NCBI GenBank assembly: GCA_002049455.2
Contig: KV918850.1
Location: forward strand, 1-64,000
Direction of reading: 5' to 3'
Source: Porphyra umbilicalis
Taxonomy: Eukaryota > Rhodophyta > Bangiophyceae > Bangiales > Bangiaceae
Length of the DNA stretch: 64,000 nucleotides
The position numbers and the translations under genes were made by a program. This document shows positions 1-64,000 of this stretch, piece after piece. Numbering within the stretch: the stretch's first letter is position 1; every line of letters starts with the position of its first letter. The notes beneath the pieces were generated by a model that worked only from the letters and a program-made list of their open reading frames with translations, did not search any database and was not told the origin of the DNA.

Positions 1-2
1 AG

Positions 3-914
3 CGCATCCAGGTCCGGCACGTAGACGTCCGCCATTCTGGTGAGCGCCTCGCGGTCATCTTTCTGACAGGGAAAGATACCGTAGTGGAGGAAGTTACCTC
101 TGCTCGTCGGGGTGACTTGATTGGCACAAGACAAGACAGCTTTACATGAGCTTACTAGGCCCCCTTTGTCGAGGCCAAAGCAGACGTGTACGTCCCGTAC
201 AGCGCTGCTGTGAAGGACGCTGGCGCTCGCCTGCCCTTCAAAAGGGCGGCTGGCGGTCACCTCCCGGCCGTCAGGCCCCCGCACCGTCCTCTCCACCCAC
301 TGCTTTCTGCTACGCAGGTCCCAAATAGCCGCCTCAAGTGCGGCGCGCGGGCTGACCAGGTACGCGCCGTCACCGTTGCTCGTGGCTCGGTTGCGCTCCT
401 CGGCGGCCGCCTTGCCCAGGTCCTCGCGCAGCGCCAGTGGGCTTGCGAGGCCGCTCTGGGGCCCCAAAAAGAGGCGAAAGCGTTGGAAGGTGGCGGCGCT
501 AATGCTGTTGTCAACGGCAAACTGCGTCTGCAGCCTAATCGGGAGCGAATGAATAGCCGCCGTAGGCGCAATCGCCACGCCCCCACTCGAGCGGGCCCGG
601 CGGCACACGTCGTCGAGCACGGCCGACGCGAGGCCAGCGTCGATACGCATGATCTTCGACACTGCCTCCTTCGCCTGCGTCCGGCGGCGCCGCGCCTGCC
701 GAGGGCCGACGGCATCTTGACGAGTCTCAATCTCCCGCCGGTAGGTTCTCTTGACGCCGTTGGCGAATGTCGCCGTCACCACCTCTGGCCGGGTCGCGGC
801 CAGGTGACGGCTGACCAGCGCGTCCACTCGGTCGAGCAGGGGTGCGTTCAGCGACCCATAAGTCCTCTCGAGCACGCGAAGAGCGGCAGCGGCATCTGGC
901 GGCGCTCGCCCCAT
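3..914 (-). CDS. Partial unknown protein, probably transposon-encoded; runs off the left edge
   Basis: The minus strand is open in one frame from about position 1049 to the window edge, and the first in-frame ATG is at 914, giving at least 304 residues without a stop. Codon use looks like real coding and the other frames do not stay open as well. Visible features are a basic cluster (RQARRRRTQAK, about residues 78-88), a middle region rich in Ala and Arg, and near residues 245-290 a conserved-looking block: CFGLDKGGLVSSCKA, then CANQ, then GIFPCQKDD. A glycine/lysine DKGG block followed by SxK and an NQ...N stretch reminds me of uncharacterised transposon-borne proteins in algae and invertebrates, but I cannot name the family. 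The start is uncertain because the frame continues upstream of the ATG and an upstream exon is possible. The C-terminus lies outside the window. Confidence 0.6.
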   Translation of the reverse strand, partial: MGRAPPDAAAALRVLERTYGSLNAPLLDRVDALVSRHLAATRPEVVTATFANGVKRTYRREIETRQDAVGPRQARRRRTQAKEAVSKIMRIDAGLASAVLDDVCRRARSSGGVAIAPTAAIHSLPIRLQTQFAVDNSISAATFQRFRLFLGPQSGLASPLALREDLGKAAAEERNRATSNGDGAYLVSPRAALEAAIWDLRSRKQWVERTVRGPDGREVTASRPFEGQASASVLHSSAVRDVHVCFGLDKGGLVSSCKAVLSCANQVTPTSRGNFLHYGIFPCQKDDREALTRMADVYVPDLDA

Positions 915-1049
915 GGGCGCCTGGTTGATCCCTCCTACGACGTGGAACCTCCCGGCGCTGGGTGACGATGGGGAAAGAGGGGGTACGCCGGCGTCCTGAA
1001 CGCAGGACCGACTCGCGCCGGACTCTACATCTGTGGTGGTGTCACTGTG

Positions 1050-3437
1050 TCATGCCGAGTGACGTTTGGGCGGTAGGCAGCAAAGGAAAGAAAGTAGCGA
1101 ATAGAAGAAAATGTAGAACGGGTTCTGATCAGCATACAACGCAACAGTTGTGACCAACAGACAGCATGGCGGCGAGAGTACGATCATGCACTCGAGATGT
1201 GAAGGGCATCCAGTGCATAAATTGGAGCGGGCGACTGGCAACGTACCGGGAAAGATTCCCCACTGTGGCGCCGTCGGGCTCCATGGGAGACACTGCCAGT
1301 CTGCTTGGCAGGCGTGGTGGAGAAGGATCCGGGGCGTTGTGGTCGAACATGCAGCGCGGGCGGCTGTGTGCACGCATGCATGTGAGGCGTGGCGGCGAGA
1401 GCAAGGAGCGTCTTGGCTGCGTCGTGAGCCGTGCAGATCCGCAACGGCGGCGGCGCTTCACGCGAAAGCCGATAAAGCTCCAAAGACATTCCCAAACTGT
1501 TTCACGTGGCACAGAAAGCGCTGTAATGGGCGATATCTCTGAGCAGGGCTACATCCACAGTCGAATACGCCATGTCCGCCCTTAACTGGGGGTGTGCAAG
1601 CAACGGCCGTGGTGTCGAGGTGTGGACCAATCGGTGCACACGTCGCCCTCCAAGACGCCTCCATTGCTGGCAGCGGCGGTTCTCTTTGGTCAACTCCATC
1701 TTGCTAACTGCATCGTATGAAAGCGCGTACGCGAGAATACCCTAGCCTGGAGTTGTGCTGTGATCGAAGACCATCTATTTGTGAAGTCCCGAAGTATTAT
1801 TTAGACTTGAAACATGCCGCGTCGCGCTTCACTTGGCACGTGGCTATATTTTTCATGCACTGCATTGGTTTTTGTTTTCTTGTCCCTGCGGGCGTCCACG
1901 TGCAGGCGCGCGCGCCCGAGCCGTCCGCCCCGGAGCGCGCCGGCCCCCCATCCAGGCGACGCCGTGCTTGCGACAGTCCCAAGTCACGCACGGCTCGCCG
2001 ACAGCCTCACCCCCCCCAACCCTCCGGCCTCACACCTACGTCCGCCTTCGCCGCCGCTTCCGCGCAGCCCACCCGCTCCCCGGGGCAAGCGCCACGCCAC
2101 TCCCGCCCCCTCGTCCATGGTTGCTATGTTTGTTGCCAGCAGCAAGCTTATTGCAGCAGGGGGCGCGGGCGCAGGGGCCGCCGCCGCCGCCGTAGGGGCT
2201 GCCACTGGCAAGCCAGCGGCTTCTTCACCCCCCCCCCCCCCCTCCAGCACCACGGCCCCTCAACCCCTCCACAACCCCCCCATCGTACCCCCCTGTTCGG
2301 TCTTCTTCCCCCACGACGTACCGCGCGGTCAGCTGCGCAACATCCCCCACGGCCAGTTTCGCCACCGCGACACCACCACCGTCTCGCACGGGCCACACGC
2401 ACGGCGCCGCCCTTTCCTCGTCACAGGCCCGCGCACAGCACCACGCGGGCAGCTGAGTCACGCCACTCGCGACTGCCCGCTTCAGAGCTTCGGCAACTCG
2501 CATTTCTGTTGGATGTGGGGCTTCTTGTGGCGAACTAAGCCTAAACTGACCTAACACGACACAGGAACCCACATCTGATACTATGGTGCTTTGCTGAGAA
2601 ATGGAGCATGCACGTTTGCGCAAACAAACATGCACACCCGACCACTGCGAGCATTGACCCGTGCTGTGGGGAGACCCATGATATTTCCGGGTGATGTGTG
2701 ACATGTCAAGCATCCCGACCAGGTTCGCCGGGCCCTTGGGCCGACAACGGCTGACAAGAGCTGGAAAACTGCACTCTGAGTGACCCGGTGGCAAGTACCT
2801 GCTGACACCCGCGGTGGTCTTTGTGAAACGATGCCAGAACATGCACGCTGACAGCCTAATCAGGACAAGACTTCTTAAGCCACCGGCCACAGCGGTGCCG
2901 TCAGGAGCGTCCCCCCTAACCGGCCCCTCATGTTTGCTCGCAGAGGCTGAATCGGCCTCCGAACATGCATGACGTTTGAGGAGTTCTTGCAATTCTTTTC
3001 TCTCCGTTCGGGCCGTTCATTGGCCCTCCGAACACGTGAGCTCCGTGACCAGTAGATCGCCTTTGTTTATTGACATCGAGACGTGTCACTGACATTCTTT
3101 TGACCAATCACCATCGATGAAGGGTACAGCAGTGACTGGATCCAGCCCACCTGCGTTTCTTCTGGGGCACCAGATGGCACAGGTGCGCAGTCTCTGTCTT
3201 GTGGACCGTGGAGAGCCGGCTCAAATACTGTGAAATTAGGCCGCCTGACGCAGCCAATGGGCGCGTGGTCACATTCATTGAACCGGTATTCTGACAGGGT
3301 TTGGGCAGTGTTCTTGACATTGAATAATGAGAAGTCATTGGCTGCATGATGAGCCCTCAGTCCCACGTCTTACGATGTGCCAGTGGGTGGCTGTGGCTTT
3401 CGCCGGTGATGCCAGGTGCAATTGCACTTGGGACGCT
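1050..3437. other. No gene recognised
   Basis: I see no convincing gene here. From about 1890 to 2470 the sequence is C-rich low-complexity DNA with long C runs, so all frames stay open and yield Pro/Arg/Ala-rich translations on both strands. These look like composition artefacts. The rest is ordinary mixed sequence without recognisable motifs. Confidence 0.5.
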
Positions 3438-4596
3438 ATCGTCACCGCCGGCAGAATCCCCATCCAACCGGGTTTTAGATGGGCCTTGGATGTTGTCTCA
3501 TAATTCTTTGGATGTTGACGGATGGGCGTCACCCGCTCATCCAAGCCCATCCATCAGAGTTTTCGATGGGATACCGCTGGGCTTTGGATGGGCTTTGGAT
3601 GTGCGTTCTGAGATGATGGCGTAGTCCCGAGTTCCGCCCGTGAGTTCTCCGAGTCGTGGTGGCCCGCTCGAGAGACAGCGTGTGATCCTCGGCAGGCTCG
3701 GCCGTTTCATTTTCAGAAACCCCAATGTACAACCAAGAGACCATGTGATTGGCTACCAGTCGCACGTGGTTTGGCCACACCGCGCAGCAGTTTGGGCCGA
3801 TGCAATTGGTCTGCTGGTACCACAAGTATTTTATTGTGTAGCATGCCAATTGCACGTGCCTTGATTGGAGCCCGCCGTCCTCACGACCGACTCCGAATCC
3901 AACGAGGTGAAGTCGCGGCGGAGGCAGAGCTGCAGCGTTCGTGACTCCAGTGCCGTGGCGCTTGCACGGGCGACCTCGCAATGGGGTTGCGGCGTCCATG
4001 ACTTCGAAAAGCACTGTGCAAGTGACGGATTTTTTGCACTCTCAAAGCGAATAGCGGAGCGCTGCGTGGAGCACGGCGTTTTGCGATGTCTCCGACTCTT
4101 CGCGATTTTCGAGGTCAAGTCATCTCCTGTCGCAGTCTGTCGGCGTGAAGAAGACGACCGTCGGTCTGGTCGTGTCGTCGACGACGCGGACACAATCTAC
4201 AAGATTTGAATGTCAATTACTATGAATCGTGGGAGTTGCATCGCAGAACAGCAAGAATCGACCTCGTGCCGCCGACGCCGCCGAGCACGGCGGACAGGAT
4301 GGGACTGGTACGGGGGCTACAGTTAACAAGGGCCCGCCACAAGAGTAGAAATGATGCTGGCCCAATGAGATGGCGGAATTTCTCCGCGGCCGTGACGAGG
4401 GCCGGAAAGAAACGGCTGTGCTGCACAAAAACCCGATGACTTTTGACTGGCCTCGGTCGAGGAAGCCCATCCAAGTAACTCTTTGGATGGGGAATCGGGG
4501 GGCGCTGACAGACGTCAAAAACGCCCATCCATCAGAGTTTTGGATACGGATAGGCTTTGGATGGGGACGGATGGGGATTCTGCCGGCGGTGACGAT
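3438..4596. mobile_element. 1159-bp inverted-repeat element (copy A) with perfect 28-bp ends
   Basis: The two ends (3438-3465 and 4569-4596) are perfect 28-bp inverted repeats beginning ATCGTCACCGCCGGCAGAAT. Just inside the ends are many short repeats of the type TTGGATGGG/CATCCAA (about 3460-3600 and 4450-4575), like the subterminal repeats of DNA transposons. No transposase is visible, so it would be non-autonomous. Its right arm (about 4258-4596) recurs inverted at 5372-5710, and the segment about 4015-4210 recurs inverted at about 8150-8370, so copies A and B belong to one family. I could not identify a clear target-site duplication, so the superfamily is unassigned. Confidence 0.65.
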
Positions 4597-4873
4597 CGGT
4601 CCCCTGAAGCCAGGTGGGACACGATCTGATGGACATCCTGACATCGGTCCACCTCGGCAAACGTTTGCACTCGCAAACGTGCATGCTCCATTTCTCAGGG
4701 TCTGTCTTAACGACGCGTGCACGGCGTGCACAAGTGCGTGCTAGCCAATGGGAACGCGACGTTCCAATCACGCCCCAATCAAGTCGACCAGTTTGGACAT
4801 TATTGGAGTGATCGGGTGACCCGCGCACGAACGGACTTACCGGCCGAAACGGGCCGATTCGGGCCGATCCGGG

Positions 4874-4932
4874 CCGAGCACGTTCACGTGTGCGAGATTT
4901 TTGAAAAATCTCGCACACGTGAACGTGCTCGG
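4874..4932. repeat. Perfect 59-nt palindrome
   Basis: Two 29-base arms are exact reverse complements around a single central G. The centre reads AGATTTTTGAAAAATCT and the outer arms start CCGAGCACGTTCACGTG. Each arm contains the E-box/G-box-like hexamer CACGTG. As single-stranded DNA or RNA it would form a hairpin with essentially no loop. It lies in the 775-bp spacer between inverted elements A and B. Confidence 0.9.
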
Positions 4933-5371
4933 TAAGGAAATAGCCTGTTGGGCGGGCCTGCATCTGACACGAATGATTGGACGAGAGCTCTCTTCGGATC
5001 ATGTCGTGCGGCCACGTGACTGCGATGAGGCGAATCCTCATCGGCGGGGCCCGCTTGCGTGGTTGCGGCAACGTAGCAGGCGCGCTGTGTCCGAAACTTC
5101 CTTGCGATCGCTCTGAGATGCGATCTGCCCACTCCCGATGCCGCGTTTCAAACAATCTAATCACGACAGTTTTGGTGGCCCGTCAAGACAGCGGTTGTCG
5201 AATCACGCGTGCTCGACGGACTTATATCCATATTCGGACCCAATCACGTGCACGTGCTCGCGCCGTCAAGACACAGCCTCAGCAAAGCACCATACACATG
5301 TAGGGAGTGGGGCCTGTTTCTCCACACGTTGTGGCCGTAAGACTGGGTGATTTCTTTTGCCGAAGGGTGAC

Positions 5372-8300
5372 ATCGTCACGGCCGGCAGAATCCCCATCCG
5401 CCCCCATCCAAAGCCTATCCGTATCCAAAACTCTGATGGATGGGCGTTTTTGACGTCTGTGAGCGCCCCCCGATTCCCCATCCAAAGAGTTACTGGGATG
5501 GGCTTCCTCGACCGAGGCCAGTCAAAAGTCACCGCACTCTTGTGCAGCACAGCAGTTTCTCTCCGGCCCTCGTCACGTCCGCGGAAAAATCACGCCATCT
5601 CATTGGGCCGGCATCATTTCTACTCTTGAGCAGGGCCCTTGCTAACTGTAGCCCCCGTACTGCTCCCATCTGGTCCGTCTGCTCAGCGGCGTCCGCGGCA
5701 CGAGGTCAACCCTTGCTTTTCGGCCCATGTTTCATGCACGTAGCGTTATTCAGCATTTGAATTCGACCGAGAGAGAAGGGTGGGGGCCACTTCACTATCC
5801 GGCGAATTATTTCACAATTCGAAATAGGGGCTCTGGGCACCTCACTGGAGCCTGCGAATGGAGAAAATCTTTCGCACACTTGCACAGTAACTCTCTGCCA
5901 GTGAGTGGGCTCGCAACTTTTCCTCTCATGCTCTTCCTACCGGCCAATCACGTTCCAATTTTTGGCGACTGGTACTAAGCTGGGTTGTAGAGAACATGGA
6001 TCAGTAGCGCTCTTATTTGTGAGCCTCTCTTACGGAGTTGGTCACTGTTGTGTTCTTTTTTTTTTCATACCGTCTTTCATCGGCTGATGCGTTAGGAGTT
6101 TAGTTAGAAACGTCTGTCTTTCTTAGATGAGGATGCGGGGGTTACATTCCTAATGTCGCAAAGGTATAATACTTCATTTGCCGAAGTCGTTGCAAAATGC
6201 GCGGAATAGAATGCACAGTATCAGGCTGGATGAGGTGGATGAAAGTTCACATGACAGTATGACGTCAGACCTGGCGTGTTGCCAATGGCATCTCGCGGAC
6301 GTTCTCATCTCAGACGCGCGATGCGTAGCTGTCCCGTCGCTCTGTGTTTCTGGACCGTCAGGGCGTGGCCACTAAGGTTGGCATTTACCGAACATTGCGA
6401 TGAATGCTCTTTCCCAATCGGAATACTGTTTTATCGATTTTGTACCGATATCTCGGTAGTCTCACGGTTCATAAATTTTCCGATTTTGTGGCATATGTGG
6501 TTAGAGCCACACTCGCGTCCGCACCCTCATCCACACAGTGCAACGACCACCGCATGACCCCGACCATACCAACCTCCCGCCTCTGCACTCCACGCAAGTA
6601 GCACCACGGCCTCGACTGTGTCTGACCTGGGCAAGCTCGGATCCATCCCTTCGCCTCCCCACCAACAATACTCCTGCGTACCACAGCGCGCCATACATTC
6701 CCCACACATCAAGGCACATACATCGACAACATACCGCTCGCCCACTCTGCTACCAACATTATGTCGCAAAGGAAACTTGGTGGCGCGGAAGTTCCGCAGC
6801 CGCAACACTACCTCTTGGGGATACTCAGGCATCTTTTGAAAGAGCAGAGGACACGCTTGCTTGGGCAGAGGAGGCGAGCTGTACTGCAGCAGGAGGGCCT
6901 GCATACTAGACGCGGGTGTCTTGTGCGATCAATATTGCATGGTGGCTGTTTAGCTGGTCTATCTGGTCGGCGACTAATGGGACCGGTGAGTGCCTCGCCC
7001 GGTGTGTGGCGTCGGTGGAGCTCTCCCAGGATTAAATACGAATATTATTACATTACAGACCTGTACCGACCATTGAGAAAATGGACGATACCGACTATTG
7101 ATCGGGATACCGAGACCCTTACCGATCAAATTTACCGATATACCAACAATATGGCCACACGGCCCGACATGCGAGACGTTTCACCCTCCCTGACAGCGGC
7201 GATGACAGCATCGCCAAAGAACCAAGAAAGTATTAGAATTACGTATTTGTCATGCGCCCTCTGGACCACGAATGAACTATTGTTCAGTCACCCTAAATGC
7301 AACGGATTGTCTTAACTATGACTGTTCCGAACACGGCGGCCTCGCAGACAAGCGTGGACTGGGGGCATGATGAAGCGCGGACTGGCGGCACGGCGCGATT
7401 TCTGCGTTAGTACCTGTTGATCGTACACCATAGAATGTTCACTTTTCTCGTGGTGGGGTGGTGCAAACTGGATACACGAACGTGCGCGCAGTATACAGAA
7501 AAGAGATGCACAGTGTCGAAACCTTCGATGCAAGGTAGCGTGCGCAACGCCGGGGTTTAATCGAGGCGTTTTCAACAAGCACAGACACATCACGAGCGTT
7601 CTTGGAATTGCGCCGTCGGTGGGAAAGGGATGTGGGTGAGCATAGAAATGGGACGAGGCCGGGAGAGGTGTTTTATTGACGAGGCTGTTCAGCCGCACAC
7701 CGCTGGGGGGGGCACCCTGAGGGCGCGATGCTCTGGGGCCTGAATCGCCAGAGAGTATTAGTTCCTTAGAACTCATCTGGGGTTCGTACTGATGCCTTTA
7801 GGTACCAAGGGCGGTAGTCATAAAATCCCATATGAAAATCTCGCAGATAATCAAGGACATGCGCTACACATGCACTGAAGAGGGGTTGAAATCGGAGCCA
7901 GCTTTGGAATGGCTTAAAATTTTCAATGTGTGGTGGGACGCGGATAACGGTGTGGATCAGAGTGAATGCACGTGGAGCACGCATATCCAATCGATACAAG
8001 GATGGCTGAGAGCCGTCCTGAGGAAGCCGTGGTAGCCAGTTGTTACAATTTTCGAGTTGTAACGACTGGACAGGAATTCTTCTCAGTATCCGATTATCCT
8101 ACGTGCATGGTGCGTGGGCCTGCTTTTCTGCGATACAGCTCCCATATTTCTCAGTACTTAAGATTCAAGTCTTGTACATTGTGTCCACCCCGTCGACGTC
8201 ACGACCAGACCGACGGTCGTCTTGTTCACGCTGACAGACAGCGACACAAAATGACTTGGCCTTGAGAATCGCAATGAGTCGGTGACATCGCGAAATGCCG

Positions 8301-8494
8301 TGCTCCACGCTGCGCACCGCTACTCGCTTTGAGAGTGCAAAATTTCCGTCACTTGCACAGTGTGTTACGAGACCGCCTGATGCCGCCGACACCCACGAGG
8401 ACGCCCGCCCCAGCAACACGGCACTGGATTCACAAACGCCGTAGCTCTGCTATCTAAAACCCGTTTGGATGGGGATTCTGCCAGCCGTGACGAT
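5372..8494. mobile_element. Related inverted-repeat element (copy B), about 3.1 kb
   Basis: The left end starts ATCGTCACGGCCGGCAGAAT at 5372. The reverse complement of 8467-8494 starts ATCGTCACGGCTGGCAGAAT, so the 28-bp ends differ at one base. The left arm is an inverted copy of copy A's right arm and the right arm resembles copy A's left half. The extra internal DNA (about 5.7-8.1 kb) shows no convincing gene. It contains A/T-rich stretches with repeated ACCGATA-type words at about 6430-6480 and 7040-7160, possibly a further nested insertion. Treating 5372-8494 as a single element is inference; the two ends might instead belong to two truncated copies. Confidence 0.45.
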
Positions 8495-9217
8495 TGCGAG
8501 GCAAGGCAGGCAGGATCGCTGACCTGATCTTCTTCTTCTTTGATCGGCGTGTGCCATCGCTCTCCTCCCCGCTCCAAGCACCCCTGTGGCGGTCGGGGGT
8601 CCCCCCGTGGGAAGCCACTCAGCTGTGGACAGCACACCCCCGGGGGCCGTCCCAAAATATCCCGATCCGGGCCAGCAAGGGAATGATCTATCCAGATCTC
8701 GGGGAGATTGGATTCGGTCGGGGGCGGGGCTTTTCCCCAGTGGTTTTCCCAACCCCCCTACTACTTGTTTGAACTTTTCGCTTTGGACGGATTTATCTGT
8801 TTGGCGCATTTGGGGTGGCTACTTTGGCCACCGGCGTTCGGGTTTGGGAGGGGTGTATTGAGAGCGGGGACGCCGTCCCCGTCGCCGTTTGATAAAACCA
8901 ACTGTGCTTTGGACTACGATTCCCCCCTGGGCTTTGCCGTGATCCTCTCCTCCCGTTGGGGGAAGGCTGGGCTGTGGGTTGATTTCCGGGGCAGTTCCTT
9001 CGACGGACCGAGCTGATCAAGAGGTCACTTCGGCCTGACGACGAACCAACGTGGTGGTGCTTAGAATCGATACAATTTCTGGTGGAGCAGCAGGGGATTC
9101 CGGCCGTTGCCACGCCCGTACCGGGTGGCCGGTTCCCCGATCGTCTGTTGGTTTGTGGATTTAAGGCGACGTGGATCTCCGCGTTGGTCTGTCGTCGATT
9201 ACCGCCCGGCCACTACG

Positions 9218-10894
9218 ATGGCGTCGCCGCCCGACCTTCCCCAGTTGGACGCCATCACTAGCGGCATGCCGGCGGGTACATCCGCGGTGACCCCTGCGGT
9301 CGCTGCAACAGGGGGATCCGCGGTAGAATCAGGGATTCCCTTCACTCCGCCTCGGCCATTGGCGGACCTCGTGGGCGACACGGTACGGCGGGTCCCGCCG
9401 GGGGCCGAGGCCTTTCTCCCTCGACGTCACGACGAACGGACGGGATTGGTGGATCAACATCGTGATCCGGCGACGCCTCTGGCGATGGCCGATCTGGATA
9501 CGGCGCTGTCGACGTTCCGCGAGTCGTTATTGGCCGACGTTTCTCGGGTCATCGCGGCGAGCCCCGCGGGCTCTGCGCAAGATTCCCCCCGCCGAGATTC
9601 TCCAGAGGACACGTGGAAGAGCCGCAGCAAAGGGAAGTCACGGCGTCACCGTAGTCCCTCGTCGTCATCGTCGTCTTCATCTTCCTTGCCGTCGCCGGCG
9701 ACAACCGACAACGACGACGACCACGTGGGGCGCAAGGTAGGGTCCGGCAAGTTGGCGGTCCTCGAGTGCCCGGACGATCGCTTTGCGGGCGTCCTGGACT
9801 CCCGATCGTACCGCCTACGGAACCGTCACTCGACCTACGGGGCGTCGCAGGCTCGCAAGATGGGACGGACGGCCAAGAACATGAAGTTCTCCTTCGGGGG
9901 TACCCCGATGTTCAACGGGAAGGAACCCCTCAAGGTCTTCTCGTGGCTGCGGAAGTTCTTCAAGGCCTGCGATGACAACGACGTGTCCGAGGGGGTGGGT
10001 TTGTACCTAATTCCCAACTTCCTCGCGGGCGACGCTGAGACGCGGTTCACTCGGAACCTAGCGGGTTCGGATATCGCAGGCGGACGGGGCTCGCTTTGAT
10101 CGTTTCCCGCGGCGGTCAATTGGTTGTTGTCGACCTACGCGGAGCTGCACGCTTTGGGGCTGGCGCAGGACAAGTTTAGCCGGGCGGCGCTCGTGGACAA
10201 AGAGGGGGTGGACGCCTTCGCGGCACGTCTATGGAGCCTCGCTAAGCTTTGTGGCAACATCCACTCCGAGGGGGCGATGAAGCAGCAGCTGATCCAAGGC
10301 CTACCGGAGTATCTACGGACGGATGCCTTCGTGTACAACTCGGCGCAACGAAGCTACCAGCAGTTGTCGACCTACGTGGCGGGGAAGTATCGGGCCGCCA
10401 AGGTCTTCATGGCGTTGGCAAGCCGGGGATCACCCAGGGGATCATCGCGGAAGGGACAGATGTCGACGGGGCCCCGAGGCCTCTCGGTCAACCAACTCTA
10501 CTCCCCGTGATAGGAGGACGACACCGCGACGTATGACACGGTCGCGGTGCTGCCGTCGGGTACCCCGGGGTTCCGCACGGCCGGAGGAGCGCCCTACGCT
10601 TGGCGGAAGGCCCGGACGGGTCCCCCGCTGTGTTTTATGTGTTGGACGCGCGGAAACCGGGTCCCTGATTGCAAGATTCTGACGGACAATCAGCGGTACC
10701 TCGTGAAAGCCCCTCGGAGCACCTTCCTTCGACAGAGGAACGCGGGGGCGGGCGCCGTCGCTGATCGCACATCCGTCGTGGCCCTGGTGTGGGATGACCT
10801 GCTGGGCGGCGCGGAGTCAACGAGGACGGAAGGGGGGGACACCCCGCCCGTGGCAACCCCGTCAAAGGGGCGCCGCGGGGCGGGAAACGCCTAG
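9218..10894 (+). mobile_element. Fossil Ty3/gypsy-type gag region (broken)
   Basis: The coding remnant starts at ATG 9218. It has a low-complexity N-terminal part with a Ser-rich tract, then a retrotransposon capsid-like region (motif FNGKEPLKVFSWLRKFF, followed by helical segments) and a Cys-rich knuckle-like segment (CFMCWTRGNRVPDC) near 10630-10675. This order is the usual gag layout of Ty3/gypsy elements. The fragment is broken, with about two or three interruptions. The left flank (8500-9100) may be its leader or LTR but does not match the LTR at 27369-28097. It is therefore unproven that this gag and the pol fossil at 21-24 kb belong to one element. Confidence 0.7.
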
Positions 10895-10984
10895 GGGGGG
10901 TGGCATCGCCATCCCCCTCCATCCCCCCTGTCCGCCCCAACTCCCCGGTCGCCCCCCGCCACGTCACGTTTGCCTCCCCGGCAG

Positions 10985-11690
10985 GGGTTGTCAGGATATG
11001 GTTTTTGGGCCGTAATAGGATACGAATACACGCCGATCCTTCGTATCTGATGACGGAAACTCCCTCAGCTGAGATCCGGATCAGGATATCTTCCTCCGGA
11101 ACCGGATATTTGAGTAGATTATATTCGTATCCGGATACGATTATTGGATCCGAACATAGTCCCCCAAGTCCGACGGACAGCTCAATTAGAGCCCAAGAAG
11201 AACGTCATCCAGCCTTTATGCGAGTGCTAAATGGACGTGAGTACGATTTGAAATCCACACTTGATTTCAACGCCCCAACGGGCGCCGTCGAGGCGGTTAC
11301 CCGTCATTTGTGTAAACCAGGGGTTAACATGGATATATCACTGAGAAATATATCCATGCATTATATCCGTATCCACTTCGGATACGCGCCGGGGACGCAT
11401 ATTCTAAATGCATTATGAGAAAGAGAGGAGAGGATATATCCATCCCGTCCGACAAAAATTGCAAGATTATATCAGATCCGTATTTTAGATATGAGAGTCG
11501 GGGTACAGGGATATACAAGATTAATAAACTTCTCGGGCCGACAGAATTCCGGTACAACGCAGTCCACCTCTCTTCTCCCAATCCGACCATCGGGAGATTC
11601 ATGTGCAATCATGTTGCAGCGACAAGCGGCAATCCCGCCCGACCCGGAAGAAACCGTTCAAGCACGGCATAGGAAAAGCCGCAATCTCAT
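10985..11690. repeat. A/T-rich segment full of GGATA/TATCC words
   Basis: Here the composition changes sharply from the GC-rich gag region to A/T-rich DNA. Words such as GGATACGA, ATCCGGAT, GGATATATC and TATCCGTATCC recur on both strands, and near 11330-11370 they form short imperfect inverted repeats around ATATATCC. No gene is recognised. It may be an insertion that cut the gag element. Confidence 0.5.
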
Positions 11691-12022
11691 GGCAAGTAGG
11701 GGTCACCGGCCTCCACGGGCTGGATCAGACGCCGTTCCAGGCCCTACGGGCCTGTTGGCATGCTTGCCCATCGTGCCAATCGAACGTGCCAATGTGACGG
11801 CCAATCACATGCCCGGCATGGGGCCTCACAGAGGCCCTCAGGGCCGCTTCTCCTGACCCCCCCCCCCCACGCGCCTGGGCTGCCCACCACTGCCGCCGGC
11901 CCTGCCGCCGGCGCTCGGCCCGCGCCGGCACTGGCGCCGCTGGCACCAGCCGATGGCCGCCGCCGCCAGCCCCCGTCGCCCATGAGGGCAAGCGAGATGT
12001 CGGCGGAGGTTGTGCTGCAGCC

Positions 12023-12364
12023 GGGCCTGTGGGCTGTCGCAGCCCTTGGTCGCCTCGATGGACACTGCAGTGCAGGGTGGACACCGGGTACCTATGGCAG
12101 TCTTTAGGTGCTTCTGAAATGGACAGGGGGGTTCATAGGCATGCTAGGGAGGTTTTGTGCCTGTCGTGGTCCTCCAAGGTTTTTTTGGGGCATGGGCCTG
12201 TGGGCTGTCGCAGCCCTTGGACGCCTCGATTGACACTGCAGTGCAGGGCGGACACCGGGTACCTATGGCAGTCTTTTGGTGCTTCTGAAATGGACAGGGG
12301 GGTTCATAGGCATGCTAGGGAGGTTTTGTGCCAGTCATGGTCCTCCAAGGTTCTTTTGGGGCAT
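12023..12364. repeat. 171-bp direct repeat, two copies
   Basis: The sequence starting GGGCCTGTGGGCTGTCGCAG at 12023 recurs at 12194 with only a few differences, so the unit is 171 bp. Apart from low-complexity ORFs, no gene is recognised between the AT-rich block and 13.6 kb. Confidence 0.85.
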
Positions 12365-13609
12365 ATAGAGAGGCGACGTGCCTCGCTGCTTGGCATCTCG
12401 AGGAGCTGTCTCTAAGAAAACCCGCACTTCAGGAGCTTGCCCCGTCACTCGTTCTTCTCGTCACTTACGTGCTCACATATTGTGCAGCATCACAGCTCCA
12501 GATGTGGTTATGGCGCTGGTCCACATCTCCGGTTCTTGTCTTCGGGTATACATTACAGTACATTTTTTCTCCGGAACTCGAGCGTGGACACGGCACCAAG
12601 TGCGTCGGACCCATGCAGTCTGTCGCACCGTCGCACGACATCCGACCGGCGTGACAGCTCCTGGCCTGACAATAGTGAGCCTGACAGGTCAGCGACTGTT
12701 GGTGCCATCTGGGCTCTTGGCACCACACCTGGCCGTGGTAGGAAGCCTGGAAGACGACTCGTGCGCGTGCACCTGACCGCCACAGAGGGGCGCCAAGACC
12801 GCGTCGGTGTCGCCGCCGTGCCTGGACGCGAGGTGCCCACATTCTGAGATGTGTGACTGCCACAGTCTTTCTTGCATGCTGCATCCAACTGTTCTGCGTG
12901 GCAGCCACGCTCTGGTCACTTTTCCATAGGTTCAGGCCCTCGGAAAAGGCCCTGACCTGACCAAGTGGTGGCCCGTCCATGCCTCTGGGAGGTACTCGAG
13001 CGCGCTTTTGCGCGAAGCCCCCTGAGAAGAACATCGAGCGTCAGAGCACACGGCAGGAAACTCGCTGGCACGACAAGGCGCTCACGGTACCAACAAGAAG
13101 GGTTCCAGCAGCTTTGGCACCTGCCACAACCCGAAGGACAGGAGGTCACTCAGGCGGGGGCGGACAGACAGATACGGGAGGTTCTTGCAGTCCGCGCCGC
13201 GCAGGGGCCTGGGGCCGTCTCGGCTGTCTGTCGTCGCAACAGGACGGGCAGCCACTGGGGCGTTGAGTGACCCCACGTTCCTGGCACAAGCCTCGTTTCC
13301 CCATTCACAAGTCACATCAGCGCACATTCCCGTCGCGCGCCATGTTCGCGGCAGTCAGAGCGGCTGCGGGCCCACCCCTGGGCGCTGGGCCCGCCTCTGG
13401 GCGCTGCACCACCCGCTGGGCGCAAGGTCAGCCACCCATTTGGCGCTGTGTCACTCGCTGTGCGCTGCGCGCCACCCACTTGGCGCTGTGCCAATGGCTG
13501 GGCCATGTGCATTTCCCTGGGCCCCGTGCACATGTGCTCCCCGCAGGGCGCTGTGCCCCCCGCTAGGCGCTCCGTCTTGCGCTTCGCGCTCCGTCTCTCG
13601 CTGGTGCTC

Positions 13610-13930
13610 CGCCCCGCGCTGGGCGTGCCGTCCCCCGCAGGGCGTGCCGTCCCCCGCAGGTCGTGCCGTCCCCCGCCGGGCGTGCCGTCTCCCACCGGGC
13701 GTGCCGTCTCCTGCTGGTGCTTCGTCTTCCGCTGAGCATGCCGTCCCCCGCAGGGCGTGCCGTCTCCCGCCGGGCGTGCCGTCTCCCGCTCGTGCTCAGT
13801 CTCCCGCTGAGCGTGCCGTCCCCCGCAGGGCGTGCCGTCTCCCGCCGGGCCCGCCGTCTCCCGCTCGGCGTGCCGTCCCCGCTGGGCCTGCCGTCTCCTT
13901 CTGGGCGTGTCGTCTCTCGCTCGCCGTCGC
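13610..13930. repeat. Short tandem repeats (about 21 bp) upstream of an ORF
   Basis: Words such as GGGCGTGCCGTCCCCCGCAG recur almost continuously from about 13610 to 13930, ending right at the ATG at 13932. A looser version (GGGCGCTG-type words) extends back to about 13370. The unit length is close to a multiple of 3, so open frames run through the array and produce Pro/Arg/Ala-rich translations. I interpret those as repeat artefacts, not as an N-terminal extension of the downstream protein. Confidence 0.7.
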
Positions 13931-13931
13931 G

Positions 13932-15434
13932 ATGCCGTCCTGCGACGTGCGCACCGTCGCGGCAGACGTGCGCGCACGGTTGAAGGTGCTGTTGGGTGAG
14001 ACTGTTCTCACGGGCTCGTCTATCCGTCGGCTAGTGGACCTGCTGTCGTCCATCTCCGAGTACGCGTCGCAGAACAAGAGGATCAACGTGCACTTACACT
14101 TCACCGGCCACGACAAAGACGGCAACACGTTTTGGCTGCCCGTGCACGAGGACCAGCAGATGCTGGACAGCGCCGCGGGCAAAGTGATGGCCATGGTGTA
14201 CTGCTTTGCCGAGAGCGGCGACGCCATGAACCACGGTTCAGACGTGATCAACCCGCTGCTGAACTGCAGGACATCCGCTGGCGTAGCGTCACGGGCCGAA
14301 GGGGGGCTAGCTGGTGACAGCACCGTAGGGGCTGACGAGGCTCACCCACGAGCTGCTCTTTCTACGACCAACTCTCGGTCGCAGGTCTTGTCCGCGCCAG
14401 TTGGGACTTCTGGGCCGCATTTGATTGTGGCACTGGGGGCGGCGGCGCACGAGGACCCACCCGACAGCTCGTCGGGTGCTTGGGCTTCAACTCAACGTGG
14501 CGTGGGCGTCGGCCAGGATGGTGGTCACGGCGCAACGGGACGGAGTACTCAGCAAGTCGCAAGCGCCGACCAATTGCGGGCTGCTGCTGCTGTAGCGGGA
14601 GATGGCGGACACAGAAACGGTGCGGGTGACGACAGTGCCGACGGTCCCGATGCTGAAACCGACGGCGGTGACGGTAGCGCTGACGATGACGACTTCCTCA
14701 TGGAGAGTCGCTACCGGCACAGCCGGCGCCGGTCAAGGACGTTGAAGGCGCCTTTGACCACGCGCCGGCCATCCCTGGTGGTCCCGTCGGACGCTACCGT
14801 GGCGCAGGTGTTAGAGATGCTTGACAACAGCCGGCCCAAGCAGCACGCTCGGGCCGTCATCCCTCTAATGTCGGCGGCAATGAGGAGCTCGGCGGCGCGC
14901 ACCGTGCAGTCAATGCGTCTCACGCTGCCTTGGTGGCCGCGCAGGTCGACGCACGACGTCTGGGAGATGCCCGTCGTGGTCCGCAACTGCGTACTGGCGA
15001 AGCTCATCCCCGGGTACGAGGTGACCGAAGGGCAAGTCACGGTCACCCTGCCGCGGTGGCTGACTAAGCGGGACGACGTGCCAACCGAACGCGTGGCCAA
15101 CGTGCTTCTTCTGGCAGAGATGGAGCCTACCGCGATGGAGGCGCTTAAGACGTACATTCGGTCATTTAAGCCGCAGCCGCTGCACCAGGTCGCGCGGACC
15201 GCTCCCCCGGTGGCAAGCCTCGCGTCCGTGGCGAATCTTCGAGCGGTCGCCAGGGTGCCGCCTACACCGGGGGAGCAGGCAATGCGGCTAGTGTTGAAAC
15301 GCAGTGGGGATAGGGGATGGGGGACCACGGTGAAGTGGTTGAGTGGCTTGAGCTTGTGTGTATGTGTGCGAACGTGCTTTGTTGGTTGTCTCTCCAAAGC
15401 GCCCCTCTTCCCATCAAGGGCACTCCTCAAGTAG
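13932..15434 (+). CDS. Hypothetical protein with acidic middle region
   Basis: I chose the ATG at 13932 because everything upstream in frame is tandem-repeat DNA; it gives about 500 residues. The first about 110 residues look globular (RTVAADVRARLKVLLG, then LHFTGHDKDGNTFWLPV). A Gly/Asp-rich disordered stretch follows, ending in an acidic run and a basic SRRRSRTLK segment. A second globular region (about residues 280-430) contains SLVVPSDATVAQVLEMLD and LAKLIPGYEV. The last about 35 residues are Cys-rich and unlike the rest, so the true C-terminus may be reached by splicing: GT sites at about 15330-15360 precede a strong acceptor (TTTTTACAG) near 15795, but I found no pairing that keeps frame with the next ORF. 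I do not recognise the family. The repeats, the tRNA-like sequence and the transposon-like neighbour suggest a transposon gene. Confidence 0.5.
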   Translation: MPSCDVRTVAADVRARLKVLLGETVLTGSSIRRLVDLLSSISEYASQNKRINVHLHFTGHDKDGNTFWLPVHEDQQMLDSAAGKVMAMVYCFAESGDAMNHGSDVINPLLNCRTSAGVASRAEGGLAGDSTVGADEAHPRAALSTTNSRSQVLSAPVGTSGPHLIVALGAAAHEDPPDSSSGAWASTQRGVGVGQDGGHGATGRSTQQVASADQLRAAAAVAGDGGHRNGAGDDSADGPDAETDGGDGSADDDDFLMESRYRHSRRRSRTLKAPLTTRRPSLVVPSDATVAQVLEMLDNSRPKQHARAVIPLMSAAMRSSAARTVQSMRLTLPWWPRRSTHDVWEMPVVVRNCVLAKLIPGYEVTEGQVTVTLPRWLTKRDDVPTERVANVLLLAEMEPTAMEALKTYIRSFKPQPLHQVARTAPPVASLASVANLRAVARVPPTPGEQAMRLVLKRSGDRGWGTTVKWLSGLSLCVCVRTCFVGCLSKAPLFPSRALLK

Positions 15435-15679
15435 TCCAAGCCGGAGCACTCAAGCCCACCACGCAGCCCAAGCAGCTCGCCCGCGCACGCGCCCGCCCAC
15501 ACTCTAAATCAAAACGCTCACCAAATCAAAGCATCAGGGATCAAAGCAAAGCCCACGCAAATCAAAGCATCAGAAGCGCAAGAACAAAAAATATGAAATC
15601 GCAAAAATTTCACTCAAAATCGCACGGGTACAAATGTCGAATGCACCAGCGGTCACCAAACCGCGAGGAAGTCGCATGG

Positions 15680-15770
15680 GTAGCCTAGTGGGAAGTAGGC
15701 ACCCACTCGCATTAGGAGTGACCTTCGGGTCGCGTCCGGGAGTCGGGGGTTCGAACCCTGTCAATACCTG
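15680..15770 (+). other. tRNA-like sequence with A and B boxes (possible SINE head)
   Basis: A box-A-like word (TAGCCTAGTGG, 15681-15691) and a box-B-like word (GGTTCGAACCC, about 15748-15758) lie 67 bases apart, start to start. Between them CACTC and GAGTG (15704-15708 and 15716-15720) enclose a 7-base loop, and GACC/GGTC forms a variable-arm-like hairpin, as in Leu- or Ser-type tRNAs. The acceptor ends do not pair over seven bases and loop position 33 is C rather than T, so a working tRNA is unlikely. A tRNA-derived SINE promoter or decayed tRNA gene fits better. It sits just upstream of a strong splice-acceptor-like site and of the ORF at 15822. Confidence 0.45.
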
Positions 15771-15821
15771 GTTTCTTGAATTTTGCTTTTTACAGCAGGA
15801 GGGCTTACAGCGGCCTTGAGC

Positions 15822-17687
15822 ATGACGTTCCAACAGCTAGCAGATCCACGGCGGCCTAACTCGGCCTTTAACGCCACCCCATTTCGTCCAAGCAACTGGG
15901 TGGCCACCGGTTCCAACCCTCCGACTCACCACCACTCCCGCATGCCACTACCTCCGTTTCCGGGTGCCTCTCATGCTCCACCGACTGGCTCGACCGGCGC
16001 CTCCGAGCGCGGTGCCAATGCCGTATCATCCGGGGGTACTGCAGGCGCTAGCGCGGCGGCATTTGACTCGCAGAGCGTCAAGGACGCTCTCTTGGCCGCT
16101 CAGCGCGTCATAGAGTCATGCGCGCCGCCAAGCAGCCCCGAACGGAGCGCTCGGCCGAGCGCGACAAGTAGACCAGCCACTTCCGCGACGGGGGCATCCC
16201 GCAACATGCAAGCCCGTCCTGCTGCACGACGCCCGGCTGCTGCTGCTTCACCTACAACAACCCCGCTGAGCTCAGCAATCGACGCTCAACACGTGGCGTC
16301 GTCTGCTACTACTCCGGCGACGCCACCAGCTTCTGCACAGGGTGCAATGGCAGCTTGTTCGCCTTCTGCAGTCGCACGGGCCGCTCCGTTGGGTGCGTCT
16401 CCTCAACCGGCGGCCTCTGCTCCTGCTACGGCCTCTCCAAGAACGGTCGCACGTGTTGCCCCTCGTCCGTCGCTTGGCACACCTGGTGGTGCGCCGCCAG
16501 TGCGCACAAGGTGTGCTCCGCCTCGACCGGCGTCTCGACCGGCGTCTCCTGGCCGTCGTCGGCCACGGCCTACACCAACCGCTGGTAGTCAACCTCCGTT
16601 GGGAGCCTCTCCGGCGTCTCGGAGCACATCTCCTTTACGCACGGATGGTCAGACTGTTGGACGTCCGGGCCATCCTCTGCGGACACCACCGCCGGATGCA
16701 TATCCTCTGGACGAGCCCGCTGCCTTGCACTCATTCGCGCGCGCTTCATCCCCGCGGCGAACAATTTCTTGGGCAGACGAGGGTGGGACACCGGTGGCTG
16801 GTGGGCGGCGTAGTGATTCGGCGCCACCTCGCGTTGAAGGGCAAGATGGCGATGCAAGAGAGCCCAAGGACGGGGACGGCGTCACCGTCAAACGTCCGCT
16901 GGCAGCCCCAGCGGTGCAACTTGTGGCTGGTGGCTCTTCGGGCCAGCGCGCGCGGCTTCGACTGGGACGGCAACCATTTGGGTCCGACAGAGCTTTGGCG
17001 CAGATGCAAGCTGCTGTGGCTTCCACTGGCGCTGGCGGCATGCACTTGCGGTCGGCGGCAGCACCTCGTGCTGCGGATGGGGAGCCTTCCCTAGCTGGGG
17101 TTGGTGCCGCGGCGGCCGCGCCGCCGCCCGTCTCGGCGGCGTTGCGGGAACCAACAACCTCACTGGAGTTGACAACCCCGAGCTCATCATCAGCCCTCCC
17201 TCTTCTGCAGTTGCCGTCACCTGGAGGCGCTTCCAATGACGGGCACGATGCGCAGGCGGCCAACCACCCAAGAAAACCAACGGCTACGACCACGGCCTCT
17301 GCAAAAGATCCATCAACGCTCACCGTCACGCGTTCGGTTGGCAAGCGCGTTGCTAAGACCGCGGCAGTGGCCGCGGCTGCTGAAGAAGAGGAGCCTGGGA
17401 CGCTGCCCAAGAAGCGTCGGGTCGGCATGCGCTCCACCGCGGCGCGTCCGCCCGTCATGCCGAAGCCGAAGCCGACGGGAGAGGCGAAGCCGCCCTCGAC
17501 ACGCCCGTCTGTGAAGGCGGCGCCGGACAACTCTCCATGCAAACTGTACGTCGATGGCGGTCGGCTGGTAGCGGTGGGAAGGCTATTGAAGTCACGGCGA
17601 GTTCTGCATGGGAGAGCGGTGGATGCTGATCTAGTTGTGGTTTGTGTGCTGAGTGTGAGGGCCGGCATGCACTCGTACCCGTACTAG
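15822..17687 (+). CDS. Low-complexity nuclear-type protein with a DUF8039-like C-terminal segment
   Basis: ATG 15822 opens about 620 residues. Most of the protein is Ala/Pro/Ser/Thr/Arg-rich and probably disordered. A basic, nuclear-localisation-like motif (LPKKRRVG) lies near residue 538. The last about 60 residues are different and ordered: SPCKLYVDGGRLVAVGRL, then VLHGRAVDADLVVVCVLSV. The pattern of a small beta domain with VAxG, LHG and VxV resembles DUF8039, a domain I associate with plant EnSpm/CACTA-linked and Ulp1-linked transposon proteins. That assignment is from memory of the pattern and is tentative. TTTTTACAG just upstream could be the acceptor of a 5' UTR intron. The minus-strand ORFs across this stretch look like composition shadows. 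Confidence 0.5.
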   Translation: MTFQQLADPRRPNSAFNATPFRPSNWVATGSNPPTHHHSRMPLPPFPGASHAPPTGSTGASERGANAVSSGGTAGASAAAFDSQSVKDALLAAQRVIESCAPPSSPERSARPSATSRPATSATGASRNMQARPAARRPAAAASPTTTPLSSAIDAQHVASSATTPATPPASAQGAMAACSPSAVARAAPLGASPQPAASAPATASPRTVARVAPRPSLGTPGGAPPVRTRCAPPRPASRPASPGRRRPRPTPTAGSQPPLGASPASRSTSPLRTDGQTVGRPGHPLRTPPPDAYPLDEPAALHSFARASSPRRTISWADEGGTPVAGGRRSDSAPPRVEGQDGDAREPKDGDGVTVKRPLAAPAVQLVAGGSSGQRARLRLGRQPFGSDRALAQMQAAVASTGAGGMHLRSAAAPRAADGEPSLAGVGAAAAAPPPVSAALREPTTSLELTTPSSSSALPLLQLPSPGGASNDGHDAQAANHPRKPTATTTASAKDPSTLTVTRSVGKRVAKTAAVAAAAEEEEPGTLPKKRRVGMRSTAARPPVMPKPKPTGEAKPPSTRPSVKAAPDNSPCKLYVDGGRLVAVGRLLKSRRVLHGRAVDADLVVVCVLSVRAGMHSYPY

Positions 17688-20339
17688 ACTCGGTTCCCGC
17701 CGCCTTTTCAGCAGCGGTCGAAGCTGAGGATGGCCGACGTGTTGCAGACATTGATTGTGTGGTCGCGCGCTCTTGTCTAGGCTGTTTATCTGCCCCTGTA
17801 TAGTCTCTCTTGCGTATTCTGTGCAAGAGTTGTACATGTCGCGTGTCACAATGCTTTTTATGACACCTGGTTTGTTATCGTGCTGCCCCGAAAACCTCGG
17901 TCATTCCGTCGCTGTGCGTCTCGCTCGTCCCACCGTCCTACCCCTGCCCCGCACTCAGCACTTGCGCCACTGCCACTGCCACCAGCTCCGCCGCTGACCA
18001 CGTAGCTGCCGCCCCTACCGGTGGCGAGCGCCGCCACATCGGGCAGCTCCAGCGGCCTTGGCCAGTGGTTGGGGGGGCGGGCAACGTCGCGAAGACGGAG
18101 GCAAGCACACTGCGGCCAAAGAACGAAGGGGTCCGACTGGGCGATAGCAACAGCACTTAGCTCAGACGCTTGCAGGGGGGGGGAGGCGGACAAAACAGCA
18201 GGCGGCAAGAACCTGGTGGCGAAGGAGCAGGAGGGAACGGTGAAGGCAGGAGGCCGTGGCACGGGGGATCGCGGTCGCCAAGGCGTCGACACGGGCACGT
18301 GGCAGCTGCGATGCATGCTCAGGGATCGCTGCGGTGGCGGCGGCGCGCGGTCTGGAGTGTCGTGACGGGGGGCAGAGTGGCCACAAGCTAAATGACCCAC
18401 CCACCGTGACGCGCTCCCAGGGGTCCGAAGCTCTGTTAGGAACGTGGCCGCGCTCGCTGTTGACTGGACGACCTCGCGCAGGACACGGCGCTGGAAAATC
18501 GCCCGCTCCCTTGGATCCACCCCATCAAATTCAGAAAACTGATGCAATCCCGATCCGATCCGATTTCAAGTACCACCGAGAGCTGATATCGTGCCAGTTT
18601 TGATAGGCTTTTGCGATGCGGGTCTGTTCCAGGCGGACCTGATGGCACTCCAATTCTGGTCGTTCCGCCAAAAGCTGGGTCACATGAAGGTGCGAGAACA
18701 GCCAGCGTCTGTTCATGACCCAGGCTCCCCTCCACTCAGAGAGCGGTCGAAGTCAGGCTCACGCTTGCAGAGCGCGCCCTCCCCCCCACGTCCCGACGCG
18801 CTGAAGACTGAGCCGGTTCCACTTCTGTAAAAACGCGGCCACGCTTGCGCCCTGCGGCATCCCCAAATCTCATAAGCACGCGCTGAATACAAGATTGTTC
18901 TGCGCACGGCGAGGGGGGATCTCCTCGCTGTCGGACCGCCACACTCACGTCCAACAGTATCGAAGCACAGGCGAGCGCGTGGCCAATGCAGCCTGACAGA
19001 AGTCTGTGCATGCATCGGCGACTTGTCAGACACTCTGAAACGACAGATGCCGAACACAGTCACCAGTCTGGCCCTATTAATTAAAATGTCGAACGTACCT
19101 CCTGCGAAAGGAACGGTCGTCCCACAAACGCGGCCGCTCTGCGACGGCGCTCTTGGTGATGAGGCATGCATGCCATTTATGGGTCTCACGACAGCGCCAT
19201 CGTGCTTGGATGAAGGTACTCTATCCATATCATGAAAAACATTTATGCGCCATCAAGCGATAACATGTGTATTTTTGATTGAGTAAAACTTCTGACTGCT
19301 TGAAATCCCACTCGGCAGGAATCCGCCTCTGAGAGGCATATTCCAACCCCATCTTGGGAAATCGGGTGGTTGTCGACACTGGTCAGTCCTGTTTGGAGTG
19401 CACGTCAAATCGTAAACGTTGGCAGCCGCCGATTGCTGCGGTCGCGACGAAGCTGGCCGCACTCACTCACAGGATGTGAGATCGGCCGCCTACCAGCAGT
19501 AGTGGCGCCACGAAGCAGACAGGGATGGGGGTCCGATGAAGCCCCCATCCGACAGTCAACCACTCCTGCCACGAACCTCCAAGATTACCGGCGTCGTCGG
19601 GACGCTCTCCGTCCTGCCCACTGGTGATGGCGCCAGTTGCCTGAGCACGCACGCATGTTGATGCGCCACCGGCAGTGAAGAGGTGAGGGGTCTTAGTGAT
19701 CCTTCCTAAGGCTTTACGCCAATGGACTCAGCGCGCACGCACGTTCATGCGACGCCGGTGGTGAAGGGGTGCATTAGGGGAGAGCGTACGGACAAGGATA
19801 GCGTTGCGCGATACGTGTTCTTTGGCCAGAGGAGCTCAGCGTGGGGCGCGATGAGGAACGACAACCATCTTTAGCTGTGTACAAGCTCTTGTCCGTCCAT
19901 CCCGGGGGTCTGTGTTCTCGCAGCGTCCCCCAAAAAACATGTGGCGCAAAAGGCGGGCCGCCCCAACCTGACACCCCACCACCCACCTCCTTTGTCACCC
20001 CACTACGCCCCAACTCACCGCTGGGCGGCTGCAAGCGTCTCGTGATTCTACAACTTGGCGGACCCCTCCCCTTACGCATCAACGGAAGCGTAATGCAAGA
20101 ACCTGCGCAACAGGCGGCGGCAAAACCTACCGCCAACACAAAAGGCACGATGCGCAGCCGATAACCCGCCCCCACCCCCCCACACCGACGTTCTCCCGAA
20201 CCATACAGGGGCGCCACTCCCGCCGCTGAGGGGCCTGGGAGTAGCAAAGTCGCTGCGACCGCGGTCGAGCGGTCCACTCACAGGTGGCGGGAGCGCCGGT
20301 GCCAAAGACGCCGGTGTAGATCAAAATGGCACCGGGAAC
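17688..20339. other. No gene recognised
   Basis: GC-rich mixed sequence with overlapping low-quality ORFs on both strands and no motif I can support. A loose direct repeat of about 100 bp (GCACGCACG...TGATGCG type words) lies around 19640-19770. Confidence 0.4.
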
Positions 20340-20379
20340 GACAGTGGGAGGCCGTGCGTAGGCGCGCACGACGTGGGTG

Positions 20380-21120
20380 GGCACGATGCTGGCGGGCATG
20401 AGGGGGGGGGACACGACGTCGGCGGGTACGACGATGGCGGGTGCGCCGTCAATAGGCACCACGGTGACGGGCACGTCGTAGGCGGAATCGACGGTGGGGT
20501 GCACGACGTCAACGTACCCGACGGTGAAGGGCCGGCACGACCATGCCAGCCACGGTGGTGCCGGCCACGGTGGTACCGGCCACGGTGGTGCCAACCACGG
20601 TTGTGCCAGCCACGGTGGTGACAGCGACGGTGGTGCCAGGAACAGTGGTGCGAGCCACGGTGGTGCCAGCCACGATTGTGCCGGCCACGGTTGTGCCGGC
20701 CATGGTGGTGCGGGCCACAGTGGTGCCGGCCACGGCGTACGCCAGAAAGGCATACGCGGGCACGGCGTCGGCGGACATGCCACAGGTGGGCCCGACGTCT
20801 GTGGGCACGACACAGGCGCGCACGAGGCAGGCACGCACGAGGAAGGCGCGCAAGAGGCAGGCGCCCACGTGGCAGATGAGCACGACGTGGGTGCGCACGA
20901 TCGCTAGATGCAAGACAGTGGGGGACACGACGGTGGGGGACACGACGGTAGGGGGCACGGCGGTGGGGGGCACGACAGTGGGGGGCATGACGGTGGGGGG
21001 CATGACGGTGGGGGGCATGACGGTGGGGGGCGTGATGGTGGGGGGCGTGACGGAAGGGGGCACGACGGTGGGGGGCACAACTGTCGGGGGCAAGGCGGTG
21101 GGGGGCACGACGGTGGCCGT
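20380..21120. repeat. GGTGG-rich minisatellite in the 5' part of the retrotransposon fossil
   Basis: Two linked arrays. At about 20540-20740 variants of CACGGTGGTGCCAGC repeat; at about 20915-21115 variants of GGGGGGCATGACGGT repeat. The units are near multiples of 3, so several frames on both strands stay open through the arrays, giving (TVVPA)n-, (TTVGG)n- and His/Arg-rich translations. The array ends just before the conserved linker upstream of the reverse transcriptase, where a protease domain would normally lie in this family. Confidence 0.85.
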
Positions 21121-24100
21121 TTCTTTGGGACCAGACGTGGTGAGTGAAGGTAACCAATACGGGGAATACGAGTAAGCGACTCCCCAAGGGCATGGTCATG
21201 GGGCATATGTCGGCCTACTCCGGTACGGTAGCCGCCATATCCCGAGAGGACTGGGCTGCACTCAGCCCCAGCCCGACCACCGCGCCCGACGCGATGGACC
21301 CCGTGGAGGAGCCCCACGTTCATACTTCGAACGTGCCCGAGGGGCTGCGGCCTCAAGTGCTCGCCCTACTGGAGAAGCACCGAGCCCTCTGGAGTGGGCA
21401 CTTGGGCTCCATCAAGGCCACGGGGCACCGGATCGAGTTGAAGCCGGGCCCCAAGCCCGTCCGGCTCAACCCCTACCGGATGGGTCCCCGAACTAGGGAA
21501 CTCATCAAGGCCCAAGTCGACCGAATGCTCAAGCTCGAAGTTGTATAGCCCAGCCAGAGTGAATGGGCCAGCCCGGTGGTACTGATCCCGAAGTCCGACG
21601 GGATTTCCCGGTTCTGCATCGACTATCGGCAGTTGAACGGGCGCACAGTACGCGACTCGTATTCACTACCCCGGATAGACGACTGCCTCGACTCCTTAGG
21701 GGATGCACAGTTCTTCTCCACGTTGGACTGCAACGCGGGGTACTGGCAGATCCCCCTAGCCGAGGGGGATAAGCCGAAGACGGCATTCACTTGCCACTGT
21801 GGGACGTTTCAGAGTACGTGTCTTCCGTTTGGCCTGTGCAATGCCCCTGCCACTTTCCAGCGGGCTATTGACATGATCCTATCCGGAGTCAAGTGGCAGA
21901 ATGTGCTCGTCAACTTAGACGACCTCATCATCTTCTCCGCCGATACCGAGTCGCACCTGTCCCACTTGGACACGGTGCTCACTTTACTCGGGAGGCACGT
22001 GGTCACCCTCAAGGCACAGAAGTGCCACCTCTTTACTAACGAGGTGGAGTTCCTTGGCCATGTAGTACGGCCAGGACACTTGAGTGTGAACGAGAAGAAC
22101 CTCAAGGCCATCAAGAAGGCCAGCTTCCCCCAGACCCAAACCCAACTCAGGAGTTTTTTGGGGATGTGTAATGTCTACCGTCGGTTCACGCTAGACTTCG
22201 CTAAGACCGCGAAGCCGCTGAACAACTTGAACAGCGTGAAGCTTCCGAAGCGGTTGAGTCCCCCTACCCCGAAGGAACAGAACGCGTTCGACAAACTACG
22301 CGAGCAGCTATTCCACCCGCCCATCCTTGCGATACCGCACAAGGAGGGGAAGCACATCATCGATGTGGACGCTAGCTACGACCAGCTAGGTTGCTGCATA
22401 CTACAGCAGCAACCCGATGGCAAGTACCTGCCCGTAGGCTACTTCAGTAAGGGCCTACTGCCGGCAGAGAAGAACTACACCGTCACCGAGATTGAGGGAC
22501 TAGGTGTGGTGTGGGCGGTCGGTTTACTAAGACCGTACATCGAAGGCACCAAGTTCCTCATCCGGTGTGACCACAAGCCACTGAAGTGGATACTAACCAC
22601 GACGGCCTGCACCAACAATCGACTGAATCGTTGGCGCATCCTCCTCTCGGAGCTCGACTATGATGTGGAATACAAGCTCGGCCCCCAACATGCGGTGGCC
22701 GACGCTCTGTCCCGCATCCCGACTGAGGGACTGGACATGGGACCCATCGCCCAGGAGATCCCCACAGTCGGGGTGACCACTCATTCGGGGGCGGTACTCG
22801 ACCCCCGACTCCCCGAGAACAAGGAGACTGCCCGCATACCCCTGGGCGAACTAGTCCAGAAGCAGGCGACAGACGAGTTCTGTCAGGGGGTCAAGAAGTT
22901 ACTTGACACCCCCACGCCCACGCCCTTCTACGAGAACGCAGACGGGTTGTTGTGCCGTCGCGGACACCGCGAGGGGACCCAGCAGGTACTGGTCCCCCAG
23001 TCCCTAGTCCAGGGCGTATTACGGGCGGAGCACTCCTCCCCCTTGGCTGCGCATCCAGGTGGGACGCGCGTGTACCAGACCCTGCGCGACCAATACTACT
23101 GGCCCTCGCTGGAGATGGATGTGTTCGGGTGGGTGGCAGCTTGCCCCACCTGTGCAAAGAACCAGCTCATGGGTACGCAGGGTGAAGCGTTTATGAGGTT
23201 GTTCCCCGCGTCGGAACCCTTCGCAGCCCTGGCCATTGACTTACTTGGCCCCCTGCCCAGGACCCCCGAAGGATATGAGTATATCCTCGTCATTTGTGAC
23301 CGATTTACTAAGGTCACTCGGGCGGTCCCGCTTCGAGACATCACGGCTCTGGATGCTCTCAGCGCATTCCTCGACACGTGGGTTGCTAGCTACGGGATCC
23401 CCGATTCAATTCTATTGGATAACGGACCCCAATTCGCTGCCGTACTCTGGCAAGGGGTGCTCAAGACCCTGGGTATTGAAACTAACTATGCCACCCCTTA
23501 CAACCCACAAACTAATGGGCAGGTCGAACGGTTTAATAAGACCTTAGTTAAGCAACTACGACACTACGTAAGTAACCACGTAGTTACGTGCATAGTAGCA
23601 CCGGGCAGATCCCTTTTGCGTTCGTAAGCCCCCGACGGCTTACTCCCGTGGCACTCGAGAGACTTACAGCGGGTACCGACCCCGGGGAGATAATAACCCC
23701 CGGGCGAGCCAAGGAGAATTTCCTCCAGCGCCTTGACTCCCTTATCCCCCTAGTACGGGACATCATGGAAAAGGCACAGGCCCGGCACAAACGAGCCTTC
23801 GACAAGCGCGTGCAGACTCGCCGCGGAGCCCTCCAAGTTGGAGACTGGGTATTCGTGAAACCCCACGAGAACCAGGGGGGTAAACTCGACTTCAAGACAC
23901 TGGGACCCTACCAGTTCTTGAAGACCGACGGGCGTCGGCTTACCATCGAAAGTGACGATGGTATCCGTACCATCAATGGGAACCACGCCACCCGGGCCCC
24001 GGAACCACCCGAGGGGGACCCGGCGTGGGCGCGGGCACTGACCGCGTGGCGTGTCCCGTCCCTCCCCTCATCGGCCAGTAAAACGATTGAGGCTGTCTTC

Positions 24101-24408
24101 GACCGCTTTGTCGGACAGGGGTACGATGACCAGGAGCGACTCATGCTCAAGGTCAGGTGGTTCGGGTATGGACCCCGGGAGGACTTCTGGCACTATGTGG
24201 AGGACCTCCCGGCTGAGAAGGTCCGCCAGCACTGTGTGCGGCACCGGCTCACGATGAGAAGAAGGGTAAAATACAACTACAAACCCCCAGTACGGGGTAC
24301 CCCTCGCACACACCCCCGACAATAGATACAACCCAACTAGGGACAAGCACCATGGGGGCCGGGAAACGCATAACTGAGCGCCCCGGCGCCCCACTCACAC
24401 CGGGGTAC

Positions 24409-26820
24409 CTACTCCCTACCTGGCGAGTGCGGGCGGTTGTCGCGGACGTACCCACCGAACTGGTCGTAACCCGAGTGGTCCGGGTACTCTGGGGCCGACC
24501 CCCGGGCCGAGGGGCCCGGCCCGCACGACGAGCGCGGCACCCTACTCGGTGCCGCCCCCGCCGCGGCGTACCCCCCAGCGGTGGAGGGGTAGCCGCCCCC
24601 GTGGTAGGGCGCGGCCGAGCCAGCAGGCTCCCCGGCGTACGGGGCCCGACTGGGGCCCCCGCCCGCCGAAGGCACAGCGGACCCAGACGCCACCCGCTGG
24701 CCGTGCCCCTCCAAGCGGAAGGCCATCTGGTACCCGATGGCCTCTGGGGTGGTGTCCACCAAGATCTGCTCGGCTACGGCAGACCGGGGGGACGAGGAGT
24801 CCCGCAGTACAGCCCCCGCCCCCCGGGTAACCCACTCCAGGGTGTCCACCAGGGAGGCAACTATCGCCCCCCCATGGGTAGCCCTCAGCGCCCCCGCCGC
24901 ACTTGGGTGGGTGGTCGCCAAGGCGTGAGCGCACCGCGGGGTAACGTACCCCCAGCTGAGGCTCTGCCCCGCCCCAAGGGCCGGGTAGTACGGCACCCCC
25001 GGCGGGGCTAACGTCGGACGGCCCGACCGCCCCACGGGGGACGCCCCCGCCCGGGTGGTCCGCCAGACAGCGCCCCCACGAGCAGGGGGGCGCTCGGCCG
25101 TACCTCGGGTGCGCTTGCGCTGCTGGGGGACACTGGCCCCCAACGCACCCCAACTGGAGTCGGGCGGGGCCGACGTCGCCGTTACCCCCGCAGAGTAGGG
25201 GTAGGCCAGGTCACCCAGGCCCTCACATAGGCCTATGCGCCCGCCCACCAGGCGTTTGTCACAGTGGACAAACGCCTTAGGCGCCTCGTTCTCCTCCCCG
25301 GCAACCCGGCGGGCAAGGTAGGGCCCGGCCGCCTCCCAGTCCAAGGACTGCGGGAGGTCCAGCAACTCGCTGAGGTACGCATGCGCGTCCGGGCCGGCCC
25401 CCTCCGACACGTTGGCGAGGCGGAACCCCACCAGACGCCCCACTATGGCGGCTGGCAGGTGCCAGAGGTACCCCTTAGTACGGGCGGAGGCATACCACAC
25501 CCCCACCACCTCAAGCACCCACTGGGTAGCGAGGATGGCCGCCGCCGGGGTAGACTCCCTCCGGCGGAGCGCAGTGCCAAAGTAGGCCACTATGCGCGGC
25601 ATCCGGGCCCGGAACCCGAAGGGCACCTCCATGGCCGACTACCAAAACGGCGTCGGGACGTAGTAGGCCCGCCGCGTCGAGGTGTGGACCTGGGAGCTCT
25701 CCACTTTAGAGGCCCGCACCAGGATGCCCGACGCTTCCCGCACCCGGCGCTCGGTGCGGGCGTCCTGGTGATGAAAGTGGGGGTCCCCCTCCCCCAAGTA
25801 CTGGACGGAGCAACACGCCCACTCCCACGCCACGACGGGCGGCACGTCGTCGGCGGTGGCCCCGTCCATGACATTGGACAGGCGCACGGCAACGCGCTCC
25901 ACATACGGCGCGTCCCCCGCCTCCTGTAGGGCGGGGAGGTCCGTCGCCACCCCGGCAGGCAGTTCGTACTGCACGGGGTGGTGCGCCAGCTAGCGCTGCC
26001 AAGCCGGGCCCTGCTTGGGCAGCGGGATCGCGGAGTAAAGCGTCCGCAAGCTGCACTCCCCCATGTGACTGTCGGCGGCCGGCGGCGTCCACGGAACCAA
26101 CGCCCCCGGCCCCGCACGTCGCGCCTCCCCCACTGCCGGGAGGCGCCCCCGGCGCGGCACCGGCGGAGGGGACTCCTGCCCCATGGGATCATCCCCCGCC
26201 TCTCCCGGCGCCGCCTCCGCCGCCGGGGGTGTGGCCGGCCAGCTGGGCGGCAGCGGCACGCGCGCCGCCGCCGTGCGGGGCCCGGCCGCGTCCTCCCCAG
26301 CCGACCGCGTCGGCGCACTCGACGCGCGACAGGCCGACGCCGACCCCGCCGTCGACTTGTACCGGCGGGGTGGAGGCGGCGGTTGAGTTGCTTGACTCCC
26401 CGCCGCCGAGGACTCCCGTCTCGGGGGCGCGGCGTTGGCCGGGCGCGCCCGGTGGGCTGCGTTGCCCCGGGACGCCGCCACGGCCGCGCCACTTGACTTG
26501 GTGGCGCCGGCCGGCGTGGCAGGTGCCGACGCCGCCGCCCCGCCAGCCCGCGGGGTGGCCGCCGTCGAGTCCTTAGAAATGGGGACGCCCGTACGTCCCA
26601 GCGCCCCGCCAACCCGCGAAGACCCCGCCGCAGGGCTGCCCGACTTGGCCGTAGCCGACGCCGGCGTCCTACTCGGCGCCGGCGGGGCGCGCCCCGCACT
26701 TGGGGAAGCCATCTCCCGGTCGGCGCCACTGACGTCGACCGCGAGGAGGCCATAGCCGCCGCGCCCGGGAAGGGGAGATGACGAGGGGGAGGGCACCGAG
26801 GAGGAAGGTGCCCTGCGCAC
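24409..26820 (-). mobile_element. Antisense reading frame between pol and the 3' LTR of the fossil
   Basis: A single minus-strand reading frame runs through this 2.4-kb segment with about two interruptions. The N-terminal part is Ala/Pro/Ser-rich and disordered. The part toward 24.4-25.9 kb looks more globular, with aromatic and charged residues (ILATQWVLEVVGVWYASA, KAFVHCDKRLVGGRIGL). Antisense ORFs between the integrase end and the 3' LTR are known in some plant Ty3/gypsy lineages. Plus-strand translations of the same DNA look like artefacts. Function unknown; it counts as a part of the fossil. Confidence 0.55.
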
Positions 26821-27368
26821 AAAGGGACGAGGGAGAGGCTCTCAACTCGAGTAGCGGTGGGGGGGGGAACGGTGACGGCCGGTAGTGGACGGCCTCCCCG
26901 TCTGTCCCCCGCCTACCCCCTTCGTATGAGCCCCTGTGTGGGGACAGGGGCCCTTACCCCGGGCCCCCTCAGCCCCGCCCCGCGGGCCACTCCCCCTGGA
27001 TGACTCCCTACTGGGGGGGGGGGGCCCGCACGACAGCCCCCCAGGTGGGGGGGCGAGGGATGCCATACTGGGCACCCCCCTCCCGGTTGGCCCACCGGGC
27101 ACGGTTAGCGGGCCAGCTCCGGACACGCGGGCGCAACCCTGGCCCCCGCCGCCGTGTCCACCGTACGGCGACGGCGCGTACCCCCTTAGCCCCGGCGGGG
27201 GAGCCCCCACGATTCGGGGCGGACATCGCTGGAGAGGACCGGTGCAGCACCCGGGCCCCGCACTGGGGAGCCCGGCGGCTAGCCGTCATGGCCCGCCCGC
27301 CACACTCGTGCGGGCCCGCCCCCCTGGCTCTGGGCCGCCGGGACGGCGACCTCTTTAAAAGGGGGACT

Positions 27369-28097
27369 TGTGACGATCCGTCACATGGCCCACCACACTC
27401 GGGGAACCAGATTCCCTGGAAATATGCCTTACGAACGCATATGTCAAATTGCTCCGTTGGCGACCCACTTGTGATCATCTCGTGGCTCACCAACCACAAC
27501 CGCAATCCCAATACTTCCCTGGGATTCATAACCCCCCCGAGCAGGCCCCAACTTAAGGGCCTAGTTTTGTGTAAACCCAACTTGGATTATCGACTTATGT
27601 TACTTTGCGCCCCTGACCCCGGGGCGCCGCGAGGGTATCACGTAGCACCCCTCCCCCGCCTCTACTCATGGCGGTATTCGAAGCTTTGGCCGTCCTCCGG
27701 GTTATGGGACCAGTGGGCCCTGAGGGGAGGGTTTTCCGTGGGTCCTTTGAGGGGGTCTGAGGAGCGTTTTCCGAGGGTCCTTTGAGGGTGTCTGAGGAGC
27801 GTTTTCCGAGGGTCCTTTGAGGGTGTCCGAGGAGGGTTTTCCGAGGGTCCGAGGGGAACGGATGGGATAAGAGGGTGAGGCGTGAGTGTCGCCTCGAGGC
27901 CTTCGACGCAGGCAAGTAAACTTCCGGTCACACAACTCGAGTTTGTCGCTCGGGGCGCCTTCCCCCGGTCGACGCCGTGCGTGTGTGCTCTTCGGGGTTT
28001 CCTTCCGGGGCGGGTATTCCCCGACAGGACTACCCGGTGGCACGGTTTTGCTCGCCCTCCCCCCAACTGGGTGGGGTGGGCTGAGCGTGTTGTCACA
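27369..28097 (+). repeat. 3' LTR of the Ty3/gypsy fossil (729 bp)
   Basis: The LTR begins TGTGACGATCCGTCACA, a short palindrome typical of LTR starts, directly after a purine-rich tract. The proposed end at 28097 reads TTGTCACA, giving a 6-bp terminal inverted repeat TGTGAC/GTCACA. Inside, a 35-bp unit (starting GTTTTCCG) repeats at 27731, 27766, 27801 and 27836. The right boundary rests on the inverted repeat alone because no second LTR is available for comparison. Confidence 0.7.
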
Positions 28098-30224
28098 GAT
28101 ATTGCCGCGCGGGCCCACTAACACTATCCGTTTCGACGATTGCGACAGTGCTCGTTTAGAGCTGGTCAACGCCGCCACTAGCATAGGCGCCGTCCGCCTT
28201 TTGTCCCGGAAGCATTTGAATCGAAGCATCTGTCGGACCGCGCGGTGCCTTGCGCGGCCGAGTCTTGACAGCACATCGCGCGGCGCGCCGTTCTCAGGGT
28301 CCTCGACCGTTGGCGGCGGCTCTGCTCTGTCACGTCAGGTATCTTCCCGAAGTGAGTGTTTTCTACATCCTGCCACCGATGCCGCCGACGCACCCGCACC
28401 CGCCGCCGCCGTCGCTGCCGTGTCGCGCGTCTGCGCCTGTGGCCGCTGCACCTGTGGCGGCGGCGGCGGCGGCAGCGGCGGCGGCGCGGAAGGCCTGGGA
28501 GGTGGCGGCGTAAAGGCCGACCCGGGCGGCGGGCGGGGCGGCAAGCCGCGAGGCTTGCCCCCACCGCCCGCCGCGTGGACGGCCGGCTTGGCCGACAATA
28601 TGGGCGTCGACTGGGATGTGGTTGGGGCGGATAAGGAGGACCACGAGACGGCCGCCGCGGGCTTGTGGGCCTAGAGGCGGCTGCGGGTGGGGTGGCGCAG
28701 GCCGTCCTGGGGGGCGGGGGGAGGCGCTGTGCACTGGCGGGCTCCGCATCAAGCCCTTGCGTTGTCGCGGCACTGCCGCTCGTCGCGGCCGTCTCTCCAC
28801 GGTCCGAGTGGCCGGGCGCGCCAGCCATTAGTGACGCGGACCTCTCAAGTGGCGACGGTGAACGAGTAAGAGATGAAATGTAGGTGAGCGCGCGACCTGC
28901 ACACGACAAGGCAGACGCGCAAAAACACACAAGGGCAGCCACACCGCGACTCGCTCGACGCGTGTGCCGAGGCTGCTGCAATCCACACTCTCGCACGCAC
29001 GCATGCTGGCCCGCCGCGCGCGTCCCCGGAAAAAAGTCGGGCGCGCGTGGAACACCCAGCCACGGCCGTGCAGGCGGCCACCGCGGGCGGCGCGGCCGCC
29101 CGCCAAAACGACACGCACTATCCACAGTGATGTACACACGCGCGGGCGGCGATCGGAGTCGCTTGCCGACGCACGTCGTCACCCCCCCCCCCGCCCCCAC
29201 CCACTCAATCGCGCGCTCCAAACAGCGCCGCCTCGGCGCCCCGCCGGCGCACGCCGTCGAGGAGCGACGCGAAGGCCACCCCCCGGCGCCACTCCCCCCG
29301 CCCCGCAGCGAGGAGCCACCGCACCTCGGCCTCCCGTAGGCGCACGGGGAGGAGCACGTCGGGGTCAACGCCCCGCCCGTCGGGATAGGGGACGGAGCAG
29401 ACGCCGAAGACGATGAGCGACACGGATCCTATGACAGCCAATGAGCAATCGATTACACAGTGCAAGGAACTTCCGTTGCAGCCAATCAGGAGTGGATCAA
29501 CTGTAAAGAAGTGTCTGACAGACAGTCACGGCGCCGGGCGACAAGAGGGTGGGGTGGGTCGGGCTCCGTCGGTTCCCGTCGTTTCTCGGTCGTTTCCCGT
29601 CGATCTGCCAGCAATTCCGGGCTCGGGGCCTGCGAGGCAGGCCGGCTCCCTTCGCTTCCCATCCGTTGTCCGCCGATCTGCGCCACATGCGAGTTAGGAA
29701 ATGCGCCGTGCAGCTTTCACATGACATTCGCGTGAATATGCGATGTGAAAACGCGGGGGGGGGGGGGGGGCGCGCGCGCTCCGCGCGCCTCGGGGGGGGG
29801 CCGGATGCGCCCGACGATTATCGAAAGCAACAGTGAGATTCCATCAACTGCGGGCGCATCCTCGACATCGGTGCCAGCAATCAGGACCGATTGGGGCCAC
29901 CCAGACCTGGGGCCCGACCACATAGATCTCCGGATCGGGGTGGCGAATCGGTCCCCACTGTCGTCGAGGACAGCACGGCGACACAGGACCCGACGGATCG
30001 GTCCCCCCGCCGCCGTACCGAATCCGCCGCCACGATGTGCGCGTGGACGCTGATGCCGTCGCGGTTGACGCCATCGTCGTCGCGCCCGCCACCATGGCGC
30101 CGCTTTCACCAGACGTTCGTCTCCTTCGGGCGGACCGGCATCGGGCACCCGTACGCGCGGCTCCCGTGCACCCGGCACTGCTGAGTGGTCGCTAGCGGTG
30201 TTTCAGCTGTTGCCGGTATGTTGA
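28098..30224. other. No supported gene; very GC-rich
   Basis: Long CGG/GCC runs (28430-28700 and 29170-29300) and a G run near 29757-29771 keep frames open on both strands, so the ORFs here are not informative. This stretch could hold upstream exons of the Ulp1-like gene at 30225, since TTTCAG near 30206 is acceptor-like, but I could not identify coding sequence that fits. Confidence 0.4.
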
Positions 30225-30713
30225 TTGCCACACCCTCCTATCGTGCATTGTCCGAGGCCCGCCTCGTGCGACGGTGTCCTCATCCCCGTCAACGTCGACA
30301 ATCTGCACTGGGTGCTCGTGGTGGTTGACATCTTGGCGCGCCAGTTCCTGTTCTACAACTCCCTCTGCGGTCGCGGGGCGGCTCCGGTCCTGCAAGTTGT
30401 GCGCTGCTGGTTGCGTGACGAGGTTGCTGCTCGGCTGGAGGAAGACGCTGTCCGTGGTTGGGATATTGAAGAGTGGGGGGGTGTTATGGACGTGGGCTTG
30501 CCTTATCAAAGTGACGGCGGGAGCTGTGGTGTGTTTGTGATGGCCGCTGCGGACTGCTTCTCTCTTGGAGCACCGCTATGCTTTGCCCAACCTGACATGC
30601 CAGTCCTCCGGCAGCGTATTGGTGTTGCTCTATATGTGGACAGCTTGACCGCGGCCGACGCCTGTGTCCGCCTCCCTGTTTCTTCGTTGGCCGATGTAGC
30701 TGCAGAGGACTAG
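30225..30713 (+). pseudogene. Ulp1/SENP-type (C48) cysteine protease fragment or 3' exon
   Basis: The frame opens directly after a stop codon and has no ATG before the conserved region, so this is either a 3' exon or a remnant. Counting from the first codon, the C48 motifs are His28 in DNLHWVLVVVD, then FYNSL where the family normally has Asp (here Asn45), then Gln95 and Cys101 in YQSDGGSCGVFV. In active Ulp1 enzymes the His-Asp-Cys triad and the oxyanion Gln cleave SUMO-like tails. The Asp-to-Asn change weakens the case for activity, although some members use Asn. About 60 residues after the Cys complete the fold. Ulp1-like proteases are commonly carried by CACTA and Mutator-type transposons, which fits this neighbourhood. 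Confidence 0.65.
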
Positions 30714-30863
30714 GGGAGGCACAAGCTAGCGCGGGTAGCGGGCGTGGGTGGCTGCAGTGTGGGTGACTGGAGAGTGGCGCGCCTGCACGATCACATCGTA
30801 GTCAATACCTTTTTTTGCTCTCTCTCAGCTCCATTCTGTCCGATTCTACTTGTCCACTAAAGA

Positions 30864-31850
30864 ATGAGTGCGGTCCGCTCGTACGCAAACAACGAAGACA
30901 CTTCAGTACAGCGGGCTGGTGTACCGAGTGTGCTGCTACATGTACCCCTTCAGGCGCCAATGCTCAGGCGGAAGGTGGACAGCTTGCATGCCACTCTGGG
31001 TGAGGCCGGCCGGCACAGCGACCGCCGGGGCGCACGCCGATTCTATGCGCAGACAGTACAAACGAAACAGCAACAGTCGGGCGGCTTCTGGGTCACCCCC
31101 GACAGAGAGACGGGACGGGTGGGAGCTCGGCCACTGGTGGCAGGCCAATTCAGCGTGCGGCGCTCTTTCCGTCTCTTCCAGCTCTGCTGCTGGTGGGGCC
31201 ATGCGCGTATCGCGGTCGACCGTGGGACCCCACTTTGGAAACCGAGGCGACAGGTGACCAGGCAGATGGCGTTTAAGTTCTACTGGGAGCCATCAGCAGA
31301 TACCATTCCACAGGTGACCGAGTGCTCCTCAACGAGGGACTAACCCGACGTGGCTGGGTCTCCCAGAATCCTTTGACCGCTCACGGCCCAGCACCACGCT
31401 GGCTGCTTGACCAGTCTATCTCTCGGATGGCGGACAGTGAGTATGTTCGCGGATTGCCGAGTGACGTGCTTCCCGATAATCGCCCACCGACGCCCCCACT
31501 GTGTACTGGGGAGACATGAGCTGGTATGGGTAAAAGGCTTGGGTGACTGGAGTGCGGCTCGTGGGCATCATCGCTGTGTAACCAGAACCTACTTTCGCTT
31601 CCTCAATCTTCCAGTCTTTCTGACCATGCGTCTCTGCTGCCGTTTGCTGGAGGTCCGCTCTTACGTAAACAGCCAAGGTACTGTTTCTGTTCTTCTGTAT
31701 GCTTGGGGCTGCGGGTGCGGCCAGGGGAGCGGTCGGTGGGGCCGGCTACGGGACAGTGCGCAGCAACCGAAACGAATGCAGCGTCAGTCGGGCAGCTGCT
31801 AAGTTAGCTCCGACAGCGGGGCTGGGTGGGTAAGAACGCGGCCACTGGTG
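30864..31850. repeat. Degenerate duplication
   Basis: Words near 30875-31150 (GTCCGCTCGTACGCAAAC, then the stretch around CAGTCGGGCGGCTTCTGG) recur in altered form about 740 bp downstream, near 31650-31850 (GTCCGCTCTTACGTAAAC, CAGTCGGGCAGCTGCT). This looks like an old tandem duplication of unknown DNA. No gene is recognised in either copy. Confidence 0.45.
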
Positions 31851-31883
31851 ACAGACCAGTGCGGCTGTGGAGCTGTTGCCGGC

Positions 31884-31990
31884 TGGTGGAGCCAGCAGCT
31901 GCTGGCTCCACCATGGCGTCCTGCTGGCGACTGGTCCTCTTGCCAGCCACTGCAGTTGCTAGCGAGAGGACCAGTCGCCAGCAGGACGCC
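31884..31990. repeat. Two adjacent perfect hairpins
   Basis: 31884-31913 is a perfect 30-nt palindrome centred on AGCAGCTGCT. Immediately after it, 31915-31940 and 31965-31990 are exact 26-base inverted repeats (first arm starts GGCGTCCTGCTGGCGACTGG) around a 24-nt loop. Side by side they could form a double hairpin or cruciform. They may be the end structure of a transposon or a small foldback element. Confidence 0.85.
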
Positions 31991-32639
31991 GCCTCGGTCA
32001 GAGGTGGGAAGTAAACAGGAATGAGGAGCATGCCCTTCCGTAGGGCCTGGAATCGGCTGCTGAGGAGCCTGCATCGCCGGCATTGACCTACGCACAGGCG
32101 TAAAACTCTGGCCCACAAACCCGTAACCCTGACCCATCTGGATCAGACTCAGGTAATCGGAAAAATAATATGGACCCCTCATGAATCATTTGCGATCCAC
32201 ACAAGCATATTACACATCAGTGAGCCTCTCCAGGGCCCTTCCAGAGGCTTAAGAATATCTACCAGTAGGCACTGCGCCCCGTTCATGAAACAGACTTTAG
32301 ATTGTCCTGCAATTTCAGCCGAACAAGGCAATGAGAGTGAACTGACGGGATTTTGATACGTTGCTAAAACGGGCGGCGTTCCGGTGTCTGCCGCGTGATG
32401 CGACGCGCGGGGCAGGTCGTCCACCGTGTCAGACCCAGTCGGCACTTGGAAACCCCGCAGTCGCCTGATCTTGGAACGAAGTGGACGGATTCAAAGTATT
32501 TTCTGAGAGAAGAAAAAGTCGAGCCCGATTTGATATATCAAAATATTTTTACGAAAGCAAGCGGAACGTGTTTCTGTTTCGTCGGTGGATCGGTCCGTTG
32601 ATTTGCCTACAGTTGCGGATGACGCTTGGCAGCACTGTA

Positions 32640-33008
32640 TTCCCGGCACGCCAGGGGCCCCCAGCAACCCCGTGCACGGCCCCCGAGATTCGCCAGCGCC
32701 CACCAACGCCAGAGGTACCGTGCAGGGGGTGCCCCAAAGGGGCCACAAAGCGCGCACAAACATTTCAGCCTGCTGATTGGCCAGGTGGCGGAAACGAAGG
32801 CGGCATCCTGGCCGCATGAAATTTCTACCGGCGCGCCAGGGGCCCCCAGTGACCCCGTGCACGGCCCCCGAGATTCGCCAGCGCCCCCCCCCGCCGGAGG
32901 TACCGTGCAGGGGGTGCCCCAAAGGGTCCACAAAGCGCGCACGAACATTTCAGCCTGCTGATTGGCTAGGTGGCAGAAGCGAAGGTGTCATCCTGGCCAA
33001 TGAAACAG
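32640..33008. repeat. 185-bp direct repeat, two copies
   Basis: The block containing CCAGGGGCCCCCAG at 32651 recurs at 32836 and carries through TTTCAGCCTGCTGATTGGC to about 33008. The copies are very similar and differ mainly by small substitutions. No gene is recognised. The segments from 32000 to 32640 and from 33010 to 33800 also show no supported gene. Confidence 0.85.
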
Positions 33009-33808
33009 GCGCCAGTCCGTAGGTGGTTCCCTGGTCTCTTTGTTTACCGCATGTGCTGATACTATCTCGCCACTGTGGGGGCGCCCAGGGGTCCTGGAGG
33101 CCTGTATCTCGCCAGACAGGGCTGCTGAGGGCCGCAGACACATCGGTATATCATTTTTCTGTCGATCTGGGAGCCCCTTTATTGGGTGCTCCAGGGCGCT
33201 GACATGTGTCGTCGGCCCCAGACACGACGACTGATCAGGGCAGGCTTTGGTGTCTGTGGCCCCGCTCGGGCTTTTCCTCGTCGCTGATGTCTGGCGGCCC
33301 TGTTCATGCCTGGCACGTACCCGGTTCTGTACACTCTCTCACGGGTCGTGCAGGCGGGCCGGTCAGGTCGGCAGCGCAGCGCTCGAGCTCGGCAGGCAGT
33401 GATCTGATTGGCCGGTTTGCTTTCACACAGCAAGTTCACGCGAATATGATGTGAAAGCTGCAGCGTCCGTTTCCTTCACGCCACATTCCGGGATCGGGAC
33501 AGATGCGGCACACAATCTAGCCAGCCCCCGAATCTTTTCGCGGTCGTTTCGAACCAAATCGCCGATTGCGAAGGCATGGGTGCCCCCCCCCTTGTTTCAA
33601 TTCTCTGAAGGCTGTTGTCTTTTTCGACTGCTGCCAACAATCGGGGCCCGGATGTAGTTAGAAACTGTCCTTACATGGCCTCAGTCGGGAATTTCCACTG
33701 TTGTTCTTGTCCCCTTCTTGTTGCGTACCGGCAAAATTGAGCAGGCTGCAATATTTGTTGCACCCGTCTTGATCCACGAAATGGATCTTCTTTTGTAAAC
33801 AGGGGGGC

Positions 33809-34441
33809 TATGGTGCGTGTCCCAAAAATGAGACATGCGCGTTTTCTGAAGGACTGACACATCACTGCACGGGGGCAGGCGGTATGGGGTTCGAGAAAGT
33901 TCTCGACTGGCCTCCATGGAAGGAGCCTCTCCCGATGCGTGCTTGGCTGACAACTCCTTAATAGCCGCCTGTGGGCCCTGTTCTGTGGACCTCTCAGATA
34001 GCCCCGATCTTGGAGCCAGTCTTTTATCAGGTTCTTGGGGTTACAGGTTTGCGACGCCAAAGCTCAAGTGCTGACTGGTGCTTCGATGAGGGGTGTCCCA
34101 AATCGTGTTTTCTTTACAGGGGGCTACATGGGGGTATTTTTCCCGTTCTTATTGGTAAGGTGATGCCCTTTTCTTGGTGCACAAGTTCTCAGCACATGCC
34201 GGCTGTAGTATCTGTTCATTTAAATTGGCCGAGTGATCGTCACCTGCCAAAGTTGCAATGAATGACACTTTTCCCCATGACACGTCAGGATGTGCCGCCT
34301 CCGCTAACACTGTCAGGGGTTTTTTTGGAAGCACAGTGGGACCGAGTGGGTCACATTACATTATCGGACCGTTGCAGAAGGCCAGTGGGCCGAGAAAAAA
34401 AGAATAAACCGCCATGTCTCATTTTTGGGACACGCACCATA
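33809..34441. mobile_element. 633-bp TIR element, copy 1 (Tc1/mariner-like MITE)
   Basis: It starts TATGGTGCGTGTCCC and ends with the complement; the inverted ends match for 29 bases including the outer TA. The outer TA/TA would be the target duplication expected for Tc1/mariner-type elements. There is no coding capacity, so it would be non-autonomous. Copy 2 has exactly the same length in the opposite orientation. Confidence 0.85.
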
Positions 34442-34526
34442 ACTGACAGTGATTTAGAGATTCAGTTCAAGCAGAGGTCGATGTTTACTGACTTGATCAA
34501 TATGATCAGCCTAACTTCAAGCAGAG

Positions 34527-35159
34527 TATGGTGCGTGTCCCAAAAATGGGACATCGCGGTTTTTTCATTTTTTCTCGGCCCACTGGCCTTCTGCAACGGT
34601 CCGATAATGTAATGTGACCCACTCGGTCCCACTGTGCTGTCAGAACAGCCCCTGACAATGTTAGCAGAGGCGGCATCTCCTGACATGTCATGGGGAAAAG
34701 TGTCATTCATTGCAACTTCGACAGGTGACGATCACGCGGCCCAATCAAATGCACAGATACTAAAGCAGGCATGTCCTGACAATTTGTGCACGAATAAAAG
34801 GGCACCACCTTACCAATAAAAACGTGAAAAAGACCCCCATGTAGCCCCCTGTGATGAAAACACAATTTGGGACACCCCTCATCGAAGCTTCAGCTAGCAC
34901 ATGAGCTTTGGCGTCGCAAACCTGTAACCCCAAGAACCTGATAAAAGACTGGCTCCAAGATCGGGGCTATCCTGGAGGTCCACAGAACAGGGCCCACAGG
35001 CGGCTATTAAGGAGTTGTCAGCCAAGCACGCGTCGGGAGAGGCTCTTTCCATGGAGGCCAGTCGAGAATTTTCTCGTACCCCACGCCGCCTGCCCCCGTG
35101 CAGTGATGTGTCAGTCCTTCAGAAAACGCGCATGTCTCATTTTTGGGCCACGCACCATA
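34527..35159. mobile_element. 633-bp TIR element, copy 2, inverted relative to copy 1
   Basis: It has the same ends as copy 1 and is also exactly 633 bp, but reads as copy 1's reverse complement throughout. Only 85 bp separate the two copies. The pair forms a 1.35-kb near-palindrome that could extrude a large cruciform or produce double-stranded RNA if transcribed through. The copies differ at scattered single bases, for example one base in the right TIR. Confidence 0.85.
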
Positions 35160-35773
35160 AGAATCAATTCTCAATATCGGCTTGAACACCCGTGGTTACA
35201 CTTTCTTGCAGGGTTGTCAGCGTTTGGTTTGGTTTGCCAAACATGAACGGAATTCAACCTGATTCACTTGCACGCTGGAGCGTTCAGGTTGAACGCATCA
35301 TGTCAAAGGGCATACTTGTTCCTCGTAATACTTAGTATGCCACGTTTCATGTAGTTGAGATTGTGCTTGGGGAAGTCGGGTACTCTGACTCGAGCTCCGT
35401 CGAGTTGAGTCGCCAAGCCGATGTAGCATGCGCATAGCAAGCCTGCTGCATTCCTGGCGACAGAGCCCTGCTTGCCTGCCCCACCACCGCGACACAATGC
35501 AAAGGAATGGTACGAGCCGACGCCAGGGCGACGACGTTGCCAACCGCCTGGGCCTCCGCGCAGTACCGGAGACGGGGGGACCAAACAGAAAGGACCAAAC
35601 ACTGATACGTGTAGACGGGGCGTTGAGGGCGAGTGGATGCCCCGTTGTCCGAGAAGCAGCTTGCTGCACTCCACGCATTCCTGGTTGCGACCACGACCCA
35701 TCCATCCTCCAGCCCAAAAGGCTATGATTCACGCACTTGTTGACAGCAGATGAATCGATCTACGTACTCAGCG

Positions 35774-36091
35774 TCACAGAATGTGCCCGTACGGCCCGCA
35801 AACGCACAATCGGCGCACTCGTTTTTCTGAGATTATCTGAGAATCCGGAAGAAAATCTCGATAACTCACTGCTCTGGGCTACTTTACCACATGAGACGAC
35901 TGAGAAAGGAAGAATATCTGAAGAAAACGGAGAATCTCGATTCTGCACGGACCTGGCGGTTGGAGAGCCAATGGCGCGTCGAAGATACGCACTCAGCAGC
36001 TGTTTGATGCTGTTCTATACCAATGGTTGGCCTCTTTTACAAAGCAGTCCCGGTCTTGGCCGATGAGAACAAAATTGGGGGATCAGCAATA
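35774..36091. mobile_element. Truncated copy of the 445-bp TIR element
   Basis: From AGAATGTGCCCGTACGG onward this stretch aligns with the element at 61777-62221 and ends in the same terminal repeat, GGGGGATCAGCAATA (ending at 36091). The left end is not recognisable. It lies 88 bp upstream of the NB-ARC gene start. Confidence 0.6.
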
Positions 36092-36179
36092 GGATTGAGG
36101 CAAATCTTGCGAGCCGACGTGGATTACCGCGTGTGGCTGGTGCACGGCATACAGCTGGGTTGTTTCGCCTTGGGTGGCC

Positions 36180-39017
36180 ATGATTGAGCAATGTGAGACG
36201 TGCATTTTCCGTGGTGTGCTCCCTCTTCGCCAACACATCAGCCCACACGGCGGCACGGACCCCAGGTCGGGCGACGTGTTCGACTCCGCGAGTGCGCGGG
36301 CTTCTACAATGGGGCTATCGAGTCCGTCGGCTGGCGATAGCGGGCCATACAACCCTGTCTATGCTCTGCGGTGGCGTCCTCCCCCGCTGGACGCGGCCTA
36401 CGTGCCCGGCGTGGACAATCCGGAGCGCGCGGAGCATGCCATCGTCGCCAGGCTGCAGGCAGTCCGTGTTGGCTCGAGCACGGCGGCGCGGATCGGCGTC
36501 TGCGCAGTTGGCGGGAGCGGGAAGACGACGGCATGCGCTGGCGTGGCCGCCTGTGAATGGGCTCGCACGCGCTTCACCAAGGGCACCGCGTGGGTGCAAC
36601 TCGACTCCTCTTCGACACTGCAGTCCGTTGCGGAAGCGGTCATGGCGCTTGTGTATCGCTTTTGCGGTGGCGACGCTGTCGAGCAGCTGTCGGCTCTGAC
36701 CGCTGACAAGGACTTTGTGGCGGTTGCGGCAGGCTACGTACGATCCGTAGCTGTGGCGGACGCGGCCCAGTGGCTGGTTGTCATCGATGACGTGCTGTAC
36801 GAGAAGCGGGAGCTGCTGCGGCAGCTCCTCGCCTTGATCCCTCTGGCCACTCCTGTTGTCTTCTCCACCCGCTCGGAGGCGGTCGTTTGGTCCGTTCCGG
36901 GTGCAACGCTGGTATCCATCGACGCTTTGCCCGCCAGCGACGCGCGGCTGGTGTTGGCGGCGGCGGCAGGCAAGGCGGTAGAGGGCGGTGTCTCTCCGTT
37001 CTCTGCCGTTGATGCGGCAGGCTGGGTGCACCGCGTGTTGGCCAAGACCGAGCGCCATGCGCTATCGTTGGCCGTTGTGGGCTCGATGATTGCCGATCGT
37101 GGTGGCGCGTGGCGAACGGTCGTGGAGGCGCTGGAGCAGCGTTGGATGGACCCAGCCTTTGTGTGTCGGGACGCTACCTCTCCGCTGCCGTCCGTACACG
37201 CCACACTGGACGTGAGCCTCGGACTCATCCCGGTCGGGGTGTGCCGAGACGCGTTTGCGGCATTGGGTGTCCTCCCCGTCCACGTGCGTCTCCCCGTGCT
37301 GGCGCGCCTGTGGCACTCTTTTCTCGTCGGAGCAGCCGCGAAGTGCGAGGGGTTGGTGGCGCAATCGAGGGGCGTTCTGCGGAGCACAGGTGTTGAGGAG
37401 CTGGTGAACACACTTGTTCGGGCCGGGCTCGTGCGTCGCGACGTGGACGAGGCCAGCGGGGAGCTCATCGGTGTGGTGGTTCACCCGGTCGTTGGCCAGT
37501 ACGCCTTGAGTCTGCTCGGCGACGCTACCCGCGCAGTGCATCAGCGGATGATCGATGCCTACATGGTTGGGGTTGCCGTTGACGGTCGGGACGCGCACGG
37601 GTGGCAGCGGCTGCCTTTTTGGGAGGTGTCCGATGACGGATACTGGTTCGACCATGTGGTGCGTCACGTTGCCGCGGCGGGGGACGTGTGCGGGCTGGTG
37701 TCGGTCCTGGAATCCGCGTGGCATGTCGTGCGCGTGCGGGTGAGCTCGCCTTTTGCTTTCCAGGCAGACTTGGAGCAGGTGCTGACCTCGTTGACGGCGG
37801 TAGTGGACGGCACCGCCTTTGGGGGTGTCCGGTCGCCGGTGCTGCTCGGCCGTGTGCACGCGGCGCTGGCATCGGTCTACCAGGCACGAATTGCCGGCAG
37901 CCGGCGGAGCAACTTGGAGGCCGCCATCACGTACTGGGACCAGGCGCTGGCGCTCGTGGACAGAGTGAAGGTGCCAGCGTTGTGGGCAGAGTGGCAGGCC
38001 GGTCTCGGACGCTTATATCGCGAGCGTGTCAACGGCGCACGGGCAGCCAACCTGGAGGAGGCTATTGCCTGTTCCCATCGGGCGTTGGAGGTGCGCACGC
38101 GAGCGTACGCGCCGCTTGAGTGGGCGGAGATGCAGAAGCTCCTCGGTAGCGCCCTCGTCAACCGGGTGCATAACGACAAGGCGGCCAATGTGGAGGCAGC
38201 GATCGCGTGCTACGGCCGGGCTGTGGAGGTGCAGACGCAGGAGGTGTCACCGCTCGAGTGGGCGGACACACAGAATAGCCTCGGCGTGGCCTACTACTAC
38301 CGTGTCAACGGAGACGCGGCGGCCAACATGGAGGCGGCAATCGCCTGCTACAACCGAGCGCTGGAGAAGTACACCCGGTCGGCGGCGCCGCTGCTGTGGG
38401 CCAGGACGCGCTACAACCTCGGGCTGGCCTACTACGACCGACTTGTTGGTGACAAGGCGGCCTCAATTGAGGCGGCTATCGCGTGCTACAACGACGCATT
38501 GACGGTGCACACACGGGACGCGACGCCGCTCATGTGGGCAGCCACTCAAAGCCACCTCGGGAAGGCGCTCCGCGACCGTCTGGTTGGGGATACATCCACT
38601 AATGTGGCGGCGGCGGCGGCCTGCTTCGACCGGGCTCTCACCTTGCGCACACGGGCAGCGGTGCCGCTCAACTGGGCGGCGACGCAGCACCACATGGGCG
38701 TCATGCACCATGGCCGCCACAAGGCGGGTGCCACAGGGGCGGCGGGCGTGGACGCGGCGGTCGCCTGTTTTTACCGGGCGCTGGAGGCGCGGACGCCCGA
38801 GGCAGCACCTCAAGACTGGGCACTGACAACCTTCTCACTGATGCAGGCACTTCTGGATGGGGAGCGCTGGTCGGCGGTGGTGGACCGAGGGCGCGCGCTC
38901 GAGCGGTTTGGGTCACGCTGGTCGTCGTGGCCTGCTCGTGAGGCAACTGTAGCGTCCGCCGTCGCAGAGGCTGAGCGCGCGATCGCGCAGCTGAGTGGTC
39001 AAGGTCGTGAGGCGTAA
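36180..39017 (+). CDS. NB-ARC/TPR STAND protein, apparently intact (candidate immune or cell-death receptor)
   Basis: ATG 36180 gives 945 residues in one exon; ATG 36309 (residue 44) is an alternative start closer to conserved sequence. The NB-ARC ATPase has Walker A GGSGKTT (residues 111-117), Walker B WLVVIDDV (Asp203/204), a sensor-like VVFSTRSEAV and a GLPL-equivalent HALSLAVVGSMI. The winged-helix MHD position reads VHP (434-436), so the aspartate that normally helps hold ADP is absent. The C-terminal third (about 560-900) is about seven TPR-like repeats of 46 residues with the pattern NxxAAIACYxRALEx(6)APLxWAxTQxxLG. NB-ARC/TPR proteins are switch ATPases that oligomerise on ligand binding, and related families are expanded in algae. 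Compared with its paralogue at 56645 it lacks the about 440-residue N-terminal extension, so it has no visible effector domain. Coding GC is clearly higher than in the transposase genes. Confidence 0.9.
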   Translation: MIEQCETCIFRGVLPLRQHISPHGGTDPRSGDVFDSASARASTMGLSSPSAGDSGPYNPVYALRWRPPPLDAAYVPGVDNPERAEHAIVARLQAVRVGSSTAARIGVCAVGGSGKTTACAGVAACEWARTRFTKGTAWVQLDSSSTLQSVAEAVMALVYRFCGGDAVEQLSALTADKDFVAVAAGYVRSVAVADAAQWLVVIDDVLYEKRELLRQLLALIPLATPVVFSTRSEAVVWSVPGATLVSIDALPASDARLVLAAAAGKAVEGGVSPFSAVDAAGWVHRVLAKTERHALSLAVVGSMIADRGGAWRTVVEALEQRWMDPAFVCRDATSPLPSVHATLDVSLGLIPVGVCRDAFAALGVLPVHVRLPVLARLWHSFLVGAAAKCEGLVAQSRGVLRSTGVEELVNTLVRAGLVRRDVDEASGELIGVVVHPVVGQYALSLLGDATRAVHQRMIDAYMVGVAVDGRDAHGWQRLPFWEVSDDGYWFDHVVRHVAAAGDVCGLVSVLESAWHVVRVRVSSPFAFQADLEQVLTSLTAVVDGTAFGGVRSPVLLGRVHAALASVYQARIAGSRRSNLEAAITYWDQALALVDRVKVPALWAEWQAGLGRLYRERVNGARAANLEEAIACSHRALEVRTRAYAPLEWAEMQKLLGSALVNRVHNDKAANVEAAIACYGRAVEVQTQEVSPLEWADTQNSLGVAYYYRVNGDAAANMEAAIACYNRALEKYTRSAAPLLWARTRYNLGLAYYDRLVGDKAASIEAAIACYNDALTVHTRDATPLMWAATQSHLGKALRDRLVGDTSTNVAAAAACFDRALTLRTRAAVPLNWAATQHHMGVMHHGRHKAGATGAAGVDAAVACFYRALEARTPEAAPQDWALTTFSLMQALLDGERWSAVVDRGRALERFGSRWSSWPAREATVASAVAEAERAIAQLSGQGREA

Positions 39018-39268
39018 GCGAATGTGCAGGCGCCGGTTGTTGCGCATTCTTTTGCACCCACGCAGTCGCTCGCTGGTTCTTCCACAAGAACAAGGATCAT
39101 CGAGCGCACGTTCTCGGTTCGGTTTGCTGTTGTTATAGTGCTCTGCTGTTCCTGTACATAATCCATAGCAGGGGTCTTCAATTGGATTTTTCCTCAAGCG
39201 TATGCGCGCGTACTTTTTTCGGGTATATACCCGAGCGCTTGACTTTTGCAGCACACAATGATGTACGC

Positions 39269-39500
39269 TATGGTGCGTGTCCCAAAAATGAGACTTCGCG
39301 GTTTTTTCTTTTTTCTCGGCCCACTGGCCTTCTGCATCGGTCCGGTGATGTAATGTGACCCACTCGGTCCCACTGTGCTTCCAGAACAGCCCCCGACGGT
39401 GTTAGCAGAGGCGGCACCTCCTGGCGTGTCATGGGGAACAGTGTCATTCGTTGCAGCTTCGACAGGTGACGATCACGCGCCCCACTCAAATGCACAGATA
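39269..39500. mobile_element. 5'-truncated half of the 633-bp TIR family
   Basis: It starts TATGGTGCGTGTCCC like the copies near 34 kb and aligns with the inner end of that family for about 230 bp, up to CAAATGCACAGATAC. There the similarity stops exactly where the foldback element at 39501 begins, so that element or a rearrangement removed the other half. Confidence 0.8.
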
Positions 39501-39632
39501 CAGCCGTTCTCCAAAACAATCCGCACTCCAACAGTTGCAAAAGAGTTCCAAATGGGCCTCTGCGGTGTCGTAAGGGCCGATCTGGAACTCTTTTGCAACT
39601 AATGGAGCGCGGGATTTTTGGGAGAACAGCTG
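39501..39632. mobile_element. 132-bp foldback MITE
   Basis: The ends CAGCCGTTCTCC and GGAGAACAGCTG pair, and the inverted repeat continues inward through GTTGCAAAAGAGTTCC for about 45 bp per arm with few mismatches. It appears to sit inside the 633-bp family fragment to its left. Confidence 0.7.
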
Positions 39633-39633
39633 T

Positions 39634-39715
39634 ACAGTGCGTTCTCGTTACAAGAGAATCGTTTACAAAAGAATATGGGTCGCGAGTCTTCACTGTGTGG
39701 CGGTATGAAATTCCC
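39634..39715. mobile_element. Fragment of a pogo/Tigger-like MITE
   Basis: Begins TACAGTGCGTTCTCGTTAC and aligns, as a reverse complement, with the right part of the MITE at 55041-55171 through ATGGGTCGCGAGTCTTC. The other end is missing. Confidence 0.6.
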
Positions 39716-40293
39716 GAGAAAAAGTGAGATCTTTTCTTTCATTATAAATAAGGAGGAGTTATTTCGGTTCGACCGCATCCAACTCTGCCGACTATCTTGC
39801 AGAAGATGCCTGAAAATGTGTCGAACAATCGCGAAGATTATCTTCCCAATCTGCTCGAGTCGTCCTGCAGATCGTATTTGGAACTTACCTGGTCCGATCT
39901 AACAATGAGACTTGTCTTGGATGGCGGATGGTCCTGAGATCAGACCAGGAACTGATTTCCAGATTGTTTCCAGGACTGTTCCGCAGCGTATCTCGTGGCA
40001 TGGCCACTGGACCAAACGACAAACAAATCCGTGCGCGCGTTCGACCGACTGGTCTAGCGTTCGAACAAGATCCGGTCTCCATCCTGTACCCGTAGAATGA
40101 GTACGCGGACGGGTTCCAGACTGTCTTCAGAGCCAGGCAACAGCCTCGACGAGAGATAACAGTGTCGTCACGCGATAAGCGCATACCCAGGATAAGTTCA
40201 GAACTACGTCGGTGCCCGACATGACAGACAAAGCACAGGGATAGCTGAGAACAAGTCCTGCAGATAAAGCAGCAGGACAGCCTTTGGAACGAT

Positions 40294-40690
40294 CCTGTCG
40301 ACAGTTATTGTTTTTATTCATCCGATCGCTTGATACTCTATCCGGAGATCTACCGCCTGGCATGTCAGCAGGACAGCCTTCGGAACGGTCCTGTCGACAG
40401 TTCGTATTTTTATTCATCCGATCGCTTCCTGCTTTTTCTGGAGATCTGCCGCCTGGCATGTCACCAGGACAGCCTTCGGAACGGTCCTGTCGACAGTTAT
40501 TATTTTTATTCATCAGACTGCTTCCTGCTTTATCTGGAGATCTGCCGCCTGGAATGTCACCAGGACAGCCTTCGAAACGGTCCTGTCGACAGGTAATATT
40601 TTTATTCATCAGACTGCTTCCTGCTTTATCTGGATATCTGCCGCCTGGAATATCGGGAGGACAGCTCTCGGAACGATCCTGTCGACAGTT
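40294..40690. repeat. 96-bp minisatellite, about four units
   Basis: The word CCTGTCGACAG recurs at 40294, 40390, 40486, 40582 and 40678, exactly 96 bp apart each time. As 96 is divisible by 3, the array is open on both strands. The plus strand reads a 32-residue unit with LFLFIR...LSGDLPPGMS; the minus strand reads MNKN..CRQDRSEGCPGDMPGGRSP. Neither looks like a known protein, so I annotate only the repeat. Confidence 0.9.
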
Positions 40691-41036
40691 GTTCTTTTTG
40701 TTCATCAGATGTGCCATGATCATGACGCTCATGTCTTCTCCACGACCATTCGTCAGAAAAAGCAAGGAAGATTATGTCAGAAAAAACAAGGCAGATTATG
40801 CCGGAAAAATGGATGGAAAAACGACAGAAACGAGGAAGAAAGGGACATGCATGGACAAAAAGACATAGAGGTCAAGAAAATGGGAGAAACAGACGACTCT
40901 GGATACCACAGAGGCCAAGACAACGGCAGCCACAACAGGTCACAGATCGCGTTCGCCTTCGTCGGCATGGAGCAGTCGTCCGTGTCAGCGCGGTGGATCA
41001 TATGAAACTCGCTTCAAGCAGACCGATAGGAGTGAG

Positions 41037-41669
41037 TTAGTCCGGTTCCTCGTCTGAGAGATCAACATCTCCAGCCTTGAGGTCCTTCAACTCATCCCGC
41101 ATGCACCGCACAACGCCCTTGCGAGCCTCGTGGCTCTCTGGTCGCAAAAATTTGGGGTACTCTGCCATGTCAACGTAGCTTTTCAGACAGGCGGCTCCGG
41201 CTGCTCGCACTGAGGTCCACACTTCGCTGGCGTCCAGAAACAAAAGCTCAGAAATGATGGCCGCCGCCGCTCCATTCATGTCAAGCGCGCGGACCAACTC
41301 GTTGTGGCCGTCCTTCAGTCTCAGTCGGTAACCAACGCCTGGATTCTCAGCTTGCGCGCTGCCGGCAGAGGCACCCGAAACGGCTGCAGCAAGCACCACG
41401 CGTTCCATGGACGCCTCCTGCACGTCATCGTCCATGTAAACTCCCAAGGTGCGATACGCGAGCAGCCGAGCAGAGGTGCGACGCCTGTTGCAGCGAGTAC
41501 GAAGACCCTTCTTCAGAGCCACTTTCACAGCACGTCGATGGCCCGACCAGCCACTTGTGGTGTAGTCAATCTGGTTCGCATACTTCTCAACCGCTTTGGT
41601 CATAACTGCTTGGAGAGGGCGAGTACAGTCTCTATTGGGGCCTTCCAGTTGTCCAGGGGGGCCAGCCAT
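41037..41669 (-). CDS. Conserved-looking protein of unknown function
   Basis: ATG 41669 gives 210 residues ending in an acidic tail (LKAGDVDLSDEEPD). The middle holds a basic stretch (KKGLRTRCNRRRTSARLL) and then helical, Ala/Leu-rich sequence (AAAAIISELLFLDASEVW, AAGAACLKSYVDMAEY) that could be ARM/HEAT-like, although I cannot place it. A second frame just upstream on the same strand (41600-41914, with VDVLHILLYQDDLSVLFSRY) looks coding too and may be its first exon or a frameshifted N-terminus. I found no splice pair that joins them in frame. Codon usage is more balanced than in the GC-rich shadow ORFs. Confidence 0.5.
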   Translation of the reverse strand: MAGPPGQLEGPNRDCTRPLQAVMTKAVEKYANQIDYTTSGWSGHRRAVKVALKKGLRTRCNRRRTSARLLAYRTLGVYMDDDVQEASMERVVLAAAVSGASAGSAQAENPGVGYRLRLKDGHNELVRALDMNGAAAAIISELLFLDASEVWTSVRAAGAACLKSYVDMAEYPKFLRPESHEARKGVVRCMRDELKDLKAGDVDLSDEEPD

Positions 41670-41919
41670 GAGAGGCAATTGTGTTCGGGCGAGTCGGCGG
41701 TGCTTCCATTCGTTCCGGGGCTCACAGTTCCATTGGAAATTTTCCTTAACATGGCCTGTGCGTATCGCGAAAAAAGAACACTCAGGTCATCCTGGTACAG
41801 CAAAATATGCAACACGTCGACAGCAAGGCACGAGTACGACGACGATGTGTACGGGTTAGACACGGTGCGATTCGTGGTACGATAGTAACAGATCGCGGAG
41901 CACCTCTCTCTCATACCAT

Positions 41920-42745
41920 GGGCCAAAAGCTATCAAGTCTAGTGGTCAACGTACTCCATGTGCAGTCCAGACACTAGCGAATAGGGCACCAATGACAACT
42001 GGGGATGGCGGCGGAGCATCAGGAGCTTCATCAGCCCCGCTACTCGGCATCACTTCGACGCGCAAGACGCCGTCTCGTTCAACGTTTGTCCGCGCAAAAG
42101 CGTCCTGGCGTCTCAGTCCAGGTGTGGGCTCCGCAACCCCGATAGTACATCAGTCAACGTGTGTCTTTTCCCAAGCACAACAGAGTCTCAGTGAAAGTAG
42201 GTCTCTGTGCAACCGTAACAGGGCCCCAGTCAACGGGTAGTACTCTGAGGAGCAGGGAAGAGAGTGCCACGACAACACGTTTGAGATCTGTCCAAGAGAG
42301 GACGTACGCACACAGCGCACTCAGCGGACCGGTTGGATGCAGACGGCGCTGGGCGGAGCTGCACCGCAGGTGATCTCCTGAGCAGGCACAGGTATCCGCA
42401 GGTGATCTCGTAAGCAGGCGCAGGTATCCTGGAACAGCCGGATACAGCGCGAGGGCGACGCAGGCTTCTGATCTGCTGCGGGAGATGAGGTTCGCCATGA
42501 CCATAAATGTACGTATTTCCCTTTGCGCGTAGTATTTATCACGAAGATTAGAAGCACACGTTGGTGCAAGGAGCCCATATGCTCTAGTCGAGCGGGCCGG
42601 TCGGGCGAGGCCGAGGATCCCGTACGTGCTGCATGCGTTAAGGTCGTACATTTCTGTTGTCGACGATGACCAGTACTTGATTTCACGCGCGGAATTGTTT
42701 GTGCATTGACCTACTATACTGTTGGAGATTGCGCAGCTTCCAATT
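41920..42745. repeat. No gene; includes a 32-bp direct repeat at 42365-42428
   Basis: GCAGGTGATCTCCTGAGCAG at 42365 recurs at 42397 with three differences. Nothing else is recognised in this interval. Confidence 0.5.
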
Positions 42746-42936
42746 CACCGGGCCGCGGCCGACGGGTGATCTCAGATCGGACGCCGCGCCCTCCACGCCG
42801 CGCCCAGATCGGGGTTCCGCACGTATCCGGTGCGGGACGGGTTCACCCGGCCGCGGCCAACGGGTGATCTCAGATCGAACGCCGCACCCTCCGCGCCGTG
42901 CCTAGATGGGAGTACCGCATGTATCCGGTGTGAGAC
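42746..42936. repeat. About 95-bp direct repeat, two copies
   Basis: The unit starting near CACCGGGCCGCGGCCGACGG recurs about 95 bp later (CACCCGGCCGCGGCCAACGG), each copy ending in TATCCGGTG..GACGGG. Confidence 0.8.
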
Positions 42937-43367
42937 GGGGCGAGAACGGCGTCCCAGGCAAACGCGCGACTGCCCCGGCCACGCCAGGTCGTGGCACGCT
43001 CCCCACGGACTGCCACGCCCGGTCGCGGCACGCACAGTACCCTCTGGCGAGCACAGTAGCGGCATGCACTGTATCCAGGGACCGTCACGCCCAGTCTCCG
43101 CCACCGACCAGCGCCGTCGCACTCGTGCCGTCACCGTGTCTGCACCACCACTCCTTCTCCTCCACAACTCATTTCTCCATCCCCTCCTCGCTCGTTTTTC
43201 TTTCCCCCTTCTCCATCCCCGTTCGTTGTTGCGCCCCCGGCTCCCCCCTTTCCCCCCTTGGTTTTTTTTTGGGCGCACCCGTGAGGAGGGAGGCCCGCTA
43301 CCCCACCGGAGGGTGCGGGCCAGGCCGCGACCGACCGCCCCTACGGGTGATCGGGTGTCCGTGAAGC

Positions 43368-43790
43368 CGCGGGCTGTGTCCCCCTTGTTGGGGCCACCCG
43401 CTGGTATTTTGGAGTGGCCGCCACACCGGGTGGGCGGTCTTCACTGTGTTTTCTCATTCGTCACCCCGCCGGTGGGTGCTTGTGGGACCGTTACCAATCG
43501 CCCATTAGGGCGAGTGGGACTGGGTGGTGCCGCGGGCTGTGTCCCTTTTCTGGGACCAACCGCTGGCTGTGCACGTCGCCGGCGCGCGAGCCGGGCCGGC
43601 TTGACTGTTCGATTTTCGCTCGCCACCTCGCCGGTGGGTGCGTGCGTAACTGGTGCCGATTGCCCACGCGGGCGATCGCTCTGTTGTGGTACCGCGGACT
43701 GTGTCCCTCTATCTGGGGCCAACCGCTGGGATTTACGAGTGGCCGCCACGCCGGGTGGGCGGTCTTCTTTGAGAATTTCGGTTTGTCTCT
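43368..43790. repeat. About 165-bp repeats (2.6 copies) directly upstream of an ORF
   Basis: The phrase CCGCGGGCTGTGTCCC occurs near 43368 and 43530 and, as CCGCGGACTGTGTCCC, near 43694. Each is followed by GGG(A/G)CCAxCCGCTGG, and the first and third copies also share GTGGCCGCCAC. The array ends about 20 bp before the ATG at 43810, so it may act as a 5' UTR or promoter, or be the subterminal repeat region of a transposon. Confidence 0.75.
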
Positions 43791-43809
43791 GTCCTCGTGA
43801 CAGCTGACT

Positions 43810-45423
43810 ATGGATGAGCACGTTGCCCCAGAGCCGCTTGGGCCTATTCCGGGCGAATTGAGTCGCAACCAGCGTCGTCAAGTGGCGCGCGCCCGGAAAC
43901 GGGCGGAGGCCATGACTGCTGAAGCTGCTCGGGTGGCTGAGCAAGCCGCCCGGGCTGTCAATGCTGCGCGTGCGGTCGAACGAGGTGCGGTTGCGGTGGC
44001 GCGACGGGCCGAGCACACTGCGGCACCGGCCCCATTGGCTCCCCTCGGCACCGGTCGCGAAATTGCGCCCGTGGCAGGTCGTGGCCGAGTTCGAGGCCGC
44101 GGCGGCGGTCGCGAGAGAGGCCGCGGCAGGGGCGACGCGGGCCCCAATCGACTCGGCGGGCGCTCACACGCGGTTAGACGCGGGGATGGTGGCGGATCGC
44201 GGCTCGAATCGGCTGCTGACAGTGCCTCAGCCGCTGTCGGGGGACATCAGCCCTCACCAGGCCTGAGCGGCAGCGGTCAGGTGGGCGCGTGCGGCGCGAC
44301 GCCCACGCCACGCAATCGCCAGCCGGGTGTCCGGCCCACCCGGTGGTATGGGCCGGCACCCGGTGGCGACCGGGCCCAGTCTGCATCGGAAGTGATCGCC
44401 ATCATCAACGATGGGCGGCGAGTTTTGACTGGTCGAGTGGGCGGGCTTACAGCCTCGCAGCTGCGGATGGTTCTCTCGGCCTTGGAACTCGCGGGACCTG
44501 ACTATCTTCCGAGCCTCGAACGGATGCAGATCCTGAGCCAGTGCCGTGCGGGCTGTGGCGACGTGGAGGCCATTGATTCGCTAATGGCTTCAGCTGTAAG
44601 GATATTGCAGAACGACGGCGGTGGTCCGCCGAGTCCTGCCGACACTACGGCCGCAAGCTTCCTTGTGAGGCAGGCTCTGGCGTCTCACGCATGCAAGGGC
44701 CAGTGCTTTGGGGGGGTGAAGCGCTCCCTCCCTCTTGCTTCCCGCCGAGCGCCGTCGCCCGCCCCATCTGCCGTCCTGCCTCCTGCTCCGATCCTCAACG
44801 CTAGAGCCTTGCCTCGTGCACCCCCCGCCAATGCACCGGCTGCGTCGAGCACGCGCCGGCGGCCGCCCGGGCGGCCACTCCCGCCTCCTGCGCAGCGCCT
44901 CCGCCGCACGACCAGCCACGATGGGGACCCCCAGTCGGTCGCAACTGTAACAACTTTTGCGCCGCCAACGCCGCGTGGTGCGCCGTCTTTGCCAATGGCG
45001 TCTGGAGCAAGCGATGGCCTGAACGCTCTGCCGGGAGCAGTGGAACCTGTCTTGCCGCTGTTTTTCTTTCCGGGGCGCGCCGAAAGGCGGCTCCAGCTGT
45101 CAACAGCGGATATCGGGTCGCTGGCAGAGGGCAAGGACATGTCCAAGCGCATGATGGATGGCATGCTGCTGTGGCTTTTACACTGGGCTGACAGCGGTGG
45201 AGTGCACGGTGGCCTCCGCGTTCTCTCCGCGCTCGACGCAGAGGACGTGAAGGACGCCGTGACTGATGACTGCCTGATCGTCAATAGGGCGGCCAAAGTG
45301 TTACTTGACCGCCTTGTGTTCGGGGGGGGCCGGTCATCATGCCAGTGCACAGCGGTCGGGGATGGTCGGGCTTGGTCGTGCGCCAACTCCATTTGGTCGT
45401 TTCCGCCGTCGTGCAGACCGTGA
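43810..45423 (+). CDS. RGG-rich hypothetical protein
   Basis: ATG 43810 gives 537 residues. The N-terminus has an Ala/Arg-rich helical stretch (RRQVARARKRAEAM, likely coiled coil), then an RG/RGG tract (GRGRVRGRGGGRERGRGRG) typical of RNA-binding proteins. A helical segment (about residues 195-260, SEVIAIINDGRRVL) is followed by a Pro/Ala-rich linker. Near the end LQLSTADIGSLAEGKDMSKR and LLWLLHWADSGG look ordered and vaguely resemble the region ahead of the catalytic core in Ulp1 proteases, but no His/Cys protease motif follows in any frame. The final about 25 residues overlap the next ORF in another frame. The family is unknown and the setting suggests a transposon gene. Confidence 0.55.
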   Translation: MDEHVAPEPLGPIPGELSRNQRRQVARARKRAEAMTAEAARVAEQAARAVNAARAVERGAVAVARRAEHTAAPAPLAPLGTGREIAPVAGRGRVRGRGGGRERGRGRGDAGPNRLGGRSHAVRRGDGGGSRLESAADSASAAVGGHQPSPGLSGSGQVGACGATPTPRNRQPGVRPTRWYGPAPGGDRAQSASEVIAIINDGRRVLTGRVGGLTASQLRMVLSALELAGPDYLPSLERMQILSQCRAGCGDVEAIDSLMASAVRILQNDGGGPPSPADTTAASFLVRQALASHACKGQCFGGVKRSLPLASRRAPSPAPSAVLPPAPILNARALPRAPPANAPAASSTRRRPPGRPLPPPAQRLRRTTSHDGDPQSVATVTTFAPPTPRGAPSLPMASGASDGLNALPGAVEPVLPLFFFPGRAERRLQLSTADIGSLAEGKDMSKRMMDGMLLWLLHWADSGGVHGGLRVLSALDAEDVKDAVTDDCLIVNRAAKVLLDRLVFGGGRSSCQCTAVGDGRAWSCANSIWSFPPSCRP

Positions 45424-46865
45424 TCGGTCGTGATGCAGCTCCCGTTCATGGCGCCGCAGTTGTGCTGATCAACACCTGCGAGACGAGGGGCGGCGCGCAA
45501 GTCGACTTTGACATTGTGGACGGCCTCTTCCGGTCGTTGAGTGCTGCGATTTGTCAAACCCACCTACGTACCAGGGACTCACTCAGAATGCGGATGCGTG
45601 TCAACGGGTGCCTGCGGATGCGTTTGCCAGTGCGCCGTGTGGCGATTCCCGGAGGAGAGGTTGCTGACACGGCGGACCACCTCCTGGCACACGTGTCTTT
45701 GCTGCATTCAGCCAAACCACAAGCAGCAGCAGACCTGCTACGTCGTGACAATGGGCCCCAATGGCAAAAGGCCCATGCCCCTCGGCGCTTGCGTGGCCTT
45801 GTTCGACGTATCGTGGACGCCCACCGACCCGGCGGAGAGATTTTTCTTGAGCAGGAGCCCGGCGAGGAGCTGTTGAGCGGCTACGATCTCTCGGAGGACG
45901 AGGCCGCCGACGGCGAAGAGGCGCTTAAAGACTTGACGGATGACGAAGACGGTTCCGGTGACAACAGTGCGCATAACGGCAGTCGCAAGGGCGACAGAAG
46001 TGGAGGAATGAGACGCAGTCAAGATGGTGACAGTGTCGGGGATGGCGGTGGTGGGATCGACAATCGCAACGGACGAGGCCCAGCTGACGGCGTCGAAAGC
46101 GGGTGTCGGACTGATGCGCATCTCGTGCTCGGAGGTTCCCCTCTGGGGCGTTCGAGAAACGTCCCTCGTGGGGGCATCGACGACGCACGGGGGCCTGGTG
46201 GCGGTACTGCTGCTACACACGCTCTTGGAGGCGCTGTGGTTAGTGTGCACGATCACGATCGACGCAACAATGGTGGATACAGGCGCCACAGGGAAGTGGA
46301 GGCACCGCTGGGTGGTGCCGGCGTTGATGCCCGCGCTCGTTCTGTCGCTGCCGGTGGTGTGGTTGCTCAAGATGGACGCGACAATGGCAGCGGTAATGCG
46401 GGTGAGGCACGGGGACTCGTCGGTGCAGGCGTTGATGCACGCGCTCGTGCTGGTGCTCCCGTCGGTGTGGCTGCTCGAGATGGGCGCGACAATGGTGGTG
46501 GTTGTGCAGCGGCGGTACGCGGACTTGGAGGTGCACGCATTGATGCACGCGCTAGTGGTCGTGGTGCCGCTGTTGTGTTTGCTCAAGCTGGGCGCGACGA
46601 TGGTGCTGGTGATGCAGCGGCGGTACGCGGGCTTGGAGATGCACGCGATGATGCACGTGCAGGTGCTGGTGGTGCCATGAATTGGTTGCTCAAGATGGAC
46701 CCGACGATTGTGGTGGTGGTGGAGTGGCGGTACCCAGACTTGGTGGTGCAGCCATTCATGCACGTGCTCGTGCTGGAGCTCCCGTTGGTGTGGTTGCTCA
46801 AGATGGACGCGACGATGGTGGCGATGGTGCAGCGGCGGTTCGTGGCTCGGTCGTGCACGCGATGA
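45339..46865 (+). CDS. Hypothetical protein with acidic segment running into 36-residue repeats
   Basis: ATG 45339 overlaps the end of the RGG ORF by 85 bp in another frame. The first about 180 residues look like real protein (VVLINTCETRGGAQVDFDIV, then ADHLLAHVSLLHSAKPQAAA), then comes an acidic tail-like segment (YDLSEDEAADGEEALKDL). From about residue 300 the frame enters the 108-bp minisatellite and reads a 36-residue unit of the type VVAQDGRDDGGxGAAVRGLGGAxxDARARAGAP. The frame later shifts within the array to a hydrophobic reading, so the native C-terminus is not determinable. The overlap with the previous ORF suggests a frameshift or splice joining the two. Confidence 0.4.
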   Translation: MPVHSGRGWSGLVVRQLHLVVSAVVQTVIGRDAAPVHGAAVVLINTCETRGGAQVDFDIVDGLFRSLSAAICQTHLRTRDSLRMRMRVNGCLRMRLPVRRVAIPGGEVADTADHLLAHVSLLHSAKPQAAADLLRRDNGPQWQKAHAPRRLRGLVRRIVDAHRPGGEIFLEQEPGEELLSGYDLSEDEAADGEEALKDLTDDEDGSGDNSAHNGSRKGDRSGGMRRSQDGDSVGDGGGGIDNRNGRGPADGVESGCRTDAHLVLGGSPLGRSRNVPRGGIDDARGPGGGTAATHALGGAVVSVHDHDRRNNGGYRRHREVEAPLGGAGVDARARSVAAGGVVAQDGRDNGSGNAGEARGLVGAGVDARARAGAPVGVAARDGRDNGGGCAAAVRGLGGARIDARASGRGAAVVFAQAGRDDGAGDAAAVRGLGDARDDARAGAGGAMNWLLKMDPTIVVVVEWRYPDLVVQPFMHVLVLELPLVWLLKMDATMVAMVQRRFVARSCTR

Positions 46866-48300
46866 TGCACACGCTCGTGCTGGTGCTCCCGTTGGTGTGG
46901 TTGCTCAAGATGGACCCGACGATGGTGGTGGTGGTGCATCGCCGGTACGTGAGCTTGGAGATGCACGCGTTAATGCACGTGCAGGTGCTGGTGGTGCTGA
47001 TGATGTGGTTGCTCAAGATGGACCCGACGATGGTGGTGATGGTCGAGTGGTGGTTCCCAGACTTGGTGGTGCAGCCATTCATGCACGTGTTCGTGCTGGT
47101 GCTCCCTTGGTGTGGTTGCTCAAGGTAGACCGACGATGGTGGCGATGGTGCAGCGGCGGTTCGTGGACTTGGTCGTGCACGCGATGATGCACACGCTCGT
47201 GCTGGTGCTCCCGTTGGATGTGGTTGCTCAAGATGGACCCGACGATGGTGGTGGTGTGGAGTGGCGGTACGCGGACTTGGTGATGCACAATTGGTGCACG
47301 CGGTCGTGGTCGTGGTGCCGATGATGTGGTTGCTCAAGATGGACGCGACGATGGTGGCGATGGTGCGGCGGCAGTACGCGGAATTGGTGGTGCAATCGTT
47401 GATGCACACGCTCGTGCTCGTGGTGCCGATGATGTGGTCGCTCATGATGAACGCGGCGATGGTCGCGATGGTGCAGAAGCGGTACCCAGACTTGGTGGTG
47501 CAGCCATTCATGCACGTGCTCGTGCTGGTGCTCCCATTGGTGTGGTTGCTCAAGATGGACGCGACGATGGTGGCGATGGTGCAGGGCGGTTCGTGGACTT
47601 GGTCGTGCACGCGATGATGCACACGCTCGGCTGGTGCTCCCGTTGGTGTGGTTGCTCAAGATGGACCCGACGATGGTGGTGGTGTTGGAGTGGCGGTACG
47701 CGGACTTGGTGATGCACACATTGGTGCACGCGGTCGTGGTCGTGCTGCCGATGTTGTGGTTGCTCAAGATGGACGCAACGATGGTGGTGGTGCTCAGTGG
47801 AGGTACAGAGACTTGGTGGTGCAGCCGTTCATGCACGTGCTCGTGCTGGTGCCCAGTTGGTGTGGTTGCTCAAGATGGTCGTGGCAATCGTGGAGGTGAT
47901 GCAGTGGATGCACGGAGACGTGGTTGTGCAAGCGTTGATGCACGTGCTCGTGCTAGTGCCCCGATGGTGTGGTTGCCCAAGGTGTACACGACAAGAATGG
48001 CGGTTGCGCAGTGGAGGTACCCGGACTTGATCATGCAGCCATTGATGCACGCGCTCGTGGTGGTGCTGCGGTTGGTGTTGTCGCTCAAGAGGGACCCGAA
48101 CATGGTGCCGGTGATGGAGTGGAGGCACGGGGACTCGTTGGTGCAGCCGTTGACGCCCGCGCTCGTGGTGGTGCTCTCGTTGGTGTTGTTGCACAAGACG
48201 GACGCGACAATGGTGGCGGTGGTGAAGTGCAATCACAAGGACGCGCTCGTGCTGCCGTTCACGCACGCGCTCGTGGTGGTGCTGCCGTTTGTATGGTGAC
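46250..48300. repeat. 108-bp coding-type minisatellite, about 19 units
   Basis: The word TGGTTGCTCAAGATGGA and close variants recur at intervals of 106-109 bp (for example 46683, 46791, 46898, 47006, 47113 and 47221), giving a modal unit of about 108 bp, or 36 codons. All six frames are open for long stretches. The hydrophilic plus frame (VAQDG.DDGG..AVRGLGGA..DARARAGAP) is preserved in several blocks with frame changes between them, as expected if unit-length changes and small indels occur. More diverged units continue toward 48600, just ahead of the JmjC gene. Confidence 0.85.
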
Positions 48301-48837
48301 TCGAGATCGACCCGACACTCGTGGTGAAGGACATGGCCAAGACAGCGGAGGCGGCGACGGTGGTCGGGTGCTTGAGCAAGACGGGCGTCGTCCCGCCGCC
48401 GCCGACGGCGGTGGTGATTTGCATGCACGAGGACTCACTGGCGATGCCGCCGATGCACAGGTTCTCGGTGGCGCTGCCGTTGGTATGTTACCTCATGTTC
48501 GACGCGACGATGGCGGTGCACGGCGTAACCCCGTTGAAGGGCCTAGCACAGGAGTCCGTGGCATTGCCGAAGGACCATGGTGTGGTGCCGCCGCGGGAGT
48601 CGGTCTTTTGGTCGGTGATCCTTTTTGCTGTGCGAGGCTCTCGCCTCACGGCGCGATGATCAGTTGTCTAGCTTTGATGCAGATGACATAAACGTCTTGG
48701 CCGGCACTCTCCCCTCAAACCACTTGGCCAGAGGAATTGAAGGAGTCCCTAGTGCAACGCTCGCACCGATACAGAGCATACAGAAGCCTGGGGCTGCCGG
48801 AAAAGACCCTACATCGCCAAAGAAACTCCACGAGCAC

Positions 48838-50722
48838 ATGCCGGGTACCAGCCGAGAAGGTCCTGACGCCACTGTTCGCAGGAAAGTTGCCATGGATGCG
48901 GGCGGGGAGCCCAAGGACGCACACGGTGGTGACAAAGTGTCTGCGCAAGTGCTTGGGTCTCCGACGCGACGTGCCAAGGATTTCTACTCCGTTCCTGTGA
49001 CTGAGTTACACTCTGTTCCTGAGTTGGGATTGCACGGACTGATTCGGTCGAATAGTGCATCATTCAGGCAATTTGGCGCGCACGTGTTCCGAATAGTAGC
49101 ACGCGAGAGGCGCCCCGTCTCTAGTCGACTGCCAAAGCGACATTCCGGGGACAAGCTCAGAGTGCGCGTTCAAACCTTTCCGCAGTTCCCTACCATTATG
49201 TGCGACTCATTCTCTGGTAGGCCTGCGCCTGACCTGAGCGTCAAGCGCAAAGACTTGAGGGCACAGCTGCCATCAGAAAGGGAAAAGCGAATGTCAGGTG
49301 CGGAACTCAGAGCCAAAGTCGGTGAGAGTGCAAACGCCCTTCAAGCCGCATACCGGGACTTCGGTGTGACGCGCTTCCTTGCCAGTGTGAACGATCCCAG
49401 CGCGACTTGGGTGCGACGAGTCACAGCTGCCGGCAAAGAGAGGGCCGTGATGGGTGGAGCCCTTGATCCCGTAGATGTGTACTATCTTTCAGACATGTCA
49501 CCTGACAACAAGGATGGGTGCAGTAGGAGTCTCGGCGACCCTGCGTGTACTGCCCATGCCGAGTCTTGCCCGCCTCGTCAGCGATTTGAGAACCCTCGCA
49601 CATTGAATCACCACACTATGCTCGGTGCAGCGTCCACATACGAAGGTATCAACACGAGCTTGCTGTACGTTGGGTCCCAAGGCTCTCACTTTAGCTGGCA
49701 CGTTGAGGACAGTCTGTTGCAATCATGTTCGTACTTGCAGGCCGGAGCGAGCAAGTTTTGGCGGTTCATTCCGGCGTCGGAACGCCCTCTCGCCGAGCGC
49801 GTGATGCGAGAGCTTATGGACCCGGTTGTATTGGAAGCGGCCGGAGGTGACGTATGGACAGTTCTTGCTGTAAAGGCGTGCTTGTGGCCTGCAACGCTCT
49901 TTCTGGCTCGTGGTGTACGAGTTGGATTCCACAAGATGGAGCCTGGGGACTTTGTTGTCACGGGTTACGGCGTCCTTCACAGCGGCTTCAATGGGGGACC
50001 AAACGTGGCCTCCGCCGTAACACTGCCTGCACAGCCAGGTTTTCTTACGCGATGGAACACGCTGAGCACTGGCGCAATAAGCTGACTATCCACATCCCTT
50101 TTGAAAGCTGCTGGTGCTTGCGGCCCAGAAGCTCGCTGCTGGGGAATGGTGGTGCGGCGACGCGAAGACGTATCAGGCGTTAGAGCCAGAACAGTTCCAA
50201 CGGGATATCAAAGTCATGGTGTCTTACCTAGGAAAGTACCTTGACGATACGCAGGCTTTTTTGGAGATGGGACCAGACACAGACTGGGCTGGCAGGAAGG
50301 CCACCATCGTCGACATGATGCGGGCGTCCATGGGCGTGACGAAGTTTATCGTGCACAACTACATACAGCCGAAAGGGACACCCTTGGTGCTGCCCAATGA
50401 GGATACGGGATCAGTCACAGACTATTCAGTTGATGGCACGTCTTGCCCTCATTGCGGTGTAGTCGTTTGGCTCTCGGTCATTGTCTGCCCAACGTGCATT
50501 GAACAGCTAGGAGAAGAAGCTGGACCTACTGCTCCTCTGTGCTGTCTGCGCTGCGCACCGACCATGTTCGGGAGCGAGCACGATCGACTTCGCCAGGGCT
50601 CTCCGGCGCAGAGGCGTCTCATGGGTTGCCATGCTCCGGTGGTGGTGCAGCGGCTCTCGAACAGCTCCGTGTACCTCTTGGTGGATGAATTGAAGAAGCT
50701 GTCAGTGGGACGTTCTGCATGA
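48838..50722 (+). CDS. JmjC-domain dioxygenase with C5HC2 zinc finger (histone lysine demethylase-like), two exons
   Basis: The first in-frame ATG is 48838, although the frame is open back to about 48625. The JmjC core lies near residues 260-390: Fe(II) ligands His288 and Glu290 in FSWHVEDS and His381 in LHSGFNGGPN, and a 2-oxoglutarate-binding Lys306 in AGASKFWRFIP, so all catalytic positions are present. I propose a 112-bp intron at 50017-50128 (GTAACA ... GCGGCCCAG, branch-like CTGAC). It joins NVASA to KLAAGEWWCGD in phase 0 and restores the family pattern NxAEAxNxAxxxWxxxG. Exon 2 carries a C5HC2-like finger (CPHCGVVVWLSVIVCPTC, then CCLRCAP), the arrangement seen in KDM5- and plant KDM4-type demethylases. 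AATAAA follows at about 50952. The gene is convergent with the transposase (255 bp apart) and has similar, lower GC, suggesting one mobile unit. Confidence 0.8.
50017..50128 (+). other. Predicted spliceosomal intron of the JmjC gene
   Basis: GT-AG intron of 112 nt. The donor is GCC|GTAACA, a branch-like CTGAC lies about 40 nt before the acceptor CGGCCCAG|AAG, and the phase is 0. It is supported because only this removal keeps both the JmjC end and the zinc-finger exon in one frame with the expected motif spacing. Confidence 0.7.
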
Positions 50723-50976
50723 GCGATGTCATTTGTGTTTTTTCTATGCTTCTTGCTTTTGGCTTCTCCATGCGCACTATGTATGTTTCTTCGTACTGCC
50801 TCACGTTGCTGGCTGTCACACATAGGCTGTTGTAATATTCATCAACTTCTTCTCATTTGCTCTTGAGTCCATCGTAGGTCCCTTGCTCGTTGTTTTTGGT
50901 GCAGTACAGTATTCAAACCATGAGCCGAGTCCGACGTACACGTCAGAGAGGAATAAAATACACAAGTCACTCTCAG

Positions 50977-53951
50977 TCACCCGCTCTTAAAGTGGAAGCC
51001 CGAACGTTTGGTAAACATGACATTACGCTGCCCACAAGGAAGCACAAATGCCAATTGGCCGACGCGGTCGGCAGTGACAATGGTAACATCAGCTGCTACG
51101 TCAACAGCGACGACAGCCGGCTCGCCCAAGACGGAGAAGGCCATGTGCGGTACACGCCATGGCTCGTAGGCAACGTAAAGCTCGCCGTTGACGGTTGCAA
51201 TGGAGTGGACGCGACCAAAGCGCTTGTGGTTCATGTCACTCGTTCCAGAGCCATGCTCTTCAGGTACAATGTCAACAATGGACACTGTGGACCCTTCTGC
51301 GATAATAATCGATCGCTCTTTCCTCGCGGCCTTCCGCCAAAGTGTGAGGGCCGCGTTGGGCGCATGGCGCTTCCAAACATCTTCTTTGGGCCCCAAGAGC
51401 GTGCGCACAGCGTGCATGGCACGCCAAGCATCATTGACTGTGGCCGCATTACCTCTGCTCGGACCCAGGCTGTAGAAAGAGACGGCCTTCAGCTTCTTGC
51501 CTCGTCTACCAATGAGCCATGAAGCGGGTATTCCATATTCGCCTGGCAAAGATAGCACTCGGGAGTACTGTTCTGTGTCTCTCCACCTCTGTATGGCATA
51601 CTCAGCGGGGTTCCAGCTGTTGCTCTGGCTCACCTCACGCTTTGCCAGCTGGTGAAACCTCTCAAAATGAGCTCACATATGGCCGGCCCGAGCTGCACCA
51701 GCGGGAGAGTGCGATACAAGAGCTCTAGTAAACGGTGCACAGATGGTCGCTCCCACGACCCGTTGAATGGCACCAGCCGACGCAGTTCAATCATCAGACT
51801 CTCGCCCAAGACTTGGAGCTCAGCGACAGTGGGCCTCGTTCGCACGGCCTCCTCGCCATCCGAGGCAGCTGTTGGGAGGTAGAAAAGTGCGGTAGAGAAC
51901 CGTCGGAGGGCATGAAGAGCACTGAGTGCGGCAACTGCGTGTGGCGATGTGGCTGTAGGATGGACCAAGTACTGCAGCACAGTCGGGCCCACCGTGAGCA
52001 GCACTGCATAGTCTGACATTGAGAGGGTTGTGCCACCCATCTTTTCGGGTTCGAACGACGACAAGACTGTGTGTGTCGGGACATACTTCGCACAGCGACG
52101 CATCTGCTTTGTGAATGAGTCCCGTTGCTCTACTGATAAGGCATCGTAGGCTTCCATTAAAAGGTTTGACCCGATGTTGTAGTAGAGTAGGTGTGAGGGA
52201 GCGACAACCACATGCTCGTGTATGTCGAAACTCCCGGGACCCCGTGCCTCTTCAAGACGCATGATCAGGCTGCCGGACTTATCGGATATGCATTAAGAAG
52301 CAGTGCATCCTTCACGGATTCCGCAGACAGCTGTGGGGAGCTCTTCACGGCCGACATGATAAGCGCAGTCCGCTCTTGCGTTCGAGAGTAGCGAGAGTCC
52401 TTAACGTCAAAAGAGGTCGTGCTGCTCATGGCTCGCTCTTTCCGAGCTGTCGTGGTCTTCAATTGGACAATGTCGCAGCTAGTGCAGTGCTCTATGCCTG
52501 GGGCACCGACCGAGTTGGAAAACTTTGCAGCCATAGGGAAATCAAAGAGAACAAGACACAGGTACACACGATCTACCACGTTCTGCTGTTTGAAGGCATC
52601 GTACACGTGAACACCTTCCTTACTCGCGAGGAGTACGTCTTCCACCACGCGCTTGAGAAGTGCGTCCGGGTTGGCTCCTGGTGGCAAATAAAACCGTGGA
52701 CGAACAGAAAACGCACGATCCTTGATGCTGAGAGATGTGTATGCTCCATAGTAGCCCTCCAGGCTTCCCCGTCGACGCTTGTATACGTTGAATGCATCAC
52801 CGTACAATGAAACGTATAGCGTGTAGGGGTCTTTTTCCGGGAGAGCACACTCCGGGGGCTCTGCCGCCTGCAAGAGCTCCAGTGGCGGCAGTGACAATAA
52901 GGCGGACCACGAGTCTTGTTCCATCATGGCTGATGCTTTCACGACAAGAACCAGTACGCCACCGGACCGCGCGAACCGCAAAGTAAACCTGCGTTCTTCG
53001 GTGAAGCATGGTGCCCAGCTCGCGGGCGGTACGACATCAGGAAAAGCAGAAAACTGCGCGAGGGAGTCCCCAAGTCGAAGCGCGCTCTGGGGAACATACG
53101 TGGACGCGGATGTGGTAAAGCTGCCGTCACAAGCAATGGCTGTGCTCATCAGACTGGCCTTGACCGTCGTAGCTGCATCAAGAGAGACCTGGGCGATACA
53201 TCCAATGTCGTACCTGTACCGGTCTCGGAACAGGACGTTCTTCACGTTATACCTCGCGGGATCCCTGGCCACTACAGTCTGATAAAGCTCTGCAGGCCGC
53301 TCAGCTGTGCCCATGCACGATTCCCCTTTACTGTGGAAAACAGCAGCCGTCTTGGGATCTCCAACGTCCCGCTTTACGTGCTCAGAGAAAGGAATGTACG
53401 ACATGATTGCGTCAGGCAGTTTTCGGAAGGCTCTTCCTTTGCCAACGGGAAGCTGACGTGCGGTCGTTTCTCTTCGCAGTGGTATGGCAGACTTCAGCAT
53501 GTGCTTGCGCAACTGCCGTAAGCGCCACCTCGAGGGCCACTCCTCCTGCGGGATAAAGGAGTTCGCGGCCTCTCGCATCATGTCATACTGTCTGAGCGTC
53601 ACGCGCACTCGCCCATAGAGGTACCCAAAACATAAGAACTCGCGACGTGTTGCAAACCCCTCATCAGGGTGCTCAGATGCACTCGAAAATTCTGTGTCGT
53701 CTGATGGGTAAGCGTCTGACTCAGATTCGGATGACAGGGCGACGTCGTCGTACTCCTCTATATGGGACACTCGTGGTATCGCTCTGCCAGGGATAGGTTC
53801 GGGTCTGCCTGCCGAGCCCCCACCGTCGCCTTCACGGCCGACATCATGCTCTGCAGAATCCGAGTTCGTGGGATGTGCTTGCAAATGAATCAGGTTGGCA
53901 TCAGTGAGATTGAAAAACGCAGAACCTCGTGGCGCGGCTGCGACGCTTCAT
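50977..53951 (-). pseudogene. Tnp2/KDZ/Plavaka-type (CACTA-like) DDE transposase with three single-base frame breaks
   Basis: About 980 residues are spread over shifting frames. The start is ATG 53951 (MKRRSRATRFCVF), matching the N-terminus of the paralogue at 62706. Conserved parts in order: an acidic N-terminal region (SESESDAYPSDDTEF), FGYLYGRVRVTLRQYDMMR, WPSRWRLRQLRKHM, the likely catalytic-domain block LYVSLYGDAFNVYKRRRG..YYGAY, then DFPMAAKFSNSVGAPGIEHC..CD (the family's GxxGxxxCxxC region), SHLLYYNIGSNLL, and FERFHQLAKRE, the hallmark ExxHQxxK. The frame changes near 53920 (a T run), 52285 and 51668 (a T run); each is a 1-nt indel. They may be decay or assembly errors. A Tnp2-like enzyme would bind element ends and cut DNA in the nucleus. 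Confidence 0.8.
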
Positions 53952-54670
53952 GGCGACCAGGAAAGGGGGCCCGTGCGTGCGTAGCACAGTATCCGACACT
54001 GCACGTTAATACCACATAGGCACGCCCTTAGGAGCACCAAGAGGGACACAGCCGAGGACCTGTTTGACGGGGATACACAGCGAGATCAAGGGCCCAAGGC
54101 ACAGGACGGCACGATGCGACTGCGGTGTGGCACCTCAAGTATCGACGGAGGCTCACCTCAGTGTACCTATGGCGAGGGAGGCTCTGATCTGCTGATCGGC
54201 ACGAGCTGGAGCTGCTCGGCAGATTCCCGGCTCGGACACTCTGCACCGATCCCCCTCTCTGACAATAGGAAAGCTACGAAGGACACGTCCTTCAAGGTGG
54301 ACCACCGGCGGACGGCTTCCGTGCGCTCATTGGCCAGCCATTTCTAGCCTTCCCAGCGACCAAGGCGCCGATTGGTTTTCCATTTGATCCGGCAGACCAT
54401 CTGCGGAACAGTCCTCCAGTGATCCTCGTTTGATCTCAAGGATGATCCTCAGTAAAGTCCGAACGCCACCGTCGGGACTGTTTCCAGGACGGTCTTGCGT
54501 CATAGATCTCGCCCTATCCTATTCTACGTTTGAGATTAGGCCAGGACGGTCCACCGGAAAACCCTGGGGAGTTCCTCCACTTGATCTGATGATCACTGGG
54601 GGACGATCCCAATTTCGCGTCACGCCGACCTCCAGAATCGATGTAGCTGCGTGAGCAAATCGGGCCGCAG
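53952..54670. other. Upstream flank of the transposase; no gene
   Basis: This should contain the promoter and possibly the terminal inverted repeat of the transposase element, but I could not find a convincing terminal repeat matching the left side. From 54400 to 54600 short words such as CAGGACGGTC recur loosely. Confidence 0.4.
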
Positions 54671-54671
54671 G

Positions 54672-54814
54672 CCTTTACTGTGAATTCCTCGATTTTGTGG
54701 CTAGGATTAAATAAGGACGAGCATCCGTCTCCCTGTGTTCCATTCCAGTCCGTGTGGGCCACTTATTCTTCATATTGAGCCGAATCAGCTGTCCCTTATA
54801 ACGAGAACGCACTG
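54672..54814. mobile_element. Pogo/Tigger-like MITE inserted in a 633-bp-family fragment
   Basis: The right end TTATAACGAGAACGCACTG matches the ends of the element at 55041 and is followed by TA and then by GCCCC.. sequence of the 633-bp family, as expected for insertion at TA. The left end near 54672 (TTTACTGTGAATTCCTCG) is only loosely similar, so the left boundary is approximate. Confidence 0.45.
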
Positions 54815-54893
54815 TAGCCCCTTGTGAAGAAAACGTGATTTGGGACACCCCTCATCGAAGCACAGCACATGAGCTTTGGCGTTGCAAACCTGT
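54815..54893. mobile_element. Fragment of the 633-bp TIR family
   Basis: TGGGACACCCCTCATCGAAG and GAGCTTTGGCGTTGCAAACC align with the interior of the copy at 34527-35159 (about 34841-34925). Both termini are missing. Confidence 0.75.
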
Positions 54894-55040
54894 AAGAGCA
54901 TTGTTAACAATGAGATGCTATCCCCATATTCAAGCCACGTTGCACAACGTGTCCCATTAAGCACCTGAAGTCCGACGTAACACCACTTTTTAGACGAAGA
55001 AGCCCTTTTTTTGTTCGGGCCATGGAAATCGAACTACCGA

Positions 55041-55171
55041 CAGTGCGTTCTCGTTAGAAGAGACAGCTGATTCGGCTCAATATGAAGAAAAAGTGACCCA
55101 CACGGACTGGAATGGAAGACTCGCGACCCATATTCTTTTACAAACGATTCTCTTGTAACGAGAATGCACTG
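55041..55171. mobile_element. 131-bp pogo/Tigger-like MITE
   Basis: The ends CAGTGCGTTCTCGTTA and TAACGAGAATGCACTG pair with one mismatch, and TA follows the right end. The CAGTG...TCGTTA terminal pattern is typical of pogo/Tigger families. There is no coding capacity. Related fragments lie at 39634 and 54672. Confidence 0.75.
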
Positions 55172-55265
55172 TATTACAGTCTCCCCAATTTTGGCCGACT
55201 TTTTCGACTGGCGCCATGGTTCAGCTCAGCACCCCCGCCACTCTTGCCACCAACAAGTCCATTAG

Positions 55266-55678
55266 ATGAGCTCGATGGCACATCTGACGCCAGCTCTGGG
55301 CGCTACTTCAGCGCCGCCATCCCCCGAGTCTGCCGCCCCCGGTACCCCGCCAGTCGCGCCACGGCCAAACTTTTGCGTGGCGGGTCCTCTCAAAAATCGA
55401 ACAAGGTTGCTTGCTGGCGATTCATATGCTCAATTGTACTACCGCGGTGAGTCTGTCGGTCGTGTTCGAGCTTCCTTCAAGGTACGGGAGGAGCTCCAGC
55501 ACCGCCGCCTCCCGATTGAGGAAGCGGAAGCCGATTTACTCATGGTCCTTGACGTGCGTCCGGCAGCATGAAAATGTGGCGTCCTTGCTCTCCTTAGGGG
55601 GTTGACGTCGATGTTTTTCTGGGGCCAGAGTGGTCCTCCGCCATGCCGGTCCAGGGGGACGTCAGCTCGAAGTCGTGA
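55266..55678 (+). CDS. Small two-exon protein, possibly DUF8039-like
   Basis: ATG 55266 reads 96 codons to 55553. A 44-nt intron (55554-55597, donor GAC|GTGCGT, acceptor CTCCTTAG|GGG) then joins in phase 0 to 26 more codons ending at 55678. The predicted 122-residue protein has a Pro/Ser-rich start and an ordered core: RLLAGDSYAQLYYRGESVGR, VREELQHRRLPIEEAEADLL, then VDVDVFLGPEWSSAMPV. The spacing of a small beta domain followed by xVxVDxxLxxP loosely recalls DUF8039 segments of transposon proteins, but this is weak. The single long exon without splicing (101 residues) is the alternative. Confidence 0.4.
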
Positions 55679-56644
55679 ATGGCTTCAGTTTGTCACGCTC
55701 GTCCTGGCGGTCGCGTCCCCCGCTGGACGAGCCCTTGGGATTGTACGGTCCTTGCCTGACAAAACACGCAACTCATGACCTACAAATTAAGAATTTTAGT
55801 CGTTGTGGCTATTCCTACAAGGACCTAGAAATACTTTTAACTGCTATCATGAGGTGGGCAAACTTCCTCATCTGAGTGGGGATGAGACAGTTCCAGCTCC
55901 GATCGATCTTCATTAGGACAGCGATCGATGGGTCCGACCGTGTGCCTAAGGCCGATCGACATGGTTAGTCGTTTGATCAACTGTCAGCATTCGTGCAATC
56001 GGCCAGATTCGGGCGTTTCAAGCACCCCCCCTGGGAAGCGGATTGCAGAGTCTGTAAAGCGATTTGGGTTTCCTGGACCACACTATCCCCACGTTATACC
56101 AAGCGAGGCTGGAAATGCGAACGGGCCTCAAGCTCCGGTGTGTCTGAGGACGATGAGGCTCAAGTGGTGCTCGCATCTCGGCCAGCTACACCATTTCGAG
56201 GCCTCTGCCTCGCACGTTGTGTTGCCGGGCGGGGTGATGGCGTGCCAATTGTGCCTCGTGTCAATGCGTAGCGGTACCTCGCGCGGGGGACCCCCCCTTG
56301 CCGCGGCCCTCGGTGGGAGCTCTGCCATCCGCTTTCGCTTCCCGTCTGTCATTGATGCGTTCTTGTGAGTGTATCTTTCCGCCCCCCCCTCCCAAGCCTG
56401 GGGTTGCGCTCTGCAGGAGGGATGAGGCTGCTCGCTGTTACCGGAAAGCGCAGCCGTCGGGCGTGCCCGCCGTCCGGGTTGCAGTGGCTTACGACTGTGT
56501 ATTCTAGTTCTATTTTACCTCCGGTCGGAGAGCTGGAGAACTGCGCAGGACATTCCTTTGCCTCAGGAGCGGCCGCTCGAGGTGTTTAGGGCGGTGGAGG
56601 AGCACTCATCAGCCTCGTAGCGGCGGCTTGTTGACGAAGGACCG
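55679..56644. other. Upstream region of the second NB-ARC gene; no gene supported
   Basis: Short, overlapping ORFs on both strands (for example 55928-56368) have no recognisable motif. A CCCCCCCT run near 56384-56391 and the stretch just before 56645 may be promoter or leader DNA. Confidence 0.4.
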
Positions 56645-59600
56645 ATGGAGCCGCCGCTGTCGTTTTGCCTCTGTCGGCGCCGCCGACCGCGCGGGGGAGT
56701 TGGTGGCGGGGTAGCCGCAGCGGCCGCTGCCGGCGCTGTTGGTGGAGATAGCCGTGTGGCTGGGGTGGCAGTCGGCCGCCACCCGCCCGACGGTGATGCG
56801 CAGCAGGACTTGAGGTCTGTGGCTGGTGCCCCCGACGCTGACGCGGATGAACCGATCGGTACAGTTGGTTATCCCATCGTGTCCTTCCGCGTATTGACGT
56901 GTTCGTCTTGGACGCGCGCGTTTGGCCGCCGCCCGTTCGTCCACCTCTGTCTCGGTCGCAACGTGTACCTGGTGAGGACCATCTCGCGGGAGGAGGTGTC
57001 ATTATCGCTAGCTGATTTCCGGGGCAAGGGCCCCTCGTGCGTGCGGCTGGGGCGGGGGAGTGGTGCGCGGCGGGTCGCGACGCTGTCGGACGTGGGGGAT
57101 GCGGCTGCTGCTGACTATGACCGCTTGAGTGACCGCCTCCTTTTCATGCGTGGGGAGGAGCAGAGCACCGCTTCTCGGGGGGGCATCCTATCGGAGATTG
57201 AGCTCGTGTTGGTGGCGCCCTCGGCGGAGGTTTGTCGGGCGTGGGCGATGGCAGGGGGTTCCCTCGTGCTCCCGTGGCCCGTGCTTCTCTCGCTGGACCG
57301 GGCAGATGGGGACAGCCCCGTGGCCGCGGTACGGTCGTTGGTCGGGTCGATAGACCTCCTCCACGTGGGCATCACCAAGCGCGGGGTGGTTTCCGCCGCT
57401 CTTGGGGTCCGCGGGCGACGCGCCATCCTTCAAGCAGCGCACTGGCTTCAGCCGCTTATGAACGGCGAGTCGGGCGGTGGCGGTGGCGGCGGTGTGCTCG
57501 CCGCCGTGCTTGACTCGGTTGACCAGATTAGTGGGGTGCCGGTAGCGGGTCCTGTACTCCGCGTCGCGCTCCTGGTCGTCCAGTCGACCGCGCTGGCAGT
57601 GTTAGCTGATGCCCACCACGCCATGCGCGTGTCCGTGCTGGAGCGGTCAGCGCTTTTTGCCGGCCGGCTTGTCACTCTCGTTGACGAGGCGCTTGTTCGC
57701 GAACCAACGGCGTTTGCTACTGCACACGCGGCGCAGCTTTGTGGGGTGCTGAGCCGGGTGGAGAAGGTGCTGGATGCTGTCGAGGCGTCTTTCTTTGCCG
57801 ACCCCACCAGGACGATGCTCACAGACCGCGTCGTGCGCGGGTGGATCGAGCAGCTCGAGGTGCTCGGCAAGGAGCTGATTGACATGTGCGCGCTCGGTGC
57901 CGTCGGCTATGGGGTCGATTGGATGGCCGCACGGGTTGCCACGATGGAGCGGTTGAGCCTGTGGCATGGAGAAGACGAGCCTGACATGTATGAGCTGCGG
58001 TGGCGCCCACCCGCGTTGGACGAAGGCTATGTGTGCGGGGTGGACAACCCGAAACGTGCGGAGCACGCCATTATCGTCGCGCTGCTGGCGCCTTCGAGAG
58101 GCGACGCTAACAAGGCGCCGCGAGTCGGCATCTGCGCCGTTGGCGGGAGCGGTAAGACGACTGCGTGCGCGGGCGTGGCGGCCTCTAACTGGGTGCGCGC
58201 GCGCTTTTCCAAGGGCACTGCGTGGGTGCAATTGGACGCCTCCTCGACGCTGCAATCCGTCGCTGAAGCGGTCGTAGCACTCGTGCACCGCTTTTGTGGC
58301 AGTAAAGCCGCTAGGCAACTGGCAGCCCTAACTGCGGACAAGAACTTTGTGGCTGTGGCGGCCGGCTACGTGCGCTCCGTGCCTGTAGTGGACGCGGCCG
58401 AGTGGCTGGTCATCATTGACGACGTGCTCTACAAGAAGCGGGCGCTACTGCGGCAGCTCCTCTCGCTGATCCCCCCGGCCACCTCTGTTATCTTCTCCAC
58501 GCGCTCCGAGGCGGTGCTTGCGTCCGTGCCGGGCGCTACACATGTTTCCATCGAGGCCCTGCCTGACGAAGACGCGCGGCTGGTGTTGGCAGCGGCTGCG
58601 GGCAAGGTGGCTACGCCGGGAGTATCCCCGTTTTCGGCCGCCGAAGAGGCGGGTTGGGTGCGCCGCGTCTTGAACAAGACGGAGTGCCACGCGCTATCAC
58701 TGGCCATTGTTGGCTCGCTGATTGCCGACCACGGTGGTGCATGGCGGGATGAGGTGGAGGGGCTGGAGCGGTGGTGGATGCACCCCCATTTTGGGTGCTC
58801 GGACAGCGACTCTCCGCGGCCGTCGGTACGCGCTGCGTTGGACGTCAGCCTCGAGCTCCTTCCCGATGTGGCATGCCGCGACGCGTTCGCTGCGCTGGGG
58901 GTCCTTCCCGTCCACGTTGGCCTTTCTGTGCTGGCGCGGCAGTGGGGGTCTCCGCTCGGCGGCTCGGCCACAACAGACGAACCGTCTGTTGTGCAATCAA
59001 ACGACCTGACACCGAGCGCCGGCGTGGAACAGATTGTTGCATCGCTCGTGCGCGCGGGGCTCCTGCGACGGAATGTAGACGAGGCCAGTGGGGAGCTCAT
59101 TAGCGTCATTGTGCATCCGGTTGTTGGCCAGTACGCGCTGACCTTGCTTGGCGACGCCACCCGCACCGTGCACCAGCGGGTAATCAATGCCTACATGGAT
59201 GGGGTTGCCGTTGACGATCTGGCCGCGCACGGGTGGCAGCGGCTCCCTCTTTGGGAGGTGACTAATGACGGGTACTGGTACGATCACGTGGTGCGTCACG
59301 TTGCCGCGGCGGCGGACATGTGCGGGCTATTGTCAGTCATGGATCCCGCGTGGCAAGCCGTGCGCGTGCGGGTGAGCTCGCCACTGGCATTCCAGGCAGA
59401 CTTGGAGCAGGTGCTGACCGCGTTGACGGCGGTAGTGGACGGCATCGCCTCCGGGGGTGTCCGGTTGCCGGTGCTTCTCGGTCGCGTGCACGCGGCGCTG
59501 GCATCGGTCTACCAGGCACGAATTGCCGGCAGCCGGCGGACCAACTTGGAGGCCGCGATCACGTGCTGGGACAAGGCGCTGGCGCTTGTGGACAGATTGA

Positions 59601-60648
59601 AGGTGCCAGCGTTGTGGGCAGAGTGGCAGGTTGGCCTCGGACGCGTGTATCGCGAGCGTGTCAACGGCGCAAGGGCAGCCAACCTGGAGGAAGCTATTGC
59701 CTGCTCCCATCGAGCGTTGGAGGTGCGCACGCGAGCGTCCGCGCCGCTTGAGTGGGCGGAGACGCAGAAGCTCCTCGGTAGCGCCCTCGTCAACCGGGTG
59801 CATGACGACAAGGCGGCCAATGTGGAGGCAGCGATCGCATGCTACGACCGGTCCCTGGAGGTGCAGACGCAGGAGGCGACTCCGCTCGAGTGGGCGGACA
59901 CGCAGAATAGTGTCGGTGTGGCCTACTACTACCGTGTCAACGGGGACGCTGCAGCCAACATGGAGGCGGCAATCGCCTGCTACAGCCGAGCGCTGGAGAA
60001 GTACACCCGGTCGGCGGTGCCGCTGCTGTGGGCCAGGACGCGTTACAACCTCGGGCTGGCCTACTACGACCGGCTTGTTGGTGACAAGGCGGCCTCGATT
60101 GAGGCGGCAATCGCGTGCTACCACGACGCATTGACGGTGCACACACGGGACGCGACGCCGCTCATGTGGGCAGCCACGCAAAGCCATCTCGGCAAGGCGC
60201 TCCGCGACCGCCCGGTCGGGGACACAGCGGCTAATGTGGCGGCGGCGGCGGCTTGATTGACCGAGCTGTCACCGTGCGCACGCGGGCAGCGGTGCCGCTC
60301 AACTGGGCGGCCACTCAGCACCATATGGGGGTCATGCACCATGGCCGCCACAAGGCGGGTGCCACGGGGGCGGCGGGCGTGGACGCGGCGGTCGCCTGTT
60401 TTTACCGTGCGCTGGAGGCGCGGACGCCCGAGGCAGCACCCCAGGACTGGGCTCTGACAATCTTCTCCCTGATGCAGGCACTTCTCGATGGGGAGCGCTG
60501 GTCGGCGGTGGTGGACCGAGGGCGCGCGCTCGAGCGGTTTGGGTCACGCTGGGCGTCGTGGCCCGCTCACGAAGCAACTGTGGCGTACGCCGTGGCAGCG
60601 GCTGAGCGCGCGCTCGCGCAGCTGAGTGGTCAAGGTCGTTGGACGTAA
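56645..60648 (+). CDS. Second NB-ARC/TPR STAND protein with an N-terminal helical-bundle domain; late frameshift
   Basis: ATG 56645 gives 1203 residues to a stop at 60254-60256. Residues about 80-270 form an unplaced, beta-rich-looking region (SFRVLTCSSWTRAFGRRPFV). About 284-440 is a predicted four-helix bundle (DSVDQISGVPVAGPVLRVAL ... VEASFFADPTRTMLTDRV), similar in layout to MLKL/HeLo-type cell-death domains of fungal and plant STAND proteins. NB-ARC has Walker A GGSGKTT (500-506) and WLVIIDDV, and the MHD position again reads VHP. The 46-residue TPR repeats follow. Compared with the intact paralogue, one base (a C in TGC TTC) is missing at about 60255; the reading resumes in another frame and continues with paralogous sequence to 60648, so the last two repeats are lost unless this is an assembly error. 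From Walker A to the TPRs the two genes are closely similar. Confidence 0.85.
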
Positions 60649-61776
60649 GCGAATGTGCAGGCGCCGGTTGTTGCGCACTGTCTTTTGCACCCACGCAGTC
60701 GCTCGCTGGTTCTTCAACAAGCATCATCGAGCGCACGTTTGCGCTTCTCTTAGCTCTGTTGATGCATTGTTGTTCCTGATACCAAAAGAAGGCGCGGTTC
60801 GCGGAAAACAACCTCGGAGGGTGTCACCCTCGAAATGGAGCAAGGGGAGCGCCACTGAGAAACACAAAAGACAACATGAGCAACGCGAGCCACCCCGTGC
60901 AAGTGCGCCACGGTATTGCCTGCAGAGCATCACCCCCGCCATACTCGCCTGGACCTTCCCTCCCGCCCTGCCGCCACCGTCGCCTGCGCCCACGCCGCCA
61001 CCCATGCGGGTTGGCGGCACCCCCACTCACCCCGTTGCCTTCGTGCGCCCCCACCCGGTCGGACACCCCCTCCCTCGCAACGCCCGCGCCAAGTCCATCG
61101 GTGCATCGAGCAGTAGCGGTCGAGCCACAGCCGCCGTCGCGCCGCTGGCCGCCCTCCTCCGAGGGGTGGACCGCTCGCCGACGGACCCCTGTTCGCCCGA
61201 CATGCTCGTTTCGGTTACGGCCCGCGGACCGCGCGCCGACGGCCGTGGCAGAAGGCGACCGCCGGCACCGCAGCCAACGCGGTGGCCGGCGCGGCGTCAC
61301 GCCCCCCGCCTTTCGCTCGTAGGCTCGTAGGCGGGAAAGAGACGCGCTGCCGCCGGCTCACTCACCTGCGCGGAGCTCGTGTCCCTGCGCAGTGCACCTC
61401 GTTGCTGGCTCCACCACGAGCCCGTTTTTCCCTCGCATTCCTCGTAAACGCTCGTTGAAAATGGGTGTTTCCTCGCACGCTAAGAGTGTTTGCTCCTGTC
61501 CCGTCCAAAAAACTCGTTCAGGCGTGTTGGCGACATGATTAGGACGTCATTACGAGCGTTATGAAGTCCGTTCAAATGCTTCCAAGTGCGACTTGATGCG
61601 CTAAACGGGTGCCTTGTTCAATACACAGCGAGATGGAGCCGCTTCCTTAAATAATTCTGACCCTAAAATAGAATTTACCGAAGGACAATTCACGGGATTG
61701 ACCTCGATCAGTTGCCGGATTGTCGACAGCAGATGTTTGGGCGGACACGAAGACTGTCCCAGGTTGTGTTTGGGAC
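60649..61776. other. No gene supported; GC-rich
   Basis: The first about 100 bp match the 3' flank of the other NB-ARC gene (GCGAATGTGCAGGCGCCGGT and the CACCCACGCAGTCGCTCGCTGG word), so the duplication included 3' sequence. From 60900 to 61330 Pro/Arg-rich shadow ORFs occur on both strands. Confidence 0.5.
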
Positions 61777-62221
61777 TATTGCTGATCCCCCAATTCTGTC
61801 CTCATCGCCCCGGAACAGTAGTGGAACGGCAATGAATGCAGATCTCTCATTGGTCGAGCAGTCCGACAGCAGTGCATGTCCGGCCCGATCTTTACAGAAT
61901 GTGCCCATACGGCCCCCAATCGCACAATCGACGCCTTCGTTTTTCTGCACTTTTCTGCGTATCTCCCAGAAAATCTCGATATCCCAACGATTGCGGGCCG
62001 GTTGCTCCCTTGACACGGAAGGGATCGGAAGAAATTCTCAAAAAAAAGAAGGATCCCGGTTCTGCACGGAAGTGGCGGTGGGAGAGCCAATAGGACGTCT
62101 CAGATTTGTGCTGAGCAGCTGTTTACGGCTGCGTTTAACCAATAGATGGCCAGTTCCACAAGAACCGTACCGCCAGGAACCGTTCCTGGTCCATGAGGAC
62201 AGAATTGGGGGATCAGCAATA
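61777..62221. mobile_element. 445-bp TIR element with 29-bp perfect ends
   Basis: The left end 61777-61805 starts TATTGCTGATCCCCCAATTC and is the exact reverse complement of 62193-62221. There is no coding capacity. A truncated relative lies upstream of the first NB-ARC gene (35774-36091), and the two share the internal AGAATGTGCCC(A/G)TACGG and GGAGAGCCAAT words. The outer TA would suit a Tc1/mariner-like element. Confidence 0.85.
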
Positions 62222-62705
62222 TCAAGACGATGGTCATGAGGAATTACCTGGATGGATCGGCTCGCCCTGATCCTCAGACACACATGAGATGGCCCAGCAG
62301 ATAGTTTTTGGAGGTGTTCCTCGGAACTAACTTCAACCAATCGGCAAACGGTCCGTCGGACCGTTCGACGGACAGCTCCTGGGACGGTTCGTCGAAGTTG
62401 TCTGCTGGAAATGTTGGGCAAGATGTTTTAGGAGTGCGGTCCTGAACCCATTCAGGTGGGCTCCTTGGATGACGATGAACTCGTTTGCTCAGGCGCACAT
62501 CCTGCGGATACGTGTAATCATAAAAGATTCCTGGCATCACACGGGTCCGAGAGTTCCCTCGCTTCATATGTAAGCAATTGCTTGCAGTGCTCTTGCCCAT
62601 GTCTGCTCTCTGTCCCCCCTTCCGCACCAGCAGGTCACCCCGTCCGCGGTCCGGTTTCTGGCACCGTCAGGGAGAGCACCTGTCGTCTTGATCGGAGCTA
62701 CGGAC
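62222..62705. other. Upstream flank of the second transposase
   Basis: No gene. A run of short GGAC/GTCC inverted words lies around 62340-62400 (GGTCCGTCGGACCGTTCGACGG). It may contain the promoter or an end of the transposase element. Confidence 0.4.
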
Positions 62706-64000
62706 ATGAACGGATCAAAGAGACGCAAGCGTGGACCTCGTGCGTCGTCGTACTTTTGCTTTGAGGTTGACGACCCTGTGCCTGTGCCTCGTCACTCGGT
62801 GGGACAAGCGTCTGCTGATGTGAGCGCCCCTGCAGGCTCACGCGCTTCGTTGCCTCACGCTGGTGGCGGCGCTGAGATTAGTGGATCGAGTTCTGGGAGT
62901 GACGATGACTTGGAACAGGATATCCGTCACGTGCACCCTCTCATGGTTCCTCCCGTGCTTCCTTCCGGCGGTGATGACGTGGACGTAGACGAAAGCGGGT
63001 GTAGTCCATCCGCATCAACGACCGACACAGAGTTCTCCAGTATGTCAATGGAGGACAGCGTAAACTTTTCTTCTCGACGGGAGCTACTCTGCTACGGGTA
63101 TCTGTATGGACGTGCACGGTTGTCAACAAGACAGTACGACATTATGCGTAGCGTAGAGAACTCTTTCTCGTCCGCAGAGAGATGGCCATCCAGATGGCGT
63201 CGGCAGCAAGTGAGAAGAAAGCTCCTGCTCGCAGCCGCACCTGTGAGGAAGCAGATTACATCCAGGCAGTTCCCGTCGGGCAAAGGAAAGTCACCAAGGA
63301 CGCTTCTTGACGTTGTCGTTCCGTACACAACGTTTTCAGAACATGTGAGGCGAGACTTCGCCGATTCTTTGACAGCCGCCATATTTCATCATGAGGGTGA
63401 CGCATTGGTTGGGACAACAGATAGCCCAACAGAGTTCTTCCAGACAGTTGCGGCGACCGATCCTGGGCGCTATAACTTTCGGCGTCAGATTAGGCTGGAA
63501 GGCAGAATCTACGCACTCGGAGACATTGTCAGTATGGCAATATCGGCGTCGGTGAGGCTCAAGGCCGTGCTACAGAGTACGGAGATAGCAACAGACGGCG
63601 AAGTGTCTTTGTCACCATCAGAGTATGCCTCCGGTGACGCTCTGCGGGTCGGAGACTTGACTGCCACGCTTATGCTGACAGCAGACTCGGCTCGACCGGC
63701 GCTGTTATCCTCATGCTTGACGGGAAACGGGACTTTTACGGCGCGATTCACCAGGTGCGGGACCATACATGCGATGCGCGTTCTGGGTTGCCAGCGGGGA
63801 GCGCCTACAGCTTGGAACGCTGTATCCTCCGTGTCTAGTATGAAGGTGGACGTGGCTGTTGTCAGGGAAGGAGCGCAGCTCGTGCCGAAGGATCCGTACA
63901 AGATCTGTGTCTCGTGGTATGGAGACCAGTACGGCACCATGAAGCGTCGACGGGGTGATGTTGAGGGGCACTACGGTGCATACACATCTGTCTCACTTGC
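62706..64000 (+). CDS. Tnp2/KDZ-type transposase N-terminal part; open to the right edge
   Basis: ATG 62706 opens 431 codons without a stop to the end of the window. The start has a nuclear-type basic cluster (GSKRRKRGPRASSYFCF), then an acidic Ser/Asp-rich region (SGSSSGSDDDLEQD). From residue about 120 it aligns throughout with the minus-strand transposase at 50977-53951: CYGYLYGRARLSTRQYDIMR against FGYLYGRVRVTLRQYDMMR, RWPSRWRRQQVRRKL, TFSEHVRRDF, and the block SWYGDQYGTMKRRRGDVEGH with YGAYTSVS at the edge. Identity is moderate, so this is a diverged family member rather than a recent copy. No frame break is seen in the visible part, so it could be functional. The C-terminal half with the ExxHQxxK motif should lie in the next about 1.6 kb outside the window. 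Confidence 0.8.
   Translation, partial: MNGSKRRKRGPRASSYFCFEVDDPVPVPRHSVGQASADVSAPAGSRASLPHAGGGAEISGSSSGSDDDLEQDIRHVHPLMVPPVLPSGGDDVDVDESGCSPSASTTDTEFSSMSMEDSVNFSSRRELLCYGYLYGRARLSTRQYDIMRSVENSFSSAERWPSRWRRQQVRRKLLLAAAPVRKQITSRQFPSGKGKSPRTLLDVVVPYTTFSEHVRRDFADSLTAAIFHHEGDALVGTTDSPTEFFQTVAATDPGRYNFRRQIRLEGRIYALGDIVSMAISASVRLKAVLQSTEIATDGEVSLSPSEYASGDALRVGDLTATLMLTADSARPALLSSCLTGNGTFTARFTRCGTIHAMRVLGCQRGAPTAWNAVSSVSSMKVDVAVVREGAQLVPKDPYKICVSWYGDQYGTMKRRRGDVEGHYGAYTSVSL

What the first reader, a model, noticed from the sequence alone, without database searches (positions are those of the whole stretch)
48625..53951. JmjC histone-demethylase-like gene convergent with a Tnp2/KDZ-type transposase: a possible transposon that carries its own chromatin modifier
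Seen: a JmjC protein with intact Fe and 2-oxoglutarate residues plus a C5HC2-like finger on the plus strand, 255 bp tail-to-tail with a transposase on the minus strand, both in a block of lower GC than the NB-ARC genes. Known: in fungi, KDZ transposons are associated with TET/JBP dioxygenase genes, a different branch of 2-oxoglutarate enzymes. Inference: here a JmjC demethylase may be cargo that lifts repressive histone marks from the element or its target, which would be a new pairing. A chance insertion next to a host gene is the main alternative.
Basis: partly seen in the sequence, partly recalled or inferred. Interest (0 to 1): 0.9.

Follow-up and report, generated by a model that had tools for sequence, protein, structure and literature searches.

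The report
Transposon carrying a histone demethylase gene
A mobile DNA element with dozens of copies in the genome of what is likely a red alga carries, beside its transposase gene, a gene with a JmjC histone-demethylase domain that evolves under purifying selection, and its protein likely strips silencing marks from the element so that it can keep moving.

Summary
The JmjC and Tnp2 genes are not chance neighbours: they are the two recognisable genes of one 15,047-bp transposon (39,691-54,737) with ends CACTGTG...CCCTGTG and a TT target duplication, inserted into a small repeat whose unbroken twin lies about 300 bp past its right end. In the same 83.8-Mb assembly 85 of 105 JmjC-domain hits have this transposase within 6 kb, all 85 convergent; of 67 Tnp2 hits of the other class none has a JmjC within 6 kb. 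Between families both genes show purifying selection (dN/dS 0.12-0.21 and 0.09-0.18), the trees share 7 of 9 splits, and four insertions are 99-100% identical over 5.8 kb. Intact copies encode a ~2,000-2,570-codon protein: conserved N-terminus, in-frame repeats, then a JmjC module modelling on KDM5/JMJ14/JMJ13 catalytic domains, Fe and 2-oxoglutarate residues kept. The window copy is frameshifted in both genes. The transposase is CACTA-like (CMC), not KDZ. Escape from silencing is inferred; the mark is unknown, H3K27me3 my best guess. Transposon-borne TET/JBP and SET genes are published; I saw no JmjC case in ten library searches.

The parts
39691..54737 (+). whole transposon, 15,047 bp (oriented with the JmjC gene on +)
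   Evidence: left edge shared by 8 of 10 fetched copies, right edge by 14 of 14 same-family copies; flanks and duplications
39689..39690 (.). left copy of the TT target duplication
54738..54739 (.). right copy of the TT target duplication
39691..39697 (+). left terminus CACTGTG
54731..54737 (+). right terminus CCCTGTG
40270..40710 (.). subterminal tandem repeat, 96-bp unit, 4.6 copies
43801..45420 (+). N-terminal part of the JmjC gene (first part of a conserved ~700-residue region; match starts at 43,810)
   Evidence: 57% to copy C16
45309..46862 (+). continuation of the conserved N-terminal region in another frame (matched 45,324-45,977), running into the repeats
   Evidence: 67% to copy C16
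46311..48316 (+). tandem array, 108-bp unit, in frame with JmjC in intact copies
48619..50085 (+). JmjC ORF (JmjC domain 49,663-50,019)
50105..50722 (+). C-terminal part of the JmjC gene with the Cys cluster, in another frame in this copy
50977..53947 (-). Tnp2-type transposase gene, broken into three overlapping frames in this copy
39633..39690 (.). left piece of the small repeat into which the element inserted
54738..54815 (.). right piece of that small repeat
55040..55173 (.). unbroken inverted copy of the same repeat (natural empty-site control)
61624..64000 (-). start of a second, diverged element of the same kind, running off the window; transposase ORF 62,574-63,998 on +, JmjC partner at C90:66,822-67,181 on -

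Best explanation
The JmjC gene and the transposase gene belong to one CACTA-like DNA transposon, and the JmjC protein is predicted to be a histone demethylase that likely removes silencing methyl marks (most likely H3K27me3) from the element, which would keep its genes expressible and its DNA open for cut-and-paste. Shown by sequence: one unit with shared ends and 2-bp target duplications, recurrent convergent pairing, recent multiplication, purifying selection on both genes, near-parallel trees, and conserved Fe(II) and 2-oxoglutarate residues in a KDM5/JMJ14/JMJ13-like module. Inferred: catalysis, substrate, action on the element's own chromatin, and capture of the gene from a host demethylase like the one on contig C344. 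The window copy is a decayed one.
Against: No enzyme, chromatin or expression data. KDM5 and JMJ14, equally good fold matches, are tied in the PDB titles to H3K4me3, not a repressive mark. Some copies have lost a metal ligand (F1_C98 His to Asp, F1_C46 His to Leu; metagenome P0011 His to Gln). 22 of 109 transposase loci lack a JmjC within 6 kb, one (C582) with a long open frame. Two of four F3 copies lack a matching duplication. JmjN and C5HC2 were not detected by Pfam. Most dS values exceed 1. The host and its silencing marks are not identified.
Confidence: 0.62

Rival explanations
1. The JmjC protein is a KDM5-type H3K4me3 demethylase that damps the element or its surroundings: a self-limiting or chromatin-closing gene, not an escape gene.
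For: The fold model matches JMJ14 and JMJ703 (solved with H3K4me3 substrates) and KDM5A-C best.
Against: By sequence the nearest solved protein is JMJ13, solved with H3K27me3. A gene that only lowers the element's activity is harder to keep under purifying selection at the level of the transposase; that argument is inference.
Confidence: 0.16
2. The JmjC protein acts in transposition itself or in target choice: it binds histone tails or DNA (through the long repeats) as a partner of the transposase, its enzyme activity being secondary.
For: Huge repeat array and conserved N-terminus next to the JmjC module; joint descent with the transposase.
Against: Metal and cofactor residues are conserved in representatives of all ten families, which pure binding would not need.
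Confidence: 0.14
3. The JmjC domain is an oxygenase for another substrate (another protein, RNA or DNA base).
For: JmjC proteins include such enzymes (recalled); no substrate was tested here.
Against: Sequence and model match lysine demethylases over JmjC and the region after it.
Confidence: 0.05
4. Chance insertion beside a host JmjC gene, or passive cargo without a role.
For: A related host-like JmjC gene exists on contig C344 (hhalign E 1.5e-38 over JmjC and Cys cluster), so passive capture is possible; JmjC-less copies occur (22 of 109).
Against: Chance would give about 0.014 transposase per JmjC hit against 85 of 105 seen. Purifying selection and near-parallel trees across ten families.
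Confidence: 0.03

Closest known systems
TET/JBP-bearing DNA transposons of fungi (EnSpm, Plavaka, KDZ, hAT, Helitron and others; Kojima 2025, PMC12730594; abstract, introduction, section 3.1.5 and search passages read)
   Same: Cut-and-paste transposons with a second gene for a 2-oxoglutarate dioxygenase aimed at an epigenetic mark; the EnSpm ones share 5'-CAC..GTG-3' ends
   Different: There a TET/JBP enzyme acting on DNA methylcytosine; here a JmjC module of histone-demethylase type inside a 2,000-2,570-codon protein; 2-bp instead of 3-bp duplications; alga-like host instead of fungi
Transposons with SET histone methyltransferase genes in Phytophthora (Harbinger, MuDR; cited in the introduction of PMC12730594)
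   Same: A transposon carries a histone-modifying enzyme gene
   Different: A writer instead of an eraser; other transposon superfamilies
VANDAL elements and their VANC anti-silencing proteins in Arabidopsis (abstract start of PMC10398659 in a search listing)
   Same: A transposon gene beside the transposase counteracts epigenetic silencing
   Different: VANC is described as a sequence-specific anti-silencing protein of a Mutator-type element; no JmjC domain is mentioned there
KDM5/JMJ14/JMJ703/JMJ13 JmjC demethylases
   Different: Transposon-encoded in dozens of copies, fused to a new N-terminus and repeats, 18-24% identity to the solved proteins
CACTA/EnSpm and the wider CMC group of transposons
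   Same: CAC..GTG ends, Tnp2-type transposase, acidic residues, C(2)C and mostly H(3)H
   Different: 2-bp duplication, very long JmjC partner gene, intron-free frames in intact copies

Membership tests
CMC group (CACTA/EnSpm-Mirage-Chapaev) transposons | 5'-CAC..GTG-3' ends (given for EnSpm in PMC12730594) | tested here: met
   CACTGTG...CCCTGTG in the window; CACTGCG...CTCGCTGTG in F3 copies C20, C27 and C101
[quoted passage not shown]
   C(2)C in 19 of 19 rows, H(3)H in 13 of 17 rows with letters, first D 19 of 19, second D 18 of 19, E 17 of 17; that these acids are the catalytic ones is by motif, not tested
Canonical EnSpm (as in PMC12730594) | 3-bp target duplication | tested here: not met
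   2-bp duplication in 8 of 10 copies with both ends read; hence filed under CMC, not canonical EnSpm
Tnp2 transposase family PF02992 | score above the Pfam cut-off | tested here: inconclusive
   window 25.9 and C16 26.6 bits against 28.6; other copies of the lineage reach up to 37.6
KDZ transposons | 8-bp target duplication (Zisupton, per PMC12730594) | tested here: not met
   2 bp
TET/JBP-bearing transposons | TET/JBP dioxygenase gene | tested here: not met
   the dioxygenase matches PF02373 JmjC and solved JmjC demethylases
JmjC histone lysine demethylases | Fe(II) ligands HxD/E..H and cofactor Lys | tested here: met
   present in representatives of ten families; lost in single copies F1_C98 and F1_C46 and in P0011
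KDM5/JMJ14-type subgroup | JmjN domain and C5HC2 finger around JmjC | tested here: inconclusive
   model aligns with JMJ14 from residue 14 to 593 and a Cys cluster is conserved, but Pfam detects neither domain
KDM5 proper | PHD and ARID domains | tested here: not met
   no Pfam match in the two parts of the C16 protein that were scanned, 933 N-terminal and 733 C-terminal codons of 2,570
JmjC histone lysine demethylases | removes methyl groups from histone lysine | not testable with these tools
   needs an enzyme assay

The most novel reading that the evidence does not exclude
A whole lineage of CACTA-like transposons has made a histone demethylase its second core gene: the element brings its own eraser of Polycomb-type silencing marks, passes it on together with its transposase, and has fought a chromatin arms race with its host through at least ten families. 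It would be the first known transposon lineage that carries a histone-mark eraser.
Probability: 0.5. Interest if true: 0.92.

Novelty: new variant of a known kind. Interest (0 to 1): 0.83.

Why it matters
Transposons that carry DNA-demethylase-type genes are known in fungi. Here the same kind of strategy appears with a different enzyme class that would act on histones, in a distant lineage. If true, carrying an eraser of silencing arose more than once, and the question of which histone marks restrain transposons in early-branching algae becomes directly testable. It also offers a large natural set of diverging JmjC enzymes.

Tried and rejected
Chance adjacency: rejected by genome-wide pairing. 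KDZ label: rejected by 2-bp duplications and CAC..GTG ends. Single host JmjC gene at this site: rejected, the gene is repeated with the element. Viral origin: one scan of viral contigs with the JmjC protein gave no relative; nothing else was scanned for it. Naming the organism by assembly size in papers led nowhere. Light-harvesting genes hint at a red alga (10 PF00504 matches; for the two translated and compared, the best solved match was 7y5e, which I recall as Porphyridium). The transposase model was too poor to use (mean pLDDT 47.6) and was not searched. Rfam and tRNA scans of the window gave nothing. Metagenome relatives exist (12 JmjC-side and 13 transposase-side proteins), none named; P0005 (JmjC) and P0019 (transposase) both list a longest contig of 12,285 bases, so they probably lie on one contig. 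The resemblance of the 36-codon repeats to known repeat proteins was not tested.

Not in print: ten library searches (of these 39 and 54 were partly or wholly about the organism and 85 about H3K27me3) showed no JmjC-bearing transposon among the rows listed. Several lists were cut (20 of 41; 44: 20 of 52; 45: 20 of 1,395; 54: 15 of 37; 85: 8 of 30; 90: 12 of 812), and subscription papers and Repbase reports are mostly not held, so an earlier record is possible. Papers opened: PMC12730594 (outline, abstract, introduction, section 3.1.5, passages; 'JmjC' and 'Jumonji' occur 0 times), PMC5405695 (passages), PMC8616336 (passages).

Full report
What is in the window. The JmjC and Tnp2 signals are real (PF02373 E 6.9e-14; PF02992 E 6.6e-6, slightly under its cut-off). 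The two genes end 255 bp apart, tail to tail. In this copy both are broken: the C-terminal JmjC part is read in three frames and the transposase in three, and the N-terminal JmjC part lies in two further ORFs.

They are one mobile element. The window's assembly (G000, 83.8 Mb, 665 contigs) gave 89 matches to the JmjC ORF and 82 to the transposase ORF, both lower bounds. Copies share sharp edges. Of ten fetched left stretches, eight begin matching at window 39,690 or 39,691; the other two (C80, C559) start further in. All 14 same-family right ends besides the window's stop at 54,736-54,740, and 3 of 5 copies of a second family stop at 54,737-54,738. The ends read CACTGTG and CCCTGTG. A 2-bp duplication flanks 6 of 6 copies of the window's family whose two ends I had read (TT, AA, CA, CA, GA, TC). 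In family F3 it flanks 2 of 4 (C20 and C27 yes; C16 and C101 no). In the window, the flanks joined with a single TT align without a break to a second, inverted copy of the same small repeat at 55,040-55,173: a natural empty site.

Pairing is the rule. Of 105 PF02373 hits, 85 have this transposase within 6 kb and all 85 are convergent, median gap 2,284 bp. Of the 20 unpaired hits, 8 are family loci, 3 look like host genes (C263, C30, C344) and 9 are unclassified. Of 109 merged transposase loci, 87 have a JmjC within 6 kb and 22 do not; one of the 22 (C582) has a long open frame, and one (C95) is a copy with an internal deletion that removes the JmjC domain. The other class of Tnp2 hits (67 of 136 PF02992 hits, profile start 15-35) has a JmjC within 6 kb in 0 of 67. 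The association therefore belongs to one transposase lineage. A second, diverged element begins at 61,624 in the same window and continues past its end.

It has moved recently, and both genes are selected. Copies on C16, C20, C27 and C101 are 99-100% identical over 5.8 kb and end in different flanks; C391 matches C16 through the flank as well and may be the same insertion assembled twice. Copy C16 has an uninterrupted 2,570-codon JmjC frame and a 986-codon transposase frame; by the frame lengths, copies at C27:397021, C15:472294, C62, C87 and C288 also look intact in both. Between families dN/dS (NG86) is 0.116-0.211 for JmjC and 0.086-0.178 for the transposase in seven pairs. An eighth pair (F8/F10) gave 0.276 for JmjC and was saturated for the transposase. 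Within family F1, two pairs gave 0.49-0.56 and 0.88-1.04, as expected for copies that decay after insertion. Five of the seven dS values exceed 1 for each gene, so the ratios are rough. The two trees (12 copies, 10 families) share 7 of 9 splits, and the distances correlate at 0.985 with no permutation of 5,000 as high; they differ in where families F4-F7 and the long branches join.

How it likely works (inferred). Cut-and-paste elements are commonly restrained by repressive chromatin. In the one red alga for which I read data, H3K27me3 lies on half of the repetitive elements and goes with low expression (PMC5405695, passages). JMJ13, the nearest solved relative by sequence, was solved with an H3K27me3 peptide (title). 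I commit to removal of H3K27me3 from the element, at moderate confidence. JMJ14 and JMJ703 were solved with H3K4me3 substrates, and that rival is open.

Known versus new. Fungal DNA transposons of eleven lineages carry TET/JBP genes, and Phytophthora transposons carry SET genes (PMC12730594). The strategy is therefore known; the enzyme class, the kind of host and the giant joined protein are new as far as my searches show. By ends and motifs the transposase sits with the CMC group; its 2-bp duplication differs from canonical EnSpm (3 bp) and from Zisupton (8 bp).

Limits. Counts are lower bounds from a search that reads no introns. The organism is not identified; light-harvesting genes suggest a red alga. 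There are no expression data, and nothing here tests catalysis.

Noticed in passing
36,099-39,014 and 56,621-60,253: Two NB-ARC plus TPR ORFs flank the element; the stretches 36.4-39.1 kb and 57,989-60,755 are 84% identical, so the element sits between paralogues.
   Followed up: partly
61,624-64,000 and C90:66,822-67,181: A second, diverged element of the same kind starts in this window; its far end and target duplication were not read.
   Followed up: partly
34,527-35,160: An unrelated repeat with dozens of near-copies (about 95% identical) genome-wide, partly in inverted pairs.
   Followed up: no
21,549-23,624: Reverse transcriptase, RNase H and integrase domains in one ORF: an LTR-retrotransposon fragment.
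   Followed up: no
39,633-39,690, 54,738-54,815 and 55,040-55,173: Two inverted copies of a ~134-bp repeat with ACAGTGC..GCACTGT ends, resembling a small Tc1/mariner-type MITE (resemblance recalled); one is split by the transposon.
   Followed up: partly
L029 (C95 copy): A copy with an internal deletion (window 48,555-51,528 missing) that removes the JmjC domain: a possible non-autonomous derivative.
   Followed up: no
46,311-48,316; L020; L051-L052: Repeat units in the JmjC gene are 108, 153 or 162 nt in different copies, always a multiple of three; their role is unknown.
   Followed up: partly
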